Shown one piece after another: positions 1-57,410 of a stretch of 57,410 bases of DNA. Within the stretch, counting starts at the first letter, position 1, and every line of letters begins with the position of its first letter. The notes beneath the pieces were generated by a model. It had not been told where the DNA came from and did not search any database. It saw nothing but the letters and a program-made list of their open reading frames with translations. This stretch comes from a candidate division FCPU426 bacterium (GTDB taxonomy: Bacteria > Oederibacteriota > Muellerivitia > Muellerivitales > Muellerivitaceae): positions 1 to 57,410 of the forward strand of contig PLZG01000099.1 of NCBI GenBank assembly GCA_003152075.1. Direction: 5' to 3'. A program made the translations under genes and the position numbers.

Positions 1-2
1 TG

Positions 3-2327
3 GGCCGCTACATGCTGAAGGAGGGGAACAAGGTCGGTTTTGAGGTGGAGGGTTATGACAAGGCCAAGCCCCTCGTGATTGACCCCATCCTGGATTATTC
101 CACTTACCTGGGCGGGAGCGGCGGGGACCTGGCCTTTGGCGTGGCGGCGGATTCGTCGGGGGACGCCTATGTCACCGGCCTTACCCAGTCCGCCAACTTT
201 CCAACGCAAGGTTCTCTCCAATCCTTCGCGGGGAACCAGGACGCCTTTATCACCGAGTTTGACCCCTCCGGCACCGCCCTGGTCTTTTCCGACTACCTGG
301 GTGGAAACGCTTCCCTAAGTCCATACCCTTCTACTATGGGCTGGTCCATTGCCTTGGATGCCTCGGGTGATATTTTCGTAACAGGCCAAACCAATTCCAC
401 CGATTTTCCCACCACCTCCAACGCGGTTCAGGCTACTTTGAATGCCGTCGTAAACAACAACAACGCCTTCGTGACTAAGCTCCCGCCGGGGGGTGGCGCC
501 TTGGACTACTCCACTTACCTGGGTGGTTCCGGATCTGACTACGGTTATGCGATCGCCGTGGACTCTTGCGAAAATATGTACATTGCGGGGTCGACTACCT
601 CCTCCAATTTCCCTTTGCTCAACCCTATCCAAAGCACCCTTGCCCCTACTTCGGGCGGCAATGCCTTCGTCACTAAGATCAACGCCGGGGGGGCCTTGGC
701 CTATTCAACTTTTCTCGGCGGCAGCGGAAACAGCGGGGACGGAGGCTATGCCATCGCGGTGGACGGTAGCCACGACGCCTGGGTGGCGGGCTATACGGCT
801 TCGCCCGACTTCCCCACCGTCAACGCCTTCCAGCCCACGTTCGGAGGCAATAGCAACAGCTTTATCACCGAGGTCAACGCGGCCGGCACCACCTGGGCCT
901 ATTCCACCTACCTCGGCGGCTTGTCACAAACCAGCACCGCGGGGGATTTTTGCTTCGGCATCGCCTTGGACGGAAGCCGGAACGTTTACGTGACGGGACT
1001 CACCACCTCGTCGAATTTTCCCACCCTGAACGCCATCCAACCAACCTACACGGATACCTCTGGGGGTGGGCAGGGGGGGGAGGCTTTCGTGTCCGAGCTG
1101 GCCGCTGGAGGGGCGTCGCTGGTCTATTCCACCTATTTGGGGGGAACCGGAAACCCGTATGCCATCAGCGGCGACCAAGCGAATGGTATCCAGGTGGATG
1201 GAAGCGGAAATGCCTATGTGGCGGGCTACACCGGCTCCGGTGATTTCCCGACGGTCAACCCCCTCCAATCGTCCAATTTAGAATTTGCAGTGGGGAATAA
1301 CACCGCCTTCGTGACCAAAGTGGCGGCGGGAGGAACGTCCTATCTTTTCTCTACCTACTGGGGCGGCTCGTATGAAGATGGGGCGAACGGTGTGGCCTTG
1401 GACTTAGCGGACAATATCTACGTCGCGGGCTATGCCCGATCCAAGGACTTCCCCACGCAGAGCCCTTACCAGGCGGTTTTCGGAGGGGCCCAGGATGGCT
1501 TTGTTGTGAAGATTGCCCAGCCCCCCAACAACGTGCCGGGCACGAATCCGGTGGTGCAGGTTGGCTCCACCTCTCCACCCCCCTCCAGCACGACGGTGGG
1601 GCAGGGGGCCACCAATGTGCCGGTGTTGAAACTGAGCGTTTCCAACCAAAGCGTGGAAACGGTGCAATTGACCGGCGCGACCTTGACCGAATCGGGGACA
1701 GGCCTTGCTTCCACGGGAATCGCCTCCTTAACGGTTTACGCGATCGTGGGCGGATCACCCGTGTCCATAGGGCAGGTTTCTTCGCCTTTTGCCTCGTCCA
1801 ACAGCACGACGGTGCCCCTGCCCAACCTTACTCTTCCTCCCTCATCCGCGCAGACCATCCTGGTGATTTTTAACTTCAGTCCCACGGCTTCCCTGGGCAC
1901 TTATATTTTAAGCCTTGCCAATTCCTGCGCGTTATCCGGCCGGGGCTTGACCTCGGGCAAGAGCATCCAGGTGGCGGGAGCGCCGGTGAACGGGGCGGTC
2001 TTGACGGTGGGCCTACCCACGCCCACGCCCGTGATCAACCACCTCACGATCGGGAACCCTTACCCCAACCCCGTCACCGGCCCGGGGCTCCTTTCCATAC
2101 CCGTCACCGCCCCCGCGGGTTCCACGGCCACTTGGACCATCTATACCCTCGGATTCCGGAAGATATACGGGCAAAGCCAGCCAATCCCTGGCAATTACGG
2201 GACTTTATCCTGGGACCTGCTGGACAAATGGGGTGTCCCCGTGTCCAACGGGCTCTATTACATCCGGGTCAATGTCCTGGGCCTGGATTCGGGATCGCGG
2301 ATCGTGAAGGTCCTGGTGATCCGGTAA
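3..2327 (+). CDS. SBBP beta-propeller surface protein with FlgD-like C-terminus (5' partial)
   Basis: The gene begins upstream of the window: the frame is already open at base 3 and no signal peptide is present, so the ATG at 12 is probably internal. About seven copies of a ~60-residue SBBP-type unit fill the first ~500 residues, with landmarks STYLGG, AYVTG or VAGYT, DFPT and AFVTKV. An Ig-like stretch follows, and the last ~85 residues start at NPYPNPV and end GLYYIRV...KVLVIR, a FlgD-like/T9SS-type C-terminal module also found in three other genes of the window. Proteins of this design are exported and usually displayed on the cell surface, where the propeller is thought to bind ligands; the ligand cannot be read here. 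The gene is followed by a 280-bp spacer and is probably monocistronic. Confidence 0.85.
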   Translation, partial: GRYMLKEGNKVGFEVEGYDKAKPLVIDPILDYSTYLGGSGGDLAFGVAADSSGDAYVTGLTQSANFPTQGSLQSFAGNQDAFITEFDPSGTALVFSDYLGGNASLSPYPSTMGWSIALDASGDIFVTGQTNSTDFPTTSNAVQATLNAVVNNNNAFVTKLPPGGGALDYSTYLGGSGSDYGYAIAVDSCENMYIAGSTTSSNFPLLNPIQSTLAPTSGGNAFVTKINAGGALAYSTFLGGSGNSGDGGYAIAVDGSHDAWVAGYTASPDFPTVNAFQPTFGGNSNSFITEVNAAGTTWAYSTYLGGLSQTSTAGDFCFGIALDGSRNVYVTGLTTSSNFPTLNAIQPTYTDTSGGGQGGEAFVSELAAGGASLVYSTYLGGTGNPYAISGDQANGIQVDGSGNAYVAGYTGSGDFPTVNPLQSSNLEFAVGNNTAFVTKVAAGGTSYLFSTYWGGSYEDGANGVALDLADNIYVAGYARSKDFPTQSPYQAVFGGAQDGFVVKIAQPPNNVPGTNPVVQVGSTSPPPSSTTVGQGATNVPVLKLSVSNQSVETVQLTGATLTESGTGLASTGIASLTVYAIVGGSPVSIGQVSSPFASSNSTTVPLPNLTLPPSSAQTILVIFNFSPTASLGTYILSLANSCALSGRGLTSGKSIQVAGAPVNGAVLTVGLPTPTPVINHLTIGNPYPNPVTGPGLLSIPVTAPAGSTATWTIYTLGFRKIYGQSQPIPGNYGTLSWDLLDKWGVPVSNGLYYIRVNVLGLDSGSRIVKVLVIR

Positions 2328-2331
2328 AGTT

Positions 2332-2502
2332 CTAAATGGAGTAAATCATTTTATGGATAAAAAAGGTTGAACAACATTGCCAGGGAAGGGTTCTCCATTG
2401 GCGCGGGAAACCGCCGTTACCATCGAATACCTCCACCAAATTAGCCGCATTGTTGGCAACGTAAACTTGTCCTTGGCTGTCCAGGGTGATTCCCGTTAAA
2501 TA
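2332..2502 (-). pseudogene. Fragment of an NHL-type beta-propeller gene
   Basis: Read on the - strand from 2502, about 34 codons encode a recognisable NHL unit (GITLDSQGQVYVANN, then VEVFDGNGGFP). The frame is closed by TAA just upstream and by TAG at 2334-2332, with no start codon or ribosome binding site. It looks like debris of a propeller gene of the kind abundant in this region. The match is short, so confidence is limited. Confidence 0.4.
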
Positions 2503-2547
2503 GTCTTATAGGCCCTTTTGAATTTGTGCTGAACATACCATTAGCAC

Positions 2548-2575
2548 CTGTCCACGACGGGGGTCCGTTGTGGAC
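2548..2575. repeat. Imperfect hairpin upstream of the toxin-antitoxin operon
   Basis: GTCCACGACG and CGTTGTGGAC form a 10-bp stem with one G-T wobble around a 6-base loop. The 12 bases TCCACGACGGGG at 2551-2562 recur at 3397-3408, just past the toxin gene, so the toxin-antitoxin pair lies between two short direct repeats. The hairpin could act as a terminator, but no T-run follows. Confidence 0.4.
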
Positions 2576-2599
2576 AACTAAGAAGTCAATAATCAATAC

Positions 2600-2628
2600 T
2601 TGCCACGGTGAAACTTTGGGCATATAAT
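2600..2628 (+). promoter_or_regulatory. Sigma70-type promoter of the toxin-antitoxin operon
   Basis: TTGCCA (2600-2605) and a consensus TATAAT (2623-2628) are separated by exactly 17 bp. The -10 box touches the first operator palindrome, as expected for an autoregulated toxin-antitoxin promoter. Confidence 0.75.
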
Positions 2629-2646
2629 GTACATCATCATGTACAT
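2627..2646. promoter_or_regulatory. Paired palindromic operator (TGTACA cores) for the Phd/YefM antitoxin
   Basis: Two copies of the perfect palindrome ATGTACAT lie at 2627-2634 and 2639-2646, centred 12 bp apart on about the same DNA face. The core TGTACA is the one described for YefM-YoeB operators. The position, overlapping the -10 box and ending 12 bases before the antitoxin start, fits autorepression by the antitoxin or the complex. Operator identity is inferred from motif and position. Confidence 0.7.
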
Positions 2647-2658
2647 AAGGAATCGCTC

Positions 2659-2940
2659 ATGACCTCAGCCAGCTTTACCATTGCACAGGCCCGATCCCAT
2701 TTTCCCGGGCTCATCCACGATGCGGAAAAAGGGAAGCCGGTGGAGATAACCCGGCGGGGGAAACCCGTTGCCGTCCTGGTATCGGTGGATGCCTACCGGC
2801 ATTTGACCGCTCCCCGTCTCGGGTTTTGGGACGTCGTTACGACCTTTCACGGGCGCATCAAGGCGAGTAAGGCCGGTTTGGAACCTAAAGATTTCCAGGG
2901 GATCCGTGAAACCGGACCCGGAAGGGAATTTAATTGGTGA
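2659..2940 (+). CDS. Type II antitoxin, Phd/YefM family
   Basis: A 93-residue DNA-binding antitoxin. The ITRRGKPVAVLVS segment followed by DAYRHL is the typical Phd/YefM fold signature, and the C-terminal third would be the toxin-neutralising tail. ATG 2659 is preferred over an ATG 51 bases upstream because AAGGA precedes it at a normal distance and because the earlier start would lie inside the promoter. The stop TGA overlaps the GTG start of the PIN-domain gene, which indicates coupled translation. The protein should repress its own promoter through the TGTACA palindromes just upstream. Confidence 0.88.
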   Translation: MTSASFTIAQARSHFPGLIHDAEKGKPVEITRRGKPVAVLVSVDAYRHLTAPRLGFWDVVTTFHGRIKASKAGLEPKDFQGIRETGPGREFNW

Positions 2941-3368
2941 CTCCCCGGTACTTGTTAGACACCAATGTTGTTTCGGAAGCGGCTCGGGTAAAACCAAATC
3001 TCAACGTGATGAGAAGGCTTCAGCGGCACAAAGACGAACTGGTAATCGCAAGCATCGTTTGGCATGAACTCGTCTTCGGTTGCGACCGCTTGCCACCCTC
3101 CGAAAAACGGAGCCTTTTAGAGGGATTCCTTTCGGAATTAGCAAACTCCTCCATGCTCATTTTCCCTTATGACACGGAAGCGGCTGCTTGGCACGGCAGG
3201 GAGCGTGCCCGTTTATCCCGGCTGGGACTTACACCGGCTTTCGCGGATGGGCAGATTGCTTCCATCGCGAAAGTCCATGATTTGATCCTGGTCACCAACA
3301 ACATCCGGAATTACCGCCATTTCGATCAACTGAAGATGGAGAATTGGCACGGCATGGTTAAAAAATAA
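2937..3368 (+). CDS. vapC: Type II toxin, VapC-like PIN-domain ribonuclease
   Basis: A 143-residue PIN-domain protein. Metal-binding acidic residues are visible in LLDTNVVSE near the N-terminus, in WHELVFG, and in FADGQIA, followed by the common LVTNNIRNYRHF tail. VapC toxins are Mg-dependent RNases that cut tRNA or rRNA; the target here is unknown. GTG 2937 overlaps the antitoxin stop (GTGA) and has GAAGGGA upstream; a TTG one codon earlier is possible. Pairing a Phd/YefM antitoxin with a PIN toxin is a common mixed arrangement. All catalytic landmarks are present, so the pair looks intact. Confidence 0.9.
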   Translation: MTPRYLLDTNVVSEAARVKPNLNVMRRLQRHKDELVIASIVWHELVFGCDRLPPSEKRSLLEGFLSELANSSMLIFPYDTEAAAWHGRERARLSRLGLTPAFADGQIASIAKVHDLILVTNNIRNYRHFDQLKMENWHGMVKK

Positions 3369-3671
3369 AAATTGGTGAAGTCGCTGTTATAGGTTTTCCA
3401 CGACGGGGACCCTGAGGTTACAATAATTTCCCACCTTTTGACCCTTTCCTCGATTTTCTTTGAACCTTTTCCCGTGGCTCATTTCGCCGGCCCTGGGCCT
3501 AAAATTCCGAATTTCGACAGAAGAAGCGGGGGAGAGGGGGCGATGTGCAAGGAGAAGTCATCTGGCAAATACCGGTTGATATAGGGGTAAAAAGCTCGAT
3601 TTTCCGTGGAATAAACTCCCATTGAAACTCACTATACAAGGAGAGAAGAACAAAACTATTCAGGGGTGCCC
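3369..3671. other. Spacer after the toxin-antitoxin pair
   Basis: No gene is supported here. The spacer holds a 12-base copy (3397-3408) of the TCCACGACGGGG motif found upstream of the antitoxin. A purine-rich AAGGAGAG at 3640-3647 lies too far upstream to serve the lipoprotein start at 3672. No convincing promoter pair was found. Confidence 0.4.
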
Positions 3672-3902
3672 ATGAAACGGCTTATTTTATTGCTCGTCTC
3701 ATCCTTTTTATTCCTGCCGAATGGTTGTGCCAAATTAATATCATTGCCTTCCGCCCCGGCACCAACCTCATCCATTTTTTGGAATTCCGCTTATGTGACA
3801 AGGTCCGCCTGCTACACGGGCGGTGTCCCCTATTGCGGGAGCTTTGACGCGGGAGTGACTTTGTCGGTCAACGGTCACATTAAGGCAGGACCTATTGGAT
3901 AG
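3672..3902 (+). pseudogene. Truncated lipoprotein interrupted by an AT-rich island
   Basis: ATG 3672, preceded by AGGGG, opens a frame with a typical lipoprotein signal (MKRLILLLVSS, lipobox LPNGC) and about 50 residues of mature chain. The frame stops at 3902 soon after a sharp change in base composition near 3880, where an ATPase fragment in another frame begins. The simplest reading is that the downstream half of a lipoprotein gene was replaced by foreign DNA. The mature part resembles no family I can name. It could still be expressed as a short lipoprotein. Confidence 0.55.
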
Positions 3903-4659
3903 GGTTATTAGATTGACTCGAGAGGTTGGTTTTCAAGAGGAGAAGTATCGAAGTTTTTACCTTAGTATTCGATGGTCCAACAAGCAATTGATGGAGTTGT
4001 TGAATTTAAGAGTTCGGAAACTTATTAGTCGGATATATACAAAAGGTCAGGTTTCGTACCAAGATGTTTTTCCAGAGCATGTTGGGAAAACTTCCGTTGA
4101 TGATTATCTTGGAAAAATGACTCTAAATAGACCAAGAGACATATTGGAATTTTTGAATTATTGCATTGAAGCATCCTTAGATAATCCTGAAATTAGTATG
4201 GCCGCGATTAAAAAGGCCGAGGCAAAATACTCAGAATCGCGATTTAGGTCATTGGCAGACGAATGGTATGGGGATTATCCTCAGTTATTAAATTATGCTT
4301 CTTATTTTTTGAAAGGTCGACCGACATTTTTTCTCGCTCAAGATATTACTGATGAACAAATACAAAATTTGTGTTTGGAAATTGCTGTGAATTTGGATGC
4401 CCGCAGTGATTTGCTTTATGGAAAGGCGCGGGAAGTTGCTGAGCTCAAAATTAAACCAGAGATATTTCGATCTGAAATTCTAAATATTTTTTATAAAGTT
4501 GGCCTAATAGGAATAAAAACATCAAACCTTACATCCGTTGCATGGTCTTTTCGTGATGAGGGCTTAATAATACGAAGCTCCGAAATAAATGAAGGTTCAA
4601 AAATTCACCTTTGCCCAGTTTTCTATCGAGTACTTAATATTTCAGAAAGAGTTCTTTGA
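3895..4659 (+). pseudogene. C-terminal remnant of a P-loop ATPase (Sll1717-like)
   Basis: About 254 residues resemble the C-terminal helical part of large STAND/Sll1717-type P-loop ATPases: LRQDLLDRV just upstream of and into the frame, then SIRWSNKQLMELLNLRV, RPRDILEFLNY and AEAKYSESR. The Walker A and B regions are missing. The frame opens after a TGA at 3856-3858, and homology seems to start near 3880 inside the truncated lipoprotein gene. The only start is a TTG at 3895 with no ribosome binding site. The sequence is clearly AT-richer than the flanks. Such ATPases often occur in defence islands, and a DUF4145 gene follows. Family assignment is from memory of the fold pattern. Confidence 0.55.
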
Positions 4660-4709
4660 TTTTTTTGAAAAAGATTAAACGAAAAAATTGACAAGTAAGG
4701 CGGTTACAA

Positions 4710-5321
4710 ATGCCTCAACTTAATCTTCAGAATTTAGATCTCCCCAAATGCCCTCATTGCTTTGTAAACAAACCAAATTTGTTTTCAATTCAACGAGCAG
4801 AAACGACTAATCATACTGGCAAGAATAAAAGGTTTTGGAATTTTTATGCTTGTAGACATTGTGGGGGTGTAGTTACTGCTTGGGCCGTAGCTATAGATCA
4901 AAACATTCAAGAAATGTTTCCGACGCCCGAGTTGGTCAACGAAGTTATTCCTAACCCGGCTAGGTCGTATCTACTCCAATGTCAGTCAAGCTTACATGCA
5001 CCTTCGGGGGCGGTCATGTTGGCGGCTAGTGCGGTTGATGCAATGTTGAAAATAAAAGGATATAAGGACGGGTCGTTATATGAACGAATAAAAAAGGCCA
5101 CAGAAGATCATTTAATAACCGCAGAAATTGAAAAATGGGCGCATGAAGTGCGGTTAGACGCAAACGATCAACGGCATGCTGACGAAAAAGCACCCCTGCC
5201 GGACCAAAATGATGCTGAGAAATGTTTAGACTTTAGTTTGGCACTAAGTGAATATTTATTTGTGTTGCCAAGTCGCGTTACTCGTGGAATAGAAAACACT
5301 GTTAAAAAATCCCCTCAATGA
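4710..5321 (+). CDS. DUF4145 domain protein with N-terminal zinc ribbon
   Basis: A 203-residue soluble protein. CPHC near residue 14 and CRHCG near residue 49 would form a zinc ribbon. The second half has the DUF4145 pattern: ARSYLLQCQSSLHA, AASAVDAMLKIKG, then WAHEVRLDANDQRHAD. DUF4145 occurs alone or fused to nucleases and helicases in defence and mobile loci; its biochemical role is unknown. The gene is AT-rich like the ATPase remnant 50 bases upstream, so both probably arrived together. The frame itself is intact, although its partner is broken. Confidence 0.75.
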   Translation: MPQLNLQNLDLPKCPHCFVNKPNLFSIQRAETTNHTGKNKRFWNFYACRHCGGVVTAWAVAIDQNIQEMFPTPELVNEVIPNPARSYLLQCQSSLHAPSGAVMLAASAVDAMLKIKGYKDGSLYERIKKATEDHLITAEIEKWAHEVRLDANDQRHADEKAPLPDQNDAEKCLDFSLALSEYLFVLPSRVTRGIENTVKKSPQ

Positions 5322-5570
5322 AGAAAGACGGGTTTAGGTTTTTAATTTAAACTCTGAACATTGGGGCCAGGCAATCTACCTTCGCTAAAGCTTCGGTTGA
5401 CAAGCCAATTAAGGGACCAAGGTGCCAACACATTACATTTTAGAATTTCCCCGCCCTCCCGCGATCCATCCCCGTTTTTCCAACCCTTTTGGGTTTTAAT
5501 CATTACCCTCCTTAAGCCATAGAACTGTAATCCGGTAGGGTGGAAGAGAATAACTTAATCATACCTATTG
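5322..5570. repeat. Intergenic mosaic repeat, copy A
   Basis: Two modules of a dispersed repeat are visible: TTTAGAATTTCCCC and CCCGCGATCC around 5438-5468, matched at 11016 and 16974, and a TTCCAACCCTTTTGG stretch around 5478-5520, matched at 11069 and 18535. No gene is supported. Confidence 0.55.
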
Positions 5571-5666
5571 TCAGGGGAGGGGCTCGCCCAGAGGCTTGCC
5601 CTTTTGGGCGGCTTCGATATCCGCCTTGGGGATGCGGATGAGGTCCAAGAAAGCGCTGCTCAGGGG
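5571..5666 (-). pseudogene. Duplicated 3' end of the neighbouring GT39 gene
   Basis: These ~96 bases match 6330-6427, the last ~30 codons of the glycosyltransferase gene 760 bp away, with only about five differences and the same stop codon. On the - strand it still reads FLDLIRIPKADIEAA...GEPLP. No start exists, so this is a fragment. It abuts the stop codon of the lipoprotein gene at 5667. Confidence 0.8.
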
Positions 5667-6077
5667 TTATGGCCCGGTGATAATTATATTTCCGCAGAAA
5701 TTGTTATCATTGTTAAGGACAACCGTATAATTATAACCGCCCATAGTGTTGAAACTGACGTTTTGGGTGGTGGGTGGGCTACTGGATGTCCCGAAACCAC
5801 AATTGTTTTGACCGGAACAGCTATTGTTGCCATTGCCAACACTGCCGCTTGTTGAAAAATTTAACGTATGTTTACCGGCCGGAATGTTTTGATAGGTCCA
5901 AGAAGTGCCGGTCACATTTTCTTGGCTTGCTCCATCCAGGGTGACATAGACGTTACAACTGTGGTTGTTTACATTGCTTACTACGATGGTGCAGTCGGAA
6001 ATATTGGGATAATAGCAAGCCGTTATCAACACCGGGATAGACACCAACAGGAACCAGAAAATAAACTTTTCTTTCAC
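5667..6077 (-). CDS. Small lipoprotein of unknown function
   Basis: About 136 residues. GTG 6077 is chosen because GGAGG (6090-6086 on the - strand) lies 8 bases upstream; an ATG at 6092 would overlap that Shine-Dalgarno. The N-terminus KEKFIFWFLLVS with lipobox ITAC predicts a lipoprotein. The mature part is rich in Asn, Ser and Thr with scattered Cys (NHSCNVYV, SCSGQNNCGFG), suggesting a small beta-rich extracytoplasmic domain, possibly with disulfides. No family recognised. The stop codon coincides with the start of a duplicated glycosyltransferase fragment, so the original C-terminus may have been altered by that rearrangement. Confidence 0.7.
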   Translation of the reverse strand: MKEKFIFWFLLVSIPVLITACYYPNISDCTIVVSNVNNHSCNVYVTLDGASQENVTGTSWTYQNIPAGKHTLNFSTSGSVGNGNNSCSGQNNCGFGTSSSPPTTQNVSFNTMGGYNYTVVLNNDNNFCGNIIITGP

Positions 6078-6329
6078 AGCCACAACCTCCATTGAAAATT
6101 TGGGATGGATTTAGTTTAGCCGAGGGGCTCCACACGGGCACCAATTTCATTTTTCTGTGAAATTGGCACACCCAAGGCTTGCCCCTCAGCTTGAGGCCTC
6201 GTGGCAGGGGTTTTGCCCATGGATTGCGACGCGGCGACTTTCAGGGGAATGGGACTAGTCCCTAAAAATCCCCCTTGTTTTGACGCTTTAGCCAGGCCAA
6301 AAGTTCCCCCGTAACCCCTTAATAGATGG
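6078..6329. repeat. Spacer with variable-stem hairpin, copy F
   Basis: CCAATTTCA (6141-6149) pairs with TGAAATTGG (6158-6166) around an 8-base loop and is followed by CACACCCAAGGCTT. The same tail follows a hairpin with a different stem at 9205-9231. No gene is supported in the spacer. Confidence 0.6.
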
Positions 6330-8594
6330 TCAGGGGAGGGGCTCGCCCAGGGGCTTGCCCTTTTGGGCGGCTTCGATATCCGCCTTAGGGATGCGGATGA
6401 GGTCCAAGAAAACGCTGCCCGAGGGGTCCTTGACCTGGGTTTCTACCGCATGGGGGTAATAACGCCCGAACCCCTCCTTGAACGGCAGTAGTTTTTCCGG
6501 GGGGGAAAGCACGGCCACGTCCCGGTTCACCGGGTTAAGGATGGGCAGGGGAAGTTCGTCGGACACCTGGGTGACCTGGAGAGGGCCAATGCCCGAGAAG
6601 AAATAGATGATGGACGAATAGGAATCGTTTTGGCAGACTAGGTGGCAGGTGGGGAACAATACCTTGTCCAACTTCGCCAACTGTACATGCTGGTAACCCA
6701 GGTTCCCCCATTTGGAAGGCTGGTCGGCGAAACGGAAGTAATAGATGTTCGCGTTCAAGACCAGGGCCGATAACAGGCCCGCCCCCAGGAAAATCCTGGC
6801 CGCTACCCCCATGGCCGGGCGCGTCTGGGCGAATATTTCCAAAAGCCACTGGCAGGCCCGGGCCACCATCAGCATGAGGAAGGGAAAAATAAAGAACATC
6901 CTCATGGGGTTGACGTAATCCACGCTGGCGTCAGCGCCCTGGATGACCAGGGCGTTGGCCGCGACCCCGAAAACAACGCCGGAAAGGGCCGCCCAACTGA
7001 CGCGTTTGTTGAGGGCGAAGAGCGTCAGGATGGCCCCGACCAAAAGCAGCAGGCCGGTGAAGGGGTCCAGCAGGGGGTTCCCCAGGACCATGAACCGGTC
7101 GTCCGCGTGGCCGGTCGTCCAAAAGAAGGAAAGCAAGGTCCAAAGGGTGGTCTTGACCGGCAGCCAGAAATGGCCCGTTCGGGCAACTTCGTTGAAGATG
7201 TTCATGGATTGGATGCGTCCGAAAAATTCCTGGGGCTCGGCCACGCAAAAACGGATGAAGGACCCGAGAAACCAAAGCATGGTCAGCAGAGAAAGAAGCA
7301 GGGGCCTTGCGTAAGCTTTGAGGAAGGGCCCACCGCCGGCCGCCAGGCCGCACCCCAGGACGATGAAAAGGGCGATGAGGGGCACGAAGCGGCCGGGCAG
7401 GTAACTCATGACGCTGGCCGCCAGGAAAATCCCGGCCCACCAGAAGTGGCTCCTGCGGCCTTCCTGGAAGGCCCTTTCGAGGAAATAAAAGGCGCACAAC
7501 TCGAAGAGAAGGGTACTGACGGCGCTGAAGGGGGAGAAGGCGAAGTACAAATGCCACCAGGAGACGGTGAAAAGAAGGGCGGCGACCCAGGAGGCCCGGG
7601 GCCCGAAATAAAGGCGGCACCAGCGGTAAAAAACGAAAATCGCCAACATGGAAAGGGTCAGGGAAAAAATCCGGGAGGAAGCCAGGCTGACGCCGAACAG
7701 TTTGTAAACCACGGCCTTCAAAAAGTAAGGCAGGGCGGGGGATCCGCTCCAAGCGGTCCGGAAGGGGTCGGTCAGGTCCCCATTCACCACGTCCGCCGGG
7801 CCGAGGGCGTCCGAGGCCTCGTCCAATTGGAAACCGGCGAACAAATGGTTGAGGAAGGGGTAACGCATCAAGGCCGCCAGGGCCAGTAAAAGGAGGATCG
7901 CCTTCGCCTCCGAAGGGAAGGGGACATGGTTTCGCGTTTCCCGGCGCTTCCATCGCAATAGCCCGATCAAAACCGCCGAGAGGCCCAAGGCCCCCATGCC
8001 CACCCGCAAGTGGTCGAGGTGGAAAAATAATTCCATGGCCAACCAAAGAAGCGGGAGAAGGAAAAGAATCCCGATGTGGAGGGTGCGGTCCTTCGGGGCG
8101 GACCGGGGATAGGCGTCGGCCGGGGCAACCCGCGACAGGGGAGGGAAGGCCTCCAGAAGGCCCCAGGCGGACAGGTAGAAAAGAGGCAATCCCCTGGCCC
8201 AATCCAGGGTTGGACCGGCGATCAAGCCGCTTCCAAACCACCCAGCCGCGAGCCCCAAGGCCAGTGCAAACCAGCGGAACCCGGAAGGAAGGGTTTGGAA
8301 GGGAAGGTCGCCTTTTCCCAGGCGGGCAAAAAAGGTCTCCCGGGTTTGGTGGCGCGGCCGGCCCCGTCCTGAGGGCTTGGGATGCTTTTTGGGTTTTTTC
8401 CCCTTGGGAGCGGAATAAAAAATCCGCCAGGCCTTCCCTCGGAGATGCCCCAGCCAGGTGAAATCCAGCAGGGGCCAATAATAAAAGAACCCGGCCAGTG
8501 GGAAAAAGGGGAAGGAGGCAAGCCATTGGGCGCGGAAAAGGAAAACCAGGCCGGTGATCAGCGAGGTAAAGGCCAAAACCAAATATGGATCCAT
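6330..8594 (-). CDS. GT39-type membrane glycosyltransferase
   Basis: A 754-residue polytopic protein. Residues ~230-600 have the ArnT/PMT-like GT-C layout: an Asp-Glu pair (QLDEA, residues 258-259) in the first large extracytoplasmic loop, then many membrane segments (SRIFSLTLSMLAIFVFY, WAALSGVVFG). Such enzymes move a sugar from a polyprenyl phosphate donor to a protein, lipid or glycan outside the membrane. An extra ~225-residue N-terminal part has several membrane segments separated by a basic stretch (KGKKPKK), which is unusual. Residues ~620-754 are soluble. GGAAG precedes the ATG at a fair distance. The substrate is unknown. The many Ser/Thr-rich exported proteins nearby are possible acceptors, by inference only. 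A piece of its 3' end is duplicated downstream. Confidence 0.8.
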   Translation of the reverse strand: MDPYLVLAFTSLITGLVFLFRAQWLASFPFFPLAGFFYYWPLLDFTWLGHLRGKAWRIFYSAPKGKKPKKHPKPSGRGRPRHQTRETFFARLGKGDLPFQTLPSGFRWFALALGLAAGWFGSGLIAGPTLDWARGLPLFYLSAWGLLEAFPPLSRVAPADAYPRSAPKDRTLHIGILFLLPLLWLAMELFFHLDHLRVGMGALGLSAVLIGLLRWKRRETRNHVPFPSEAKAILLLLALAALMRYPFLNHLFAGFQLDEASDALGPADVVNGDLTDPFRTAWSGSPALPYFLKAVVYKLFGVSLASSRIFSLTLSMLAIFVFYRWCRLYFGPRASWVAALLFTVSWWHLYFAFSPFSAVSTLLFELCAFYFLERAFQEGRRSHFWWAGIFLAASVMSYLPGRFVPLIALFIVLGCGLAAGGGPFLKAYARPLLLSLLTMLWFLGSFIRFCVAEPQEFFGRIQSMNIFNEVARTGHFWLPVKTTLWTLLSFFWTTGHADDRFMVLGNPLLDPFTGLLLLVGAILTLFALNKRVSWAALSGVVFGVAANALVIQGADASVDYVNPMRMFFIFPFLMLMVARACQWLLEIFAQTRPAMGVAARIFLGAGLLSALVLNANIYYFRFADQPSKWGNLGYQHVQLAKLDKVLFPTCHLVCQNDSYSSIIYFFSGIGPLQVTQVSDELPLPILNPVNRDVAVLSPPEKLLPFKEGFGRYYPHAVETQVKDPSGSVFLDLIRIPKADIEAAQKGKPLGEPLP

Positions 8595-8721
8595 TAAAAA
8601 TATCTTCCTTTTGGCGGCGATTTGAAACCCTTCAGATATCTACTATATTACCCCATCCCGTTGATGCCTTTTTGCTTTTTCAGCAAGCTAAGAGTAATCC
8701 TAACGAAGAAGGAAAATGACC

Positions 8722-8805
8722 ATGCCCCGCAACTCAATTGAAAATCCAACCAGGATTTGCGGGACGATGATCATCACAGCGATCCTATTTTTAAAAGGAA
8801 AATGA
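8722..8805 (+). CDS. 27-residue leader ORF, copy 1
   Basis: ATG 8722 has AAGGAAAATGACC upstream, almost the same ribosome site as the next gene, and runs 27 codons to TGA 8803-8805, two bases before the ATG at 8808. It begins MPRNSIENPTRICG, continues as a hydrophobic stretch (IITAILFL) and ends KGK. The paralogous locus at 17243 has the same length, position and ends, with about five substitutions. Conservation of frame and length argues that it is translated, either as a tiny membrane peptide or as a leader controlling the downstream gene. The hydrophobic part resembles a piece of a DUF2892 helix. Function unknown. Confidence 0.55.
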   Translation: MPRNSIENPTRICGTMIITAILFLKGK

Positions 8806-8807
8806 CC

Positions 8808-9188
8808 ATGCAATCAGAAAAATACACCCCGGGGGTTTGCAATATCGGCCCTCTGGAACGTATACACCGCCTGACGGCGGGCTGGATTGGAACCGGGGCT
8901 TTCATCGGCCTGCTTCTTTATTTCCGCGTGAGCGAGTTCGCGAAAACGGCCAACTTCTACCTGCTGATTCCCGCGCTCTTGAGATCCATCGGGTTTCTGC
9001 AAAATCACCTTCACTTTTGCGTTAATTTCGGCCTGAGGGGACTAATGAACATGGATAAGTAAGCCTTCGATACGGAAAAGGTGGAGCAGGCGGAGTACCG
9101 CCGTTTGGACCGCCAAAGGGCCTGGGGGATCATCGGCATGGGGGTAGGGATCAGCCTCGCCGCCACCCTGGCGGCTTATTTCCTGTAA
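8808..9188 (+). pseudogene. YgaP/DUF2892-like membrane protein, copy 1, nonsense mutation
   Basis: This matches the intact 126-residue paralogue at 17329 along its whole length. A TAA at 9060-9062 replaces an AAA Lys codon (one base change), cutting the protein to 84 residues after LRGLMNMDK. The frame beyond the stop is still good (AFDTEKVEQAEYRRLDRQ, then a C-terminal hydrophobic segment) up to TAA 9188. The first part carries the two-helix region (ERIHRLTAGWIGTGAF, TANFYLLIPALL). The decay seems recent. The truncated product might still insert in the membrane. Start ATG 8808 is placed by AAGGA eight bases upstream; ATG 8802 is too close to it. Confidence 0.75.
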
Positions 9189-9417
9189 GAAGGGAACAAG
9201 GATCTGCTGATTCCTTAATCGGGAATCAGCACACCCAAGGCTTTTGCCTCAACTGTATTTTCAGCAAAGGGGCCAATGGCTCGTTTTCTTTCTGCCCCGG
9301 TTTTCGCCGTCCCCCTGACTGGTTGTCCCGGCCCCTTAAAAACCTTTGTTTGAGGGCATTTACTTTGCTTTCTTCTCGATTATGGAATTATCCAGCTCTT
9401 TTCATCACTATATAAGG
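9189..9417. repeat. Spacer with variable-stem hairpin, copy E
   Basis: TGCTGATTCC (9205-9214) pairs perfectly with GGAATCAGCA (9222-9231) around a 7-base loop TTAATCG, followed by CACCCAAGG. Compared with the hairpin at 18392, two stem positions differ on both arms so that pairing is kept. Immediately before the next start, TATAAGG abuts the ATG at 9418. Confidence 0.65.
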
Positions 9418-10974
9418 ATGAATAAAACAGTCCATCCCCATTTTAAGTTAGGAGTCCTTCTTTTATTCCTCCCCCTGGGGGTTCCCCCGGCCTGGGGCCA
9501 GGTCATTACGACCATCGCGGGAAACGGGGTTTACGGTTATTCGGGTGACGGCGGTTTGGGTACGGCGGCCCAGGTTAAAAGCCCCCTAGCCGTGATTACG
9601 GACAACACGGGGAACGTCTTCTTCGTAGATGACAATAATAACCGTATCCGGCGGGTGGACGCGGCCACCGGCATCATCACCACGGTGGCGGGCAATGGCA
9701 CCTATGGTTACACGGGGGATGGCGGGCCAGCCACTGCCGCTGAGTTCGCTTCTCCCATCGCCGTTGGACTGGACGCCGCCGGGAACCTTTATATCGCCGA
9801 CCAATTCGCCCAGGTCATCCGCCGCGTGGACGTCGTCACCGGGATCATCACCACGGTGGTGGGCAACGGAACCACGGGTTATTCGGGGGATGGCGGGCCC
9901 GCCACGGCCGCCGTGCTAAATTTTCCCGTGGGCCTGGCGGTGAACCTGGCGGGCGACCTCTTTATCATCGACTCAGGCAACTTCCGTGTCCGGCGGGTGG
10001 ACGCGGCCACTGGGATCATCACCACGGTGGCGGGCAACGGAACCGCGGGCACCTCGGGCGACGGTGGGCCGGCCACCTCGGCCCAACTTTTAGACAACGA
10101 AAATTTGACCGTGGATCTCCAGGGCAACCTTTATATCGCGGGAGGGGTGAGCGCCTACCGGGTGAGGCGGGTGGACGCTGTCACCGGTATCATCACCACG
10201 GTGGCCGGCAATGGGGGCATTGGTTACACGGGGGACGGCGGGCCGGCAACCTCGGCCACTTTCAATTATCCGGGCTCGGTGGCCTTGGACAGTTCGGGTA
10301 ATTTGTACATCGGGGACGAGATGAACGAGGTGATCCGGAAAGTGGACATGTCCACGGGTATCATCACCACGGTGGTGGGGAGCGGGGCCCCGGGATATTG
10401 CGGCGACTCGATCCCGGCCCTTTCGGCCTGCCTGTCCCATCCGGAGAACGTTTGCGTGAGCGCCCTGGGCGACATGTTCATCGCCGATACCAACAATTAC
10501 CGGGTCCGTAAAGTGAGCAACATTGTCCATATCCCCACGCCCACGCCTACCCAAACGCCAACCCTGACCCCAACCGCCACACCCACCCAAAGCCCCACCA
10601 CAACGCCAAGCTTCTCTCCCACCAACAGTCCGACCACAACGGTAACCCCCAGCCCAACTTCCACCTTCACGATCACCCCGACCCTTACCCCGACTTGCGA
10701 AACGCATGTTTGGCCGAATCCCTTCAATCCCCTATACGCCGTGTGGGGGAAGCTTAAGGTAGATTGCCTGCCGGTGGGCGCACGGGTTTCCTTTTACACC
10801 CTTTCGGGCGAAAGGGTCCGGACCCTGGGCGAATCGGGCGGGCTGGTGGAATGGGACGGGCGCAACGAATCGGGGACGCCGGTTTCAGCAGGGACCTATT
10901 ATTACGTCATTCAAAACGGTTCCAACGTCCTGCGACGGGGAAAAATATTGGTGATCCTCAATGGAGGAAAATGA
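9418..10974 (+). CDS. Exported NHL-repeat beta-propeller protein with FlgD-like C-terminus
   Basis: A 518-residue exported protein. ATG 9418 gives a clean signal peptide (MNKTVHPHFKLGVLLLFLP, cut near AWGQ); in-frame starts at 9346 and 9382 would put ~24 or 12 extra residues before it. Six NHL-type repeats of ~57 residues carry GDGGPATAA, NLYIAD and IRRVD signatures. A ~50-residue Pro-Thr linker (PTPTPTQTPTLTPT) joins a FlgD-like C-terminal module (WPNPFNPL, WDGRNESGTPVSAGTYYY) ending in KILVILNGGK. It is probably surface displayed, with the propeller as the binding part. It stands alone between repeat-bearing spacers. Confidence 0.85.
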   Translation: MNKTVHPHFKLGVLLLFLPLGVPPAWGQVITTIAGNGVYGYSGDGGLGTAAQVKSPLAVITDNTGNVFFVDDNNNRIRRVDAATGIITTVAGNGTYGYTGDGGPATAAEFASPIAVGLDAAGNLYIADQFAQVIRRVDVVTGIITTVVGNGTTGYSGDGGPATAAVLNFPVGLAVNLAGDLFIIDSGNFRVRRVDAATGIITTVAGNGTAGTSGDGGPATSAQLLDNENLTVDLQGNLYIAGGVSAYRVRRVDAVTGIITTVAGNGGIGYTGDGGPATSATFNYPGSVALDSSGNLYIGDEMNEVIRKVDMSTGIITTVVGSGAPGYCGDSIPALSACLSHPENVCVSALGDMFIADTNNYRVRKVSNIVHIPTPTPTQTPTLTPTATPTQSPTTTPSFSPTNSPTTTVTPSPTSTFTITPTLTPTCETHVWPNPFNPLYAVWGKLKVDCLPVGARVSFYTLSGERVRTLGESGGLVEWDGRNESGTPVSAGTYYYVIQNGSNVLRRGKILVILNGGK

Positions 10975-11235
10975 AAATAGGGACCGGCATAACGGGGAAC
11001 TCCTGACCAACATTTAACACTTTAGAATTCACTCGCCCTCTTCTGATTCGGCCTCCCATTTCCCAACCCCTTTGGCATTAAATCATTTTCCGTTCTTGAG
11101 TCGCACACTCAAACCTCGCCCTTCAACTTGTATCGATTCCAATGGAATGATAGGCCTAAAACATCTGACATTTTTTGTAAACTCGACACGGGCCGAGCCG
11201 AAAAAACTCCCTTGATGCAATTTACCGCTTATTTA
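10975..11235. repeat. Intergenic mosaic repeat, copy B
   Basis: Modules shared with other spacers are CACTTTAGAATTC (11013-11025), CCATTTCCCAACCCC with AAATCATTTTCC (11056-11090), a hairpin TTGAG/CTCAA (11096-11112) followed by ACCTCGCCCTTC, and the inverted repeat ATTCCA-A-TGGAAT (11136-11148). No gene is supported in this stretch. Confidence 0.6.
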
Positions 11236-11273
11236 CTTGAGGAACCCATAAGGGGGGAATAGTATCCCCTTAT
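11236..11273 (+). promoter_or_regulatory. Leader with hairpin over the ribosome site of a PT-linker lipoprotein
   Basis: ATAAGGGG (11248-11255) and CCCCTTAT (11266-11273) form an 8-bp perfect stem that takes in the only Shine-Dalgarno-like run and the first bases of the ATG at 11272. The preceding CTTGAGGAA and the AGGGGGGAATA recur 15-16 bases apart upstream of the related lipoprotein gene at 26988. The fold could lower translation initiation; this is inferred from pairing only. Confidence 0.5.
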
Positions 11274-12171
11274 GAATCTCCTCTCGAAAATTGGGATATT
11301 CGGAATTTTTTTCTTCCTCCTGGGCTTTGCCCTTTTCGCCGGCTGTTCCAGCAACAACAACCCAAGCTCGCCCGCGGCGGCCAACATCCCCTTGTTCACC
11401 AAAACCCCCACCAACAACCCGACGAATTCGACTACGCCGACTTCGTCGGCAACGCTCACCGCTACGCCGAGTTACACGAATAGTGGAACTGCTTCACCAA
11501 CGAACAGCCCCACGCACAGCCCAACCCCCAGTCCGACGAATACGACTATGAACTCACCAACCATCACACCGACTAATTCGCCTACGAATAGCCCCACCAT
11601 TACACCAACTAATACGGCTACCAACACCCCCACCAGCACGCCTAGCAATTCACCCACCGTCACGCCCTGCACCACCCCCATGCAATTTGGCCCCACCCCT
11701 GCCGCTACCATCGGTTCGGAGGTGGGATATGTGATGGTCTGCCAGCCGGTCACCCTGACCAGCCCAATTTACGTGAACAGCATGGCAGTGGATGTGGCCG
11801 GGTCTCCCACCCAAATGAGGGTGGGCATTTACACCAACCAGGTCATATCCGGGGGTGTCTCCGTGCAGAACTACCCCGATAGCCTGGTGACGGTTTCCGG
11901 CTATCAGGACCTCAACCCCGGTTTCAATTCCTACCCCGTACCCTCGGCCTACCTGAGCGCCGTTGGGGGTGGAACAATTTATTGGCTGGCCTATGGCGGC
12001 ACCGACAGCACGCTTACTTACAACTTCTACACCAACGGTGCCACTAACGCCTGGGGCCTTGCCCATTACAACGGCAGTGCCTACGTTGCACCGGGCTTTC
12101 CCGCTGCCTGCAGTATCAACGACGCGGGGGGAGCTTTCGATTCACCTATCATCATGTTAGGTTGCCCCTAA
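11272..12171 (+). CDS. Lipoprotein with Pro/Thr/Ser linker and unknown C-terminal domain
   Basis: A 299-residue lipoprotein: signal MNLLSKIGIFGIFFFLLGF, lipobox LFAGC, then SSNNNPSS. Residues ~40-140 are a low-complexity linker of NSPT/NTPT units. The last ~155 residues (from MQFGPTPAATIGSEVG) form a probable beta-sandwich with GYVMVCQPVTLTSPI and YWLAYGGTDS; the pattern resembles Ig- or CBM-like accessory domains, but I cannot name a family. The signal plus the SSNNNP start is close to that of the gene at 26988, whose C-terminal domain is unrelated. The protein is likely anchored by lipid with the linker holding the domain away from the membrane. Confidence 0.8.
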   Translation: MNLLSKIGIFGIFFFLLGFALFAGCSSNNNPSSPAAANIPLFTKTPTNNPTNSTTPTSSATLTATPSYTNSGTASPTNSPTHSPTPSPTNTTMNSPTITPTNSPTNSPTITPTNTATNTPTSTPSNSPTVTPCTTPMQFGPTPAATIGSEVGYVMVCQPVTLTSPIYVNSMAVDVAGSPTQMRVGIYTNQVISGGVSVQNYPDSLVTVSGYQDLNPGFNSYPVPSAYLSAVGGGTIYWLAYGGTDSTLTYNFYTNGATNAWGLAHYNGSAYVAPGFPAACSINDAGGAFDSPIIMLGCP

Positions 12172-12292
12172 TTCCTGAAAGTCGTCCCGCCCCAGGAAAA
12201 GCCATTTTAAAAGGCAACTTTTACCCCGAACCTGGGCATGTGGTATTCTTGATCCATTGGATTGATTCGAAAGTTCAGGGGTAAACAACTTC

Positions 12293-14338
12293 ATGGGCTG
12301 TTTCAGAAGGATTGTTCTTATAACAGGGTTTTTCCTGGGCTGCGCTTTGCCCCTTTTCGCCCAGGTGACCGGGCTGACCCCTATCCTGGCCCCTTCCGCT
12401 AATTTCGCCCTGGGGTCCCAGAACGGCCTGGTGATGGAATTCCAAGTGACCGGCGGGGCAACCGCCGACTCGGCCACCAGCTTTAATTTCCTCAACAACT
12501 TGGCCTCACCGCCGGCCGCCCAGGGCGGGACGGGACTGCCTTTCGACATTTCCACTTTCAAGCTCTGGTACCAAAGCGGTTCCAGCGTTTTTTCCCCGGC
12601 TTTGAGCACCCCGGTTTCCGTCAGTGCGGTCGCCCCCCTGAACTGGGCCACCCTTTCGGCCAACCTGCCGGTAATGGCCGGAGGCTACCTTTTCCTGACC
12701 GCCGACATTACGTCGACCGCCCAGGTGGGGGACATCTTCGAGTTGTTCATGACGCCCGGTTCGGCGACCTTCAGTTCCGGCTTCAACTATCCCGTCTCGG
12801 GGTCGGTGACCAATACCAGCCCTCAAACTATCGTGTCGGTGGGAACCGCCACCAACCTTTCCCTGGTCAATGTCCCCAACGGAAATTTAACCCCGGGAAC
12901 CAACGACAACTTGGTGCTTCAATTGACCGTCGCCACAACCGGAACCGCGGTGTTCCAAACCATCCAGGTGGCCAATCAATTGAGCGCGGTAGGTTCCACC
13001 GACATTTCCAACGTGAAGCTTTGGACCCAGACCGGCGGGGGGACTTTCAACGCCTCCACCGCGGTGGAGCTGGCTACCCTGCCGAACACGGGCTCGAAAA
13101 CCTGGGGAATGAGCGCGGCCTTGAATTGGAATGTCAACAACGGAGACGGCCTTTACGTGACGGCGGATATCTTGGGAAGCGCCACCCCGGGCAATACCTG
13201 CAATTTTTCCGTGCCCCTCAACGGAGTTGTTTTCAGCAACGGGAGCCTGCCCCCCGGGGTCCTGGTTAATGTCGGCGTTCAAACTATTCCCCCGCTCACC
13301 CCCACGCCCAGCTTTACCCCCACCCCACCCCCCACTTCCACCCCTACGGACACACCCACCGCGACGAATACCCCTGCCATTCCGAACTTGTTTAGCCTGG
13401 GCCCTTCCAGCGGCGGGACCGGGGGCGGTTACACTATTAGCCTGACCGGGTCCAGTTTGCTGGGGGCGGTGACCGTGACCATCGGGGGAACGGCGGCCAG
13501 TGTGGTGAGCGATAGCACGGGGACGATTGTGGTGACCGTGCCACCGGGAGTGGGGGCCAACCTAGCGGTAATTGCCAGGATCAACGGAATTAACAGCAAC
13601 ACCCTTCTCTTCAGCTACCTTCCCCCGTCGATTTCCAGCTTGAATCCCGTTTCGGGCCTGGTCGCGGGGGGCTACCCGGTTACGATTTCGGGAAATAATT
13701 TTTCCCCGGTGGCCCTGGTGACCTTCAACGGCGTGACCGCCCCCTTGAGCGGCGCCTCGGTGACGCAATTGATTGTCACCGCGCCCGCGGGAAGCGCCGG
13801 GTCGGCCCCGGTGACCGTTGCGGTGGCCGGCCAAACCGCCACGAACGCGGCTTTCACCTACCTGGTAGCCACCCCCACCTTTACCTCCACACCGACCAAT
13901 AGCTTTACACCAACCAACAGCCCCACCAACACCTTCTCACCCACCCCGACCTTTACCCCAACCAGCACCAATACACCGCTGCCTACCCATACCTTTACGC
14001 CGACCTACACCCCGACCTTTACACCGACGGGTTCCTTGACCCCAACCCCCACGCCCAACATCCCTTTGTACCTGGACCAGAATTATTTTGACCCCGGCAA
14101 GGGCGGCCTGGGCATGGATGTGCGGGTGGACCAAATGGGCGGGGTGAAACTTGAAGTTTTCAACCTAGCCGGGCAATTGGTCCGTGTCATCGCGGACCTC
14201 TCCGAGAGCCCGGGCAATTACCGGTTCAAATGGGATGGGCGAAATGGCGCCGGTGCCTTGGTGGGAAACGGCATTTATATGGTCGTCATCCGGACAGCTT
14301 CGGGCAACAAGATCCAAAAAGTCATTATTCTAAAATAA
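12293..14338 (+). CDS. Exported IPT/TIG-domain protein with FlgD-like C-terminus
   Basis: A 681-residue exported protein with a signal peptide (RRIVLITGFFLGCALPLFAQ). Residues ~30-340 hold two long beta-rich repeats with the pattern ISTFKLWYQSGS...LNWATL and ISNVKLWTQTGG...LNWNVN, each followed by LTADI or VTADI. A short PT linker leads to two IPT/TIG domains (PSSGGTGGGYTISLTGSSL and PVSGLVAGGYPVTISGNNF), then a second ~60-residue PT linker and a FlgD-like C-terminal module (VEVFN-like LEVFNLAGQLV, WDGRNGAGALVGNGIY) ending KVIILK. An AGGGGT run precedes the ATG, and an extended -10-like TGGTATTCT lies at 12241-12249. Its likely role is cell-surface adhesion or ligand binding. Confidence 0.82.
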   Translation: MGCFRRIVLITGFFLGCALPLFAQVTGLTPILAPSANFALGSQNGLVMEFQVTGGATADSATSFNFLNNLASPPAAQGGTGLPFDISTFKLWYQSGSSVFSPALSTPVSVSAVAPLNWATLSANLPVMAGGYLFLTADITSTAQVGDIFELFMTPGSATFSSGFNYPVSGSVTNTSPQTIVSVGTATNLSLVNVPNGNLTPGTNDNLVLQLTVATTGTAVFQTIQVANQLSAVGSTDISNVKLWTQTGGGTFNASTAVELATLPNTGSKTWGMSAALNWNVNNGDGLYVTADILGSATPGNTCNFSVPLNGVVFSNGSLPPGVLVNVGVQTIPPLTPTPSFTPTPPPTSTPTDTPTATNTPAIPNLFSLGPSSGGTGGGYTISLTGSSLLGAVTVTIGGTAASVVSDSTGTIVVTVPPGVGANLAVIARINGINSNTLLFSYLPPSISSLNPVSGLVAGGYPVTISGNNFSPVALVTFNGVTAPLSGASVTQLIVTAPAGSAGSAPVTVAVAGQTATNAAFTYLVATPTFTSTPTNSFTPTNSPTNTFSPTPTFTPTSTNTPLPTHTFTPTYTPTFTPTGSLTPTPTPNIPLYLDQNYFDPGKGGLGMDVRVDQMGGVKLEVFNLAGQLVRVIADLSESPGNYRFKWDGRNGAGALVGNGIYMVVIRTASGNKIQKVIILK

Positions 14339-14471
14339 CGCTCTTGGGCGGGACGCCAATTCCTTTACCTCCTGGAATAGGCACACTCAAAACCCCATGA
14401 ATGCAATCGAGGAGGGTGGTTTGTTGGGATCGGATTGAAGGGAAACAAATGAGCCAAAAACAAACCTGTCT

Positions 14472-16829
14472 TTATTTTTCGCGATCAGCCTTTGCTTCCT
14501 GAATTTTCCCGTCCAACGCCGTCTTCCAAAAAAGAGCGTAACCTTTCAACGTCTTCCTGGCCGAGGCGTATTCCTCGACCGCTTTGGCGGAATCGCCTAA
14601 ATCCGAATCAATATCACCCAGTATGATTTCGGCTTTCGCCCGGTTGAACACATAACCGTTTTCTTCCAACACCTGGATGGCTTTTACAGCGTAGGCCCGA
14701 GCCTCATTCATTTGGGTTATGTCCTTCGATTGCTTTGCCAAAACCAACTCCAGTCGCGCCGTATTCATCCAATGTTCCCCTTGGGAATCGGCTTCTTTAG
14801 GCTTTTCGCAATATTTCATGAAGTAATCCAGTAATTCTCCGGCCTTACCCCTTGTCCCCGGGTCCTCTTTCAATGACAAGTAATAGGAATAGGCCTCGCA
14901 TAGGTCGCTTCGGAAACCGCATTGGTCCGGGGAGTCCGCCTTCAAAAGGGAAAGGGAAGTTTCGATTTTTCCGATCGCGGCGAGCAAAAGACCCGCATCC
15001 TTGTCTTGCCAACCCTTCAGCATCCCTAAAAGTCCCAAATCGTAGTTGGAGTGGATCCAATCGTCAGAAGTGGTTTCCGACCCCAGCATCTTTAAAGATT
15101 CGTTTATATTTTCCTCACCTTTTTCGAGATAGAGGGGGTCCCGATAAGCTTCCGCCAAATAAGCGTAATAGGCGCCTTTTAATCCGTCTAGTTGGGCCCA
15201 TTGCTCCGGCATGGTTTCTTTGGTGTTGACGCTTTGGATGTCCTCGCAAGCTTGGATGGCCTCCAAAAGGAGGGCTCTATCCCTTGTTCGGGTCCCCAGA
15301 AACCTTGAGACAATACCCATGTTCTGCCGGTTCTGGGCCCATAAGATCGGGTTCTGTTCTTTCGGCAAAATCGCCATGGATTCCCTCATGGTGACCAAGG
15401 ATTGGTTGAGGGTGGTCTTATCGTCATTTTTAAAATGTCCCAGCGACATCTGGGTGCAGCCCAGGTCGCTCAGGGCCACGGCCAGGGCGTAGGAATAATT
15501 GGCTTGGCGGTAGGCCGTGACGGCTTGCTGGCATAGGTCGATAGCCTTTAAGTCGTCCGTTTGGCTGTGGCGCATTTCGCCCAACCGAAAATAAGCGGTC
15601 GAAGTGTTCAGCTGAAGCATGGCCACATCCATGGGAGCGAAAGTAACCTTGGCCTCCTTCAAAGCCGCTAGGTAATGGTCCAGGGCCAGTTGGAAAGTCT
15701 TCAGGTCGGGGTTCTTCTCGCCCAACGACACATAGGCGGTGGCGAGGCCGTTTTGGAGATAGGCCCACCGGGCCGGGTCGGAGAGGCGGGTACTGCCCTT
15801 TAGTCCTTCCTGAAAGGCCGCAATGGCATCCCGAAGGGTACGGTCGCCGTTCTCGCGCTGGCCCAGGCGGACAAGGGCGTTTCCCAAGTTGAGTTGTGCG
15901 CTGGAATATCCAAAGGGGTCTGAGCGGGGCTTGATGAACTGGAGGGCGTTCCGGCAGGCTTTGACCGAGTCCTGAAGGTCCTTCGGAGATGATTCCGCTT
16001 CCCCCAAGCCTTCCAACATGCAGGCCAAGTTACTTTGGTCCTCGGCCCAGGCCATGAAATGCTCGGAGTCGGGATAACTTTCCGCGATCTCGCGGACGAG
16101 CGCGACCGCCCTCCTCAAAGTGGGGATATCGTGGGTTGAATTGGCGTAACTGCAAAGAGGTATGCTTAAGCTCCGCTTTAATTCCCTCAGGGTCCCCGGA
16201 TTCCATCTTTTTTGCTGCGCATCCCCCAGCAGGGAGTAAATCTTCACGTCCAAGCCCTGAAGTTGCCCAGAAAGGTCCATGCCCTTGCTTTTCTCAATGA
16301 GCCCGGCCCAACCCTCCACGATCCACCGCACGATTTCGGAGGTATCGCTTTCCGCGACACCTCTCAGGTAAACCACCCGGTGCATGGAGAAACCTTCCGA
16401 GCGGACCGCCGACTGGACATGGTTGGAAACCGAGAAGTAAATGTTCCACTTGCCGCCCGGCGACATTTCGTTTTGGTCCCCCCAAATGAGAAGGTCGGCT
16501 TTGGTCTGGGCGAGGATATATTCGGCGTCCGCGAATCCCGCCTCCAAAGTATGGCCCGGTCCCAGGGAAACGGGGCGGGAAAGCTCTATCACTTTCATGT
16601 TGTTGACCTGGCGAAATTCGTCGGCGATGTTTTTTTGCAGTTCGCGCCCCTCTCCGCCTTTGCCATCCTTTGTCTCAAAGGGGGCTATGGCCAGGACCAG
16701 AACTTTGCCTTCGCTGACGGGGGTGGGGGTATTCTCGAAAAAGGACAAGCCGAAAAGTGGGGAAAGGTTGACCAGGAAAATGGAAAAAAGGGTAACGGGC
16801 CAATGGGGCCGGTGGAAAAGATATTTCAT
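14472..16829 (-). CDS. Exported TPR protein with TolB/FlgO-like N-terminal domain
   Basis: A 785-residue protein with a signal peptide (MKYLFHRPHWPVTLFSIFL). Residues ~40-190 (VLVLAIAPFETKDG, FRQVNNMKVIEL, KADLLIWGDQNE) resemble the TolB-type domain found in FlgO and in adenylate-cyclase-associated TPR proteins. The rest is roughly twelve TPR-like helical hairpins (SAQLNLGNALVRLGQ, QNGLATAYVSLGEKN). AAGGAA lies at good distance from the ATG. It faces the IPT/TIG gene convergently and is bounded by a repeat-rich spacer upstream. Probably a periplasmic protein-interaction scaffold; partners unknown. Confidence 0.78.
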   Translation of the reverse strand: MKYLFHRPHWPVTLFSIFLVNLSPLFGLSFFENTPTPVSEGKVLVLAIAPFETKDGKGGEGRELQKNIADEFRQVNNMKVIELSRPVSLGPGHTLEAGFADAEYILAQTKADLLIWGDQNEMSPGGKWNIYFSVSNHVQSAVRSEGFSMHRVVYLRGVAESDTSEIVRWIVEGWAGLIEKSKGMDLSGQLQGLDVKIYSLLGDAQQKRWNPGTLRELKRSLSIPLCSYANSTHDIPTLRRAVALVREIAESYPDSEHFMAWAEDQSNLACMLEGLGEAESSPKDLQDSVKACRNALQFIKPRSDPFGYSSAQLNLGNALVRLGQRENGDRTLRDAIAAFQEGLKGSTRLSDPARWAYLQNGLATAYVSLGEKNPDLKTFQLALDHYLAALKEAKVTFAPMDVAMLQLNTSTAYFRLGEMRHSQTDDLKAIDLCQQAVTAYRQANYSYALAVALSDLGCTQMSLGHFKNDDKTTLNQSLVTMRESMAILPKEQNPILWAQNRQNMGIVSRFLGTRTRDRALLLEAIQACEDIQSVNTKETMPEQWAQLDGLKGAYYAYLAEAYRDPLYLEKGEENINESLKMLGSETTSDDWIHSNYDLGLLGMLKGWQDKDAGLLLAAIGKIETSLSLLKADSPDQCGFRSDLCEAYSYYLSLKEDPGTRGKAGELLDYFMKYCEKPKEADSQGEHWMNTARLELVLAKQSKDITQMNEARAYAVKAIQVLEENGYVFNRAKAEIILGDIDSDLGDSAKAVEEYASARKTLKGYALFWKTALDGKIQEAKADREK

Positions 16830-17242
16830 GGGTGGGATTTCCTTTGTTGGGGAATTTCCAAAAGCTTAACATCAGTTATAAAAATTGGTCCTTGAATTAA
16901 GTCGCATTTAAGCCATTAAATAGGCTCTCTTTTCCCGCTTCTCGTAAATAAAGGGGTTATTACACTTTAGAATTTTCCCTTCCCTCCCGCGATCCTTGAG
17001 CCAATTCCTTGTTTGGGAATTGGCTCAATCAAATCTCGCCCTTCGTCCTGCATCCATTCCATTGGAATGGATAGGGCCAATTCATGTGACTCGTCTTGTG
17101 GACTCGTCACCGGATGGGCAGAATAAACGCCCTTGCTGACCTCGGGGCAGATGCCATTTCTAATTATTTTTCCCCATCCCATTGCTTCCACTTTCTGTTT
17201 CTAGCAAGCTAAGAGTAAGCCACAACACGAAAGGAAATGACC
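16830..17242. repeat. Intergenic mosaic repeat, copy C
   Basis: This is the best ordered copy. It has CACTTTAGAATTTTCCC (16970-16986), then a perfect 13-bp hairpin TTGAGCCAATTCC (16996-17008)/GGAATTGGCTCAA (17016-17028) with loop TTGTTTG, then a CTCGCCCTTCG tail, then the inverted repeat ATCCATTCCA/TGGAATGGAT (17052-17072), then GTGACTCGTCTTGTGG and a CCTCGGGGCAGATGCC end. The part from ~17170 is the duplicated leader shared with 8649 onward (GCAAGCTAAGAGTAA). No other gene is supported. Confidence 0.65.
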
Positions 17243-17326
17243 ATGCCCCGCAACTCAATTGAAAATCCAACAAGGATTTGCGGGACGATAGTCATCTCAT
17301 CAATCCCATTTCTGAAAGGAAAGTGA
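17243..17326 (+). CDS. 27-residue leader ORF, copy 2
   Basis: ATG 17243 has AAGGAAATGACC upstream and encodes 27 residues beginning MPRNSIENPTRICG and ending FLKGK, stopping at TGA 17324-17326, two bases before the membrane protein start at 17329. Length, spacing and both ends match the copy at 8722; differences fall mostly in the hydrophobic middle. The arrangement suggests translational coupling through the overlap of stop and ribosome site. No family recognised. Confidence 0.58.
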   Translation: MPRNSIENPTRICGTIVISSIPFLKGK

Positions 17327-17328
17327 CC

Positions 17329-17709
17329 ATGCAAACAGAGAAATACACCCCGGGGGTCTGCAATATCGGCCCCCAGGAACGAATACACCGCCTGACGGCG
17401 GGCTGGATTGGAACCGTGGCTTTTATCGGCCTGTTCATCTATTTCCGCATGGATGTGTTCCCGAAAACGGCCAACTTCTACCTGCTGATCCCCGCGCTGT
17501 TGGGATCCATCGGGTTCCTGCAAAACTACTTCCACTTTTGCGTCAATTTTGGCCTGAGGGGATTGATGAACATGGATAAGAAAGCCTTCGACACCGACAA
17601 GGTGGAGCAGGCGGAGTACCGCCGTTTGGACCGGCAAAAGTCTTGGCAGATCATCGGCATGGGGGTGGGGGTCAGCCTCGCCGCCACCTTGGCGGCTTAT
17701 TTGCTCTGA
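17329..17709 (+). CDS. YgaP/DUF2892-like membrane protein, copy 2 (intact)
   Basis: A 126-residue small membrane protein. Residues ~15-75 contain the YgaP/DUF2892-like two-helix region (ERIHRLTAGWIGTVAFIGL, TANFYLLIPALLGSIGFLQ); after a charged stretch (KKAFDTDKVEQAEYRRLDR) a third hydrophobic segment closes the protein. DUF2892 proteins are small inner-membrane proteins, some fused to rhodanese domains; function here is unknown. AAAGGA lies eight bases before ATG 17329. It is the intact paralogue of the broken gene at 8808, and the duplicated unit of ~540 bp includes the 27-codon leader ORF. Confidence 0.72.
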   Translation: MQTEKYTPGVCNIGPQERIHRLTAGWIGTVAFIGLFIYFRMDVFPKTANFYLLIPALLGSIGFLQNYFHFCVNFGLRGLMNMDKKAFDTDKVEQAEYRRLDRQKSWQIIGMGVGVSLAATLAAYLL

Positions 17710-17880
17710 CCGGAAAAGGGTCAGTGGTTCGATGCGCTTCGCTTACTCGCCATCCTTTCCAAGATTCAAAATTAGGCAAGGGTAATTCCTTTTACGTCTC
17801 TCCCTACCACCATTAAACAAAACCTCCGGACTCGGACTCAAAAGAGCTAAGATCGAGCTAGTCAAAAAAACGGGGTTACC

Positions 17881-18363
17881 ATGAAAAAAGCAACACTCGA
17901 TCGCGCGAACGTTCTCTTGTTTCCACCTTTAATTCCTTTGGGAGTCATCCTTGCCAGCGTGATAATGGGTTACGGCCTTCCACTTGAGCGACAGACACCC
18001 CATGTGACCAGCGGCTGGTGGCTGGCGGTTGGAATCATCCTGAGCGGGGTAGGGCTCGCCCTTGTTGTTTCCGCCCTGGTTTTATTCAAGAAACATCAAA
18101 CCCCGCCCCAACCCCACAAACCCACCAGGAAGATCGTGAGCGTCGGCCCTTACCGATACACCCGCAACCCGATGTACCTGGGCGGGAACCTGGTTCTCCT
18201 GGGGCTGTCCTTCCTTTTCTACCTGCCCTGGATTTGGTTTTTGTTTTTAATCGGCTTGCCGATCAACCACTGGGGAATTGTTTTGGCGGAAGAGGAATAC
18301 CTGGAAAGAAAATTCGGCAAGAAGTACCGGGATTACAAAAAAACCGTCCGGCGGTGGATTTAA
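17881..18363 (+). CDS. Membrane methyltransferase, ICMT/PEMT-like
   Basis: A 160-residue protein with about four membrane segments. The C-terminal half has the isoprenylcysteine carboxyl/phospholipid methyltransferase pattern: GPYRYTRNPMYLGG, then a hydrophobic hairpin and EEEYLERKFGKKYRDYKK. In this fold the RNPMY and the EEE..L...FG..Y..Y motifs bind S-adenosylmethionine at the cytoplasmic face. The bacterial substrate is generally unknown and could be a lipid or a small hydrophobic molecule. The gene stands alone between repeat spacers. Confidence 0.85.
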   Translation: MKKATLDRANVLLFPPLIPLGVILASVIMGYGLPLERQTPHVTSGWWLAVGIILSGVGLALVVSALVLFKKHQTPPQPHKPTRKIVSVGPYRYTRNPMYLGGNLVLLGLSFLFYLPWIWFLFLIGLPINHWGIVLAEEEYLERKFGKKYRDYKKTVRRWI

Positions 18364-18760
18364 CCTTAGAAATTACTTCCCGCGCCCCGGTTGCCAATTC
18401 CTTATTTGGGAATTGGCACAATCAAAACCCGCCTTCATCTTGTGGATTCACCAACCGCTCAAAACGGTTGGTACTACCAATACTCGCCACTCGCCTAGTA
18501 GGCTCGCAGCAGGTGGCAGGGCAGATGTCCCGTTTTCCCAACCCTTTTGGTTTGTTATTCATTTCCCCTTCTTAAACCGCTCGATAACCATTCCTTGTTC
18601 TCGCTTCCATTCCTGAATGGAAGCGAAGCGCCTGTTACCAGACACATCATCTCGGCCTCACCTGGTAGGTCCTTAACGCCGAAGCGGGCTAAAAACGCCC
18701 TTCGTGGAATTGCCACCTCCTCAGTCACTGTTTAGGCACTTTTAACATTTAACAAAGCCA
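18364..18760. repeat. Intergenic mosaic repeat, copy D
   Basis: CTTAGAAATT is followed by hairpin TGCCAATTCC (18392-18401)/GGAATTGGCA (18409-18418) with loop TTATTTG; the tail CACAATCAAAACCCGCCTTC; hairpin ACCAACCG/CGGTTGGT (18450-18472) with a 7-base loop; module TTTTCCCAACCCTTTTGG (18532-18549); hairpin CGCTTCCATTC/GAATGGAAGCG (18602-18625); then GCCTGTTACCAGACACATCATCT-type sequence also present at 23560. No gene is supported here. Confidence 0.65.
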
Positions 18761-18763
18761 TTG

Positions 18764-18793
18764 TTGACAATTAATTGTGTGAACATTTATAAG
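18764..18793 (+). promoter_or_regulatory. Sigma70-type promoter with palindrome over the -35 box
   Basis: TTGACA (18764-18769) and TATAAG (18788-18793) are 18 bp apart. The -35 box is half inside the perfect 12-bp palindrome ACAATTAATTGT (18767-18778), a possible operator. The nearest gene downstream is the Bor-like lipoprotein at 18921. Confidence 0.55.
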
Positions 18794-18834
18794 TACGTCA
18801 GGTCCACCAACTGTTTTTCAACGGGTGGCATAAA

Positions 18835-18852
18835 GCGCCTGCGGGCAGGCGC
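18835..18852. repeat. Hairpin module in the 5' leader of the Bor-like lipoprotein
   Basis: GCGCCTG (18835-18841) pairs with CAGGCGC (18846-18852) around CGGG. The sequence after it (GCCTTACGACAGGTGCC) recurs near 23446-23464 after another hairpin with different arms. It belongs to the dispersed repeat family and lies between the promoter and the start codon. Confidence 0.5.
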
Positions 18853-18920
18853 AACGGCTCGCCCATAACCCGGAAGCCTTACGACAGGTGCCAAAACCAT
18901 TTTCCCTTGAAGGAGAAACC

Positions 18921-19319
18921 ATGAAAACCTTAACGACAAGAGCCGCGAGGATTACATTTCTTTGCTTTGTCCTTCTTTCAACTTCCTGCGCTGAATTTAA
19001 TGTTCAAGTCCCGGTCACCAACGACCCCAACAGCAACGTGCCCGTGCCCGCCACCGATTTTGTGGGAAACAAAAGCACCTGCAGTTTCTTCTGGGGATTG
19101 ATTTCGGACCCGCCCGCGATAGTGGACCAAAAAACCGAGTGCGGCATGCAGGACGTGAGGGTCACCCGGGATTTCTGGCAGGGACTCTGTACTCTCCTCA
19201 CCTTGGGCGCGGTGAACCCGGTGAATATCCAATGGAAATTGCAGGCGGCCTCCGTCCAGGAAGGTTCTATTCCCACCACGCTTCCACCTAGCAAGAAGGC
19301 TTCACCTAAGAACCCTTAA
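18921..19319 (+). CDS. Bor/Iss-like lipoprotein
   Basis: A 132-residue lipoprotein. ATG 18921 has AAGGAG six bases upstream. The signal MKTLTTRAARITFLCFVLL ends in lipobox LSTSC. The mature part follows the Bor pattern: a FFWGL segment (STCSFFWGLISD), a Cys-Gly near the middle (TECGMQDVRV), and the LCTLLTLGAVNP segment that matches the LLSILTLGIYTP region of Bor. Bor and Iss are surface lipoproteins linked to serum resistance in phage lambda and plasmids; in environmental bacteria the role is unknown. The C-terminal ~25 residues are Pro/Ser/Lys-rich. A promoter with a palindrome lies upstream. Confidence 0.65.
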   Translation: MKTLTTRAARITFLCFVLLSTSCAEFNVQVPVTNDPNSNVPVPATDFVGNKSTCSFFWGLISDPPAIVDQKTECGMQDVRVTRDFWQGLCTLLTLGAVNPVNIQWKLQAASVQEGSIPTTLPPSKKASPKNP

Positions 19320-19330
19320 AAAAACCCCAT

Positions 19331-19465
19331 TTCACCACCAAGGGCACCAAGAAGGAAAAGGCAAAAAGGTCCTTAGGTTAAGACTTTAAAAAGACAAAGG
19401 CAGTTGATTTTTGTTGGGCATCAAAACTTGAGATTTTATCTTCCTTGGTGCCTTTATGGTTAAAA
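19331..19465. repeat. Inverted-repeat element of ~135 bp
   Basis: CACCACCAAGGGCACCAAG at 19333-19351 is mirrored by CTTGGTGCCTTTATGG at 19444-19459. It is MITE-like in form and is preceded by AAAACCCCAT, as is the inverted-repeat element at 32471. No coding capacity. Confidence 0.6.
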
Positions 19466-19511
19466 AGCTTTTTTGAAGATTTTAAGAATTTATCCTTGAA
19501 GGGGGTGTTTT

Positions 19512-21110
19512 ATGGCGGGAACACATTATTTCAAGAACCAGGTTTCTTCCTGGACCAACGCGCACTGGGTCTATTCCCAAGAGATCCAGGGCATCTACGA
19601 CTTCCATAACCAGGCCCCCTTCGACCAGTCGCAGGCCTTCCAGAATTACGTCTCCCAGGTGGGAGAAATCCAAAGCCTGATCCAGGAACTGATGGCCCAG
19701 AAGGTCCGGGTCCGGGCCCGGGGAGCGGGCTGGTCCTTCTCCAAGGTGGCGGCTACCGATGGATTCATGCTAAATCCCCAATTCCTAAAGACTTTCTTTC
19801 CCTTAAGCCCTGCGCACGTGGTCCCGGGAATCAACAACTCGAATTTTTTCCTCTTCCAATGCGGGATGGCGGTGCATGATGTGCACATGGCCCTGGCCCG
19901 GCACAACAAGGCCCTGCCGGCCTCCGGGTCTTCCTGCGGCCAGTCCCTCATCGGGGCCTTCACGACCGGGACCCACGGGTCCGCTTTCAACGGAGGGCCA
20001 GGAACGGCGGCCCTGCAAGACGCGGTGCGGGGACTGCATGTCGTCGTAGGGCCGAACCGGCACGTCTGGCTGGCGCCTCAGAGCAACCCGGTGGTGACGG
20101 ACGTGCTCATTGGGAATTTGGGGATACAACCGGCGGACTTTATCCAGGACGACGATCTCTTCTATTCGGCCCTTAACAGCCTGGGAGGTTTCGGGGTCAT
20201 CCACGGGACGCTCGTGGAAGCCACGGACGCTTTCCTGCTGGACGCTTCCCGTTACTACACTAACTTCGATTCCTTGAAAAACGCCATCACCTCCTTCGAT
20301 TTCACGGGGGTCGACCTGAAGGGCGCCACGAAGGACCAGCTCTACCATTTCGAGGTGATGAACAACATCTACTGCGACGACCCCAACAAGCGCGCGCTGG
20401 TCACGATCGTGACCAAGACGGACAAGAACACTAACCCGATCACCGTTACCATGGACCCGGCGGGGGAGGAGTTGGTGGGCGTGATCGCCGCCATCACCGG
20501 GGCCGCGCCGGCTATGGTGCCACCCGCCATCAACACCTTTTTCGCGCAACATTACCCGGCACTCGATCACGCCACGGGGACCCTTGCCGACCAGAACCCC
20601 TACATCACCAACGTGGGGCCGGGCTCCATCGTCTGCTCGCTCGCAATGGACATGAAATATACCTACCAGGCCATGCAGCTCTGCCAGGCGCTGAACACCT
20701 CCAATATTCCCGTCTGGTATGAGTTCCGTTTCGTGCCCAAGGTGAAGGGCGTGCTGGCCTTCCAGAAATTCGACCATACGGGCATATTCGAGATTGCGGG
20801 TTTCGGGTCGGCCCTGGTGTTGAAATACATCAACGACTCCCTGGTAGAGTTGGAAAAGAACGGGATACCTTTCACCTTCCATTGGGGGAAGTATCTGCCC
20901 CTGGGACCGGACCAGACCAAGTACGGCTACCCGGTGGGCCCCTTTAACTTTCTCTTGGACCATAACAAACTGACCGCGCTCTATATGGACGGCACGCGGG
21001 ACAATGTGGCGGTCTGGAAGGCCCAAAGGCAGAAACTTTTCGGCGGGGACAAGGACCTGATGTATTTGTTCTCGAACGATGTTATGGAGAAGTTGGGCAT
21101 CGCGGATTAG
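19512..21110 (+). CDS. FAD-linked oxidoreductase (PCMH-type, aldono-lactone oxidase-like)
   Basis: A 532-residue protein. Residues ~45-240 carry the FAD-binding PCMH fold: VRVRARGAGWSFSKV, SGSSCGQSLIGAF, TTGTHGSAFNGG and LNSLGGFGVIHG, the pattern of the VAO/D-arabinono-1,4-lactone oxidase family. The remaining part should form the substrate domain. Such enzymes oxidise sugar lactones or alditols using O2 or another acceptor; the substrate cannot be told here. There is no signal peptide, so it is probably cytoplasmic. GAAGGGGGTG precedes the ATG. It follows an inverted-repeat element and seems to be a single-gene unit. Confidence 0.75.
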   Translation: MAGTHYFKNQVSSWTNAHWVYSQEIQGIYDFHNQAPFDQSQAFQNYVSQVGEIQSLIQELMAQKVRVRARGAGWSFSKVAATDGFMLNPQFLKTFFPLSPAHVVPGINNSNFFLFQCGMAVHDVHMALARHNKALPASGSSCGQSLIGAFTTGTHGSAFNGGPGTAALQDAVRGLHVVVGPNRHVWLAPQSNPVVTDVLIGNLGIQPADFIQDDDLFYSALNSLGGFGVIHGTLVEATDAFLLDASRYYTNFDSLKNAITSFDFTGVDLKGATKDQLYHFEVMNNIYCDDPNKRALVTIVTKTDKNTNPITVTMDPAGEELVGVIAAITGAAPAMVPPAINTFFAQHYPALDHATGTLADQNPYITNVGPGSIVCSLAMDMKYTYQAMQLCQALNTSNIPVWYEFRFVPKVKGVLAFQKFDHTGIFEIAGFGSALVLKYINDSLVELEKNGIPFTFHWGKYLPLGPDQTKYGYPVGPFNFLLDHNKLTALYMDGTRDNVAVWKAQRQKLFGGDKDLMYLFSNDVMEKLGIAD

Positions 21111-21353
21111 CTTTCCCGGACAGCTTTTAGCCGATCCCAAAAAGGTTTCAACCCAATGCCAATCATAATGGTGATGGCCCAAATCATTATGATCGCAATC
21201 CCGCGATCACCCCCGGTTGGAAAATTTCACTCGCGGCTCAACTCCCCCATTTCACGACAGGTGGGGGATATGGGAATCTTCGTTTGGAAACCTCAGGGGT
21301 ATGGAACTTGCCTTACATAGTTAGTTGGAGAAGTTCCCGAAAAGGCAAAAATC

Positions 21354-21575
21354 ATGTCGATGTCCAAGGCAACCATTCTCAAAGAAATAAAGAAAAGAAA
21401 AACGCTGTTTTTGAATCTCCTCGCGTGGGGCAATAACGCTCAACTCCAAATCGAAGGCCGGGAAAACATTCCCATGTGGCCAAGAAAAGATGACTTCTCC
21501 TGGATGGCTGATTGGGAATCCCTTCCCACGGGCATCCGCAGGGACATTGAATTTTCCTTAAAGCTCGACAGCTAG
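21354..21575 (+). CDS. Small protein of unknown function
   Basis: A 73-residue, basic N-terminal protein (KEIKKRKTLFLNLLAWG, later MWPRKDDFSWMADW) without signal peptide or membrane segment. No family recognised. An ATG at 21360 is an equally good start. It sits in a short gap before the DUF1207-like pair on the same strand. It may be real, because it fills the gap with no overlap, but codon evidence alone is weak. Confidence 0.4.
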   Translation: MSMSKATILKEIKKRKTLFLNLLAWGNNAQLQIEGRENIPMWPRKDDFSWMADWESLPTGIRRDIEFSLKLDS

Positions 21576-21609
21576 TTCTTTCTTGAAAAATAGATTTCTC
21601 TCGGGGTTA

Positions 21610-22428
21610 ATGAGATTAACCCTGAAAACCACCTGGCTTTTCACTTTCCTGATCCTTTTGCCCTTGATGGCAAAAGCGGACGAGGAAAAATGGGTTTTTT
21701 TGCCTTATGCCCCCCTCTTTCAACCCCTTATCGGAGACCCCCGGGAGCCGATTTCTTCCATCATCGCTTACACCGGCCAAAGCCGTTATGAGGGGACGGT
21801 CGGGGCCACGGCCGAATTCTTACGTTTTATTCCCTGCGACAAAACCATATGGGCCTGCGGCGCCTTGGGATCGGGAATCATTCTTTTGGACCAAACCGGA
21901 AGCGCCTTTCCCATGCAGACCGCGGACTGGTATGTCGGCGTCTATGTGAGCGAGTCCTCGGGACCCTTTTCCAGCCGGATTGAGCTCCAACACAAAAGTT
22001 CCCATTTGGGCGATGGCCTTCAGGGAAAACAAAATCCAAACATTTATATCGGCGAGAACCTTAATTTTACCGAATCCTTCACACCCTGGGAGGATGCGCG
22101 TGTCGCGGGACAATTCGGCTATTGGATAGCCGGATTACCGCCGGAGAAAAACTTTTTTCAGGCACTCGAGGTGGAGGTTTATTCCCCCGCGGTGGACTTG
22201 GCTGGAACTTACTTGAGGGGATATGCCACCGCCCATTTCGGCTGGAAGGACGAGGCTGGGGGTGTTTTCGACCAGAGCTTTCAACTCGGCATCCAGTGGA
22301 AATTCAAACGGGATGAAGCGAGGGATTTACGCCTCGCGTTGATTTACTACAACGGCAATTCCCAATTCGGCCAGTTTTACTTGAACCACGACGAGCATAT
22401 GGGGATCGGAGTTTTCTTTGACCCTTAA
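21610..22428 (+). CDS. DUF1207-like exported protein, copy 1
   Basis: About 272 residues with a signal peptide (MRLTLKTTWLFTFLILLPL, cut near AKADEE). An in-frame TTG at 21583 is an alternative start. Landmarks are LPYAPLFQPLIGDPREPISS near the N-terminus and SSHLGDGLQG in the middle, as I recall from DUF1207 proteins, then alternating strands ending QFGQFYLNHDEHMGIGVFFDP. The all-beta pattern and aromatic C-terminus fit an outer-membrane barrel. The next gene is a paralogue overlapping or directly abutting it. Function unknown. Confidence 0.68.
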   Translation: MRLTLKTTWLFTFLILLPLMAKADEEKWVFLPYAPLFQPLIGDPREPISSIIAYTGQSRYEGTVGATAEFLRFIPCDKTIWACGALGSGIILLDQTGSAFPMQTADWYVGVYVSESSGPFSSRIELQHKSSHLGDGLQGKQNPNIYIGENLNFTESFTPWEDARVAGQFGYWIAGLPPEKNFFQALEVEVYSPAVDLAGTYLRGYATAHFGWKDEAGGVFDQSFQLGIQWKFKRDEARDLRLALIYYNGNSQFGQFYLNHDEHMGIGVFFDP

Positions 22429-22462
22429 ATCGCGATGGCGGATGCGCATGGGAAAGGGCGGG

Positions 22463-23320
22463 GTGAAAACGACCTTGAAACGGGGGTTGTTCTTGTTCAT
22501 CTTTTTATTCCAACCCTATTCCCTTTGGGCGGGTGAAAATTCATTGCTTTTATTACCCCAGGAACCCATTTTTGACCACTTGATCGGGGATTCAAGGGAA
22601 GCACAAAGTTCCGCCGTAGCCCAATTAAAAACCATGCGATTCGATGGTTCCATCGCGGCCACCCTTGAGTTTTTACAATGGGTTCCGGGGGATAAAACCC
22701 GATGGGGATGGGGAGTCGAGGGAGACACTTTTATCGAGTTGGAATGGCAGCCTCTAAGCCCCGATTCATTGCAAACTTATAATTATTTTTTGGATTTTCC
22801 GGAAAAGGTCAGCGATTGGTATTTGGGAACCTACTTGAGTGAGTCTTCCGGCGACTTCTCCAACCGGGTGGAGTACCTGCACGACAATTCCCACCTGGGA
22901 GACGGGTTTTTCAACACCTTGCAAGGCGCCGTTTATACCCGGGAGAGTTTTCGCTATACGGCCTCATTCCGGCCTTCCGACCAATTCCGGCTTTACGCGG
23001 GCGCGGGTTATTATTTCCATAGTGTCCCCGATGAGCCCCCCTTCTTCCTCCACCTGGGCACGGAAATTTACACCGGTTCTTTCCCTTTTGTCGGCGGTGC
23101 GTTGGGCCGCGGCTATTTCACTTATGATCTCAAGGCCAAACAGGAAGCTGGGGGGGTCCTCAACCAAAACTTCGCGATCGGTTTTCAGTGGAGATGGAAA
23201 AAAGACAGCCGCCAGTCGATCCGCCTGGGGCTTCTTTATTACACCGGTAACAACGAATATGGACAGTTTTATTTACAGAACGATAACCACTGGAGTGTTG
23301 GGCTTTTCTTTGATCCCTGA
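22463..23320 (+). CDS. DUF1207-like exported protein, copy 2
   Basis: About 285 residues. GTG 22463, preceded by GGGAAAGGGCGG, gives a compact signal peptide (KTTLKRGLFLFIFLFQPYSLWAG); TTG 22418 and ATGs at 22442 and 22448 are alternatives, and TTG 22418 would overlap the previous gene by 11 bases. It shares with copy 1 the LPQEPIFDHLIGDSREAQSS start, WYLGTYLSESSG, NSHLGDGFF, EAGGVLNQNFAIGFQW and YGQFYLQNDNHWSVGLFFDP, so the two arose by tandem duplication but have diverged widely. Probably an outer-membrane barrel protein of unknown role. Confidence 0.68.
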   Translation: MKTTLKRGLFLFIFLFQPYSLWAGENSLLLLPQEPIFDHLIGDSREAQSSAVAQLKTMRFDGSIAATLEFLQWVPGDKTRWGWGVEGDTFIELEWQPLSPDSLQTYNYFLDFPEKVSDWYLGTYLSESSGDFSNRVEYLHDNSHLGDGFFNTLQGAVYTRESFRYTASFRPSDQFRLYAGAGYYFHSVPDEPPFFLHLGTEIYTGSFPFVGGALGRGYFTYDLKAKQEAGGVLNQNFAIGFQWRWKKDSRQSIRLGLLYYTGNNEYGQFYLQNDNHWSVGLFFDP

Positions 23321-23778
23321 AATGATTTTTTTAATCATTTCCCCTTCTTCGCCAATTACATGTTCTTGAGGAATACCATCTGTTTTTTTAAATTTGGAAC
23401 AAATTGCCCGCGAGCAGGCACAGCACCTTGTTTCCGTTCGGCTTGTAGCCTCACGACAGGTGTCGGCACTTCCACCCGTCAGCCTTTCGGCTGAAGACGA
23501 TAAAAATCATCTAATCTTGCTTTTCGGTTTGGATCCATCCATTGGAATGGATAGGAAGTGCCTGTTATCAGGCACATCACCTTGTGACTCGCATCGTGGG
23601 TCCTCTCGGGACGGATAAATAAAACGCCATTCATAACCTCAGGGAAGAGGCCTTTTAACGTTACGATACGCTCCCAAAAACCAACCTCCTCCGATGATGG
23701 GGAGTGGTAAGCTATCTCAACTCTTTCCAAGATTTGGTATTTCTTACCTATCTGTTTAACTAATTTGCCGGGTGACCC
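23321..23778. repeat. Intergenic mosaic repeat, copy H
   Basis: Shared modules are TTAATCATTTCCCCTTCTTC (23331-23350); a TGCC...GGCA hairpin near 23404 followed by TAGCCTCACGACAGG; ATCCATCCATTGGAATGGAT (23533-23552), an inverted repeat with one base lost from the left arm; and hairpin GTGCCTG/CAGGCAC (23558-23575) with loop TTAT. The block ends with AACCTCAGGGAAGAGGCC. No gene is supported. Confidence 0.6.
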
Positions 23779-25566
23779 ATGGCGAAAAATGACTCGAATT
23801 TCTTTCCTTTCCTCAAGAGGGCTTTGGGCCCCCTTCTTTTCTTTTTCGCCTTAATTCCTGGCGGAGTTTTGGGGCAAACAGCCACCGCCACCCCTTGCGG
23901 GGCGGGGACCACCACTAACCTCAGCTGGAGCACCCAAGCCCCCATGCCGGGCGCGCTGGCCTATTTTGGGGCGGGTGTGGTCAATGGGCTTGTTTACGCC
24001 GTAGGCGGGCAAATCCCAACCGGCGCGAACACAAACGCCGTGGAATACTATGACCCCATCGCCAACACTTGGACGACCGGACTGGCCCCCATGCCGACCG
24101 CCCGTAGCGTATTTGGAACGGGTGTGATCAATGGAATTATTTACGCGGTGGGAGGGACCAGCAGTACCACGACCGCTTTAAGCACGTTGGAAGCCTATAA
24201 CCCCGCCACCAATACATGGACAACGCTCGCCCCCATGCCGACCCCCCGCTATTCTTTGACCGTGAGTGTGGTGAACGGGATTCTTTATGCCATTGGCGGG
24301 GCGAATCTTGGCGGAAACACAAACGTGGTGGAAGCCTATGATCCCACCACCAACACATGGACCACCATGGCCCCCATGCCGACGCCCCGTGATTATCTTT
24401 CCTCGGGTGTGGCGAATGGAATTATTTACGCCGTTGGAGGTTACAACGCCGGCAGTCTTTTAACCACGGTGGAAGCCTATAACCCCGCAACCAATAGCTG
24501 GACCACCGTGGCATCCCTGCCGGCCGCAATTAACGCCTCGTCCGTGGCAGTGTTGAACGGCGTGCTTTACCAGGTGGGCGGAACATACCAGTCCTCCACC
24601 ACCAACACGGCGGAAACCTATGACCCCATCAGCAATACTTGGTCCGCTGGGCCTCCCATGCCCACTTCCCGCGGTGAGTTGTCCTCGGTGGTGGTCAATG
24701 GGTCTTTATACGCCATTGGCGGCTGGACCTTGACTGGTTATTTACCTACGAATGAGAAATTGACCCAGGCTTGCGCCCCGAGTGGCCCAACCAACACCCC
24801 CACGCAAACCCCCACCAATAGCCCGACATTTACCCCGACACCTTCTCCGACCATTACCCCTCCCTCAACTCCCACGAACAGTCCCACGAGAACCGTTACC
24901 CCAACGGCCACCTCTACGGTGACCCAAACCTTTAGCTCAACCGCTACTAAAACCGCGACTTTTTCGCCAACCGTAACCCGGACGATGACCCCAACCAATA
25001 GCCCGACCAACAGTTTGACCCCGACGAACAGCCCCACAACAACCGATACCTTGACGGCCACCTCCACCCCGACTCAAACCGCTACCCCAACCGTTTCCAG
25101 TACCGCGACTATTTCGCCGACCCTAACCCCGACTATGACCGCGACCAATAGCCCCACCTTGACCAATACATCAACGGTCACTAACACCCCAACCATCACC
25201 GCCACCCCGACTATTTCTTACACCGCCACCAACAGCCCCACCAAAACCCCGACCTTGAGCCCTACCCCCACGCCGGTGGATATTTTTTACGTGGACAAGA
25301 ATTTGTTCGAACCCTCAACCGATAAAAAGTTAAACATCCTGGTTGATTACAACCAATTTCCGGGGGTCTTCAACCTGCGCATTTACAATACGGCGGGGGA
25401 ATATATCAAGAGCTTGGACACGAAAAACCTCACCGGACCCATCAACAAGGCCTATACCTGGGATGGGACCAACTGGAAAGGGGATAACTGCGCCAGCGGG
25501 GTGTACTTCTTCCATCTCATGGAGCCTTACAGCCGGAAGGTGAAAAGAATACTTTTGGTGAGGTAA
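23779..25566 (+). CDS. Exported Kelch-repeat protein with FlgD-like C-terminus
   Basis: A 595-residue protein with a signal peptide (FFPFLKRALGPLLFFFALIP, cut near VLGQ). Six Kelch repeats fill residues ~45-335, each with NGIIYAVGG, EAYNPATNTW and APMPTPR elements, forming one beta-propeller. A linker of ~160 residues built from NSPT, TPTM and STPT units follows, then a FlgD-like C-terminal module (FYVDKNLFEPSTD, LRIYNTAGEYIKSL, WDGTNWKGDNCASGVYFF) ending KRILLVR. Architecture parallels the NHL and IPT/TIG proteins: variable binding domain, PT linker, common C-terminus. The convergent downstream gene is separated by a likely bidirectional terminator. Confidence 0.85.
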   Translation: MAKNDSNFFPFLKRALGPLLFFFALIPGGVLGQTATATPCGAGTTTNLSWSTQAPMPGALAYFGAGVVNGLVYAVGGQIPTGANTNAVEYYDPIANTWTTGLAPMPTARSVFGTGVINGIIYAVGGTSSTTTALSTLEAYNPATNTWTTLAPMPTPRYSLTVSVVNGILYAIGGANLGGNTNVVEAYDPTTNTWTTMAPMPTPRDYLSSGVANGIIYAVGGYNAGSLLTTVEAYNPATNSWTTVASLPAAINASSVAVLNGVLYQVGGTYQSSTTNTAETYDPISNTWSAGPPMPTSRGELSSVVVNGSLYAIGGWTLTGYLPTNEKLTQACAPSGPTNTPTQTPTNSPTFTPTPSPTITPPSTPTNSPTRTVTPTATSTVTQTFSSTATKTATFSPTVTRTMTPTNSPTNSLTPTNSPTTTDTLTATSTPTQTATPTVSSTATISPTLTPTMTATNSPTLTNTSTVTNTPTITATPTISYTATNSPTKTPTLSPTPTPVDIFYVDKNLFEPSTDKKLNILVDYNQFPGVFNLRIYNTAGEYIKSLDTKNLTGPINKAYTWDGTNWKGDNCASGVYFFHLMEPYSRKVKRILLVR

Positions 25567-25569
25567 CGA

Positions 25570-25598
25570 AACAAAGGCGAAGCCATTGCCTCTTTGTT
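25570..25598. terminator. Probable bidirectional terminator
   Basis: AACAAAGGC (25570-25578) pairs with GCCTCTTTGTT (25588-25598) with a two-base bulge. It lies between the convergent Kelch gene and the - strand lipoprotein gene. There is no long T-run, so the call rests on position and fold. Confidence 0.45.
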
Positions 25599-25643
25599 AA
25601 ACCGCCGTGGGATACCCATTTTTTGTTTTGGAAAAATAAAGGT

Positions 25644-26759
25644 TTATTGGATGTAGGTATCCCCAAAGCTGATATTTTGGAGCAGGCCGTTGGTGGTGGG
25701 GGTCAATGAGCCCAAGTTAAGATAGGGGTCGCCGGTATCAAATACGTAATCACCGTTGGCGTCAAACCAGGCCCGCAGGTAAAGAGGCGTTAGCCCCGTA
25801 TTGCTGCCCCCGTCGTTGGTGACGAAGTAATAGGTGTCCCCATTGGAAATAATCCCGGTTAGGTAGACTTGTGTTGTGTAAGCCGCGTCGGAATAAGCCG
25901 CGATAAAGACATGCCGGCATAGGCCTAACGTGCCCCGGCTTCCCGTGTAAGCCGCCGTTCCAAAAATGCCCCAATAACTGCAGGTGTCGTCGAAGGTTAG
26001 GCTGGGGCCAGTGGTGGTGGTGCCCGCGGACCCGGTGACCGTGACCGGGTAAGTGGCCACCGTAGCGGGGATGGTGCAGGCCCCGGTGGTGGTGTAGCGC
26101 ATTCCGGGAACATGATATAAATAAAGCCAGCTGTTCTGGTTAAAGGGTGAAGATTTTGTGATTCCGTTGTAATCGAAATAAGCCGAGAGTTGGTAGGTAC
26201 CCGTAAACAGGGTCCCGAGAACATAGCTCCCCCCGCTGGATAAAATCTCGAAACCGCCCGCTTCCATTTGGCTCAACCCCATGATCCAGGAAGGCGTTCC
26301 GCCCGCCACGAAAATGTTGTGGCTGACATCCACAGTTCCGGTTCCGCTATAGGTTAAGGAACCATTCTGGTAATAGGTAGGTGTAGGGGGAGCGGTGCCG
26401 GTGAGGGTTGGCGTGGCTGTCCGGCAAGCCGTGCCCGTCCAGGTGGGCGTGGAGGTGAACCAGGTTCCGGTGGGAGTGGGAGACAAAGTGGTTGTGGGTG
26501 TATTCGTTATGGTCGCAACGGGAGTGTTGGTTGGCGTGAGGGTGGGGCTGGGCGAGGGGCTATTGGTAGGCGAATTGGTGGGTGAACCGGGAGCGGGGGT
26601 AGTACTCGGTGTGTTAGTGGGGGAATTAGAGGGGGTATTCGTAGCAACCAGTGGGGGAGTCGAGGGCGTGGGCACGGTTAATTTGCTGGAACAGGCTTGA
26701 ATGAATAGGATGATCAGTAACGGGCCGAGAAATAGGATGCTTAAGAGACGGATTTTCAT
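25644..26759 (-). CDS. Lipoprotein with Pro/Thr/Ser linker and C-terminal beta domain
   Basis: A 371-residue lipoprotein. AAGGGGG six bases before the ATG fixes the start; the signal MKIRLLSILFLGPLLIILF ends in lipobox IQAC, followed by SSKLTVPTPSTPP. Residues ~40-130 are a PT/NSPT linker. From ~130 onward the protein is beta-rich with Gly/Thr/Tyr (GTYQLSAYFDYNG, TGACTIPATVATYPVTVTG, YYFVTNDGGSNTG, FDANGDYVFDTGDPYLNLG). The last motif is Asp-rich and could bind calcium. I do not recognise the domain. Third member of the PT-linker lipoprotein group in the window. Confidence 0.8.
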   Translation of the reverse strand: MKIRLLSILFLGPLLIILFIQACSSKLTVPTPSTPPLVATNTPSNSPTNTPSTTPAPGSPTNSPTNSPSPSPTLTPTNTPVATITNTPTTTLSPTPTGTWFTSTPTWTGTACRTATPTLTGTAPPTPTYYQNGSLTYSGTGTVDVSHNIFVAGGTPSWIMGLSQMEAGGFEILSSGGSYVLGTLFTGTYQLSAYFDYNGITKSSPFNQNSWLYLYHVPGMRYTTTGACTIPATVATYPVTVTGSAGTTTTGPSLTFDDTCSYWGIFGTAAYTGSRGTLGLCRHVFIAAYSDAAYTTQVYLTGIISNGDTYYFVTNDGGSNTGLTPLYLRAWFDANGDYVFDTGDPYLNLGSLTPTTNGLLQNISFGDTYIQ

Positions 26760-26943
26760 AGTTGCCCCCTTATTTACACTCTAGACGGGAAAAGGGTGTT
26801 TTAGTTCAAATTTTCTGAGAAAAAAAGGGGTTAGGTTTCCCAAACCGCAGCGAAGGACAGTGGCAGCACGTAACGGTCGACCGGAAAATCGAAAAATCAT
26901 CGCCCTAAATATTCTGCAAAGACCTGACTTAGGCACCTTTCAT

Positions 26944-26979
26944 CTTGAGGAAAATCAGGGGCGGGAATAAGCTTCCTCA
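26944..26979 (+). promoter_or_regulatory. Conserved leader of a PT-linker lipoprotein gene
   Basis: CTTGAGGAA (26944-26952) followed by AGGGGCGGGAATA repeats the layout seen at 11236-11261. Here TGAGGAA (26946-26952) can pair with TTCCTCA (26973-26979). The ATG at 26988 has no other strong ribosome site. A role in controlling initiation is inferred. Confidence 0.45.
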
Positions 26980-26987
26980 GAAGTTAT

Positions 26988-28324
26988 ATGAAGACCACCA
27001 CAAAATTTGGAATGTTGGGGATTCTTTCCGTTCTCGCTGGCTTGACCCTATTTACCAGTTGTTCCAGCAACAATAACCCCACTTCGGCCCAGGCCATAGC
27101 CACCCCGGTACCTTTCACAGCCACGCCGGTGATTACAAATACCCTCACCAAGAGCCCGACTAATAGCCCAACCAGTACCCCTAGCGCGACAGCTACCGTT
27201 ACCCCGACCAAAACCCCGAGCCTGACTGCCACTAACAGCCCTACCCGACCCCGAGTACGACAGCCACCAATAGCCCAACCTGGACAATCAGTAACACTGC
27301 CACTGATAGCCCCACGACTACTCCCACCGGGACCCCGACCAATTCACCGACCCTCACTTGGACTTTTATAGCCACACCCGTTTTTTATTCCAATTTCTGC
27401 ACCGCAGCTGCCCCCAACGGGTTTTATTTAAACGCCAGCTCGCTCGGGGTGGCCGAGGTGGAAACCAGTCCCGCCACCGTTGCCGCCATCCAAAGTTATA
27501 CCGTTGGCTCGGGGGGAAGCCTATCCCCGCCGGCTTCGTCTAATACGGTGGTCATTGGCGTCCCCACTCAGGCCGCCACGCCCGCTTGGCAGGGAACGAC
27601 TGTTAATCTTAGTTTCCCGAGTGCCCTGGCCGTTTCGGGGAACTATTGGGCCATGCTGGACAACCAACCGAACGGGGGCGCCACCCTATGGGTGGGGGAT
27701 AAAGGCACTTGGACTTCCCCGGATTTTGGTTTTGGCGGCCCCTACGAGGCGAGTACGACCGGCTATGTAGGCTTGCCCTTTAATAATCCGACGGGGTTGG
27801 CTGGAGATTCGCTGGGTGGATTTTATGTCGCGGACGCTGGAAACGGTTACATTGAAGAGTTCGGCGTCGGGGGGTCCAGTCCGGTTCCGCTTCACCGGTG
27901 GAACGGGCCCCCTGGCATGAATTTCATCAAACCCAATGTGGTGGCCTGCGATGCCGGAAACAATGTTTGGGTAGGGGATTCAGGAGCCAGTCCGTCGGTG
28001 TTGCAAGAATTTTCCTCGGGCGGAGTCACTTGTTTGGGTTCTTGGAACCTGATTCCGGGCTGCGTGATTAACGGCCTAGCTGTTTACAACACGGGGGGCG
28101 GGTCCGCCACAGTTTATGTTTCGGATAGGGGAAATGGCGGCATGGTCGAGGCTTATTTGGTTCAACCCCCTTTCAATTGCAACCTTTTCGGAATGTGGGG
28201 TGACCCGCACGCTCCCCACGAACACTACCCCTTTGTTCCTTCCTGCATCGTTCTCGATATGAACCACAATCAAATCCTGATTGGGGACACAGGGAATGAC
28301 CTTATTCAGGTTTTTGGTCCTTAA
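26988..28324 (+). pseudogene. PT-linker lipoprotein with NHL-like domain, split by a frameshift
   Basis: The first frame (26988-27371) gives signal MKTTTKFGMLGILSVLAGL, lipobox LFTSC, SSNNNPTS and a PT linker. At 27244-27246 (ACCC, where ACCCC is expected from the repeated ACCCCGACC pattern) the sensible frame shifts by one base and continues with NSPTWTISNT, then reads to 28324. The C-terminal ~280 residues contain NHL-like propeller units (GGFYVADAGNGYIEEFG, NNVWVGDSGASPSVLQEF, NQILIGDTGNDLIQVFGP). Read through the shift, the protein would be ~445 residues. The frameshift may be real decay, phase variation in a repeat, or a sequencing error. The N-terminus is homologous to the lipoprotein at 11272, while the C-terminus is not. 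Confidence 0.72.
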
Positions 28325-28414
28325 GTAATAAACAAAGGGGCCGGTGGTTTGACGTGCTCCCCTTACTCACCATTTGCCCACCATTTATATTGTTAAAATT
28401 GGCTTTGTCTTCAT

Positions 28415-29035
28415 TTAGGGTTCCTTGTATTTCACGCCGCAACCGTAGGGAAGGGTCGTTTTGACGGTCACTTCCTTGCCCGAAAAGGCTTCTCCCAGTG
28501 CTTGGTCCACATAGTTCACATAAGGTTTCCCGTCTTGGGTTTGGTTGGAAAAGTTGTCTTCCAGGGGAGCGTTGTCCACCGCGCCGTTGTATATAAGAAG
28601 ACCGTTTGGGTCGATGATGAATAGGTGGGGAGTGGTTTTGGCCCCGTAAGCATGGCCGATGACGCCGGAGGGGTCCAACAGGGTGGCGGTTGGCATGGCC
28701 CCGGAGCGGCGGTTATCCAGGTCCGCCCTTTTCGCCTTCACGTAACCTTCCTTGCCGGGGGCGGAGGAAATGACCTGGAACCAGACCACCCCTTTCCCGG
28801 TCCATATCTGCTGGAGTCTTTGCATCTTGCCTTTGTATTGGCTCTGGGTGAAGGGACAGTCGTGATTATGCCATTCCAAAACCACGAACTTGCTTTTGTA
28901 ATCGGCAAGCTTATGAATTTTTCCGTTGGAATCCCTGCCGATAAAGTCCGGGCTTTTTTCACCCACCTTGGCCGCCTGGGCCAAGCCGAAGAGGCCAAGA
29001 GTGATGAAACCAGCGATCCAAATGGTTTTTTTCAA
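28415..29035 (-). CDS. Exported redoxin (thioredoxin-like peroxiredoxin family)
   Basis: A 206-residue protein starting at TTG 29035 (GGGGG upstream), with a signal peptide (KKTIWIAGFITLGLFGLAQA). The redoxin fold is clear: VGEKSPDFIGRDSNGK, EWHNHDCPFTQSQY with a single active-site Cys, ATLLDPSGVIGHAYGAKTTP, HLFIIDPNGLLIYNGAVD, and the family's C-terminal PYGCGVKY with a second Cys. Members are thiol peroxidases or oxidoreductases of the periplasm. The PTATL and TTPH cis-proline region is intact. It is monocistronic, converging on the frameshifted lipoprotein gene. Confidence 0.88.
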   Translation of the reverse strand: MKKTIWIAGFITLGLFGLAQAAKVGEKSPDFIGRDSNGKIHKLADYKSKFVVLEWHNHDCPFTQSQYKGKMQRLQQIWTGKGVVWFQVISSAPGKEGYVKAKRADLDNRRSGAMPTATLLDPSGVIGHAYGAKTTPHLFIIDPNGLLIYNGAVDNAPLEDNFSNQTQDGKPYVNYVDQALGEAFSGKEVTVKTTLPYGCGVKYKEP

Positions 29036-29119
29036 AGTGGCCCCCGATGGCAGGATTTTAGTTTAAGCGGGGAGTAAAACAAAGGGGTCGGGCTGGAGTT
29101 CCCAGGCTGAACCTCAAAT

Positions 29120-29677
29120 TTAAATATCATCCGAAAAGGGTTCAAGGACGGTGTAAAAGCTGTCCACCGTAATTTTGACCAGGTCCCCCAGCTTGTCCGT
29201 GGAAACCAATAGTTCCCGCCGGACCTTCCGGCCACCCTCCAGTCGGGTTAGCTGGGCGCGTATGTTTTTCTGGAGTTTTCCCGTATTCAGAGTTTCAAGA
29301 GCGGAACGGTGGATGGCGCAATCGAGGCAAGCGGTGCTTCCCCCGCAGCGCTCCGCCAGAAGGGCATTGAGGCAACCCAAAAGCTCGCCGGTTAGGAGTC
29401 CAATAGGCTTGGGTGACCATTCGCAGAAGGCTTTTAAGAAGCTTCCGTTGAAGGCTATGACCCGAAGGTCCGAGTTGACCACCAGGGTGGGGAGCATGAG
29501 ATTATCCACGTACTTTTTTAGATCCTGCCCCTGTTGGTGTTCGAAAATTTCCTCGCACTCCGGGCAGACGCCGAAGGGGCTATTGGGGTCGCCGAAAATC
29601 CCGCCGGCTTGAAATTCCCTCATGCAATTGGAACAAAGTGTTTTCGCGGGCACGGTTGGCTCCTGCTTGAAGATCAT
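29120..29677 (-). CDS. PAS-domain protein with zinc ribbon and four-Cys cluster
   Basis: A 185-residue soluble protein. Cys 15, 18, 38 and 41 (LCSNCMR, GVCPECEE) form an N-terminal zinc ribbon. Residues ~55-185 are a PAS domain (LMLPTLVVNSDLRVIAFN). Within it, Cys 102, 111, 117 and 120 (GCLNA, RCGGSTACLDCAI) form a cluster of the type seen in PAS proteins thought to hold an iron-sulfur cluster. There is no kinase or DNA-binding output, so it may act by protein contact as a redox or oxygen sensor. It lies close upstream of the redoxin gene on the same strand (85-bp gap), which fits an oxidative role. Confidence 0.65.
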   Translation of the reverse strand: MIFKQEPTVPAKTLCSNCMREFQAGGIFGDPNSPFGVCPECEEIFEHQQGQDLKKYVDNLMLPTLVVNSDLRVIAFNGSFLKAFCEWSPKPIGLLTGELLGCLNALLAERCGGSTACLDCAIHRSALETLNTGKLQKNIRAQLTRLEGGRKVRRELLVSTDKLGDLVKITVDSFYTVLEPFSDDI

Positions 29678-30075
29678 TTCTTAACCCTGGATGGGGTTTT
29701 GCTTTCTTTTGCGACTAAAAATGAGAGGTTGCCGAAAGTAAGTCGGGCCTTAAAGGCATGTGGGTGGGCTGGAACCAATTGGAAGCAGGGAAGCTCCTTC
29801 TGAATAGGGTTGAGTCACCCCTAATTCCAAGATTCACTCGGGTGTTTATCGTAACGGTTGGCTAAAAATTGACATATGAGCTACATCAGCAAGGGTCAAG
29901 CAAAGGTTCAAACCTACATCATTACACTTTAAAGAAAAGAAGCGGCATTGGCCTTTTAGCCTTAAAATGATCCCGCTTTTGGATTACTTTTCCTTTTGAG
30001 GTGTTATTGAGCTCCGTTACATTCCTAGTTGAAAACCACGTCAAAAAAATATTTTGGGTTCTCGCGGGTTCGAGA
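29678..30075. other. Spacer between divergent genes
   Basis: No gene is supported. A TTGACA at 29869-29874 has no good -10 partner at the right distance. A short CATTACACTTTAAAG (29921-29935) resembles the first module of the mosaic repeat. A GTG at 30001 opens the downstream frame earlier but lacks a spaced ribosome site. Confidence 0.4.
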
Positions 30076-31122
30076 ATGAAAAACCGAGACCTGCTGTCAC
30101 TTCCGTTTTCTTCCTCTCCCTCGATATTGGTTTTGCGCCCTGACCGGCTGGGAGACTTCATCCTCTCGATCCCGGCCCTGATGGAGCTGGAAAAAAGGGC
30201 GGGGCCTGGCGCCCGGCTAACCATCGTGGCAGGAGAAAGAAACGCGGATATTGCCCGGTTTTTTTTCCCGAAAGCCCAAGTCCTCGTCTTCAGGAAATCC
30301 ATCGTGGGGAGATTTTTCCTTTTCGCGCGGCTTTGGTCCGGGCGTTATGATGTGACCCTTGATTTTCATTCCTACCCTTTTTCGACCACTTCCGCCTTGA
30401 TGGCCCTCCTGTCCGGGAGTCCCTGCCGAATTGGTTTTTTGGATTCGGGCGGGTACAAAGAACTTTCCAAGAAGGTTTTCAACCTGGTGGTTCCGCCCCC
30501 GGGGGAGAACCTGCCGGAGAAAGAAAAAAGCTTTTTATTGGTGAAAAAGTTGTTTCCGCGGGCATCAAGTTCGGGCAAGTCCTTCCCGGTTCCGGCTTTG
30601 CCCAGGGATGTGCAGTCGCGGGTTGAATCTTTCACTCAGCCGATGAAGCTGGGGAGAAAAGACCGGGTGGTTGGCCTGCATCCGACCTTACAAAAAGAAG
30701 ACAACCGATGGTCACAAGAAAGGTATGTCGAACTCATAAATCAATTACGCCGAAATCCCAACGTAAAGATTGTTCTAGTCCATGGAAAGGGAGAGGGGAG
30801 CGAATTGGAACGATTTAAGGGTGCCTTGGGAGACCTTCAGGGGGTCTTTGTCCTTCCCGCCAATGATATTTTATTTATACTGGGGGTCGTCCAAGGCTTT
30901 GACCTGTTCGCCTGTGGTGACAGCGGCTTGGCCCACCTGGCGGCCCTGGTGACAAGAGTGCTCGCGATCTTCGGCCCCAGTGACCCGCGCCGATGGGGGC
31001 CCTTGGAAACCACGATGGGGAAGCCGAAAATATTCCGTAAAAAAGATTGGCTCTGTGACTCGGTAACTTCCCTGGAAGTGGCCAAGGAAATCCAAAAAAC
31101 TTTGAAACGCGCTAAGGGTTAA
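30076..31122 (+). CDS. GT9 family glycosyltransferase (LPS heptosyltransferase-like)
   Basis: About 348 residues. LRPDRLGDFILSIPALMEL near the N-terminus is the GT9 signature (acceptor/donor loop), and the C-terminal half has VVGLHPTLQKEDNRW, LFACGDSGLAHLAALV and FGPSDPRRWGP, as in ADP-heptose:LPS heptosyltransferases. It would act at the cytoplasmic face in LPS core or related glycan assembly. ATG 30076 is preferred; GTG 30001 would add 25 hydrophobic residues. It ends two bases before ftsY, so the two are probably cotranscribed. Confidence 0.85.
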   Translation: MKNRDLLSLPFSSSPSILVLRPDRLGDFILSIPALMELEKRAGPGARLTIVAGERNADIARFFFPKAQVLVFRKSIVGRFFLFARLWSGRYDVTLDFHSYPFSTTSALMALLSGSPCRIGFLDSGGYKELSKKVFNLVVPPPGENLPEKEKSFLLVKKLFPRASSSGKSFPVPALPRDVQSRVESFTQPMKLGRKDRVVGLHPTLQKEDNRWSQERYVELINQLRRNPNVKIVLVHGKGEGSELERFKGALGDLQGVFVLPANDILFILGVVQGFDLFACGDSGLAHLAALVTRVLAIFGPSDPRRWGPLETTMGKPKIFRKKDWLCDSVTSLEVAKEIQKTLKRAKG

Positions 31123-31124
31123 AA

Positions 31125-32048
31125 ATGGGTTTGTTTGAGAAATTCAAAAACGGGCTGAAAAAGACCGCCCAGCAAATTTCCGGCAACCTGGAATCCCTTT
31201 TAAAAGGCTCGGTCAAATTGTCCGAAGCCACCCTGGCGCAAATGGAAGAGAGCCTGGTGGCTTGCGACATGGGGTCGGAGACGGCCCAAGCCATCGTCCG
31301 GGAAGTGGAAGAGGCAATGAAAAGGGAAGAAAAGGCTGATTCCGACCTCCTGGTTCGGCACCTGAGGGAGGCCGTCCTAAAACGGCTCCTAAAAACGGAC
31401 TCAAACTGGGTTTTACCCAATCCGGTAGTTGTTTTATTGGTCGGTGTAAACGGGGCCGGAAAAACAACAACCGCCGGAAAATTGGCATCACGTTTTTCGT
31501 CCGATGGCCGGAAGGTTCTCCTGGCTGCGGGGGATACTTTTCGCGCGGCGGCAGAAGAACAGCTGACGGAATGGGCCTCTCGTGCTAAAGTAGAGATCGT
31601 TCGGGGAGCCCATGGGGCAGCACCTTCGGCAGTGGTTTTTGACTCGTTAAAATCTGGCCTTTCCCATGGAACCGATTGTTTTATCGTGGATACCGCGGGT
31701 CGGCTTCATAATCGCCAGAATCTAATGGAAGAGTTGAAAAAGGTCGTCCGAGTCGTTGAAAAAGCAGCTCCGGGAGTTAAGCAGGAAAAATGGTTGGTCC
31801 TTGACGCCAACACGGGTCAAAACGCTATCAACCAAGCCAAAGAGTTTAACCGGGAAATGGAACTGACGGGAATCGTGCTGACGAAGCTGGACGGAACCGC
31901 TAAGGGCGGGATTGTGGTGGCCCTTTCCGAACAGCTGGGACTGCCGGTGCGTTACCTTGGGGTGGGGGAAGGGTTGGAAGACCTGATACCCTTCGAGCCG
32001 AAGATGTTCGCGGAAGCACTGGTGCCGGACCTAACTGTAAACGTGTAA
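31125..32048 (+). CDS. ftsY: Signal recognition particle receptor FtsY
   Basis: A 307-residue SRP GTPase with NG domains only; the long acidic A domain of the E. coli protein is absent, as in many bacteria. An amphipathic start (MGLFEKFKNGLKKT) would touch the membrane. Residues 107-115 are the P-loop GVNGAGKTT; DTFRAAAEEQL, DTAGRLHN, TKLDGTAKGG and the closing VGEGLEDLIPF are all present. It docks SRP-ribosome complexes at the membrane, which suits a genome rich in membrane and exported proteins. AAGGG lies just upstream, and the gene follows the GT9 gene by two bases. Confidence 0.97.
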   Translation: MGLFEKFKNGLKKTAQQISGNLESLLKGSVKLSEATLAQMEESLVACDMGSETAQAIVREVEEAMKREEKADSDLLVRHLREAVLKRLLKTDSNWVLPNPVVVLLVGVNGAGKTTTAGKLASRFSSDGRKVLLAAGDTFRAAAEEQLTEWASRAKVEIVRGAHGAAPSAVVFDSLKSGLSHGTDCFIVDTAGRLHNRQNLMEELKKVVRVVEKAAPGVKQEKWLVLDANTGQNAINQAKEFNREMELTGIVLTKLDGTAKGGIVVALSEQLGLPVRYLGVGEGLEDLIPFEPKMFAEALVPDLTVNV

Positions 32049-32093
32049 CAAATTTGCCTAAATAAGTTTTCATCCTACTCTGGAGGGTTTTGA

Positions 32094-32444
32094 ATGGAAC
32101 GTTTGGTGCTTGCCACGCGAGCGGCCATGTCCAATACATCGGTTACCGTGGTGGATATCGAGGGTGTGCTGGATATCAACACGGTCGGTGAATTCGAAGC
32201 CATACTCCAGGAACTTTTCAAAAAGAAACAATACAAGGTCGTCCTGAACATGAAGAAGCTCACCTATATTTCCAGCGCGGGTTTTGGCGTGCTCATGAGC
32301 ATCATCAAAGACGTCCGCAAGAATCGGGGCGACATCAAGATCGCCAACGTCAGCTCGGACATCTACAAGGTTTTCGACCTTTTGGAACTGCCGGGACTTT
32401 TCCACATCCTCAAGACTGAACAAGACGCCGTCAGCGAATTTTAA
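32094..32444 (+). CDS. STAS-domain anti-sigma factor antagonist
   Basis: A 116-residue single STAS domain: VDIEGVLDINTVGEF, then VVLNMKKLTYISSAGFGVLM with the phosphorylatable Ser in ISSAG, then a closing amphipathic helix. Such proteins bind or release an anti-sigma factor/kinase depending on phosphorylation. GGAGGG seven bases before the ATG is the strongest ribosome site in this block. No anti-sigma or sigma gene is adjacent, so its partner lies elsewhere. Confidence 0.88.
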   Translation: MERLVLATRAAMSNTSVTVVDIEGVLDINTVGEFEAILQELFKKKQYKVVLNMKKLTYISSAGFGVLMSIIKDVRKNRGDIKIANVSSDIYKVFDLLELPGLFHILKTEQDAVSEF

Positions 32445-32470
32445 ACCCATTTTCAAAGCTAAAACCCCAT

Positions 32471-32626
32471 CTGACACAAAGCCACGAAGACACAAAGAAT
32501 GATTTATCATTTGGCAGCTATGAAAAAAACAAATCCCCTTTTGAATTCTATTTCTAAGTTTTCAGTTATTGCGAAAAAGGTTTTTTTCTTTTTACCCTTC
32601 TTTGAGTCTTGGTGGTTTCGTGTCAG
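32471..32626. repeat. Inverted-repeat element overlapping the next gene's 5' end
   Basis: Left arm 32471-32497 and right arm 32600-32626 are 27 bases each and match in inverted orientation at 23 positions (CTGACACAAAGCCACGAAG against the mirror of CTTGGTGGTTTCGTGTCAG). This is the widespread environmental type of CCACGAAGACACAAAG repeat. The right arm lies inside the signal peptide coding region of the following gene. Confidence 0.75.
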
Positions 32627-34118
32627 CATTTTTTGTTTGTTATTCCTTTTCCCCTCTTTTTCTCCCGCCCGGGAAGCCCAGATCACCATTCTCTTTACCA
32701 ACGACCACCATGGACAGGTTGACCCCGTCCGGGAGAGCGACTCTTCCAAACCCGTGGGCGGGGTAACTCGTCGGATGGCTTTGATCGAGAAAATCCGCAA
32801 GGAAGTGGGCGAGCAAAATGTTATTTTAGTGGACGGGGGAGGACTTTTCACCGGTACTGCCCTTTCCGGTTTAACCAATGGGGAAGTGGACTGCGCGGCG
32901 TACCAATTAATGAGGTATGACGCCATTGTGATGGGGGTCCACGATTTCGATTACGGCAAGAAGTACTTCCTCGAGACCCGCAAAAAATACAAAACCCCCT
33001 GGATCTCGGCCAACGTGGTCAGCGCTGGCCAGCCTTTCATGCGGCCCTATGTCCTGAAATACGCGGGAATCCGGGTTGGCATGATCGGGTTCAGCAATCC
33101 CGACACCCCCAAGTTAACCCACCGGGACAATGTCCGGGGACTGGCATTTAACCCCCCGGGCCAGACAGCCAAGGGTCTCCATTCTATTTTCAAAAAGGAC
33201 GCGGATATTTTCGTAGTACTCAGCCATTTGGGAGTGGAAGCGGATAAGAAGTTCGCCAAGGACAATCCCTTCATTCATGTGGTTATCGGCGGCTTTAGCG
33301 AAACTGTCCTCAAGGATCCGATAGTTAACCTGGGGAAGGACGGCAACCTGGTGGGGCCCATCATCGGCCAAGCCGGATCGAACGGGCTTTACCTGGGCCG
33401 CTTGGACTTGTCCGTTGAGGGTCACCGGGATCCGAAGACCAAAAACGCATCCTATTCCATCACTGATTATCATTACAAACTGATTCCGATCACTGCGGAT
33501 TTACCGGAGGACCCCCAAATGACGGCGCTATTGGAAAAGTTTAAGGGCCAGCTTAAGGAAAAGCCCCTTGGGGAGACCCTGGCCACCATCTCGGGAGACT
33601 TTACCCTTGCCACCCAAGGTGATTCCCTGATCGGCATGACGGCGACAGACGCCATGCGAAAGGCCGCCCAGACTGAGATAGCCCTGCTCAACAACGATTC
33701 CTTCAAGTCGGATTTCAAATCTGGTGATTTGACCCGGGACATTTTTTACCAGATATACCCCGCCGACGATGAGGTGGTGGCATTGGACCTGCCGGGAAGT
33801 TATTTGCGAAAAATGATCGAGGCCTCCGCGGTGAAAAAAGGCCAAGGCGGATTCCTCCAAGTATCCGGGCTTAAGATTGAAAAAACCGGGGAGGGATTGA
33901 ACATTACAGTCGGGAATGAACCTTTAAGTGAAAAGCGAAAATACCTTGTGGCCGTGAGCGATTTCTTGGCCGGGGGTGGGGATGGCTATGAGCTTTTGCT
34001 CAGGGTCAAGTCGCGCAGGAAGACCCAATTGATGGTGAGAGAATTGCTGGAAAGGGCCCTCAAAGACAAACAGAAAATTTCCCCGGCTGATTTCGAGAAA
34101 AGATGGAATATTCCCTGA
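32520..34118 (+). CDS. 5'-nucleotidase/UshA-family protein with degenerate metal site
   Basis: About 532 residues. Overall layout is UshA-like: metallophosphatase domain (ITILFTNDHHGQVDP, VGGVTRRMALIEKI, VVLSHLGVEADKKF) followed by a 5'-nucleotidase C-terminal domain (FYQIYPADDEVVALDLPG, YLVAVSDFLAGGGDGY). Several metal and catalytic positions differ from the family: GGGLF where DAGDxF is usual, MGVHDFD where GNHEFD is usual, IGGFSE where GGHSH is usual, and NNDSFKSD where NGGGIR is usual. It may have lost hydrolase activity and act as a binding protein. Its signal peptide region is encoded by an inverted-repeat element. ATG 32520 is chosen over 32499; no later start precedes the domain. Confidence 0.75.
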   Translation: MKKTNPLLNSISKFSVIAKKVFFFLPFFESWWFRVSIFCLLFLFPSFSPAREAQITILFTNDHHGQVDPVRESDSSKPVGGVTRRMALIEKIRKEVGEQNVILVDGGGLFTGTALSGLTNGEVDCAAYQLMRYDAIVMGVHDFDYGKKYFLETRKKYKTPWISANVVSAGQPFMRPYVLKYAGIRVGMIGFSNPDTPKLTHRDNVRGLAFNPPGQTAKGLHSIFKKDADIFVVLSHLGVEADKKFAKDNPFIHVVIGGFSETVLKDPIVNLGKDGNLVGPIIGQAGSNGLYLGRLDLSVEGHRDPKTKNASYSITDYHYKLIPITADLPEDPQMTALLEKFKGQLKEKPLGETLATISGDFTLATQGDSLIGMTATDAMRKAAQTEIALLNNDSFKSDFKSGDLTRDIFYQIYPADDEVVALDLPGSYLRKMIEASAVKKGQGGFLQVSGLKIEKTGEGLNITVGNEPLSEKRKYLVAVSDFLAGGGDGYELLLRVKSRRKTQLMVRELLERALKDKQKISPADFEKRWNIP

Positions 34119-34323
34119 AAAGCAGTTGACGGTCGACAGTCCACAGTTGACAGCTAGAATTACAAAATCTAAACCCGCCTGTTCATTTGGCTTCAATCGT
34201 TTGTAGGATTTGACGGTAATAGCGTCTTTTACCCCTCCTTGCCTTGACAGACCCCTCACGCAACTTATAATGCCGTCGTTTAGCCGACATCGAAAAGTCC
34301 ATCAATCTTTACTTGGATATGAA
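34119..34323. repeat. Spacer with TTGAC-rich dispersed repeat
   Basis: GTTGACGGTCGACAGTCC and CAGTTGACAGC (34125-34153) are of the TTGAC-type short repeat common between genes of environmental genomes. No hairpin terminator or promoter pair is clear before glgA. Confidence 0.45.
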
Positions 34324-35844
34324 ATGGCAAGAAAAGCAGCCGACAAATCAATCGAAACTCCCGTCGTCGAACACCGTGAGCATGCCCGCGGAAGGCGGGT
34401 CTTGTTCGTGTCGTCTGAGGTGGTGCCATTCGCCAAGACCGGCGGTTTGGCCGACGTGGTGGGTTCATTGCCTCGTGCCCTGATGAAGTTAGGCTGCGAA
34501 GTCGCCGTGGTCATGCCGAAATATAAGAACATTTCCCCTGAAAAATATAAATTAAAATTGGAAGTAAAAGGCATACCGGTCCCCATGGGCATGGGGGAGA
34601 TGACCGCGGATATCTACTCCACCCGCTTGGGGGATACCAACGGAACTGTCTACTTCATCCAAAATGACCGCTATTTTGACCGGGACGGTTTTTATGGAAC
34701 GCCGGAAGGTGATTACCACGACAACGCCGAAAGGTTCGCTTTTTTCTCGCGGGCCGTCCTGGAAATGTTGAAGGCCATACAATGGTTCCCTGAGATTCTT
34801 CACCTCAATGACTGGCAGACCGGGTTGGTGGCGGCTTTCCTTAAAACCCTTTATCAAAAGGCCCACCATTACCAAAACATCCGGACGCTTTTTTCCATCC
34901 ACAACATGGCCTACCAAGGCCTCTTCCCCAAATATGTTCTTCCCATGACCGGCTTGGGCTGGGAGGAGTTTAGCCATGAGAAACTGGAGTTTTATGACCA
35001 GGTGAATTATCTCAAAGCGGGTTTGGTCTACTCGGATGCCTTGAACACGGTCTCGGAGAGGTATGCCGAGGAGATCCAAACCGAGGAATATGGCCATGGC
35101 TTGCAAGGGGTGCTCAAAGACCGTGCTTCTGAATTGTACGGTATTGTCAACGGCATCGATTACGACGAATGGAACCCGGCTACGGACAAGGAAATTCCTG
35201 CCCAGTACACGGTGAAAAACCACGACCAAAAAACCGAGTCCAAAAAGAAACTCCTTTTGGAACAAAACCTCACTTATAACCCCAACACGCCGGTCATCGG
35301 GCTCATTTCGCGGCTAACCGACCAAAAGGGTTTGGACCTGATCGCCGAGATCATCCAGGATTTCCTTGCCATGGACGTCCAGTTTGTGATTTTGGGGACA
35401 GGGGAACCGAAATACCACCTTTTATTGGAAGAGTTGAGAGGAAAATATCCTTCAAAGCTCTCCGTGGCCTTGAAATTCGACAACCGCCTCGCGAAATTGA
35501 TCTACGCTGGAAGCGATATGTTTCTTATGCCTTCCCGCTTCGAGCCTTGCGGACTGGGCCAGATGATCGCCATGAAATATGGGACGATCCCATTGGTCCG
35601 AAAAACCGGCGGGTTGGCGGACACGGTGGAAAACCTGTCGCCGGACGGCAAAAAGGGAACGGGTTTCGTTTTCGAGGATTACAAGGGCGAGGACCTGCTT
35701 TTCATTCTTAAGCGGGCCACGGAAGCTTTCCACCAGCCCAAGCTTTGGACGGAACTGGTTCAGCGGGCCATGAAGCAGGATTTTTCCTGGGACGCCTCGG
35801 CGAGAAAATATCTTGAGATTTATGGTAAAATCCTAAAAAAATAA
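34324..35844 (+). CDS. glgA: Glycogen synthase
   Basis: About 506 residues from ATG 34324; in-frame ATGs at 34270 and a start at 34210 are possible but would add an unconserved tail. It is a GT5 starch/glycogen synthase: KTGGLADVV (residues 38-46, ADP-glucose binding), HLNDWQTGLVAAFLK, FSIHNMAYQG, VNGIDYDEWNP, GLISRLTDQKG and the acidic pair motif FEPCGLGQM...GTIPLVRKTGG. It extends alpha-1,4-glucan from ADP-glucose in the cytoplasm. The next gene encodes a GGDEF protein with a glycogen-binding module, an informative pairing. Confidence 0.96.
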   Translation: MARKAADKSIETPVVEHREHARGRRVLFVSSEVVPFAKTGGLADVVGSLPRALMKLGCEVAVVMPKYKNISPEKYKLKLEVKGIPVPMGMGEMTADIYSTRLGDTNGTVYFIQNDRYFDRDGFYGTPEGDYHDNAERFAFFSRAVLEMLKAIQWFPEILHLNDWQTGLVAAFLKTLYQKAHHYQNIRTLFSIHNMAYQGLFPKYVLPMTGLGWEEFSHEKLEFYDQVNYLKAGLVYSDALNTVSERYAEEIQTEEYGHGLQGVLKDRASELYGIVNGIDYDEWNPATDKEIPAQYTVKNHDQKTESKKKLLLEQNLTYNPNTPVIGLISRLTDQKGLDLIAEIIQDFLAMDVQFVILGTGEPKYHLLLEELRGKYPSKLSVALKFDNRLAKLIYAGSDMFLMPSRFEPCGLGQMIAMKYGTIPLVRKTGGLADTVENLSPDGKKGTGFVFEDYKGEDLLFILKRATEAFHQPKLWTELVQRAMKQDFSWDASARKYLEIYGKILKK

Positions 35845-35934
35845 GACAGACTCAAATCCAACGGCGCTTCGCTTTCTTCCCAACTCTTTTCCGGTATCGT
35901 ATCCTTTAAATCCATCGAAATCTTGAAAGATAAA

Positions 35935-37212
35935 ATGCAAACCGACCTAACCCAATTTATCCAAGAAAAGGTAAACGCCCTCCATAACCATTGGAAGTCT
36001 TCCTTGAAGGATATTTTTGGCCGCTTGAACCTGCTGGGGGATGATCCAGCCGTTTTCACGGAACTGCGCGGCCTGTTGATGGACCTGGTGGCCATGGTTG
36101 AAAGGTCAGAGAGCGTGGAGCAAGCCGTGGACGCCGAGTTAGCCAGCATCGTCTTTCATTTAAAAGCCCTCCAGACGAACCAAGGGCTTTCCTCCACCGA
36201 AATGGTTCTTTTGCTTTTCGCCATGAGGGATTCGATTCGAAAGGCCATTCAGGAAATTGTGGACCATGGCATCGAGGGCCAGCATTGGGTTTCGGCCCAC
36301 TTCCAAGTGGCATCCCAAGTATCCCTGCTCCTCAACCGGCTGGGGTTGGTCTTTTTCGAGGGCTCCATGCGGCTCAAGGAACAAGGAGTTGGCCAGGATG
36401 TGATGGCCATTGAGTACGCCCTTCTTTATGAAAGGACTCGGCAGGCAGCCATTACCGACCGCCTAACAGGACTCTACAATTTCGGGTATTTCCTCGAGCG
36501 CTTGAAGGAGGAAAGGATGAGGGCTGAAAGGTACCATCGTCTCTTGTCCCTGATCCTGTTCGATATCGACCATTTCAAAAAATATAACGACACTAACGGC
36601 CACCCGGCCGGCAACGAGGTCTTGAAAAAAATCGCCGCCATCATCAAGGAAGGGGCCAGGGAAGTGGATATCGTGGCCCGTTATGGCGGGGAAGAAATGG
36701 TGATTGTTCTCCCGGAAACCAGCCGGAGACGGGCGATGGAGCTGGCGGACAGAATACGCGTCAGGATATTCGAAACCAAGTTTGAGCACATGGAAAGCCA
36801 GCCACAGGGAAAGATCACCATTTCCGCGGGGGTCGCCACTTTCCCGGTGGACGCGGTCAACGAGGAAGAGCTGATTAAAATGGCGGATAATAGTTTGTAC
36901 AAGGCCAAATCCAAGGGTCGAAACTTGGTTGTGGCCTATGACCCAGCCGTCAAGATCCCCATCCGGTACAAATCGCACCGGGAAATTTCCAAGGTGGCCC
37001 TGGTGGGCAATTTCAACAACTGGGACAAGGACGTGGACCTGATGGAGCGCCAGCCGGACGGCTCCTTCCAGTTCGTGATTGCCTTGAACCCTGGAGTTTA
37101 CCATTACAAGTTTGTCGTAAACGATGTGGAGTGGATTCCCGACCCGGCCTGTCCCGAGCGGGTGCATGACACCCTGGGTGGCGATAATAGTGTCTTGAGA
37201 GTTCACGTCTAA
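35935..37212 (+). CDS. Diguanylate cyclase fused to a CBM48 glycogen-binding domain
   Basis: A 425-residue soluble protein. Residues 1-170 are an all-helical region of unknown type. Residues ~172-336 are a GGDEF domain: DRLTGLYNFGYF, FDIDHFKKYNDTNGH, the active-site loop GGEEM (251-255; Met replaces the usual Phe), and the allosteric I-site REVD (242-245) exactly five residues before it. Residues ~341-425 are an AMPK-beta/CBM48 domain: VALVGNFNNWDKD (Trp 363), VYHYKFVVNDVEWIPDP (Trp 400), GGDNSVLRVHV. Both carbohydrate-contact tryptophans of CBM48 seem present. It would make c-di-GMP and bind alpha-glucan, and sits 90 bp after glgA. ATG 35935 is chosen over a TTG 12 bases upstream. Confidence 0.9.
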   Translation: MQTDLTQFIQEKVNALHNHWKSSLKDIFGRLNLLGDDPAVFTELRGLLMDLVAMVERSESVEQAVDAELASIVFHLKALQTNQGLSSTEMVLLLFAMRDSIRKAIQEIVDHGIEGQHWVSAHFQVASQVSLLLNRLGLVFFEGSMRLKEQGVGQDVMAIEYALLYERTRQAAITDRLTGLYNFGYFLERLKEERMRAERYHRLLSLILFDIDHFKKYNDTNGHPAGNEVLKKIAAIIKEGAREVDIVARYGGEEMVIVLPETSRRRAMELADRIRVRIFETKFEHMESQPQGKITISAGVATFPVDAVNEEELIKMADNSLYKAKSKGRNLVVAYDPAVKIPIRYKSHREISKVALVGNFNNWDKDVDLMERQPDGSFQFVIALNPGVYHYKFVVNDVEWIPDPACPERVHDTLGGDNSVLRVHV

Positions 37213-37311
37213 TTACTCCGTTTTTCCCCTAAAACCGGGCAAAAAAGACTAAACATTTCCTAGGCCTTTTGTTATTCTTTCGGTCTTATTCCGCTCTTTT
37301 GGACCGAAAAA

Positions 37312-40149
37312 ATGGCCGATTACAAATCAACCCTCAACATTACCCAGACTTCCTTCCCCATGAAGGCCAACCTGCCCCAGACCGAGCCTGAGAGGCTCAA
37401 GCTTTGGGAAGAGATGGGCTTTTACAAGCGTATGTTCCAGAAGCCCGGTGCGGATAAATACGTCCTGCACGACGGGCCTCCCTTCGCCAATGGCGACATC
37501 CATGTCGGCCATACCTTGAACAAGGTTTTGAAAGACATCATCGTGAAGTATCGGGGTTTGAGGGGCTACGACACGCCCTACGTTCCGGGATGGGATTGCC
37601 ACGGAATGCCCATTGAGCACAAGGTTGTGGAGCAGTTGGGCGGGGCCAAGGCCAAAGCCATGTCCAAGGTGGATATAAGGAAAGAATGCCGGAAATACGC
37701 TGAGAAATTTCTGAACCGCCAAAGGGATGAATTTAAGAGATTGGGCATTTTGGGCGATTTCGACAATCCCTATGTGACCATGGACCCCACCTATGAACTG
37801 TCGCTGGTCAAGGCCCTGACCCGGATGGTGGCTGAGGGTTACGTGAGCCGCCGCTTGAGGCCTATCCACTGGTGTCCCTTCTGCAGGACCGCCCTGGCCG
37901 AGGCGGAGGTTGAATATGCCGATCATGAGTCCCTTTCGGTTACCGTGGCCTTTCCGGTGAAGGAATTGCCCAAGGGAGTTTTCCCAAACACGCCCCGGAA
38001 TAACTTATCTTTCCTGATTTGGACGACCACCCCCTGGACCCTTCCGGCCAACCTGGGTATCTCAGTTCATCCCGATTTTGAGTATGTCTCCATCCAGGTT
38101 GGGACTAACTATTACATTGTATCTAAGGTTCTTTTGCCTCAAGTGGCAGGTGTCTGTGGATGGAAATCGAGCGACTTTAAGATCATTGATGAAGTCCGTG
38201 GAGATGCTTTGGACCGCGCGGTGGGACGTCACCCTTTCTTGGACCAGGATTCCCTGGTTATGGTGGGGACCCATGTGACCGCCGACACGGGAACGGGATT
38301 GGTCCATACGGCGCCTGGCCATGGCCGGGAGGACTATGAAATCGGCCTCAAATACGGTCTGCCCGTTTACTCCCCGGTGGACGAGGCTGGGAAGTACGAC
38401 GCACGGGTAAAAGAATTCGAGGGGATGTCGGTTTGGGACGCCAATCCCAAGATCGTGGAAAAGTTGAAGGGGCTTGGCAAGCTTCTTTCGCTGGAAACCA
38501 TCAAACATAGTTACCCCCATTGCTGGCGCTCGAAGAACCCCATCATCTTTCGGGCCACGGCCCAATGGTTTATTGAGTTGGACCATAAGGATTTAAGGAA
38601 GAATTGCTTGACGGAAATCGAGAGGGTCCAATGGATACCGGCCTGGGGCAAGGACCGCATCAAGAACATGGTGGAAGGGCGTATGGACTGGTGCATTTCC
38701 CGCCAACGCTCCTGGGGCGTGCCCATCACGGCTATTTACTGCAAGACCTGCGGCAAGGTGGTGGAGGATTCGAAAACGCTTGAGTCCATCGTGGCCTTGG
38801 TTCAAAAGGAAGGCATCGACGGCTGGTTCAACCATCAGGCCAAGGATGTGCTCTCTCCAGGTTTTAAATGTTCCTGTGGCTCCACGGACTTCGTGAAGGA
38901 AGAGGATATTTTGGACGTCTGGTTCGAGTCCGGGAGTTCCCACTTCGCGGTGATGGACCAAAGAGAAGAACTGAAGAATCCCAAGTATGTTCTTTATTTA
39001 GAGGGGAGCGACCAGCACCGGGGTTGGTTTCAACACGCCCTTTGGACCGGTGTGGCCCTTAAGGGAAAGGCCCCCTTTGACGGGGTTTTGACCCACGGGT
39101 GGGTTTTGGACGCGCAGGGTAAAGCCATGCACAAAAGCGCGGGCAACGTTATCGACCCGCTTGAAATGATCAAAAAATATGGCGCCGATGTCCTACGTTT
39201 GTGGGTTTCTTCAGAGGATTACACTGAGGATGTCTCTATCAGCGAGGAAATGCTTAACCGCATGTCGGAAGCCTATCGCCGGATCCGCAACACCTTCCGG
39301 TTCATCCTGGGCAATCTTTCGGATTTCAATCCGGCCTTGAACCGGGCTGACGAAAAGGATTTCCTGCCCCTGGACCGATGGGCATGGATGGAGTCGCAAA
39401 AGACCTTAAAGGGAATCGAAACGGCTTACGATCAGTACCAATTCACCAAGGTGTTTCACCAAATGGACCAGTTTTTTTCCGTGTCCTTGAGCGCGGGGTA
39501 TTTTGACATCCTGAAGGACAGGCTTTACACCTTCGAGACCGATTCCAAAGCCCGCCGGGCAGCCCAAACTGTTTTGTACGAAATCCTCAAGGGTTTCGTG
39601 GTGGCCGCAGCTCCCATTCTGTCCTTTACCTCAGAAGAGATTTGGCAGGCCCTGCCAGAAGGGTTCAAAGAAAAAAGTGAGAAGAGCGTGTTTGATGCCA
39701 AATGGCCCAAAGACGATGGGAAGGGAGAAAGTAGCCTCTCGCAAGAGTGGGACGAGATCTTCGCCGTAAAGAGGGCCGTTTCCAAATCCCTGGAAAGTTT
39801 GCGTCAGGCCAAGACTATCGGCAGTTCCTTGGAATCCGAGGTCGAACTATTTCCGGCCAACGAGAAGGTGAAAGAAATCCTTAAAAGTCACCTGGATGAC
39901 CTTCGGTATTATTTCCTGGTCTCAAAGGTTGATTTGAAAGAGGGGAACGCTCCTTCGGGCGCCCTGGAGGCCGAGGACCCGAATTTGAAAATGAAAACTG
40001 TGGTTCGGAAGTCCGGCGGCCAGAAATGCGCCCGGTGTTGGAACTATTATCCTCCGGAACAAATGGACAAGACCTATTCCGATATTTGCCATCGCTGTGG
40101 ACCTGTCGTCAAGAAGGCGCAATCCGCAGGAACCTGGACACCCACATGA
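37312..40149 (+). CDS. ileS: Isoleucyl-tRNA synthetase
   Basis: A 945-residue class Ia synthetase charging tRNA-Ile. GDIHVGHTLN (residues 61-70) holds the HIGH motif, and GKAMHKSAGN (603-612) is the KMSKS loop in a KAMHKS variant. The CP1 editing region shows LIWTTTPWTLPAN and DTGTGLVHTAPGHG, WFESG and DQHRGWF are in place, and the C-terminus has the zinc finger CARCWNYYPPEQ...CHRC. Length is normal for a bacterial type enzyme. The stop overlaps the lspA start (ATGA), the classical ileS-lspA arrangement. Confidence 0.97.
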   Translation: MADYKSTLNITQTSFPMKANLPQTEPERLKLWEEMGFYKRMFQKPGADKYVLHDGPPFANGDIHVGHTLNKVLKDIIVKYRGLRGYDTPYVPGWDCHGMPIEHKVVEQLGGAKAKAMSKVDIRKECRKYAEKFLNRQRDEFKRLGILGDFDNPYVTMDPTYELSLVKALTRMVAEGYVSRRLRPIHWCPFCRTALAEAEVEYADHESLSVTVAFPVKELPKGVFPNTPRNNLSFLIWTTTPWTLPANLGISVHPDFEYVSIQVGTNYYIVSKVLLPQVAGVCGWKSSDFKIIDEVRGDALDRAVGRHPFLDQDSLVMVGTHVTADTGTGLVHTAPGHGREDYEIGLKYGLPVYSPVDEAGKYDARVKEFEGMSVWDANPKIVEKLKGLGKLLSLETIKHSYPHCWRSKNPIIFRATAQWFIELDHKDLRKNCLTEIERVQWIPAWGKDRIKNMVEGRMDWCISRQRSWGVPITAIYCKTCGKVVEDSKTLESIVALVQKEGIDGWFNHQAKDVLSPGFKCSCGSTDFVKEEDILDVWFESGSSHFAVMDQREELKNPKYVLYLEGSDQHRGWFQHALWTGVALKGKAPFDGVLTHGWVLDAQGKAMHKSAGNVIDPLEMIKKYGADVLRLWVSSEDYTEDVSISEEMLNRMSEAYRRIRNTFRFILGNLSDFNPALNRADEKDFLPLDRWAWMESQKTLKGIETAYDQYQFTKVFHQMDQFFSVSLSAGYFDILKDRLYTFETDSKARRAAQTVLYEILKGFVVAAAPILSFTSEEIWQALPEGFKEKSEKSVFDAKWPKDDGKGESSLSQEWDEIFAVKRAVSKSLESLRQAKTIGSSLESEVELFPANEKVKEILKSHLDDLRYYFLVSKVDLKEGNAPSGALEAEDPNLKMKTVVRKSGGQKCARCWNYYPPEQMDKTYSDICHRCGPVVKKAQSAGTWTPT

Positions 40150-40622
40150 TGCTCCTCGGCATTTCCATGTTGGTGGTCGCGCTTGACCAATTCACCAAGT
40201 TTCTCATCTCCCAATCCATGCACTTGAATGAATCCACCCCGCTTTTTCCCGATTATCTCTTTCTCACCTATAGCCAGAACCCTGGCATGGCCTTTGGGTT
40301 CATGGCCGGCATGGAATCCTTTGTCCGGATTCCTTTTTTCGTGGCCATCACCATCGCGGCGGGTTTTATCATATACACTTACCAGCATTTGATGCCTCCG
40401 GACCGGGTATTAACCCGGGTGGCACTGGGGTTGATCTGGGGTGGGGCTTTGGGGAATTTCGTGGACCGGATTCTTTATGGAAAAGTCATTGATTTCATCG
40501 ACATGCGTTATCATGAGCACCAGTGGTATATCTTCAACTTGGCCGATTCCTGCATCTCGATAGGCCTGCTATTCCTATTTTTTGAGTTTATTTGGGGAAA
40601 ACGGCGAAAGACCCAGTCATGA
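40146..40622 (+). CDS. lspA: Lipoprotein signal peptidase, first copy
   Basis: A 158-residue polytopic aspartyl protease (signal peptidase II), cutting prolipoproteins before the lipidated Cys. Family motifs: ALDQFTKFLI in the first helix, NPGMAFGFM, GALGNFVDRILYGKVIDFID and YIFNLADSCI, which include the two catalytic Asp residues. ATG 40146 overlaps the ileS stop by ATGA; its own stop overlaps the start of a second lspA in the same way. Together the three genes form a coupled operon. Confidence 0.95.
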   Translation: MMLLGISMLVVALDQFTKFLISQSMHLNESTPLFPDYLFLTYSQNPGMAFGFMAGMESFVRIPFFVAITIAAGFIIYTYQHLMPPDRVLTRVALGLIWGGALGNFVDRILYGKVIDFIDMRYHEHQWYIFNLADSCISIGLLFLFFEFIWGKRRKTQS

Positions 40623-41104
40623 GATTGTTGCGAGTTTCCTTGTTGGCGGCCATCCTGGACCAAGCTTCCAAATACCTGGTGGTGAAGTATTTCCGGTTCA
40701 ATGATTCCGTAGCTTTAATTCAAAATTATCTTTATATCACTTACATCCAAAACCCGGGAGCGGCTTTTGGTTTCATGTCTAACACGAAAGCCTTATTTCG
40801 CATCCCTTTTTTCGTGGCTATTACCTTTGGGGCGGGGTTGATCGTATATTCCTACCAGAGGTTTATCCCTTATGAGAAGAAGTGGACCAGGTTCGCTTTG
40901 GGGTTGATCTGGGGCGGGGCCATGGGTAATTTCATCGACCGGATTTTTTACCGCAAGGTCGTGGATTTTATTGACGCGGGCCATATTCCATTTCCATTTG
41001 GTTACAGGTTCTCTTATATCTTTAACCTGGCGGATTCTTGTATAACGATTGGATTGACGATTTTGGTCCTGAGCTATTGGTTTGAAAAGCAGGAAAAGAA
41101 ATAA
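40619..41104 (+). CDS. lspA: Lipoprotein signal peptidase, second tandem copy
   Basis: A 161-residue paralogue of the preceding gene with all LspA motifs: AILDQASKYLV, NPGAAFGFM, GAMGNFIDRIFYRKVVDFID and YIFNLADSCI, including both catalytic Asp. ATG 40619 overlaps the previous stop (ATGA). Identity with copy 1 is highest in the membrane core and lower at the periplasmic loop (AGHIPFPFGYRFS versus MRYHEHQW), which could change substrate preference. Two intact lspA genes in tandem suit a genome with many lipoproteins. Confidence 0.95.
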   Translation: MRLLRVSLLAAILDQASKYLVVKYFRFNDSVALIQNYLYITYIQNPGAAFGFMSNTKALFRIPFFVAITFGAGLIVYSYQRFIPYEKKWTRFALGLIWGGAMGNFIDRIFYRKVVDFIDAGHIPFPFGYRFSYIFNLADSCITIGLTILVLSYWFEKQEKK

Positions 41105-41119
41105 TCAACCTCATTCCGT

Positions 41120-41176
41120 CCTTCTCCCGTCAAGGGAGAAGGGGGTTGTTTACCCTCGCCCCTTGCGGGAGAGGGT
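41120..41176. repeat. Two adjacent hairpins of a common dispersed repeat
   Basis: CCTTCTCCC (41120-41128) pairs with GGGAGAAGG (41134-41142); ACCCTCGCCC (41152-41161) pairs with GGGAGAGGGT (41167-41176) with one mismatch. This type of GGGAGAGGG repeat is frequent between genes of many environmental bacteria. It could attenuate transcription between lspA and lgt. Confidence 0.6.
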
Positions 41177-41231
41177 AGGGTGAGGGGTGACGTAGAATTT
41201 TAATTTTTGAGTTTCCTAAAGGACGTACCGA

Positions 41232-42065
41232 ATGTTTCCCATCTTATTATCCCTAGGGCCCTTTACTCTCTTTGGCCATACCGTTGGCCCCCTCCATTTT
41301 TATTCCTACGGCCTTTGCCTGGCCGTGGCCTTGGGCTTGAGCATTTATCTTTACGCCAGGGACGTTGGAAAATATATCGCTCCCCGAAAGGGTTTAACCT
41401 ACCAGGAGGGAATTCAAAAAACCTTCGATTTGGGAACCTGGGTCATTATTTTCTCCCTGATCGGCGCCCGGCTATTTTATGCCTTGGAAAACTACACGGA
41501 ATTTCAAAACGGCCATTGGTTTGACGCCTTCAAGATTTGGCAGGGCGGGTTGGTGTTTTATGGAGGGCTTTTGGGGGCGATCGTAGCCGCTGTTTTTTGG
41601 TTCCGAATCGAGAAATGGCCCATGAGTTATTCTTTCGATCTGGTGGCGCCTTATATCCTTTTGGGTCACGCCATTGGAAGGGTGGGATGTTTCTTAAACG
41701 GCTGTTGCTACGGCCTTGAGGACCATGTCCATGGGATGGTTTTTCCGGGGGCGGGGGACAATATTCCCCATTTGCCCACCCAATTATGGGAGCTCTATGG
41801 TGATCTAGCCCTTTTCTTTATCCTGCTTTGGGCGAGGCGCTTTACTCTACGTTTTCCCTGGCTGACCCTGTCCCTTTATGGGTTCACCTATGGCCTGCTT
41901 CGGTTCACTATCGAATTTTGGAGGCGGAGCTGGGATAAACGTTACCTGGTGATCTTTAATTCGGCCTCCCAGGCAGTCAGCGGCATCATCGTGGTGCTTT
42001 CCCTCGCTGTTATCCTGGTAATCCTTTTCGACCATTGGAAAGTACGGAAGTCCTCCTCGAATTGA
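41232..42065 (+). CDS. lgt: Prolipoprotein diacylglyceryl transferase
   Basis: A 277-residue membrane enzyme that moves diacylglycerol from phosphatidylglycerol to the lipobox Cys, the step before LspA. Motifs: FYSYGLCLAVALG with the conserved aromatic/Gly start, YGGLLGAIVA, and the signature HAIGRVGCFLNGCCYG, followed by HLPTQLWELYGD and the C-terminal YGFTYGLLRFTIEFWR. AAGGAC lies eight bases before the ATG. Clustering with two lspA genes makes a lipoprotein maturation locus. Confidence 0.96.
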   Translation: MFPILLSLGPFTLFGHTVGPLHFYSYGLCLAVALGLSIYLYARDVGKYIAPRKGLTYQEGIQKTFDLGTWVIIFSLIGARLFYALENYTEFQNGHWFDAFKIWQGGLVFYGGLLGAIVAAVFWFRIEKWPMSYSFDLVAPYILLGHAIGRVGCFLNGCCYGLEDHVHGMVFPGAGDNIPHLPTQLWELYGDLALFFILLWARRFTLRFPWLTLSLYGFTYGLLRFTIEFWRRSWDKRYLVIFNSASQAVSGIIVVLSLAVILVILFDHWKVRKSSSN

Positions 42066-42081
42066 GTAAAATACCCGGACT

Positions 42082-43044
42082 ATGAAACCTTCCTCGAATA
42101 CTCAGCAGGTCGCCGTCCTGACCGTTCCGCCTGAATCGGCCGGAAAAAGGCTGGACGCTTTTTTAGTTTCCCAACTCCCTTCCTTTTCACGCAACCAGGT
42201 GCAGACCCTTATTCAAAAGGGGCTGGTCGTGCCCCAATTTCCGGTAAAGAACATGAAGACCGGCCTTGTGGTACTAGAGGGCCAAGCTTTTCAAGTGACC
42301 GTTCCCGCTTCGGTCAAAAGTACTCTTCAGGCCCAATCCATTGACTTGGATATCGTTTTTGAGGACAAGGACCTCTTGGTGATCAATAAGCCCGCCGGAT
42401 TGGTGGTGCATCCCGGCGCGGGGAATCCCGACCAGACCCTGATCAACGCCCTCATTGCCCATTGCCCGAATATAACGGGAGTCGGAGGCGTCCAGAGGCC
42501 GGGGTTGGTTCATCGGCTGGACAAGGACACTTCCGGGTTGCTGGTCGTGGCCAAGTCGGACTTGGCCTACAAGAGCCTTGTGAGGCAACTGAAAACCCGG
42601 AAATTGAGCCGGGAATACCTGGGGATTGTGAAGGGCAACTTAAAAGAGAACGGCATGGTGGATGCCCCCATTGGGCGCCATGCCAGCGCGCGAAAGAAGA
42701 TGGCGGTTCGATCGCAAAACGGGAAGCGGGCGGTGACCCACTTTAGAGCGCTGGAATCTGGCGAGAAGGTTAGCTTGTTGATTTTAAAACTTGAGACGGG
42801 CCGCACCCACCAAATCAGGGTTCACATGGCTTATATCAAACACCCTATCCTGGGTGATCACATTTATGGCGATAATTCGGGATTGGCCGAGCGCCAGATG
42901 CTTCATGCCTTCCGGTTGTCCTTCCAGCATCCCAAAACCGGCATTGCCAAAACCTATATGGCCAAACCGCCGAAAGATTTCGAGGATAGTCTTTCGAAGG
43001 TAAATTTAAAGATTCTCAAGTGGGAAAAGGTTCTTTGGAGTTGA
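42082..43044 (+). CDS. rluD: RluA-family 23S rRNA pseudouridine synthase
   Basis: A 320-residue protein: an N-terminal S4-like RNA-binding domain (KRLDAFLVSQLPSFSRNQV) and a catalytic domain with HRLDKDTSGLLVVAK carrying the catalytic Asp, plus LETGRTHQIRVHMAYI and HPILGDHIYG. The S4 domain and length fit RluD, which modifies helix 69 of 23S rRNA, but RluC-type specificity cannot be excluded. It starts 16 bases after lgt. Confidence 0.9.
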   Translation: MKPSSNTQQVAVLTVPPESAGKRLDAFLVSQLPSFSRNQVQTLIQKGLVVPQFPVKNMKTGLVVLEGQAFQVTVPASVKSTLQAQSIDLDIVFEDKDLLVINKPAGLVVHPGAGNPDQTLINALIAHCPNITGVGGVQRPGLVHRLDKDTSGLLVVAKSDLAYKSLVRQLKTRKLSREYLGIVKGNLKENGMVDAPIGRHASARKKMAVRSQNGKRAVTHFRALESGEKVSLLILKLETGRTHQIRVHMAYIKHPILGDHIYGDNSGLAERQMLHAFRLSFQHPKTGIAKTYMAKPPKDFEDSLSKVNLKILKWEKVLWS

Positions 43045-43058
43045 GATCCTTAAAAGAC

Positions 43059-45194
43059 ATGAAGATACCGCTCTACGGGGAACATGTCTTGGCTTATTTT
43101 TTTGTTTTCGCAGCGGTCAATGCCTTATTGGCCTACAGCCAGGTAAGTCTTGAGGGGAAATTGTGGGTTTCCTTACTGGGGCTCGTGATTCCCTTTTTCT
43201 CGGCCTTTTTAACCCTTCCGGCAAAAATAAAGGAGAAAGTGCCAGTTTATTCGGTCGAGACTTTTACCACGCCTGGCGTGATCTGGGCCTGGGTGGCTTT
43301 CATGGCTTTGGCTGTTCGGCTTGGCCAAACCCATGTTCCGGGTTATTGGCCAGTTCCGGATGAAGGGTACAGTTTTTACTTATCACATTCTCTCGAACAA
43401 AAATGGGTCTGGAGAATATTTTGGAGCCAAACTCAAATACCATCAGGTTTTTATGACCTTCTCGGTGTTTTTTATAATTTCATTCCTCCATCGCTTTTTT
43501 CGATTTGCCTTTTCCCGGCACTTTTTTCCATCTTTACTCTTGTTCCCGTTTATTTCGGGTGGCGTGGTTTTTTCTCGTCTTCATTTCGAATGATCCTCTT
43601 TTTTCTTATCTCCTTTAATTTTGGCTTTCTTTACACGGGACGTTTTTGTTTGTATCCGGTACTTGTTCTTTTTTGGACGGTCCTTGCCTTGGCTTTATTG
43701 ACATCCTGGCATGAGAAAAAAACCCATTACGGGGGTAGAAAATGGGGTTTAGCCCTGGGGGTTGTAACGGGAGCTGGTTTTTTTATTGGTATCACTTGGC
43801 CAGTAGTTGCCTTGGCGGTCCTCCTAGTGGTTTCAGGAGAACATCCTTTTTTCCGTGAATTTTTAAAAAGAATTAAGGCGGAATGGTTGTTTTGGGTTTC
43901 CATTGTGGGCCTCGCTTTGTTATTTGTTGTTTTGGCCTTTCAAAGTAACTATGGCGGGCATATTCGCGAGGAATGGGCGTTAAGAAAAGGAATGGATTGG
44001 CAGAAACAATTCCTGGATACGGTTTCGAACTTCACCGGACTTTTTTGGGGATGTAATGTCCAAAATTCATATGGGCCTGTCTGGGGTGGGGTTTTGAACC
44101 CTCTTTTAGGGTCTTTTTTCTTCGTCGGGGTTTTGAAATGTTTTGAACTCAGGAAAATTTTATGGATTCGTTGGCTTATGATTTCGTTCTTTTTAATGAT
44201 GGTGCCGGGGCTTATAACAAAAAATTATGATCTGTTCAGGGTTGTTCAAGTTTTTCCTTTGCTTCTATTAATTACCGCGTTTGGGGTGCAAACCGTTTTG
44301 TTATCCGTCTTAAAAACGAAAAGTCAAAAGTTTGTTTTTTTAGTGTTGATATTGAGCGTTGGTTTAGATTTTCGACATTTGTGGATTACCTATCACCCAA
44401 GTACCCCCACTGCCTATTCTGGCGCCCCTTCACGGGAGGAGTTTTCGAGGGCGTATGAAATACTAGAGGTGAAAAACCATGAATTGGGTCCAGGTTATCT
44501 TCTGTTTGATCTCCACCCAACTACAGGTAATCAAACCTTAACGCTCGCGACCTACCCCTTTAGCGGGACTTGTAATCCCAAAATTCCGGTGGTTCAGCTC
44601 AAATGGGTCGCTTTAATTGAGGATTACAATTACTTACCATTTCTCGCCAAACGGTTTACGAAAGCCCAATGGTTCAAGCTTTTCCCGGAGGGGGCAAAGG
44701 ATAATTTGGCGGGGAATGTTTGGTTATTAGGGCTTTTGCCAATTGATTCTTTTGACCCCAAAACACTTGAACGATGGATTCGGGCCGATAAGGCTTTCCG
44801 AGACTTAATATGGTTGTCTGTAAACACTGTTGGAAATAGAAATAGAGACGAGCTTTTCAGGGGATTGGCGGGACTTTATCCCGCTGTTCAAGGAGATCCG
44901 CTTTTGGAATCCCTCTACTGGGAAATGGTTTTTGACTTCCACAGTTGGGAGAATATTTACGGAGATAAAAATACCGCTGTTCATTACCCGGCAGGTTTTT
45001 CCGCCATTCAGAACGCCTTGCGAAACGGGTATCCCACGGCCTATTTTTATAATGAGTTGGGGGGATTTTTGGCACTTCAAAAGGATTATTTGAGAGCCCG
45101 TCAGGCTTTTTTAAAGGCTATTCATTCGAAGGTGAATTACACTTCAGCTGAGTATAATTTGAAAGCATTAGAGCAAACGACAGGGCTTCCTTGA
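43059..45194 (+). CDS. GT39-like membrane protein with C-terminal TPR
   Basis: About 711 residues. ATG 43059 follows the rluD stop; GTG 43020 would overlap it by 25 bases. Roughly eleven membrane segments occupy residues ~10-440. The first extracytoplasmic loop holds PVPDEGYSFYL, an Asp-Glu pair typical of GT-C enzymes, and later membrane hairpins match the GT39 layout. The C-terminal ~270 residues are soluble and end in a TPR-like unit (YNELGGFLALQKDYLRARQAF). Likely a polyprenyl-phosphate-sugar-dependent glycosyltransferase; acceptor unknown. The internal part is AT-richer than the preceding genes. Confidence 0.65.
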   Translation: MKIPLYGEHVLAYFFVFAAVNALLAYSQVSLEGKLWVSLLGLVIPFFSAFLTLPAKIKEKVPVYSVETFTTPGVIWAWVAFMALAVRLGQTHVPGYWPVPDEGYSFYLSHSLEQKWVWRIFWSQTQIPSGFYDLLGVFYNFIPPSLFSICLFPALFSIFTLVPVYFGWRGFFSSSFRMILFFLISFNFGFLYTGRFCLYPVLVLFWTVLALALLTSWHEKKTHYGGRKWGLALGVVTGAGFFIGITWPVVALAVLLVVSGEHPFFREFLKRIKAEWLFWVSIVGLALLFVVLAFQSNYGGHIREEWALRKGMDWQKQFLDTVSNFTGLFWGCNVQNSYGPVWGGVLNPLLGSFFFVGVLKCFELRKILWIRWLMISFFLMMVPGLITKNYDLFRVVQVFPLLLLITAFGVQTVLLSVLKTKSQKFVFLVLILSVGLDFRHLWITYHPSTPTAYSGAPSREEFSRAYEILEVKNHELGPGYLLFDLHPTTGNQTLTLATYPFSGTCNPKIPVVQLKWVALIEDYNYLPFLAKRFTKAQWFKLFPEGAKDNLAGNVWLLGLLPIDSFDPKTLERWIRADKAFRDLIWLSVNTVGNRNRDELFRGLAGLYPAVQGDPLLESLYWEMVFDFHSWENIYGDKNTAVHYPAGFSAIQNALRNGYPTAYFYNELGGFLALQKDYLRARQAFLKAIHSKVNYTSAEYNLKALEQTTGLP

Positions 45195-45211
45195 AAGGGT
45201 GACCAGTTCCA

Positions 45212-45493
45212 ATGTTGAAATATATGTTTGAATTAAATCACCCCCTCGACAAAATCAGTCTCGTTTGGGCCTTGGGTATTCTTTTCATAGGTGTTTTCAC
45301 CATGATCAGGGCCCGTAATATCATCCGAGCCATGCAACGGATCAACAATCCTTTTGAGCATTGGTGGCAAAAAAAGGGATATACCCCGAAACAATTGGAA
45401 GACGAGATGACCACGTACGTTAGGCTTTTCAGCGCTGTTTGGATTTCTTGCGGTCTTTTTTGGACTTATTGGGTGTTGTTTCATAAGTATTAA
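45212..45493 (+). CDS. Small two-helix membrane protein
   Basis: A 93-residue protein with two predicted membrane segments (ISLVWALGILFIGVFTMI and LFSAVWISCGLFWTYWVLF) around a basic, helical loop (RARNIIRAMQRINNPFEHWW). No family recognised. An ATG at 45224 is an alternative start. Being 17 bases after the GT39-like gene, with AAAGGGTGA upstream, it is probably the last gene of the + strand block. Confidence 0.6.
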   Translation: MLKYMFELNHPLDKISLVWALGILFIGVFTMIRARNIIRAMQRINNPFEHWWQKKGYTPKQLEDEMTTYVRLFSAVWISCGLFWTYWVLFHKY

Positions 45494-45545
45494 AAGTGAG
45501 TTGGCCTCCTCGCGTGGATAAAAAAACTCTTTCCCAAGGTTCGGA

Positions 45546-45572
45546 CTGTCATCTGAAGCGAAGTGAAGAACT
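45546..45572. repeat. Remnant of a dispersed repeat (GTCAT...GCGAAG type)
   Basis: TGTCATCTGAAGCGAAGTGA resembles the TGTCATTCTGAGCGAAG repeat common between genes in many environmental genomes. It lies between the convergent + and - strand blocks. Confidence 0.4.
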
Positions 45573-45621
45573 CCAATTTTCAGTGGTTGTAACCTCTCCT
45601 TGAAAAAATGTAATAAATATT

Positions 45622-47826
45622 TTAGGTACGTGGGCCCAACACTCGATAAACATAAATGCCGCTTTTTGAATCTACTAACTGGAGGTGAAAGTTGGTGGAT
45701 ATTTTACGGAAAATCTTGGGTTCGAAATTTTCAAAATAAATATTATTCTCAAAGGAATTATCTGAACAGTAAATAAAGTCTCCTGGTTTTAAGTGAGGGT
45801 CAAAAAGACTAATCTGTTCTAGAACGGGCTTGCATTGACCGGCTTGGACAAAATCGTTATAGGGATAAATTTTGTACCGGCCCGTATAAAGGGAAACCTC
45901 CAGCCCTTTTTCGCCGAAAAAATAAACCAAAAATTTATTGGAACCAGAATATTTTTCAAACAACTCTTCTGCGTTGTGGGCGAAAATATCATCCCGGGGC
46001 ATATCTTTTGTGGCAAGTTTAAAATTTTTCCACACAGCAGACAATGGCAAGGCTTTCCCCTCCATTTTTTTAGCAACCCGTGGGAAAAAAGATTGCAGAT
46101 ATAGGCCTAAAAACACAACCGTTATGCCAAAAAAAGTCGTTTTGAACCCGCGAGGTATTCTAGACTGAGCCGAACGGTGAACAATGACTAACCAATAAAC
46201 CAACAAAACAAGACTGGGCATAGAGATATAAAAAAGGTAATCGTTGGAGGCTCGACTTAAGTAATAGGAAAACTGTAATATTCCAAAAAAAGTCAAAAAA
46301 ACTACCGCGTTTAAATTATCTTCTGTTTTTTCTTTTTCGGAAATCTTTATGGAACATCCGATTATGGCAAAAAAAGAACCTAGGAGAATCCAGATGAGTA
46401 CCCACCAATAGCCTGCTAAAGGTGCTGAAAGTTTGCCGAAACCTCCGACATATGCAAAAATATGGTCAAAGTAAAGAAGCCAATTCGGCAAACGGCCAGA
46501 CCTTAGAAAAACGTCCACATAGACAAATACTCCGATAAGAGTTATGCAACCGACCAGCATCCCAATCCTTTTTTTGAACTGTTCCAAATTCAATTGAGGG
46601 CGCGTTTGAAGGTAAATGCATTCATAGAGTACCAGCCCCACGTAGGCTGAGACCGTATAAATGCAAACTTCAAAACTCCAATAGAAAGCTATGGCGACAA
46701 AAATAGATTCAATAAATAAAAAAATATTCCTTTTATTCGGATGCCGGTTCCTCAGTAACACGAGAGCGGTCAATAAATAGAAAAGACCGAAACGCAAGGG
46801 GCCGGCGGAAGGGTAACGAGTGATATAACTGGACGGACCGAAATAATTAAGGAGAAGAAAGGTGGTTAAGCAAAAAAAAGACAACCACTCGGAATCGAAA
46901 AACAAACGAACGATAAAAAAAAACAAGAGATATTCAAGTATTAAAAGAATGGTGTATACCAGCGTGAAAGAAGTAAATCCCAGCGGTAAGGCATGGAAAA
47001 AGAGTCTTAAAAAATAAAAAATTAAGATCCCGTATTGGGAGTTGATGTTGACTAAAAGTGATTTTCCTGCGGAAAGATCTGCCAAAGGTCCGAGAAAAAA
47101 GGCGGCGTGGTGCCGGTCATGTTCAAACCGTGGATCCACAACAACAAGGGAAATTAAAAGAAAAGCGACGCCATAGGAAAAAATTTTATTCCTAGGTCCT
47201 TCAAAGGCACTTTTCTTTTCGCCTGCCGCGCCAAGGTTTTTCTTCGAAAAAGGAAGAGTTCCAAAATAAAATAAAGTTATTACCGCCGGCACAAACCCAT
47301 AACTATAAAGGGACCAGTTGTTTAGGATGGGATTAAAAACTTCCGGTATCCTCGTAAGCCAAAAAATTAATAAAAAACCCATAACCGGATAAAAAAGTCC
47401 ATCTAAACGGGGTGAACGGTTTGGCGGCTGTCCTAAGATCACGCTCAAAGTTATCCCGCTAACCTGAAAAAGTATGAAGTGAAAGAGAAGAAGCCAACCA
47501 TTATCTCTTCCCCAATTACACGGCATGTAAAATAAAAGCAACAAAAGAAAATCAATAAAAATCAAAGGTAGATAAAGAAAAGGCTTTAATTGTTCATGCC
47601 TCCTTCGAGCTTCTTCAATTAAAGCACTCGTTAAAATACCTCCTGGAACAAAGACTGCCCATCCCCAAACATATAAACTGAACTCATCTTGGTGCCCTTT
47701 ACCCGTAAAAGAATAAAATGAAAGGAATATCCTAAAAGTTAAGAGACCCATGAGGCCACTCAAGAAAAAGAATTCAAATTTTTCATGATTTTTGTCAGGA
47801 AAGAAAACCGATTTATTTTTCACCAT
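45622..47826 (-). CDS. Large polytopic membrane protein, GT-C-like
   Basis: A 734-residue protein with about 13-14 membrane segments and a ~140-residue soluble C-terminus. Loops hold GHQDEFSLYVWGW and, near residue ~240, FEHDRHHAAFFLGPLADL followed by GKSLLVNINSQYGILIF, a pattern I associate with hypothetical GT-C glycosyltransferases. The gene is clearly AT-richer than the block to its left. No strong ribosome site is visible before ATG 47826. Probably an envelope glycan enzyme; not assignable further. Confidence 0.6.
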   Translation of the reverse strand: MVKNKSVFFPDKNHEKFEFFFLSGLMGLLTFRIFLSFYSFTGKGHQDEFSLYVWGWAVFVPGGILTSALIEEARRRHEQLKPFLYLPLIFIDFLLLLLFYMPCNWGRDNGWLLLFHFILFQVSGITLSVILGQPPNRSPRLDGLFYPVMGFLLIFWLTRIPEVFNPILNNWSLYSYGFVPAVITLFYFGTLPFSKKNLGAAGEKKSAFEGPRNKIFSYGVAFLLISLVVVDPRFEHDRHHAAFFLGPLADLSAGKSLLVNINSQYGILIFYFLRLFFHALPLGFTSFTLVYTILLILEYLLFFFIVRLFFDSEWLSFFCLTTFLLLNYFGPSSYITRYPSAGPLRFGLFYLLTALVLLRNRHPNKRNIFLFIESIFVAIAFYWSFEVCIYTVSAYVGLVLYECIYLQTRPQLNLEQFKKRIGMLVGCITLIGVFVYVDVFLRSGRLPNWLLYFDHIFAYVGGFGKLSAPLAGYWWVLIWILLGSFFAIIGCSIKISEKEKTEDNLNAVVFLTFFGILQFSYYLSRASNDYLFYISMPSLVLLVYWLVIVHRSAQSRIPRGFKTTFFGITVVFLGLYLQSFFPRVAKKMEGKALPLSAVWKNFKLATKDMPRDDIFAHNAEELFEKYSGSNKFLVYFFGEKGLEVSLYTGRYKIYPYNDFVQAGQCKPVLEQISLFDPHLKPGDFIYCSDNSFENNIYFENFEPKIFRKISTNFHLQLVDSKSGIYVYRVLGPRT

Positions 47827-47963
47827 AGAAGGTCTTATTTTAACCAGCGGCCCAGTAATTTGCCTTAGTTTTATCTCTGGAAGTGCATGTCATTGCAAAT
47901 GATGGAAGGGTGATTTAATGAACTGAAAAGTGAGCTGAAAACTTAATTGTCCATAATAAAGAT

Positions 47964-49043
47964 TCAAGAGGGTTTTGAAATGTTTTCAACTGTTTTTGAG
48001 ATTTTAACTGCTTGTGCTGCAGTCGTTTCCTTCCACAACTGCGAAAGTCCATCCCACAAGTTTTTCCTTAAAGATAAGTGATAAACCGAATTGGCGGGTA
48101 ATTCCTTCATCAGACGGCGATGGGCTTCGCCTAGGTGGTGATAGGGCATGCCGGGGAACAAATGGTGGACGGCGTGGTATCGGAGCCCTACCGGGGCCCA
48201 TAGGCCCGTGGTGACAGGATTGCCAGGGATGGTGACCGAATCCAAAAACTGTTCTGAGAATTCCAGGATGTGATCCGCCGGGTTGCGGTAACAGTGGGTT
48301 GCCGCCACTGTCCTTAAACCGTTGGTCAACAGAATCAGTGTCGCCACCGCATACCAGACAAAGAAAACCTTTATTGGAAAGATTCCCTTCCAAAGCGCGA
48401 AAACAAAAGCTGCGGCATAAGCAAAGGTGATGAATTCCTGAAGCCTCCACCACTTGCCATCCCTCTCGGCGGGCGCGGGCCTTTTCCAATCCGGGTTAAT
48501 GGAAAGGGAGGAGAGATACTCCCAAAGCAGTTTGTGGAGGTGTGGAATGAGATAACTAATGGGGGTCAGCAGGAATCGGAGAGTGAAAACAATGGGAACC
48601 ACGAGCATCGTCAAAAAGAACAGGATTATCCGGAAACGGCCTAAAAGGACAAAAGGTAGATATTCGCCGTCTTCCTTGGTGCCGTACATCTTCTGCTTAT
48701 GATGGTCGATATGGACTCCCATATAGGTGAAGGAGGGAACCATGAAGGGATAGCCACAGACCAGGTTCCAAACGGTCCGAAATACGGAGAAAGTGTCCTT
48801 TTTCAGGTGGGTCAGCTCATGGATGAAGATTACCGCCCGGTAAAGGCAGAAGACCGAAATGGCTCCAAAGATAAACTGGGCCGGGGAGAAGTTAGCGGCT
48901 TGGACGGTAAAATAAAAGGCTGTCCAACCTAGGCCGGCGTTGAAAAGGAAATCGGCCCAATAGGTTACGGCGCTGGGTTCGAAGAGGTCTTCGACTATTT
49001 TTTTGGCTTCCGCCATGGGGAAGGTTGCTTTTTCGTTTGCCAT
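47964..49043 (-). CDS. Fatty acid desaturase
   Basis: A 359-residue membrane di-iron enzyme. Three histidine boxes are present: HELTH (75-79), HIDHH (111-115) and HAVHHLFPGMPYHHLGEAH near residue 290, with four to six membrane segments between. It inserts double bonds into acyl chains of lipids with O2 and an electron donor, implying at least occasional aerobic growth. Substrate position cannot be told. It is flanked on the same strand by membrane protein genes but with gaps of ~90-140 bases. Confidence 0.9.
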   Translation of the reverse strand: MANEKATFPMAEAKKIVEDLFEPSAVTYWADFLFNAGLGWTAFYFTVQAANFSPAQFIFGAISVFCLYRAVIFIHELTHLKKDTFSVFRTVWNLVCGYPFMVPSFTYMGVHIDHHKQKMYGTKEDGEYLPFVLLGRFRIILFFLTMLVVPIVFTLRFLLTPISYLIPHLHKLLWEYLSSLSINPDWKRPAPAERDGKWWRLQEFITFAYAAAFVFALWKGIFPIKVFFVWYAVATLILLTNGLRTVAATHCYRNPADHILEFSEQFLDSVTIPGNPVTTGLWAPVGLRYHAVHHLFPGMPYHHLGEAHRRLMKELPANSVYHLSLRKNLWDGLSQLWKETTAAQAVKISKTVENISKPS

Positions 49044-49130
49044 TTCGGTCTTAACCTTAAGATTTTATGTGCTGGTTTGGAAGTGGGAGTTTAACGGAAT
49101 TTGAGGATATTTGGAAGCAGTCGATAGATT

Positions 49131-51041
49131 TTAGATGGATTGCAAAGTAGCGAGCATCTGTTGGGTGGAGGGATCACCCGGTTTTAACTCCAGGGCTTTT
49201 TGGAGACATGTTTTGCCGAGTTGATAACGCTTTAAGCGAAGGTTCGCCACGCCCAGGTTGAAAAAGATTTCAAAATAACCGCCTCCTGCTTGCCGCAGAG
49301 ACTCAGCGAATAAACTATGGGCGGTTTCGTAATCCTCGTAATGGAGCGCAAGAAGCCCCAGGCTCATCAATTCATTGGGATAGGTTTGCGGTCGGTAATA
49401 ACCCTCAAATCTTGTTTTCCACCGGGAGGGTTGAGTACCGCTAATGAGGACGATGGCTTGGCCTAAATCCATGGAAATGTTTCTCTGCTTCAAGAGGTCG
49501 GGGAAGGAAAAGGCGGGAATAGCGGGAGCGTAATCCTTTTCCGCGTAGAGGGCGAAACCCCCATCCGCATAAATGAGCCGCCAATCGGGCATGAATTTCA
49601 GTTGGACTGCCCAAGGCACGGTGTCGTTATATTCAAGGGCGATCAAGCTTGGCTGATAGCGGTCAACTAAACCGCCCAAGCCCCCCCTTTTGAAACTCTC
49701 CTGATATTCCTGGTAAAACTTACCCCCCATTACCTGCTGACGACCGTCAATGAAGACCGGTTGGAGGCCCTTCCAAACGAGCCAATCACCCATGCCCATG
49801 TCATTGATGATCCGCCCGTCCAAATGATTTTGAACCAGGAATTCCACAGCTTTGACTGGAACCTTTTCCATATCCAGCCCCAAACCTAGACGGGTCATAC
49901 GGCGGTCGGAGATGTAATAGGCGTTGGTCAGGACTCTCAGACATAAGAGGGTAAGGAAAAGGGCGCCGATAAAGGGAACTTTTTTGTTGAACTGGAGAAC
50001 CTCGTTCCACTTTTGAAGAAGGTTATTTGGGGTGGATACCAGGTCACTCAAGCAGGAGGCCAACAGGGGGATTGTGACAAGAAAGAAGAGGGGCATGTTG
50101 CGGTAACCCACGCAGGACAGTCCGAAGAACGCGACCACCAAAAGCCACTCGTGAACTTTTCTCTTTCGAACGGTCAATGCCATGGCCAACCAAAGGGCAG
50201 CGCTGAAGGCAAAATAAATAAAAAGATGGATGTTCCAATCGATCTTCAGGTTTTGGGTGGTAAGGAAGCGAAGGGGTGAGACCAGGTCGGAATTTCCAGA
50301 GTTATGGAACTCGGTAAGATAAATGAAGGGCAGAGTTACCAGTTTGAACCCGTAAGGATTGATGAGACAGACGGCTATGGATATCAAAGCGTATTTAAGG
50401 AGCTTCTTATCGATTTGATTGCGTTGAATCCATTGGCTTAGCCCGTAAGACCCCATAAGGAACCAGCCGAGGATAAAAAGTCCCTCGCCATTTACCCATG
50501 TCCATTGAATGACGGGAAGGAGCCAAAGAAGGTCGCGCTTGCCCCGGGCTCTCCAATCTAAAATAAGAAGGGTAAGGCTGAGCAGGAGCCAGGTCCCGAT
50601 TTCTGCCCTTATAAAAAAGCGTCTTTCCATGGCTATGGCCGAAGCCAATAGGAGGAAGCAGGTTAGCCAGGATGGGCAGAGTGTGCCCTTGAGACGGGTC
50701 CATAACAGGAAGAAGACAATGAGGATGGCGAGAGTGTTTAAAAGAGAAATGCCTGAATAATCAAAAGCGCGGTAAATGAGGTAGAGAACGATTTGATACA
50801 GCGGTTTTCCATCCAAGTAATCGTTTTGGTTAACGGTATAGGTAAAAGTGTCTTTTTGCGGGAATGCGTGGTGTTCCAATATCCATTGGCCGGTTTTAAG
50901 ATCGGTGCCTAGGTCGAAATTGTTAATGCGGGTCGTGGCCAGAAGGGCGACCAGTACGAAGCAAAGGACAATGGGGTAAAACCATGGATCCTGGCGAAAG
51001 GATGATCCGTTCATGGGTTGTCGGCTCCGTATGAAAGGCAT
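49131..51041 (-). CDS. Tandem paralogous membrane protein with TPR tail, copy 2
   Basis: A 636-residue protein. About ten membrane segments precede a soluble region. N-terminal landmark DLGTDLKTGQWILEHH...KDTFTYT lies in the first extracytoplasmic loop; ERRFFIRAEI follows. The soluble part has NHLDGRIINDMGMGDWLVW and VFIDGRQQV, and the end is a TPR pair (NLGVANLRLKRYQLGKTCLQ). It shares all of these with the neighbouring gene. The design resembles large hypothetical GT-C-like families; function unknown. ATG 51014 (CGGAG upstream) is an alternative start. Confidence 0.65.
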   Translation of the reverse strand: MPFIRSRQPMNGSSFRQDPWFYPIVLCFVLVALLATTRINNFDLGTDLKTGQWILEHHAFPQKDTFTYTVNQNDYLDGKPLYQIVLYLIYRAFDYSGISLLNTLAILIVFFLLWTRLKGTLCPSWLTCFLLLASAIAMERRFFIRAEIGTWLLLSLTLLILDWRARGKRDLLWLLPVIQWTWVNGEGLFILGWFLMGSYGLSQWIQRNQIDKKLLKYALISIAVCLINPYGFKLVTLPFIYLTEFHNSGNSDLVSPLRFLTTQNLKIDWNIHLFIYFAFSAALWLAMALTVRKRKVHEWLLVVAFFGLSCVGYRNMPLFFLVTIPLLASCLSDLVSTPNNLLQKWNEVLQFNKKVPFIGALFLTLLCLRVLTNAYYISDRRMTRLGLGLDMEKVPVKAVEFLVQNHLDGRIINDMGMGDWLVWKGLQPVFIDGRQQVMGGKFYQEYQESFKRGGLGGLVDRYQPSLIALEYNDTVPWAVQLKFMPDWRLIYADGGFALYAEKDYAPAIPAFSFPDLLKQRNISMDLGQAIVLISGTQPSRWKTRFEGYYRPQTYPNELMSLGLLALHYEDYETAHSLFAESLRQAGGGYFEIFFNLGVANLRLKRYQLGKTCLQKALELKPGDPSTQQMLATLQSI

Positions 51042-51107
51042 TTTTAAAACTAGGGTTGCTTCGTCGTAATCGGCTCGCTATTCGCGGGCCACTCCTCGCA
51101 ATGACAG
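51042..51107. repeat. Dispersed repeat between the tandem membrane genes
   Basis: TTGCTTCGTCGTAATCGGCT and CACTCCTCGCAATGACAG are the ends of the TTGCTTCGTCG...CTCCTCGCAATGAC repeat common in environmental genomes. It fills the whole gap. Confidence 0.5.
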
Positions 51108-53036
51108 CTAATAATTTTTTAAGCTGTTAAGCATTTGAAGGCTGGGTTGATCATTCGGATTTAATTGAAGAACATCCTCAAGACAGGTCCGGCCCAAGGG
51201 ATAATTTTTAAGGTGGAGATTCGAGATACCCAACTTGAAAAAAAATTCCTCATAACCGCCGCCAGCGCGGCGTAACCCTTCAGCAAAAAGGTCCCGGGCG
51301 GAGGGAAATTCCTCGGCTTTTAGGGCAAAAAAACCCATGCTGAAGAGGCCCATGGGGTAGGTTTGGGGTTTGAAGAAGCCCTCAAGCCATGGTTCGAACT
51401 TGGAAGGTTTGATTTGCTGGAGCAATAGGGCCGTGGATTCATCGGTGGCTTGGGGTATTTGCTTCGCCGTTAAAAGGGATGGGAAAGAAACGGTGGGAAA
51501 TTCTTTGGCGTAATCCGCGTGGGCATAGATGGCAGTGCACCCGTCTAGGTAAATTAAACGCCAGTCAGGGAAATGTCTCAACTGTTCCACCCAGCCCGGG
51601 GCCGCGTTGTACTCCATGAGAATAAGTTGGGGTTGGTAACGGGTCAAAAGTGGAATAAGGCCGTTTCCATTAAAACTTTGGACATATTCCTGGTAAAAGC
51701 CGTCCTCCACGACCTCAGAGCGACCATCAATAAAGGTCGGCTGGGGGCCTTTCCAATCCAACCACCCTCCGAAATCCAGGTGATTGAGAAGGCGGCCATC
51801 GAGATGGTTTTTGGTCAGGAACTCGGTGGCCTTCACGGGGAGCCTTTCGGAATCAAGGCCAAGGCCTAAACGATCGACCCTTCGGTCGGTAATGTAATAG
51901 GCGTTAGTCATGACTCGGAGGGAAAGTAAAAGGATAAATAGTGTGGTTAAGAGAGGGAGGGCTTTCCCAAGGTTCCAATTCCATGACTTCCTTGTCCTGT
52001 AATCCTGGATGGCGGAAGCCAGGATGGGAGCTGCCACCAGAGCGAAAAGGGGAATATTCCGGACGGCTGTAAGGGCCATGTACCCAAAGGCCCCTAACAA
52101 GAGAAATTCATGCAATTTTCTACGCTTCAAAGACAAGAAGACGAATAAAAGGGAAAGCCCGACTAATAGGAAGAAAAGAAAGATGTGCGTGTTTGAATCG
52201 TAATGGAGATTTTGTTTCTTCAAATATTCCAGGGGGGAAAGGAGTTCCGAAATGGTTTGCTTGTGCAAATTGGAACCCTGAAGACGGGTTAATAGAACCA
52301 GAGGGAAAAGCACCCCCTTAATGAAATAAGGATTAAGGAAATCCGCGGCCACGGATAACAAAGCGAACCAGACTAGTTTGGGATCCCATCTTTTCTGGTG
52401 AAAGAAGCCACTAACGATGTAAGCCCCCATGGCAAAGCAGCCTAAGATAAAAAGGCCCTCTACGTTGACCCAAAAAAACTGGATGAGAGGCAAGAGGTAA
52501 AGAAAATCTCTGTTCCGAGCACGCTGGTCTAATACCCAAAGGCTGAGGGTTAAGAATAACCAAGAAAATATCTCTGGCCGCACCAAGAAGCGTCTTTCCA
52601 TCATGAAGAGGGCCAGGAGCAGGGCGAGGCAGGCCAAACCCGGCGAAGCGTTTGAAAGGTTGAGTCGCCACAAAAGAAGGCCGAAAGTCAGGGATAAAAT
52701 CAGGATGTTGAGGAGGGTAAGTGAGGGAAAACCGAGAAATTCCTGTAGAAGATAAAGCGTGACTTGATAAAGCCCGTTGGAGTCCAAATAATCCCGGTTG
52801 GTTTGGGTATAGGTGAATGTGTCTTTTCCTGGGATGGAGTGGTTTTGAACGATCCATTGGCCCGCTTTGAGGTGGGTGCCTAGGTCGTAAGAACCTATTT
52901 GCTTGGCTGAGAGAAGTAGTAGGAGGAGAAGACAAGCAGATAAGGGATAAAACCACCCCGATTGAAGCAGGGATTTTAATTGGTAAGGGGAACTGACTAT
53001 TGAAGCGGTTGATGGGGTAGGTTTTGATTCTGGCAT
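51108..53036 (-). CDS. Tandem paralogous membrane protein with TPR tail, copy 1
   Basis: A 642-residue paralogue of the preceding - strand gene. It has DLGTHLKAGQWIVQNH and KDTFTYTQTNRDYLD in the first loop, ERRFLVRPEIF, then NHLDGRLLNHLDFGGWLDW, FIDGRSEVV and a C-terminal TPR pair (KLGISNLHLKNYPLGRTCL). AGGAAA precedes ATG 53036. Conserved Asp and Glu residues on the outside would suit a polyprenyl-linked sugar transferase, but this is inference. It follows the TPR gene by ~20 bases and should be in its operon. Confidence 0.65.
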   Translation of the reverse strand: MPESKPTPSTASIVSSPYQLKSLLQSGWFYPLSACLLLLLLLSAKQIGSYDLGTHLKAGQWIVQNHSIPGKDTFTYTQTNRDYLDSNGLYQVTLYLLQEFLGFPSLTLLNILILSLTFGLLLWRLNLSNASPGLACLALLLALFMMERRFLVRPEIFSWLFLTLSLWVLDQRARNRDFLYLLPLIQFFWVNVEGLFILGCFAMGAYIVSGFFHQKRWDPKLVWFALLSVAADFLNPYFIKGVLFPLVLLTRLQGSNLHKQTISELLSPLEYLKKQNLHYDSNTHIFLFFLLVGLSLLFVFLSLKRRKLHEFLLLGAFGYMALTAVRNIPLFALVAAPILASAIQDYRTRKSWNWNLGKALPLLTTLFILLLSLRVMTNAYYITDRRVDRLGLGLDSERLPVKATEFLTKNHLDGRLLNHLDFGGWLDWKGPQPTFIDGRSEVVEDGFYQEYVQSFNGNGLIPLLTRYQPQLILMEYNAAPGWVEQLRHFPDWRLIYLDGCTAIYAHADYAKEFPTVSFPSLLTAKQIPQATDESTALLLQQIKPSKFEPWLEGFFKPQTYPMGLFSMGFFALKAEEFPSARDLFAEGLRRAGGGYEEFFFKLGISNLHLKNYPLGRTCLEDVLQLNPNDQPSLQMLNSLKNY

Positions 53037-53055
53037 GGTTTCCTGGAACGCCGAA

Positions 53056-54213
53056 TTAGTCCAACTGGGCCTTGGCTTTTATCACCATGGGGTGGTCATT
53101 CGAAAAGATGGAGTTTGAGATTTCCAGGGACTCTTTGAAATGATCGTGGGCGGCTTTGCTTTCCCCCAGCTTTTTTTCAACTCCCGCTAAGTTCATCAGC
53201 GCGATTGCCACGAGAGGATGGCTAGGACCGTAGACTTCCTTGGTAGTTGCAAGAACTTTTTGAAAAAGGCCCTCGGCTGATTTGTCGTCGCCCAGGGATT
53301 GGTCGGCCTTGGCCATCCGGATGAGATAGGGCACGGAGGGATAGGTGTAATTGACCCCCACGAAGCGCTTATAGATTTTAAAAGCCGATTCATAGAGGGG
53401 CTGGGCCTTATCCGGGTTGGCCTGGGAATGGTAAAAATCGCCTAATGATTCCAAGGCATCGGCCATTTCCACACTATCCGGGGCGAGGTTTTTTTGGGTT
53501 ATTTCAAGGGATTTTTTGAGGCAGGATTCGGCATCGGAAAAGCGCTTGTTGGCTTCATAAGCCTTCGCCAAAAGGTTCAATAGGTCTGTCCTCTCCATTG
53601 GATTGGCAACCCCTTCTTTTTCCTGAAGCTCCCGGCTTGTTTCCAGGAGTTTTTGGGCTTCAATGGTTTTTTTAAAGTTCAACTCGATCTCGGCCAAGAG
53701 GACCATGGACTGACTTATATCGTGGGAGGATTTAACTAGTTGTTTTTCCAGGATGGAGAGGGCTCTTTTTCCAAAGAATTCGCCATCCTGGCAACGTCCC
53801 CAATCATTATAGAGGGCTTCTAAGTAGGTGAGGGAATCGGCCACCAAGGGATCGTCCTGGCCAAAGGCTTTTTCACGGATCGCCAAACCCCATTTTAAAT
53901 AGGTCTCCGCTTGGGTGTAATGCCCTAGGAAACGATTGATAACTGCAACATCATTTAGTACTGGAACAATGGAAGGATGGACCTTTCCGTAACGGTCCTC
54001 GGCGGACTGGAGGGCTTTTTCTTCCGCGGAAAGGGCATCGGTGAAGTAACCATCTTTGACTCTCATATAAGCCGCATTTCGGGCTACCGAAAAGGTATCC
54101 ATCGAGTCCATCATCCTCTCGGCTCGGGTTATTCCAACCGTTCCCATAATCCAACAAAAGAATATCGCCCAGTGGAAGCTTTTATTAATAGTGGAAGAGG
54201 GAATAGGTCTCAT
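53056..54213 (-). CDS. Exported TPR (kinesin-light-chain-like) protein
   Basis: A 385-residue protein with a signal-like N-terminus (SFHWAIFFCWIMGTVGITRA). The rest is TPR hairpins of the 42-residue kinesin-light-chain type: VARNAAYMRVKDGYFTDAL, VLNDVAVINRFLGHYTQAE, ALESLGDFYHSQANPDKAQ and ALMNLAGVEKKLGESKAAH. Its ATG overlaps the stop of the upstream gene as ATGA, showing translational coupling. Likely a periplasmic scaffold for the products of the same operon. Confidence 0.78.
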   Translation of the reverse strand: MRPIPSSTINKSFHWAIFFCWIMGTVGITRAERMMDSMDTFSVARNAAYMRVKDGYFTDALSAEEKALQSAEDRYGKVHPSIVPVLNDVAVINRFLGHYTQAETYLKWGLAIREKAFGQDDPLVADSLTYLEALYNDWGRCQDGEFFGKRALSILEKQLVKSSHDISQSMVLLAEIELNFKKTIEAQKLLETSRELQEKEGVANPMERTDLLNLLAKAYEANKRFSDAESCLKKSLEITQKNLAPDSVEMADALESLGDFYHSQANPDKAQPLYESAFKIYKRFVGVNYTYPSVPYLIRMAKADQSLGDDKSAEGLFQKVLATTKEVYGPSHPLVAIALMNLAGVEKKLGESKAAHDHFKESLEISNSIFSNDHPMVIKAKAQLD

Positions 54214-55418
54214 GGGGTGAAGGATCTTAATAAGGGAAGGGGAGTGGGGAGTTGCTCAATCGGGCGGGATGGAGCGGGGGGGGGAGGGGGTCCAAGGATG
54301 ATCACATGGGAGTCCCTTTCGAATTCATCAATCCATGTTTTCCAACCATCCAAAGAATAGACCGCGCGTGAAAGATGGGCCCCGCCATCAAAGCTCAAGT
54401 CCCCGGCCCCGGGCAGGTTGCCCGAGTTTCCCACGTCCGAGAGAAGGTAACAATCCTCACAACCCGGGGTGTCCGTGGACGCTTTGCCCGAATTGGTTTG
54501 GAAAACGACATAGCGGCACTCAGGGGGGAAATCGATGGGGCCATCCTTTCCGATGGTTCCAATGGTCACCCATTGAAAGGAATTGGAAACCTGCTGGGGC
54601 TTTAATGCCTCGCCTGAGAAGGCGAGGGAAGTGGTATGGGCCAAATGCCTTATCACGTATACGCGATAGTTGAGGGGAGCGGTGGGGTTGCCTTGTTTCT
54701 TGACTCGGATAACGAACCCCTTCGGGTGAAAGCCGTAATGGGGATGAAGGGCTTGGCCCTGGATCACATCATCGGAGGGATCGTCGGGTGTACCGTTTCC
54801 GTGAATGGCCCGGACTTTGGTTTCGTCATAGGGATTTCCCTGTATCCTTTGCCCGGTACCGTGTAACGCGAAAAGCGGCTCCTGGTTAAGCACCTTCCAT
54901 TGCCCTTTTTCAAACTGGAGGACGTTCAAGTTGGGATCGGGTGTTTCCGAATTGGGATAAAAATTGTTTAAGGGGTCTGTATAAGAGAAGGCGGCGAAAT
55001 TATTCGTGCCGATCACGCCCACGGGATGGTCACCGCCCCGGTTGACATCTTGTTCAATGACCATGTGATAAACCTTTCCCGCCAACAACGGAACCTCATT
55101 AATAGGCAGGGTTACCCAGCCGCTCCCCTTGGGAGTCACGCTGGAAGATTCCAAGAAGCTGGAAGAGGGTTTTCCTTTTTCATCCTCACGCAAACTGATT
55201 TGATAAGCGGGAGGTATTTGGGCTTCCTCGCAATAGAGGGAGAGGGCAATGACGTTCATGTCTTCCTGGCAGGTAAAGCGAAAGGAGAGCTTTTTTTGGA
55301 TACCGTCTATGGCAGTTGCCTGGCGGAAATTAACAACAAAATGACATCCAAAATCCCCATAAGCAAATGAACTGGTACCGAGGAGTAAGGCTAAGGCCAT
55401 GATTTTGTGGGAATTCAT
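54210..55418 (-). CDS. Exported protein of unknown function
   Basis: A 402-residue protein with a signal peptide (KIMALALLLGTSSFAYG). It is beta-rich with scattered Cys (DFGCHFVV, FTCQED, LYCEEA, CEDCYLL), includes VYHMVIEQDVNRGGDH, which resembles carbohydrate-binding or jelly-roll accessory domains, and ends with a Pro-rich tail (GPPPPPAPSRP). No family recognised. It is the first gene of a probable four-gene - strand operon (unknown exported protein, TPR protein, two paralogous membrane proteins). Confidence 0.7.
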   Translation of the reverse strand: MNSHKIMALALLLGTSSFAYGDFGCHFVVNFRQATAIDGIQKKLSFRFTCQEDMNVIALSLYCEEAQIPPAYQISLREDEKGKPSSSFLESSSVTPKGSGWVTLPINEVPLLAGKVYHMVIEQDVNRGGDHPVGVIGTNNFAAFSYTDPLNNFYPNSETPDPNLNVLQFEKGQWKVLNQEPLFALHGTGQRIQGNPYDETKVRAIHGNGTPDDPSDDVIQGQALHPHYGFHPKGFVIRVKKQGNPTAPLNYRVYVIRHLAHTTSLAFSGEALKPQQVSNSFQWVTIGTIGKDGPIDFPPECRYVVFQTNSGKASTDTPGCEDCYLLSDVGNSGNLPGAGDLSFDGGAHLSRAVYSLDGWKTWIDEFERDSHVIILGPPPPPAPSRPIEQLPTPLPLLRSFTP

Positions 55419-55861
55419 GGCCCAATCCTACAATGAAAACCAGTGTTTTGGTGGGTCGATATTCGGATGGATATTTTTGGATTCCTGATTTTTTATTTTA
55501 AAATTTTTTTAGAAATGATCGAAATAATTTTTATTGAATTCATTTCAGATTTATTTTGCATCAAAAATGACAAGTGCCTGTCTTTGTTGAGGTGGGAAAT
55601 TTGGGTAATCTTTTTCCCTAATTTGTCAAAAACTGTTGTTTGGCATAGTGATTTAACGAGAAAACATGATTTTAAAAAAAGCGCTTTCGCGAAAGCGTTA
55701 AAACCTGAATATGTGCTATATTTTGTCTAAGTTACTAGTGCGTCGGAGCTCTTTGCAGAGACTTTTGGCACACCTTCACTAACATTCTTACGAAATTTTT
55801 TGAAACCTACTGGAATCGTTTTCAGAAAGAGAATGTTTGAAGAGTTTTTAGGAGGTACAAC
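55419..55861. other. AT-rich spacer with a 16-bp palindrome
   Basis: This divergent spacer is very AT-rich. It contains the perfect palindrome CGCTTTCGCGAAAGCG (55682-55697), a candidate operator, and TATATT at 55712-55717. A strong Shine-Dalgarno AGGAGGT lies at 55850-55856. An open frame at 55443-55730 is judged spurious. Confidence 0.5.
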
Positions 55862-55864
55862 ATA
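55850..55864 (+). promoter_or_regulatory. Strong ribosome site followed by ATA
   Basis: AGGAGGT (55850-55856) is followed after five bases by ATA (55862-55864), which is in frame with the exported protein that has its first ATG at 55910. No ATG, GTG or TTG stands at the right distance. Either ATA initiates or an ATG was lost by one base change. Confidence 0.5.
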
Positions 55865-55909
55865 AAAACGTTTACTGAAATTAAAATCGATTTAACCCAT
55901 TTGTTTTGC

Positions 55910-57410
55910 ATGTTCGCTTTTAAACTTCGCATTAATTTTCTTGTCGGCTTTTCCATGATCCTCTTTTCTTTCTATGTTCCCGTTCATTCCCAATGTGTTT
56001 ACAACTTTAATTCTGGCCAAGCCTGCACCTTCGTCCAAAGCCCAACTGTCGATAGTTGTACGACTTCCAGTTCCGCCCCTAGCACATTGGCAATCAACCA
56101 GTTTTACAGCTATGGGGCTTCGGGTGTGTCTGTCCTTTATTGCGGAGGAAGTACGGCTGGAGGAAACGCGTCACCCCAAATAGTTACCATGCAATGCGCC
56201 CCACCCGCTGGTGCCACTATCGTAAAAGCTTTCTTGGATGTGGTGGAATATAACGGAAGCAGCTCCTCGCCCAGTCCGTCCACGGGTGCTGTGGTATTAG
56301 GGGGGCAAACTACAGCTGCGGGTATCATGACCGGCACCGGCAACTTGTGGAACGTATTTAAAGATCCCCGCTATGGTTACGACGTTAAGAGTTATCCCAA
56401 TCAAACGGCCTATAATGTTCGTTACGATGTCACGGGAAATGTATCCTTGGGAACGACTTCCTATACAGTGACTTATCCCAACATTGGCGCCAATACGGCC
56501 TGGTCCGCGTCATTGGTTATTGTCTACACCGTTCCCGCTCCCAATGTTTGCAGCGCCGTAGCGCTGGATGACGGGCTTTATTATTGGGACCTAGAGCATG
56601 ACAACGCCGGTTCCCCCCTCAACGAAGGAGTTACTCCCTGGGCTCCAACATTGGATTGGAGCTGTTCGGGAGATACCAGTACTGCTTGTAACACCAACAA
56701 TTTCTCCGTCTTCGGCGGTAGCCAATACGGACTTAATAATCCACCGTCTTCCCCTCAGTTCACTGATGAATTTTATAGTAGTACCGCCGGTTCACCAACT
56801 GCGGCGTCTTACACCGCTTCCGAATGGTATAACTGTAATACCCTTGGAACTTGTGGGCAACCAACCGCGTTTGATCAATCCTATGCTAACGTCCCCTTGT
56901 CGGGAACGCAAAAAATCACCTGGGGGTTGGGAAACGCAGTTTACGCTAATGGAAAACAGGAATATTGGGTGAATATGTTGGCTGCGTCCTGCGCTGCCAG
57001 TTGCATTACGCCCACTCCCACACCCACGCGAAGCCCTACTCCGACCTTTACTCTCACTAAAACGAATACGTTAACTTCCACATCAACCTCAACTTCCACC
57101 AATACATCGACTAACACCGCAACCTCTACCTCTACCGTGACCCCTACTTTTACCCGCACATTCACTTCGACCAATACCTCGACTTCCACATCAACAAGTA
57201 CATCCACCTCGACATCTACTAGTACTTCAACTTCCACGAACACCTTTACCCGGACATTTACGGCGACAGCCACGGCCACCGCAACTTCCACCAGTACATC
57301 AACATCCACTTCAACCAGCACTTCCACCTCCACGAATACTTTTACGCGGACCTTTACGGCAACGTCTACATCCACCAATACTTCAACATCCACCTCCACA
57401 AACACATCCA
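55910..57410 (+). CDS. Exported Ser/Thr-linker protein (3' partial)
   Basis: The frame stays open from ATG 55910 to the end of the window (500 codons) and is not closed by a stop. The N-terminus (FKLRINFLVGFSMILFSFY, cut near VHSQ) is a signal peptide. Residues ~30-360 are a beta-rich domain with many Cys (QCVYNFNSGQACTF, YCGGSTAGGN, DWSCSGDTSTACNTNNF, YNCNTLGTCGQ), probably with disulfides. From ~365 a linker starts with TPTPTPTRSPTPT and changes to long TSTSTST runs with repeated FTRTFTAT blocks. The C-terminal module is not in the window. ATG 55910 has no ribosome site; an upstream in-frame ATA at 55862 does. Role: surface protein, ligand unknown. Confidence 0.8.
   Translation, partial: MFAFKLRINFLVGFSMILFSFYVPVHSQCVYNFNSGQACTFVQSPTVDSCTTSSSAPSTLAINQFYSYGASGVSVLYCGGSTAGGNASPQIVTMQCAPPAGATIVKAFLDVVEYNGSSSSPSPSTGAVVLGGQTTAAGIMTGTGNLWNVFKDPRYGYDVKSYPNQTAYNVRYDVTGNVSLGTTSYTVTYPNIGANTAWSASLVIVYTVPAPNVCSAVALDDGLYYWDLEHDNAGSPLNEGVTPWAPTLDWSCSGDTSTACNTNNFSVFGGSQYGLNNPPSSPQFTDEFYSSTAGSPTAASYTASEWYNCNTLGTCGQPTAFDQSYANVPLSGTQKITWGLGNAVYANGKQEYWVNMLAASCAASCITPTPTPTRSPTPTFTLTKTNTLTSTSTSTSTNTSTNTATSTSTVTPTFTRTFTSTNTSTSTSTSTSTSTSTSTSTSTNTFTRTFTATATATATSTSTSTSTSTSTSTSTNTFTRTFTATSTSTNTSTSTSTNTS

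Follow-up and report, generated by a model that had tools for sequence, protein, structure and literature searches.

A short mobile DNA palindrome with covarying stems in one family of uncultured bacteria

The hairpins dispersed through a 57,410-nucleotide stretch of a candidate division FCPU426 genome (hereafter the window) belong to a repeated element which we interpret, with a probability of about 0.7, as a family-restricted, non-autonomous mobile DNA palindrome of approximately 66-70 bp, similar in behaviour to the Rickettsia palindromic elements (RPE) and equipped with a guide resembling that of REP and IS200 elements. The element (~66-70 nt) comprises, in this order, a first stem (P1), a linker, a second stem (P2), and a tail. 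The linker has the form CA-xyC-AA with variable xy, P2 contains a conserved TC/TC mismatch, and the tail AG-y'x'-G pairs with the linker to form a third helix (P3), and in 100 of 139 copies the tail is exactly complementary to this linker's triplet (shuffled 22, maximum 37 in 5000). Unpaired bases are conserved around all three helices; the element is composed of palindromes only, and its ends do not form inverted repeats. The following features were located in the window, all on the forward strand:

6138..6210, forward strand: complete element with P1 CACCAATTTC..GAAATTGG, linker ACACCCAA, P2 and tail CAGGGG (R1 match, 78 bits); it shares the flank GGCTCC(A/C)CACGGGCACC with a copy at C99:17297
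9204..9272, forward strand: complete element with divergent but compensated stems, P1 GCTGATTCC/GGAATCAGC, P2 TTGCC..GCAA, tail AAGGGG (R1 match, 73.1 bits)
11096..11153, forward strand: decayed element with broken P1, retained linker CACACTCAAACCTCGCCCTTCAACTTG, and P2 split by a sub-type hairpin (TATCGATTCCAATGGAATGATAGG, 11131-11154) (direct-repeat family D20)
14353..14414, forward strand: decayed element with P1 CCAATTCC..GGAATAGG and linker ACACTCAA, lacking P2 (R1 match, 28.5 bits)
16996..17153, forward strand: composite, the outer element being split by a nested copy into P1 (16996-17028), P2 5' arm (17035-17049), and P2 3' arm plus tail (17136-17153, CTGACCTCGGGGCAGATG)
17050..17135, forward strand: sub-type B copy nested in the P2 loop of the preceding outer element, with P1 GCATCCATTCCATTGGAATGGAT, P2, tail and an extra hairpin GGGCAGAATAAACGCCC (R2 match, 54.5 bits); the arrangement recurs in L058, L059, L066 and L070
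18391..18527, forward strand: composite, the outer element being split by a nested copy into P1 (18391-18419), P2 5' arm (18430-18449), and P2 3' arm plus tail (18512-18527) (R2 match, 54.2 bits); a sister copy lies at C99:15543
18448..18515, forward strand: nested copy with P1 ACCAACCG..CGGTTGGT, linker ACTACCAA, P2 and tail AGGTG (own-genome match, 41.4 bits in R1 and 51.6 in R2)
18600..18628, forward strand: P1-like hairpin CTCGCTTCCATTCCTGAATGGAAGCGAAG, a sub-type relative, seen directly in the sequence
23404..23462, forward strand: decayed element retaining P2 and tail CAGGTG, with a sub-type hairpin at ~23530-23553 (R2 match, 22.8 bits, E = 6e-4)
38092..38106, forward strand: empty insertion site (ATCCAGGTTGGGACT) inside the isoleucyl-tRNA synthetase (IleRS) gene 37312-40149 (Pfam tRNA-synt_1, E = 6e-132), identified by aligning L104 and L110 to the window

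The hairpins that an earlier note had described at 9205-9231, 16996-17028 and 18392-18418, with loops TTAATCG, TTGTTTG and TTATTTG, are real, and the hairpins at 6141, 9205, 17001 and 18394 each represent P1 of the element. Between those at 9205-9231 and 18392-18418, two pairs are indeed altered on both arms (CTGATTCC/GGAATCAG versus CCAATTCC/GGAATTGG), and the proposed relatives at 6141 and 11096 exist, the latter with linker and tail but a broken P1. Of the hairpins that had been listed as a second type, two (17052 and 18450) proved to form P1 of additional copies nested in the first ones, and the other three (11136, 18602 and 23533) appear to be sub-type P1 stems (ATCCATTCC..GGAATGGAT). The description of the hairpins as intergenic applies only in part, many copies in related species lying inside genes, and the overall phenomenon is larger than that note described.

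Searching the genome with the pattern CCAATTCCTTNTTTGGGAATTGG and up to three mismatches yielded 8 matches, against 0 for the reversed control, while a covariance model returned 79 matches at E ≤ 1, of which roughly 64 had E-values under 1e-3, corresponding to some 65-79 copies. The element was present in all 8 sampled genomes of the host's family and in 0 of 37 other genomes of the phylum, and is restricted to one family of uncultured bacteria. The degree of decay varied, with 12.9% non-Watson-Crick pairs in the copies of genome G000 and 5.3% in those of G006; it showed no correlation with the presence of a Y1 transposase, as both genomes lack it and yet the copies of G006 are less decayed.

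The element is mobile, as demonstrated by empty sites in orthologous genes, nesting of copies within other copies, and in-frame insertions in genes. Empty orthologous sites were found for IleRS, an AddA/UvrD-type helicase, L117, DnaE, L116, and the histidine kinase L065; in the case of IleRS, the orthologue in G007 carries an in-frame element at the position matching 38092..38106 of the window. Compared with a genome collection, the host's IleRS gave only a 43% match, to a candidate division TA06 bin. In-frame copies occur inside IleRS, DnaE, UmuC, and other genes, and 25 of the 27 in-gene copies lying on the same strand as the gene use reading frame 2, although the numbers of open copies for the three forward frames were 103, 89 and 70 out of 135. 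Judged from these sequences, the element appears readable in one forward frame, with approximately 22 extra residues apparently tolerated in essential and other genes, which would add a further bacterial lineage to those with in-frame mobile insertions in genes such as IleRS, DnaE and UmuC.

At several sites, about 6 bp of the target stand at both ends of the element, including CCAGGTG (IleRS), GACCGTA (L141), GCCCAGGGG (L116), CTGGGG at a tRNA-Thr gene, and E(K/R) codons in L065, these cases having been partly picked by eye. The match between 5' flank and tail exceeded that of shuffled sets, in which near-full matches arose in 4 and 1 of 1000 shuffles under two settings. At the L117 site there was no target copy, and in most intergenic copies the 5' flank did not match the tail; as the match involves only a minority of copies, a target copy is frequent rather than a general rule.

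Pairing within the element is maintained despite extensive sequence change. Among 65 copies of the host genome, all 17 modelled pairs covaried (covariation 0.656 versus 0.221 when shuffled), and so did 21 of 21 pairs in 70 copies from relatives, which were independent of the training of the covariance model (342 double-change cells versus 89 when shuffled). Arm changes are thus compensated above chance, so that the outcome named by the earlier note as a refutation did not arise. Decayed copies with uncompensated arms also exist. Covariation is normally taken as proof of a functional RNA. In this element it is very strong and yet accompanied by no preference for wobble pairs, G·T and A·C mismatches numbering 66:83 at internal pairs and 72:109 at all pairs, whereas tRNAs of the same genomes gave 20:1 (Fisher p = 7e-6 versus the element); the control was counted at fixed positions, as ARAGORN marking covers paired positions only and would bias the count. 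Given the lack of any excess of G·T over A·C, folded RNA is not the target of selection, and P1, P2 and P3 are maintained as Watson-Crick DNA helices. Such helices around conserved unpaired bases fit a folded DNA substrate. Of the causes suggested earlier for the paired changes, folded RNA thus drops out, while selection on single-stranded DNA and rewriting of both arms are both supported and may act together. The G·T to A·C mismatch ratio offers a simple genome-scan test for separating DNA palindromes from RNAs.

With regard to the mechanism, the element, being mobile and paired at the DNA level, would move as folded DNA, presumably in single-stranded form. The linker triplet xyC beside P2 pairs with Gy'x' of the 3' tail and, because this tail coincides with the target copy at several sites, it is probably a short guide fitting the element to its insertion site. 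The mobilising enzyme is probably supplied in trans; none could be tied to the element in the searches for Y1_Tnp and integron integrases.

Among the alternatives, the one that retains most plausibility, though we consider it improbable, is a REP-type element whose folded single strand is cut by a REP-associated Y1 (HUH) transposase, the linker guide selecting the cleavage site. The putative guide directly 5' of a hairpin, the complementary tail, the conserved mismatch within the stem, and the tandem copies all agree with it, and comparable features are important for REP/TnpA-REP and IS200/IS605 systems (PMC8266576). Y1_Tnp (PF01797) was found in 6 of the 8 family genomes (G007 having only a weak partial match), with proteins of ~320 aa in several relatives. 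However, Y1_Tnp had no match in the host genome and was absent from G006, so that the most copy-rich genome lacks it; no element copy lay near the Y1 genes of relatives; the GTAG tag is missing, CA-xyC-AA with variable xy standing in its place; copies occur in coding genes; and target copies on both sides resemble a duplication. A Y1 transposase was rejected as the partner, being absent here and unlinked to the copies in relatives.

The arms themselves may carry traces of rewriting. At the umuC locus, two species share a nearly identical P1 and linker but have P2 stems that differ throughout; at the tRNA-Thr locus it is P1 that differs throughout, with a single base change in P2. In 9 copies the normally conserved TC/TC mismatch has given way to perfect pairing, 5 of them as TC/GA, a double transversion for which only 2 one-step intermediates were seen. 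Whole-stem replacement at two shared loci, together with these conversions, points to arm-templated rewriting; the stem swaps could also reflect re-insertion or recombination between copies. Under the mobile-palindrome interpretation, arms would remain complementary despite drift for two reasons: copies unable to fold would no longer spread, and each arm would serve as a template for the other when DNA is synthesised, as stem swaps and mismatch-to-perfect conversions suggest. A more specific and rather speculative version would combine single-stranded movement, a 3-4 nt linker guide base-pairing with the target, and hairpin-templated rewriting of the arms during enzyme-driven movement, which would leave stem sequence free while pairing remained perfect. 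If correct, it would describe a guide-targeted DNA palindrome adding in-frame peptides to essential genes; the guide-like helix makes target choice through short DNA-DNA pairing directly testable.

Rewriting without any selection, in which ordinary repeats have their arms equalised solely by quasi-palindrome template switching during replication, seems distinctly unlikely. It would account for the whole-stem swaps and the TC/TC to TC/GA conversions, and template switching is known to produce changes of this kind (PMC8794818), but it leaves unexplained the conserved unpaired bases, the P3 helix across P2, the spread to new sites, and the constant frame, and decayed copies with uncompensated arms speak against it.

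A multicopy structured RNA (cis-regulator, sRNA or ribozyme) kept by selection on RNA folding is very improbable. The strong covariation and conserved unpaired bases would suit it, as would the orientation of intergenic copies in the host genome, which follow the direction of the flanking gene in 42 of 58 cases upstream and 46 of 61 downstream. It is largely refuted by the wobble test, has no Rfam match (no family at the gathering threshold in the window, and only weak sub-threshold matches at six loci elsewhere), and fits poorly with copies that lie in unrelated genes in one frame, are nested, and are missing from orthologues. Integron-like attC sites followed by gene cassettes, which as folded single-stranded recombination sites would account for wobble-free pairing and for the same-direction runs of copies behind genes on several contigs, are the least credible option, since a scan of 9 of the 12 tyrosine recombinases revealed no integron integrase above the cut-off (the highest TIGR02249 score was 142 bits against a required 265), the GTT core is missing from the ends, in-gene insertions are single elements without cassettes, and no instance was seen of close strains differing by the exact acquisition or removal of one gene together with one site.

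The mobile DNA palindrome favoured here has several counterparts. The palindromic elements of Rickettsia and Wolbachia are short multicopy repeats found in frame in conserved genes as well as between genes, with an unknown mobiliser (PMC2229807); RPE are described as losing arm identity over time (PMC6649704). The present element resembles them, by description, in being palindromic, multicopy, and located both in frame within conserved genes and intergenically. RPE are larger, at 105-146 bp, and carry a long stem-loop as well as terminal inverted repeats of ~12 bp, against ~68 bp and two hairpins plus P3 here, and the element is set apart by its guide-like P3, strongly divergent but compensated arms, and nested copies. 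In REP sequences with TnpA-REP (RAYT) and in IS200/IS605, a short guide 5' of the hairpin stem determines the cleavage site by complementarity, and stem mismatches are conserved (PMC8266576); the folded hairpin, guide-like stretch, and conserved mismatch seen here appear analogous, whereas the lack of GTAG, the lack of Y1 in the most copy-rich host, the frequent location in genes, and the target copies at both ends differ. Allomyces mitochondria harbour small, mobile, multi-hairpin elements lying in genes and next to one another (PMC2800124). These and similar organelle hairpins differ in belonging to organelle genomes and in reportedly lacking flanking target duplications. To our knowledge, no guide-like third helix is known in the double-hairpin elements of fungal mitochondria. 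Perfect inverted repeats also occur within the protein-coding genes of Nematomorpha mitochondria, where template switching has been proposed (PMC6649704), but these are long, perfect, and scattered over mitochondrial genes, with no repeated mobile consensus element.

Sequence inspection confirmed the three intergenic hairpins of the earlier note and their relatives in place in the window, which is the complete contig C33 of a 4.10 Mb genome (114 contigs). A pattern search of this genome for the first stem, P1, returned eight copies, whereas the reversed control pattern gave no match, and a linker pattern found 11 sites, several of them with quite unlike P1 stems (including GGAGCC/GGCTCC and CAGTTC/GAACTG). 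A covariance model yielded 79 own-genome matches at E ≤ 1, roughly 64 with E below 1e-3; all copy numbers are minimum values, the first-look filter having scored part of the candidates, and gene calls are open frames, with no annotation. Once aligned, the copies resolved into a single element of ~68 nt:

P1: 9 pairs, short loop
Linker: ACA-xyC-AA, then ~6 nt
P2 outer stem: 5 pairs
P2 mismatch: 2x2, TC/TC
P2 inner stem: 3 pairs, loop TTGAG or TTGTG
Tail: CAG-y'x'-G

The linker triplet xyC co-varied with the tail and, tested as a third helix (P3), the pairing held: the tail was exactly complementary to the triplet in 100 of 139 distinct copies, against 22 when shuffled (maximum 37 among 5,000 shuffles). 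On this sequence evidence, the linker may act as a guide. Copies of a variant, sub-type B, were nested within the P2 loop of others (L058, L059, L066, L070 and window 17050-17135), and different copies lay farther left in P2 (L068, L081, L075); this nesting accounts for the second hairpin set reported earlier. A short hairpin, (A)GTGCCTG..CAGGCACA, recurred in or beside elements (L069, L004, L071, window 18628-18648) and is possibly a third sub-type.

In the seed set of 11 copies, both sides had already changed at 13 of 17 pairs, with no G·U intermediates. When compensated change was checked in 70 copies from the seven related genomes, using a model including P3 and trained on own-genome copies only (R2), all 21 pairs covaried. 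Double-change cells numbered 342 versus 89 shuffled, all slid controls being far lower; these candidates were gathered with another model, R1, and hence resemble own-genome copies, so that the fold was selected for and the letter changes were not.

At umuC in two congeneric species, the linker was identical across 14 bases, P1 differed by one compensated pair, and the P2 sequences were unrelated, each palindromic; at a tRNA-Thr gene in two species from another genus, P1 was unrelated and P2 one base apart. The TC/TC mismatch was retained in 105 of 148 copies, indicating that pairing there is not favoured. It was perfectly paired in nine copies, five as TC/GA, a change of two transversions with just two one-step intermediates. 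Of three paralogous copies in G005, one carried this change, absent from the other two, and one had lost P1 pairing, uncompensated. Wholly swapped stems could alternatively reflect re-insertion or recombination between copies. Taken together, the changes fit arm-templated copying (PMC8794818) combined with selection on pairing in mobile copies, as read from sequence comparison.

Selection for an RNA fold on one strand tolerates G·U and not A·C. Over all cells, G·T occurred 21 times and A·C 43 times in relatives' copies of the element, and 51 and 66 times in own-genome copies; at internal pairs of both summed, the counts were 66 and 83. For comparison, 39 tRNAs of these genomes had 20 G·T and 1 A·C in their acceptor and T stems (p = 7e-6), with mismatches counted at fixed positions because ARAGORN marks paired positions only. 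As G·T did not exceed A·C in the element, pairing is maintained at the DNA level; of the readings offered earlier, folded RNA is thus contradicted, and arm rewriting and selection on folded DNA fit.

The element was present in all 8 family genomes and in 0 of 37 other genomes of the phylum. The window's IleRS gene (37312-40149) holds an empty site, ATCCAGGTTGGG, at 38092-38103, and the G007 orthologue reads CCAGGTG-element-CCCAGGTGGGG, in frame. Further empty/filled pairs were found in an AddA/UvrD-type helicase (L141 vs L105), L117, DnaE (L132), L116 and a PhoR-type histidine kinase (L065), gene names besides IleRS being our reading of translations. About 6 bp of target sequence stood at both flanks in several of these gene sites; the flanking repeat corresponded to residues AL at umuC and to CTGGGG at the tRNA-Thr gene, and L117 had none at its flanks. 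Across all copies, the 5' flank matched the tail more often than in shuffles, yet in a minority of copies. These sequences suggest that the target may be copied.

Of 33 copies well within long open frames, 27 ran in the gene direction, 25 of these using a single frame, even though each of the three forward frames was frequently open (in 103, 89 and 70 of 135 copies). The predicted peptide is roughly A-x-S-x-x-E-x-A-Q-P-N-x-x-x-R-x-E-A-S-x-Q-x.

Other repeats also occur in the window. An 84% identical repeat (8644-8943 and 17165-17464), holding a small membrane-protein gene (CNIGPxERIHRLTAGWIG), has an element adjoining each copy. Pieces of a single PMT_2-type gene, repeated with 90-94% identity, lie near elements (window 5567-5666 and 6326-6425; L059 1699-1894 and 1797-2078) and seem to have been copied along with them. 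Extended coding repeats rich in Thr and Pro, with a period of 12 bases (10532-10694, 11405-11680, 13285-14057, 24785-25277, 57007-57405) in some cases precede FlgD-like C-terminal domains.

As to a mobiliser, no Y1_Tnp was found in the own genome or G006; Y1 transposase-like proteins of ~320 aa occur in G001-G004 (L190-L194; multiple copies in G002), with no element copy near the relatives' Y1 genes. An integron integrase was rejected, none of the 9 scanned among 12 tyrosine recombinases reaching the cut-off. The own genome also carries three adjacent, recombinase-in-trio-like tyrosine recombinase genes (L096 and L092; C16:871-3280) and related ~370-aa integrases (L097-L100 on C41, C31, C82 and C102, perhaps also on C67 and C78), several adjoining tRNA genes (C78:4405, C41:2256, C67:3564, C82:70321).

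In behaviour, the element is nearest to the Rickettsia palindromic elements (PMC2229807), from which it differs in their defining length and terminal repeats; in its guide-hairpin-site layout, it is nearest to REP and IS200/IS605 ends (PMC8266576), whose Y1 enzyme and GTAG tag are missing here. As it lacks defining features of each system, it was assigned to neither, and we call it a previously undescribed variant of mobile palindromic elements.

Follow-up and report, generated by a model that had tools for sequence, protein, structure and literature searches.

A putative diguanylate cyclase with an AMPK-type carbohydrate-binding module encoded beside glycogen synthase in a candidate division FCPU426 bacterium

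The second messenger c-di-GMP is the switch between moving and settling, and to our knowledge few links are known between it and carbon stores. The DNA analyzed here, a stretch of 57,410 nucleotides from a candidate division FCPU426 bacterium (contig PLZG01000099.1, assembly GCA_003152075.1) and referred to below as the window, raises the question of whether such a link might reside in one protein. Directly behind a glycogen synthase gene lies a second gene, whose predicted product joins a GGDEF domain to a carbohydrate-binding module (CBM) of the type found in the beta subunit of AMPK.

The glgA locus and the build of the fusion protein

Positions 34324-37212 of the window comprise two genes, glgA and, 90 bases on, the fusion gene. 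The mechanical open reading frame of the fusion opens at TTG 35923, from which residue numbers are counted here. Alignment of the family places the start at ATG 35935, and the stop codon ends at 37212.

34244..34271, plus strand: promoter-like site, TTGACA-16-TATAAT, matching the consensus at 12/12 positions, 52 bases before the glgA ATG
34324..35844, plus strand: glgA, glycogen synthase (ADP-glucose type), ATG start, matching TIGR02095 and Glyco_transf_5
35935..37212, plus strand: fusion gene, RsbRD_N-like / GGDEF / AMPK-type CBM48, 425 amino acids from the ATG
35947..36252, plus strand: RsbRD_N-like sensor domain, residues 9-110, 22.8 bits and so just under the cut-off of 24.3

The glgA product scored 587.9 bits against TIGR02095 (cut-off 328) and matched Glyco_transf_5 with an E value of 1e-91. 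The site before glgA is a sigma-70-type match, and the scan of the region returned 7 sites scoring at least 9/12, compared to 4.4 expected from shuffles. A shared transcript of glgA and the fusion gene is predicted and likely, and through such co-transcription the fusion protein would probably be made together with glycogen synthase. Family searches of the host genome found GlgA, GlgB, and GlgP, the GlgB-type protein having two CBM_48 stretches, as well as 33 first-look GGDEF candidates and 23 PilZ matches.

The original prediction described one protein with a GGDEF domain and a C-terminal AMPK-beta-type CBM48, and the Pfam profiles of both domains indeed matched. It had overlooked the RsbRD_N-like domain at the N-terminus. 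This profile scored 28.1 bits in the same-genus orthologue of the fusion, over the cut-off, and since the first 100 or so residues are RsbRD_N-like, the protein has a second, N-terminal input domain. Identity as a stressosome RsbR-type protein was rejected, as Pfam found no STAS domain after the RsbRD_N-like domain in this protein. A stand-alone STAS (anti-sigma-antagonist-like) gene lies at 32094-32444 of the window, three genes upstream of the RsbRD_N-bearing fusion, and a stressosome-like link is possible.

As predicted, the fusion follows glgA, which was found directly upstream in all eight genomes of the host family. Six of these carry the fusion at full length, and in two it is interrupted where the contig ends; this conservation argues against a chance join or artefact. 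Lack of the fusion in relatives, which would have told against the original prediction, was thus not observed. The surrounding block (ftsY, STAS, 5'-nucleotidase, glgA, fusion, ileS, lspA, lgt, and rluD) is itself largely conserved in the family, which weakens the adjacency of glgA as evidence. Genome G005 has several genes between the fusion and ileS, and G004 has a different gene upstream of glgA; in both, glgA and the fusion are still tightly linked. In 26 other genomes, no GGDEF gene was found within about 1.5 kb of glgA on the sequence that the contigs cover.

Elsewhere in the window, two lspA (signal peptidase II) genes stand in tandem with slight overlap (40026-40622 and 40592-41104), and relatives G001 and G005 likewise have a second copy there. 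Pfam gave no match at an E value of 1e-5 for three proteins of large or medium size, one encoded on the minus strand at 25647-26759 and the others at 45625-47826 and 51111-53036.

The carbohydrate-binding module

36976..37206, plus strand: AMPK-beta-type CBM48, residues 352-428, Pfam AMPK1_CBM, best PDB match 1z0m
37021..37023, plus strand: Trp367, equivalent to AMPK beta1 W100
37108..37110, plus strand: Lys396, equivalent to AMPK beta1 K126
37132..37134, plus strand: Trp404, equivalent to AMPK beta1 W133
37186..37188, plus strand: Asn422, equivalent to AMPK beta1 N150

A poor CBM48 profile score had been named as grounds for doubting the module. The fusion matched AMPK1_CBM with an E value of 5e-12 and 46.3 bits, compared to a gathering score of 26.8, and the host genome (4.1 Mb) has no other AMPK1_CBM match. 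The CBM_48 profile proper gave 18.2 bits, under its cut-off of 22.4, and the module was therefore assigned to the AMPK sub-type. For structure modeling, the GGDEF and CBM domains were given separate alignments and not a composite one, and relatives retrieved by genome search did not enter these alignments. The CBM model had a mean pLDDT of 93.2 from 22 aligned sequences and superimposed on the AMPK beta1 glycogen-binding domain 1z0m with an E value of 1.6e-6, an rmsd of 1.3 Å, TM scores of 0.79/0.91, and 31% identity. Both the curated score and the CBM48 fold are thus in keeping with the AMPK1_CBM sub-type.

W100, K126, W133, and N150 are critical for carbohydrate contact in AMPK (PMC4032982), whose glycogen binding is abolished by W100G and K126Q and weakened by W133L (PMC6274970). 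All four contact residues are kept in the fusion: the two key tryptophans noted originally are present as W367 and W404, and K396 and N422 are found as well. Among 13 aligned fusions from three phyla, W367 and K396 are invariant and W404 is kept in 12. N422 is kept in the nine same-phylum fusions, and the equivalent of N150 is lost in the four from other phyla. Substitution rates indicated that purifying selection acts on the CBM, less strongly than on the GGDEF domain and, in most pairs, more strongly than on the N-terminus. Judged from these residues, binding of alpha-glucan by the CBM is a well-supported prediction.

AMPK beta (1z0m, 2f15) resembles the fusion in its CBM fold, in the four contact residues, and in that the CBM is an accessory module, C-terminal or internal, within a signaling protein. 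It differs in being the scaffold subunit of a eukaryotic kinase, whereas the fusion has a GGDEF cyclase domain in the same chain and lacks both a kinase and the AMPK C-terminal (alpha/gamma-binding) region. Identity as an AMPK beta subunit was rejected, as the chain ends with the CBM and Pfam found no other AMPK domain; the fusion may nonetheless act like the CBM of AMPK-beta while being no member of that family. AMPK is inhibited by glycogen binding in cell-free assays (PMC6274970).

CBM48 modules of similar type were also found in other settings. Among the 80 CBM matches listed, 33 had the CBM preceded by a signal peptide or by a stretch resembling a membrane helix. Seven of the loci (L014, L013, L034, L042, L063, L022, and L019), from several phyla, encode small anti-sigma-factor-like proteins. 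These have an N-terminus that looks cytoplasmic and a single membrane helix, and they end in an AMPK-type CBM48 predicted to lie outside the cytoplasm; the L014 protein has an HxxxCxxC-like start. Since closely similar CBM48s end membrane-anchored proteins that would display them on the outside, a CBM48 alone is no proof of a role with glycogen.

The module might instead dock a partner other than glycogen, either a protein, for example GlgA, or a different glycan, with the neighborhood of glgA inherited and not functional. Such docking would fit the CBM48-like modules on membrane-anchored proteins, likely on the outer side, and the conservation of the gene block around glgA as a whole; it would also fit the four fusions of other phyla, which do not lie near glgA and are those without the N150 equivalent. 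We nevertheless consider it unlikely, as the same-phylum fusions retain the full set of AMPK contact residues, CBM48s carrying both tryptophans are usually alpha-glucan binders, and glgA-type genes occur in six of the seven fusion genomes tested.

The GGDEF domain

36448..36924, plus strand: GGDEF domain, residues 176-334, Pfam E value 1.3e-45, TIGR00254 178 bits
36613..36615, plus strand: Asn231, where canonical GGDEFs have the guanine-contacting Asp
36658..36669, plus strand: I-site REVD, residues 246-249, five residues before GGEEM
36685..36699, plus strand: active-site loop GGEEM, residues 255-259, the last loop residue being Met instead of Phe

The domain has the profile, the GG[DE]EF loop, and the metal and phosphate residues of a GGDEF diguanylate cyclase. 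Residues D214, N222, E257, E258, K329, and R333, metal and phosphate residues among them, are kept at what we take to be the corresponding positions of PleD, and the RxxD of the I-site is invariant across all aligned fusions. The description of an apparently active GGEEM with an intact I-site was accurate as to the motifs, but did not mention that the canonical Asp at the guanine-contacting position is replaced by Asn231. That Asp is a canonical trait and not a condition of the profile family; its replacement in the position that reads guanine makes cyclase activity likely rather than assured.

The best solved sequence matches of the fusion were DgcR and WspR. The fusion shares with the canonical cyclases PleD, WspR, and DgcR a GGDEF domain that has metal and phosphate sites and an RxxD inhibition site, and differs from them in its C-terminal CBM48, in the Asn for the guanine-reading Asp, and in having an RsbRD_N-like domain instead of a receiver as input.

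Asn occupies the guanine-reading position in each of the nine same-phylum fusions whose motif could be located, and the fusions of other phyla have Asp. The uniform Asn could indicate a GGDEF domain that does not synthesize c-di-GMP, being a receptor for it at the RxxD site, or one that makes a mixed dinucleotide. We regard this as quite unlikely. The fusion keeps the six residues named above, degenerate GGDEF receptors usually lose the GG[DE]EF motif, and Asn was also found in three of 19 unfused GGDEFs, a small sample. Precedent for an altered product comes from the Hypr GGDEFs, whose product shifts to cGAMP with Ser in place of the Asp (PMC6456294). Hypr enzymes, however, combine Ser or Thr with GGDE[F/Y], in contrast to the Asn231 and GGEEM of the fusion, and a Hypr identity was rejected on these grounds. 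We read the fusion as a soluble GGDEF enzyme and, most likely, a diguanylate cyclase.

Fusions in other bacteria and the proposed role

A profile search of 384 genomes, in which the best four candidates per genome were scored, found at least four GGDEF-CBM48 fusions outside the phylum, in two other phyla. Genomes G327 and G190 encode a GAF-GAF-GGDEF-CBM48 form. The GGDEF-CBM48 of G227 and G082 is short, and an HD-domain (HD-GYP-type) protein is encoded nearby. Within the phylum, G012 and G018, from two other families, have GGDEF-CBM48 with a different N-terminus and away from glgA. Four N-terminal designs are joined to the GGDEF-CBM48 pair. In a separate scan of named genomes ranked by CBM, none of the 80 loci listed had a GGDEF in the same frame as the CBM, and plasmid records gave ordinary GGDEF matches only.

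The survey of glgA neighbors proposed with the original prediction gave a divided answer, with adjacency throughout the eight host-family genomes and none for the fusions outside. The fusion does not adjoin glgA in G012, G018, G327, G190, or G227, and G082 had no glgA match. Of the seven fusion genomes tested, six had a gene of the glycogen/starch-synthase type, and six had one of the phosphorylase family. In a poorly resolved GGDEF tree, a single clade of all fusions was weakly rejected (p-AU 0.045), and a single clade of the same-phylum fusions was not (p 0.41). The GGDEF and the AMPK-type CBM were probably joined more than once, a recurrence which suggests that the combination is useful.

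We put at about an even chance a mechanism in which the cyclase is tethered to glycogen by its glucan-binding module and the state of the granule tunes local c-di-GMP. The CBM48 would grip glycogen, and many copies of the enzyme could gather on one particle. Cyclases work as dimers of GGDEF half-sites, and clustering would raise the local concentration of half-sites and promote dimerization. The amount or branching of glycogen might in this way tune, in either direction, the c-di-GMP made near GlgA, while the RxxD site would limit output by feedback inhibition and the N-terminal RsbRD_N-like domain would contribute a second signal.

The CBM could alternatively act by true allostery, binding glycogen at its non-reducing ends or branch points, or binding malto-oligosaccharides, and changing the conformation of the GGDEF domain without clustering on granules. 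Its contact residues are the same as in AMPK, where such conformational sensing is proposed, and the linker between GGDEF and CBM is short, about 15 residues, with its length conserved across the fusions. We think direct allostery rather unlikely, and tethering is preferred, because the CBM is C-terminal, whereas control of GGDEF domains normally arrives through N-terminal helices. The fusion, moreover, has its own N-terminal input domain, and the full-length structure model gave no confident packing or arrangement of the domains.

Tethering to glycogen would place the fusion apart from known connections between c-di-GMP and glycogen. In Streptomyces, GlgX is regulated by c-di-GMP binding, which likewise links c-di-GMP to glycogen metabolism and involves a CBM_48 protein (PMC9530166). 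GlgX is a target of c-di-GMP, on the output side, whereas the fusion has a glucan-binding module on the would-be signal maker, on the input side. Glycogen in E. coli changes with cyclase and phosphodiesterase levels by a route left unexplained (PMC9530166). The sole chain found in the literature to combine a carbohydrate-active domain with a (modeled) GGDEF is the GH126 protein of Bacillus velezensis, a glycoside hydrolase with a C-terminal GGDEF, in contrast to the glucan-binding module behind a cyclase described here (PMC7479077). Our full-text searches, with most subscription papers outside their scope, found no description of a GGDEF with a CBM48 or a glycogen- or starch-binding domain, which agrees with the initial impression that no bacterial signaling protein of this build had been reported but, given that scope, is not proof of novelty. 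We rate the fusion as a putative cyclase whose accessory module is of a new type.

We tentatively suggest, at somewhat less than even confidence, that these proteins form a class of second-messenger enzymes, recurrent in bacteria, whose AMPK-type module makes cyclase output dependent on glycogen, a c-di-GMP-wired counterpart of AMPK sensing whose parts were probably joined repeatedly. If true, the glycogen-binding module of a eukaryotic energy sensor has also been recruited in bacterial signaling, and a cyclase that grips glycogen would add an input direction, from reserve to signal. The fusion suggests that stored sugar may be linked to lifestyle signaling in these bacteria.
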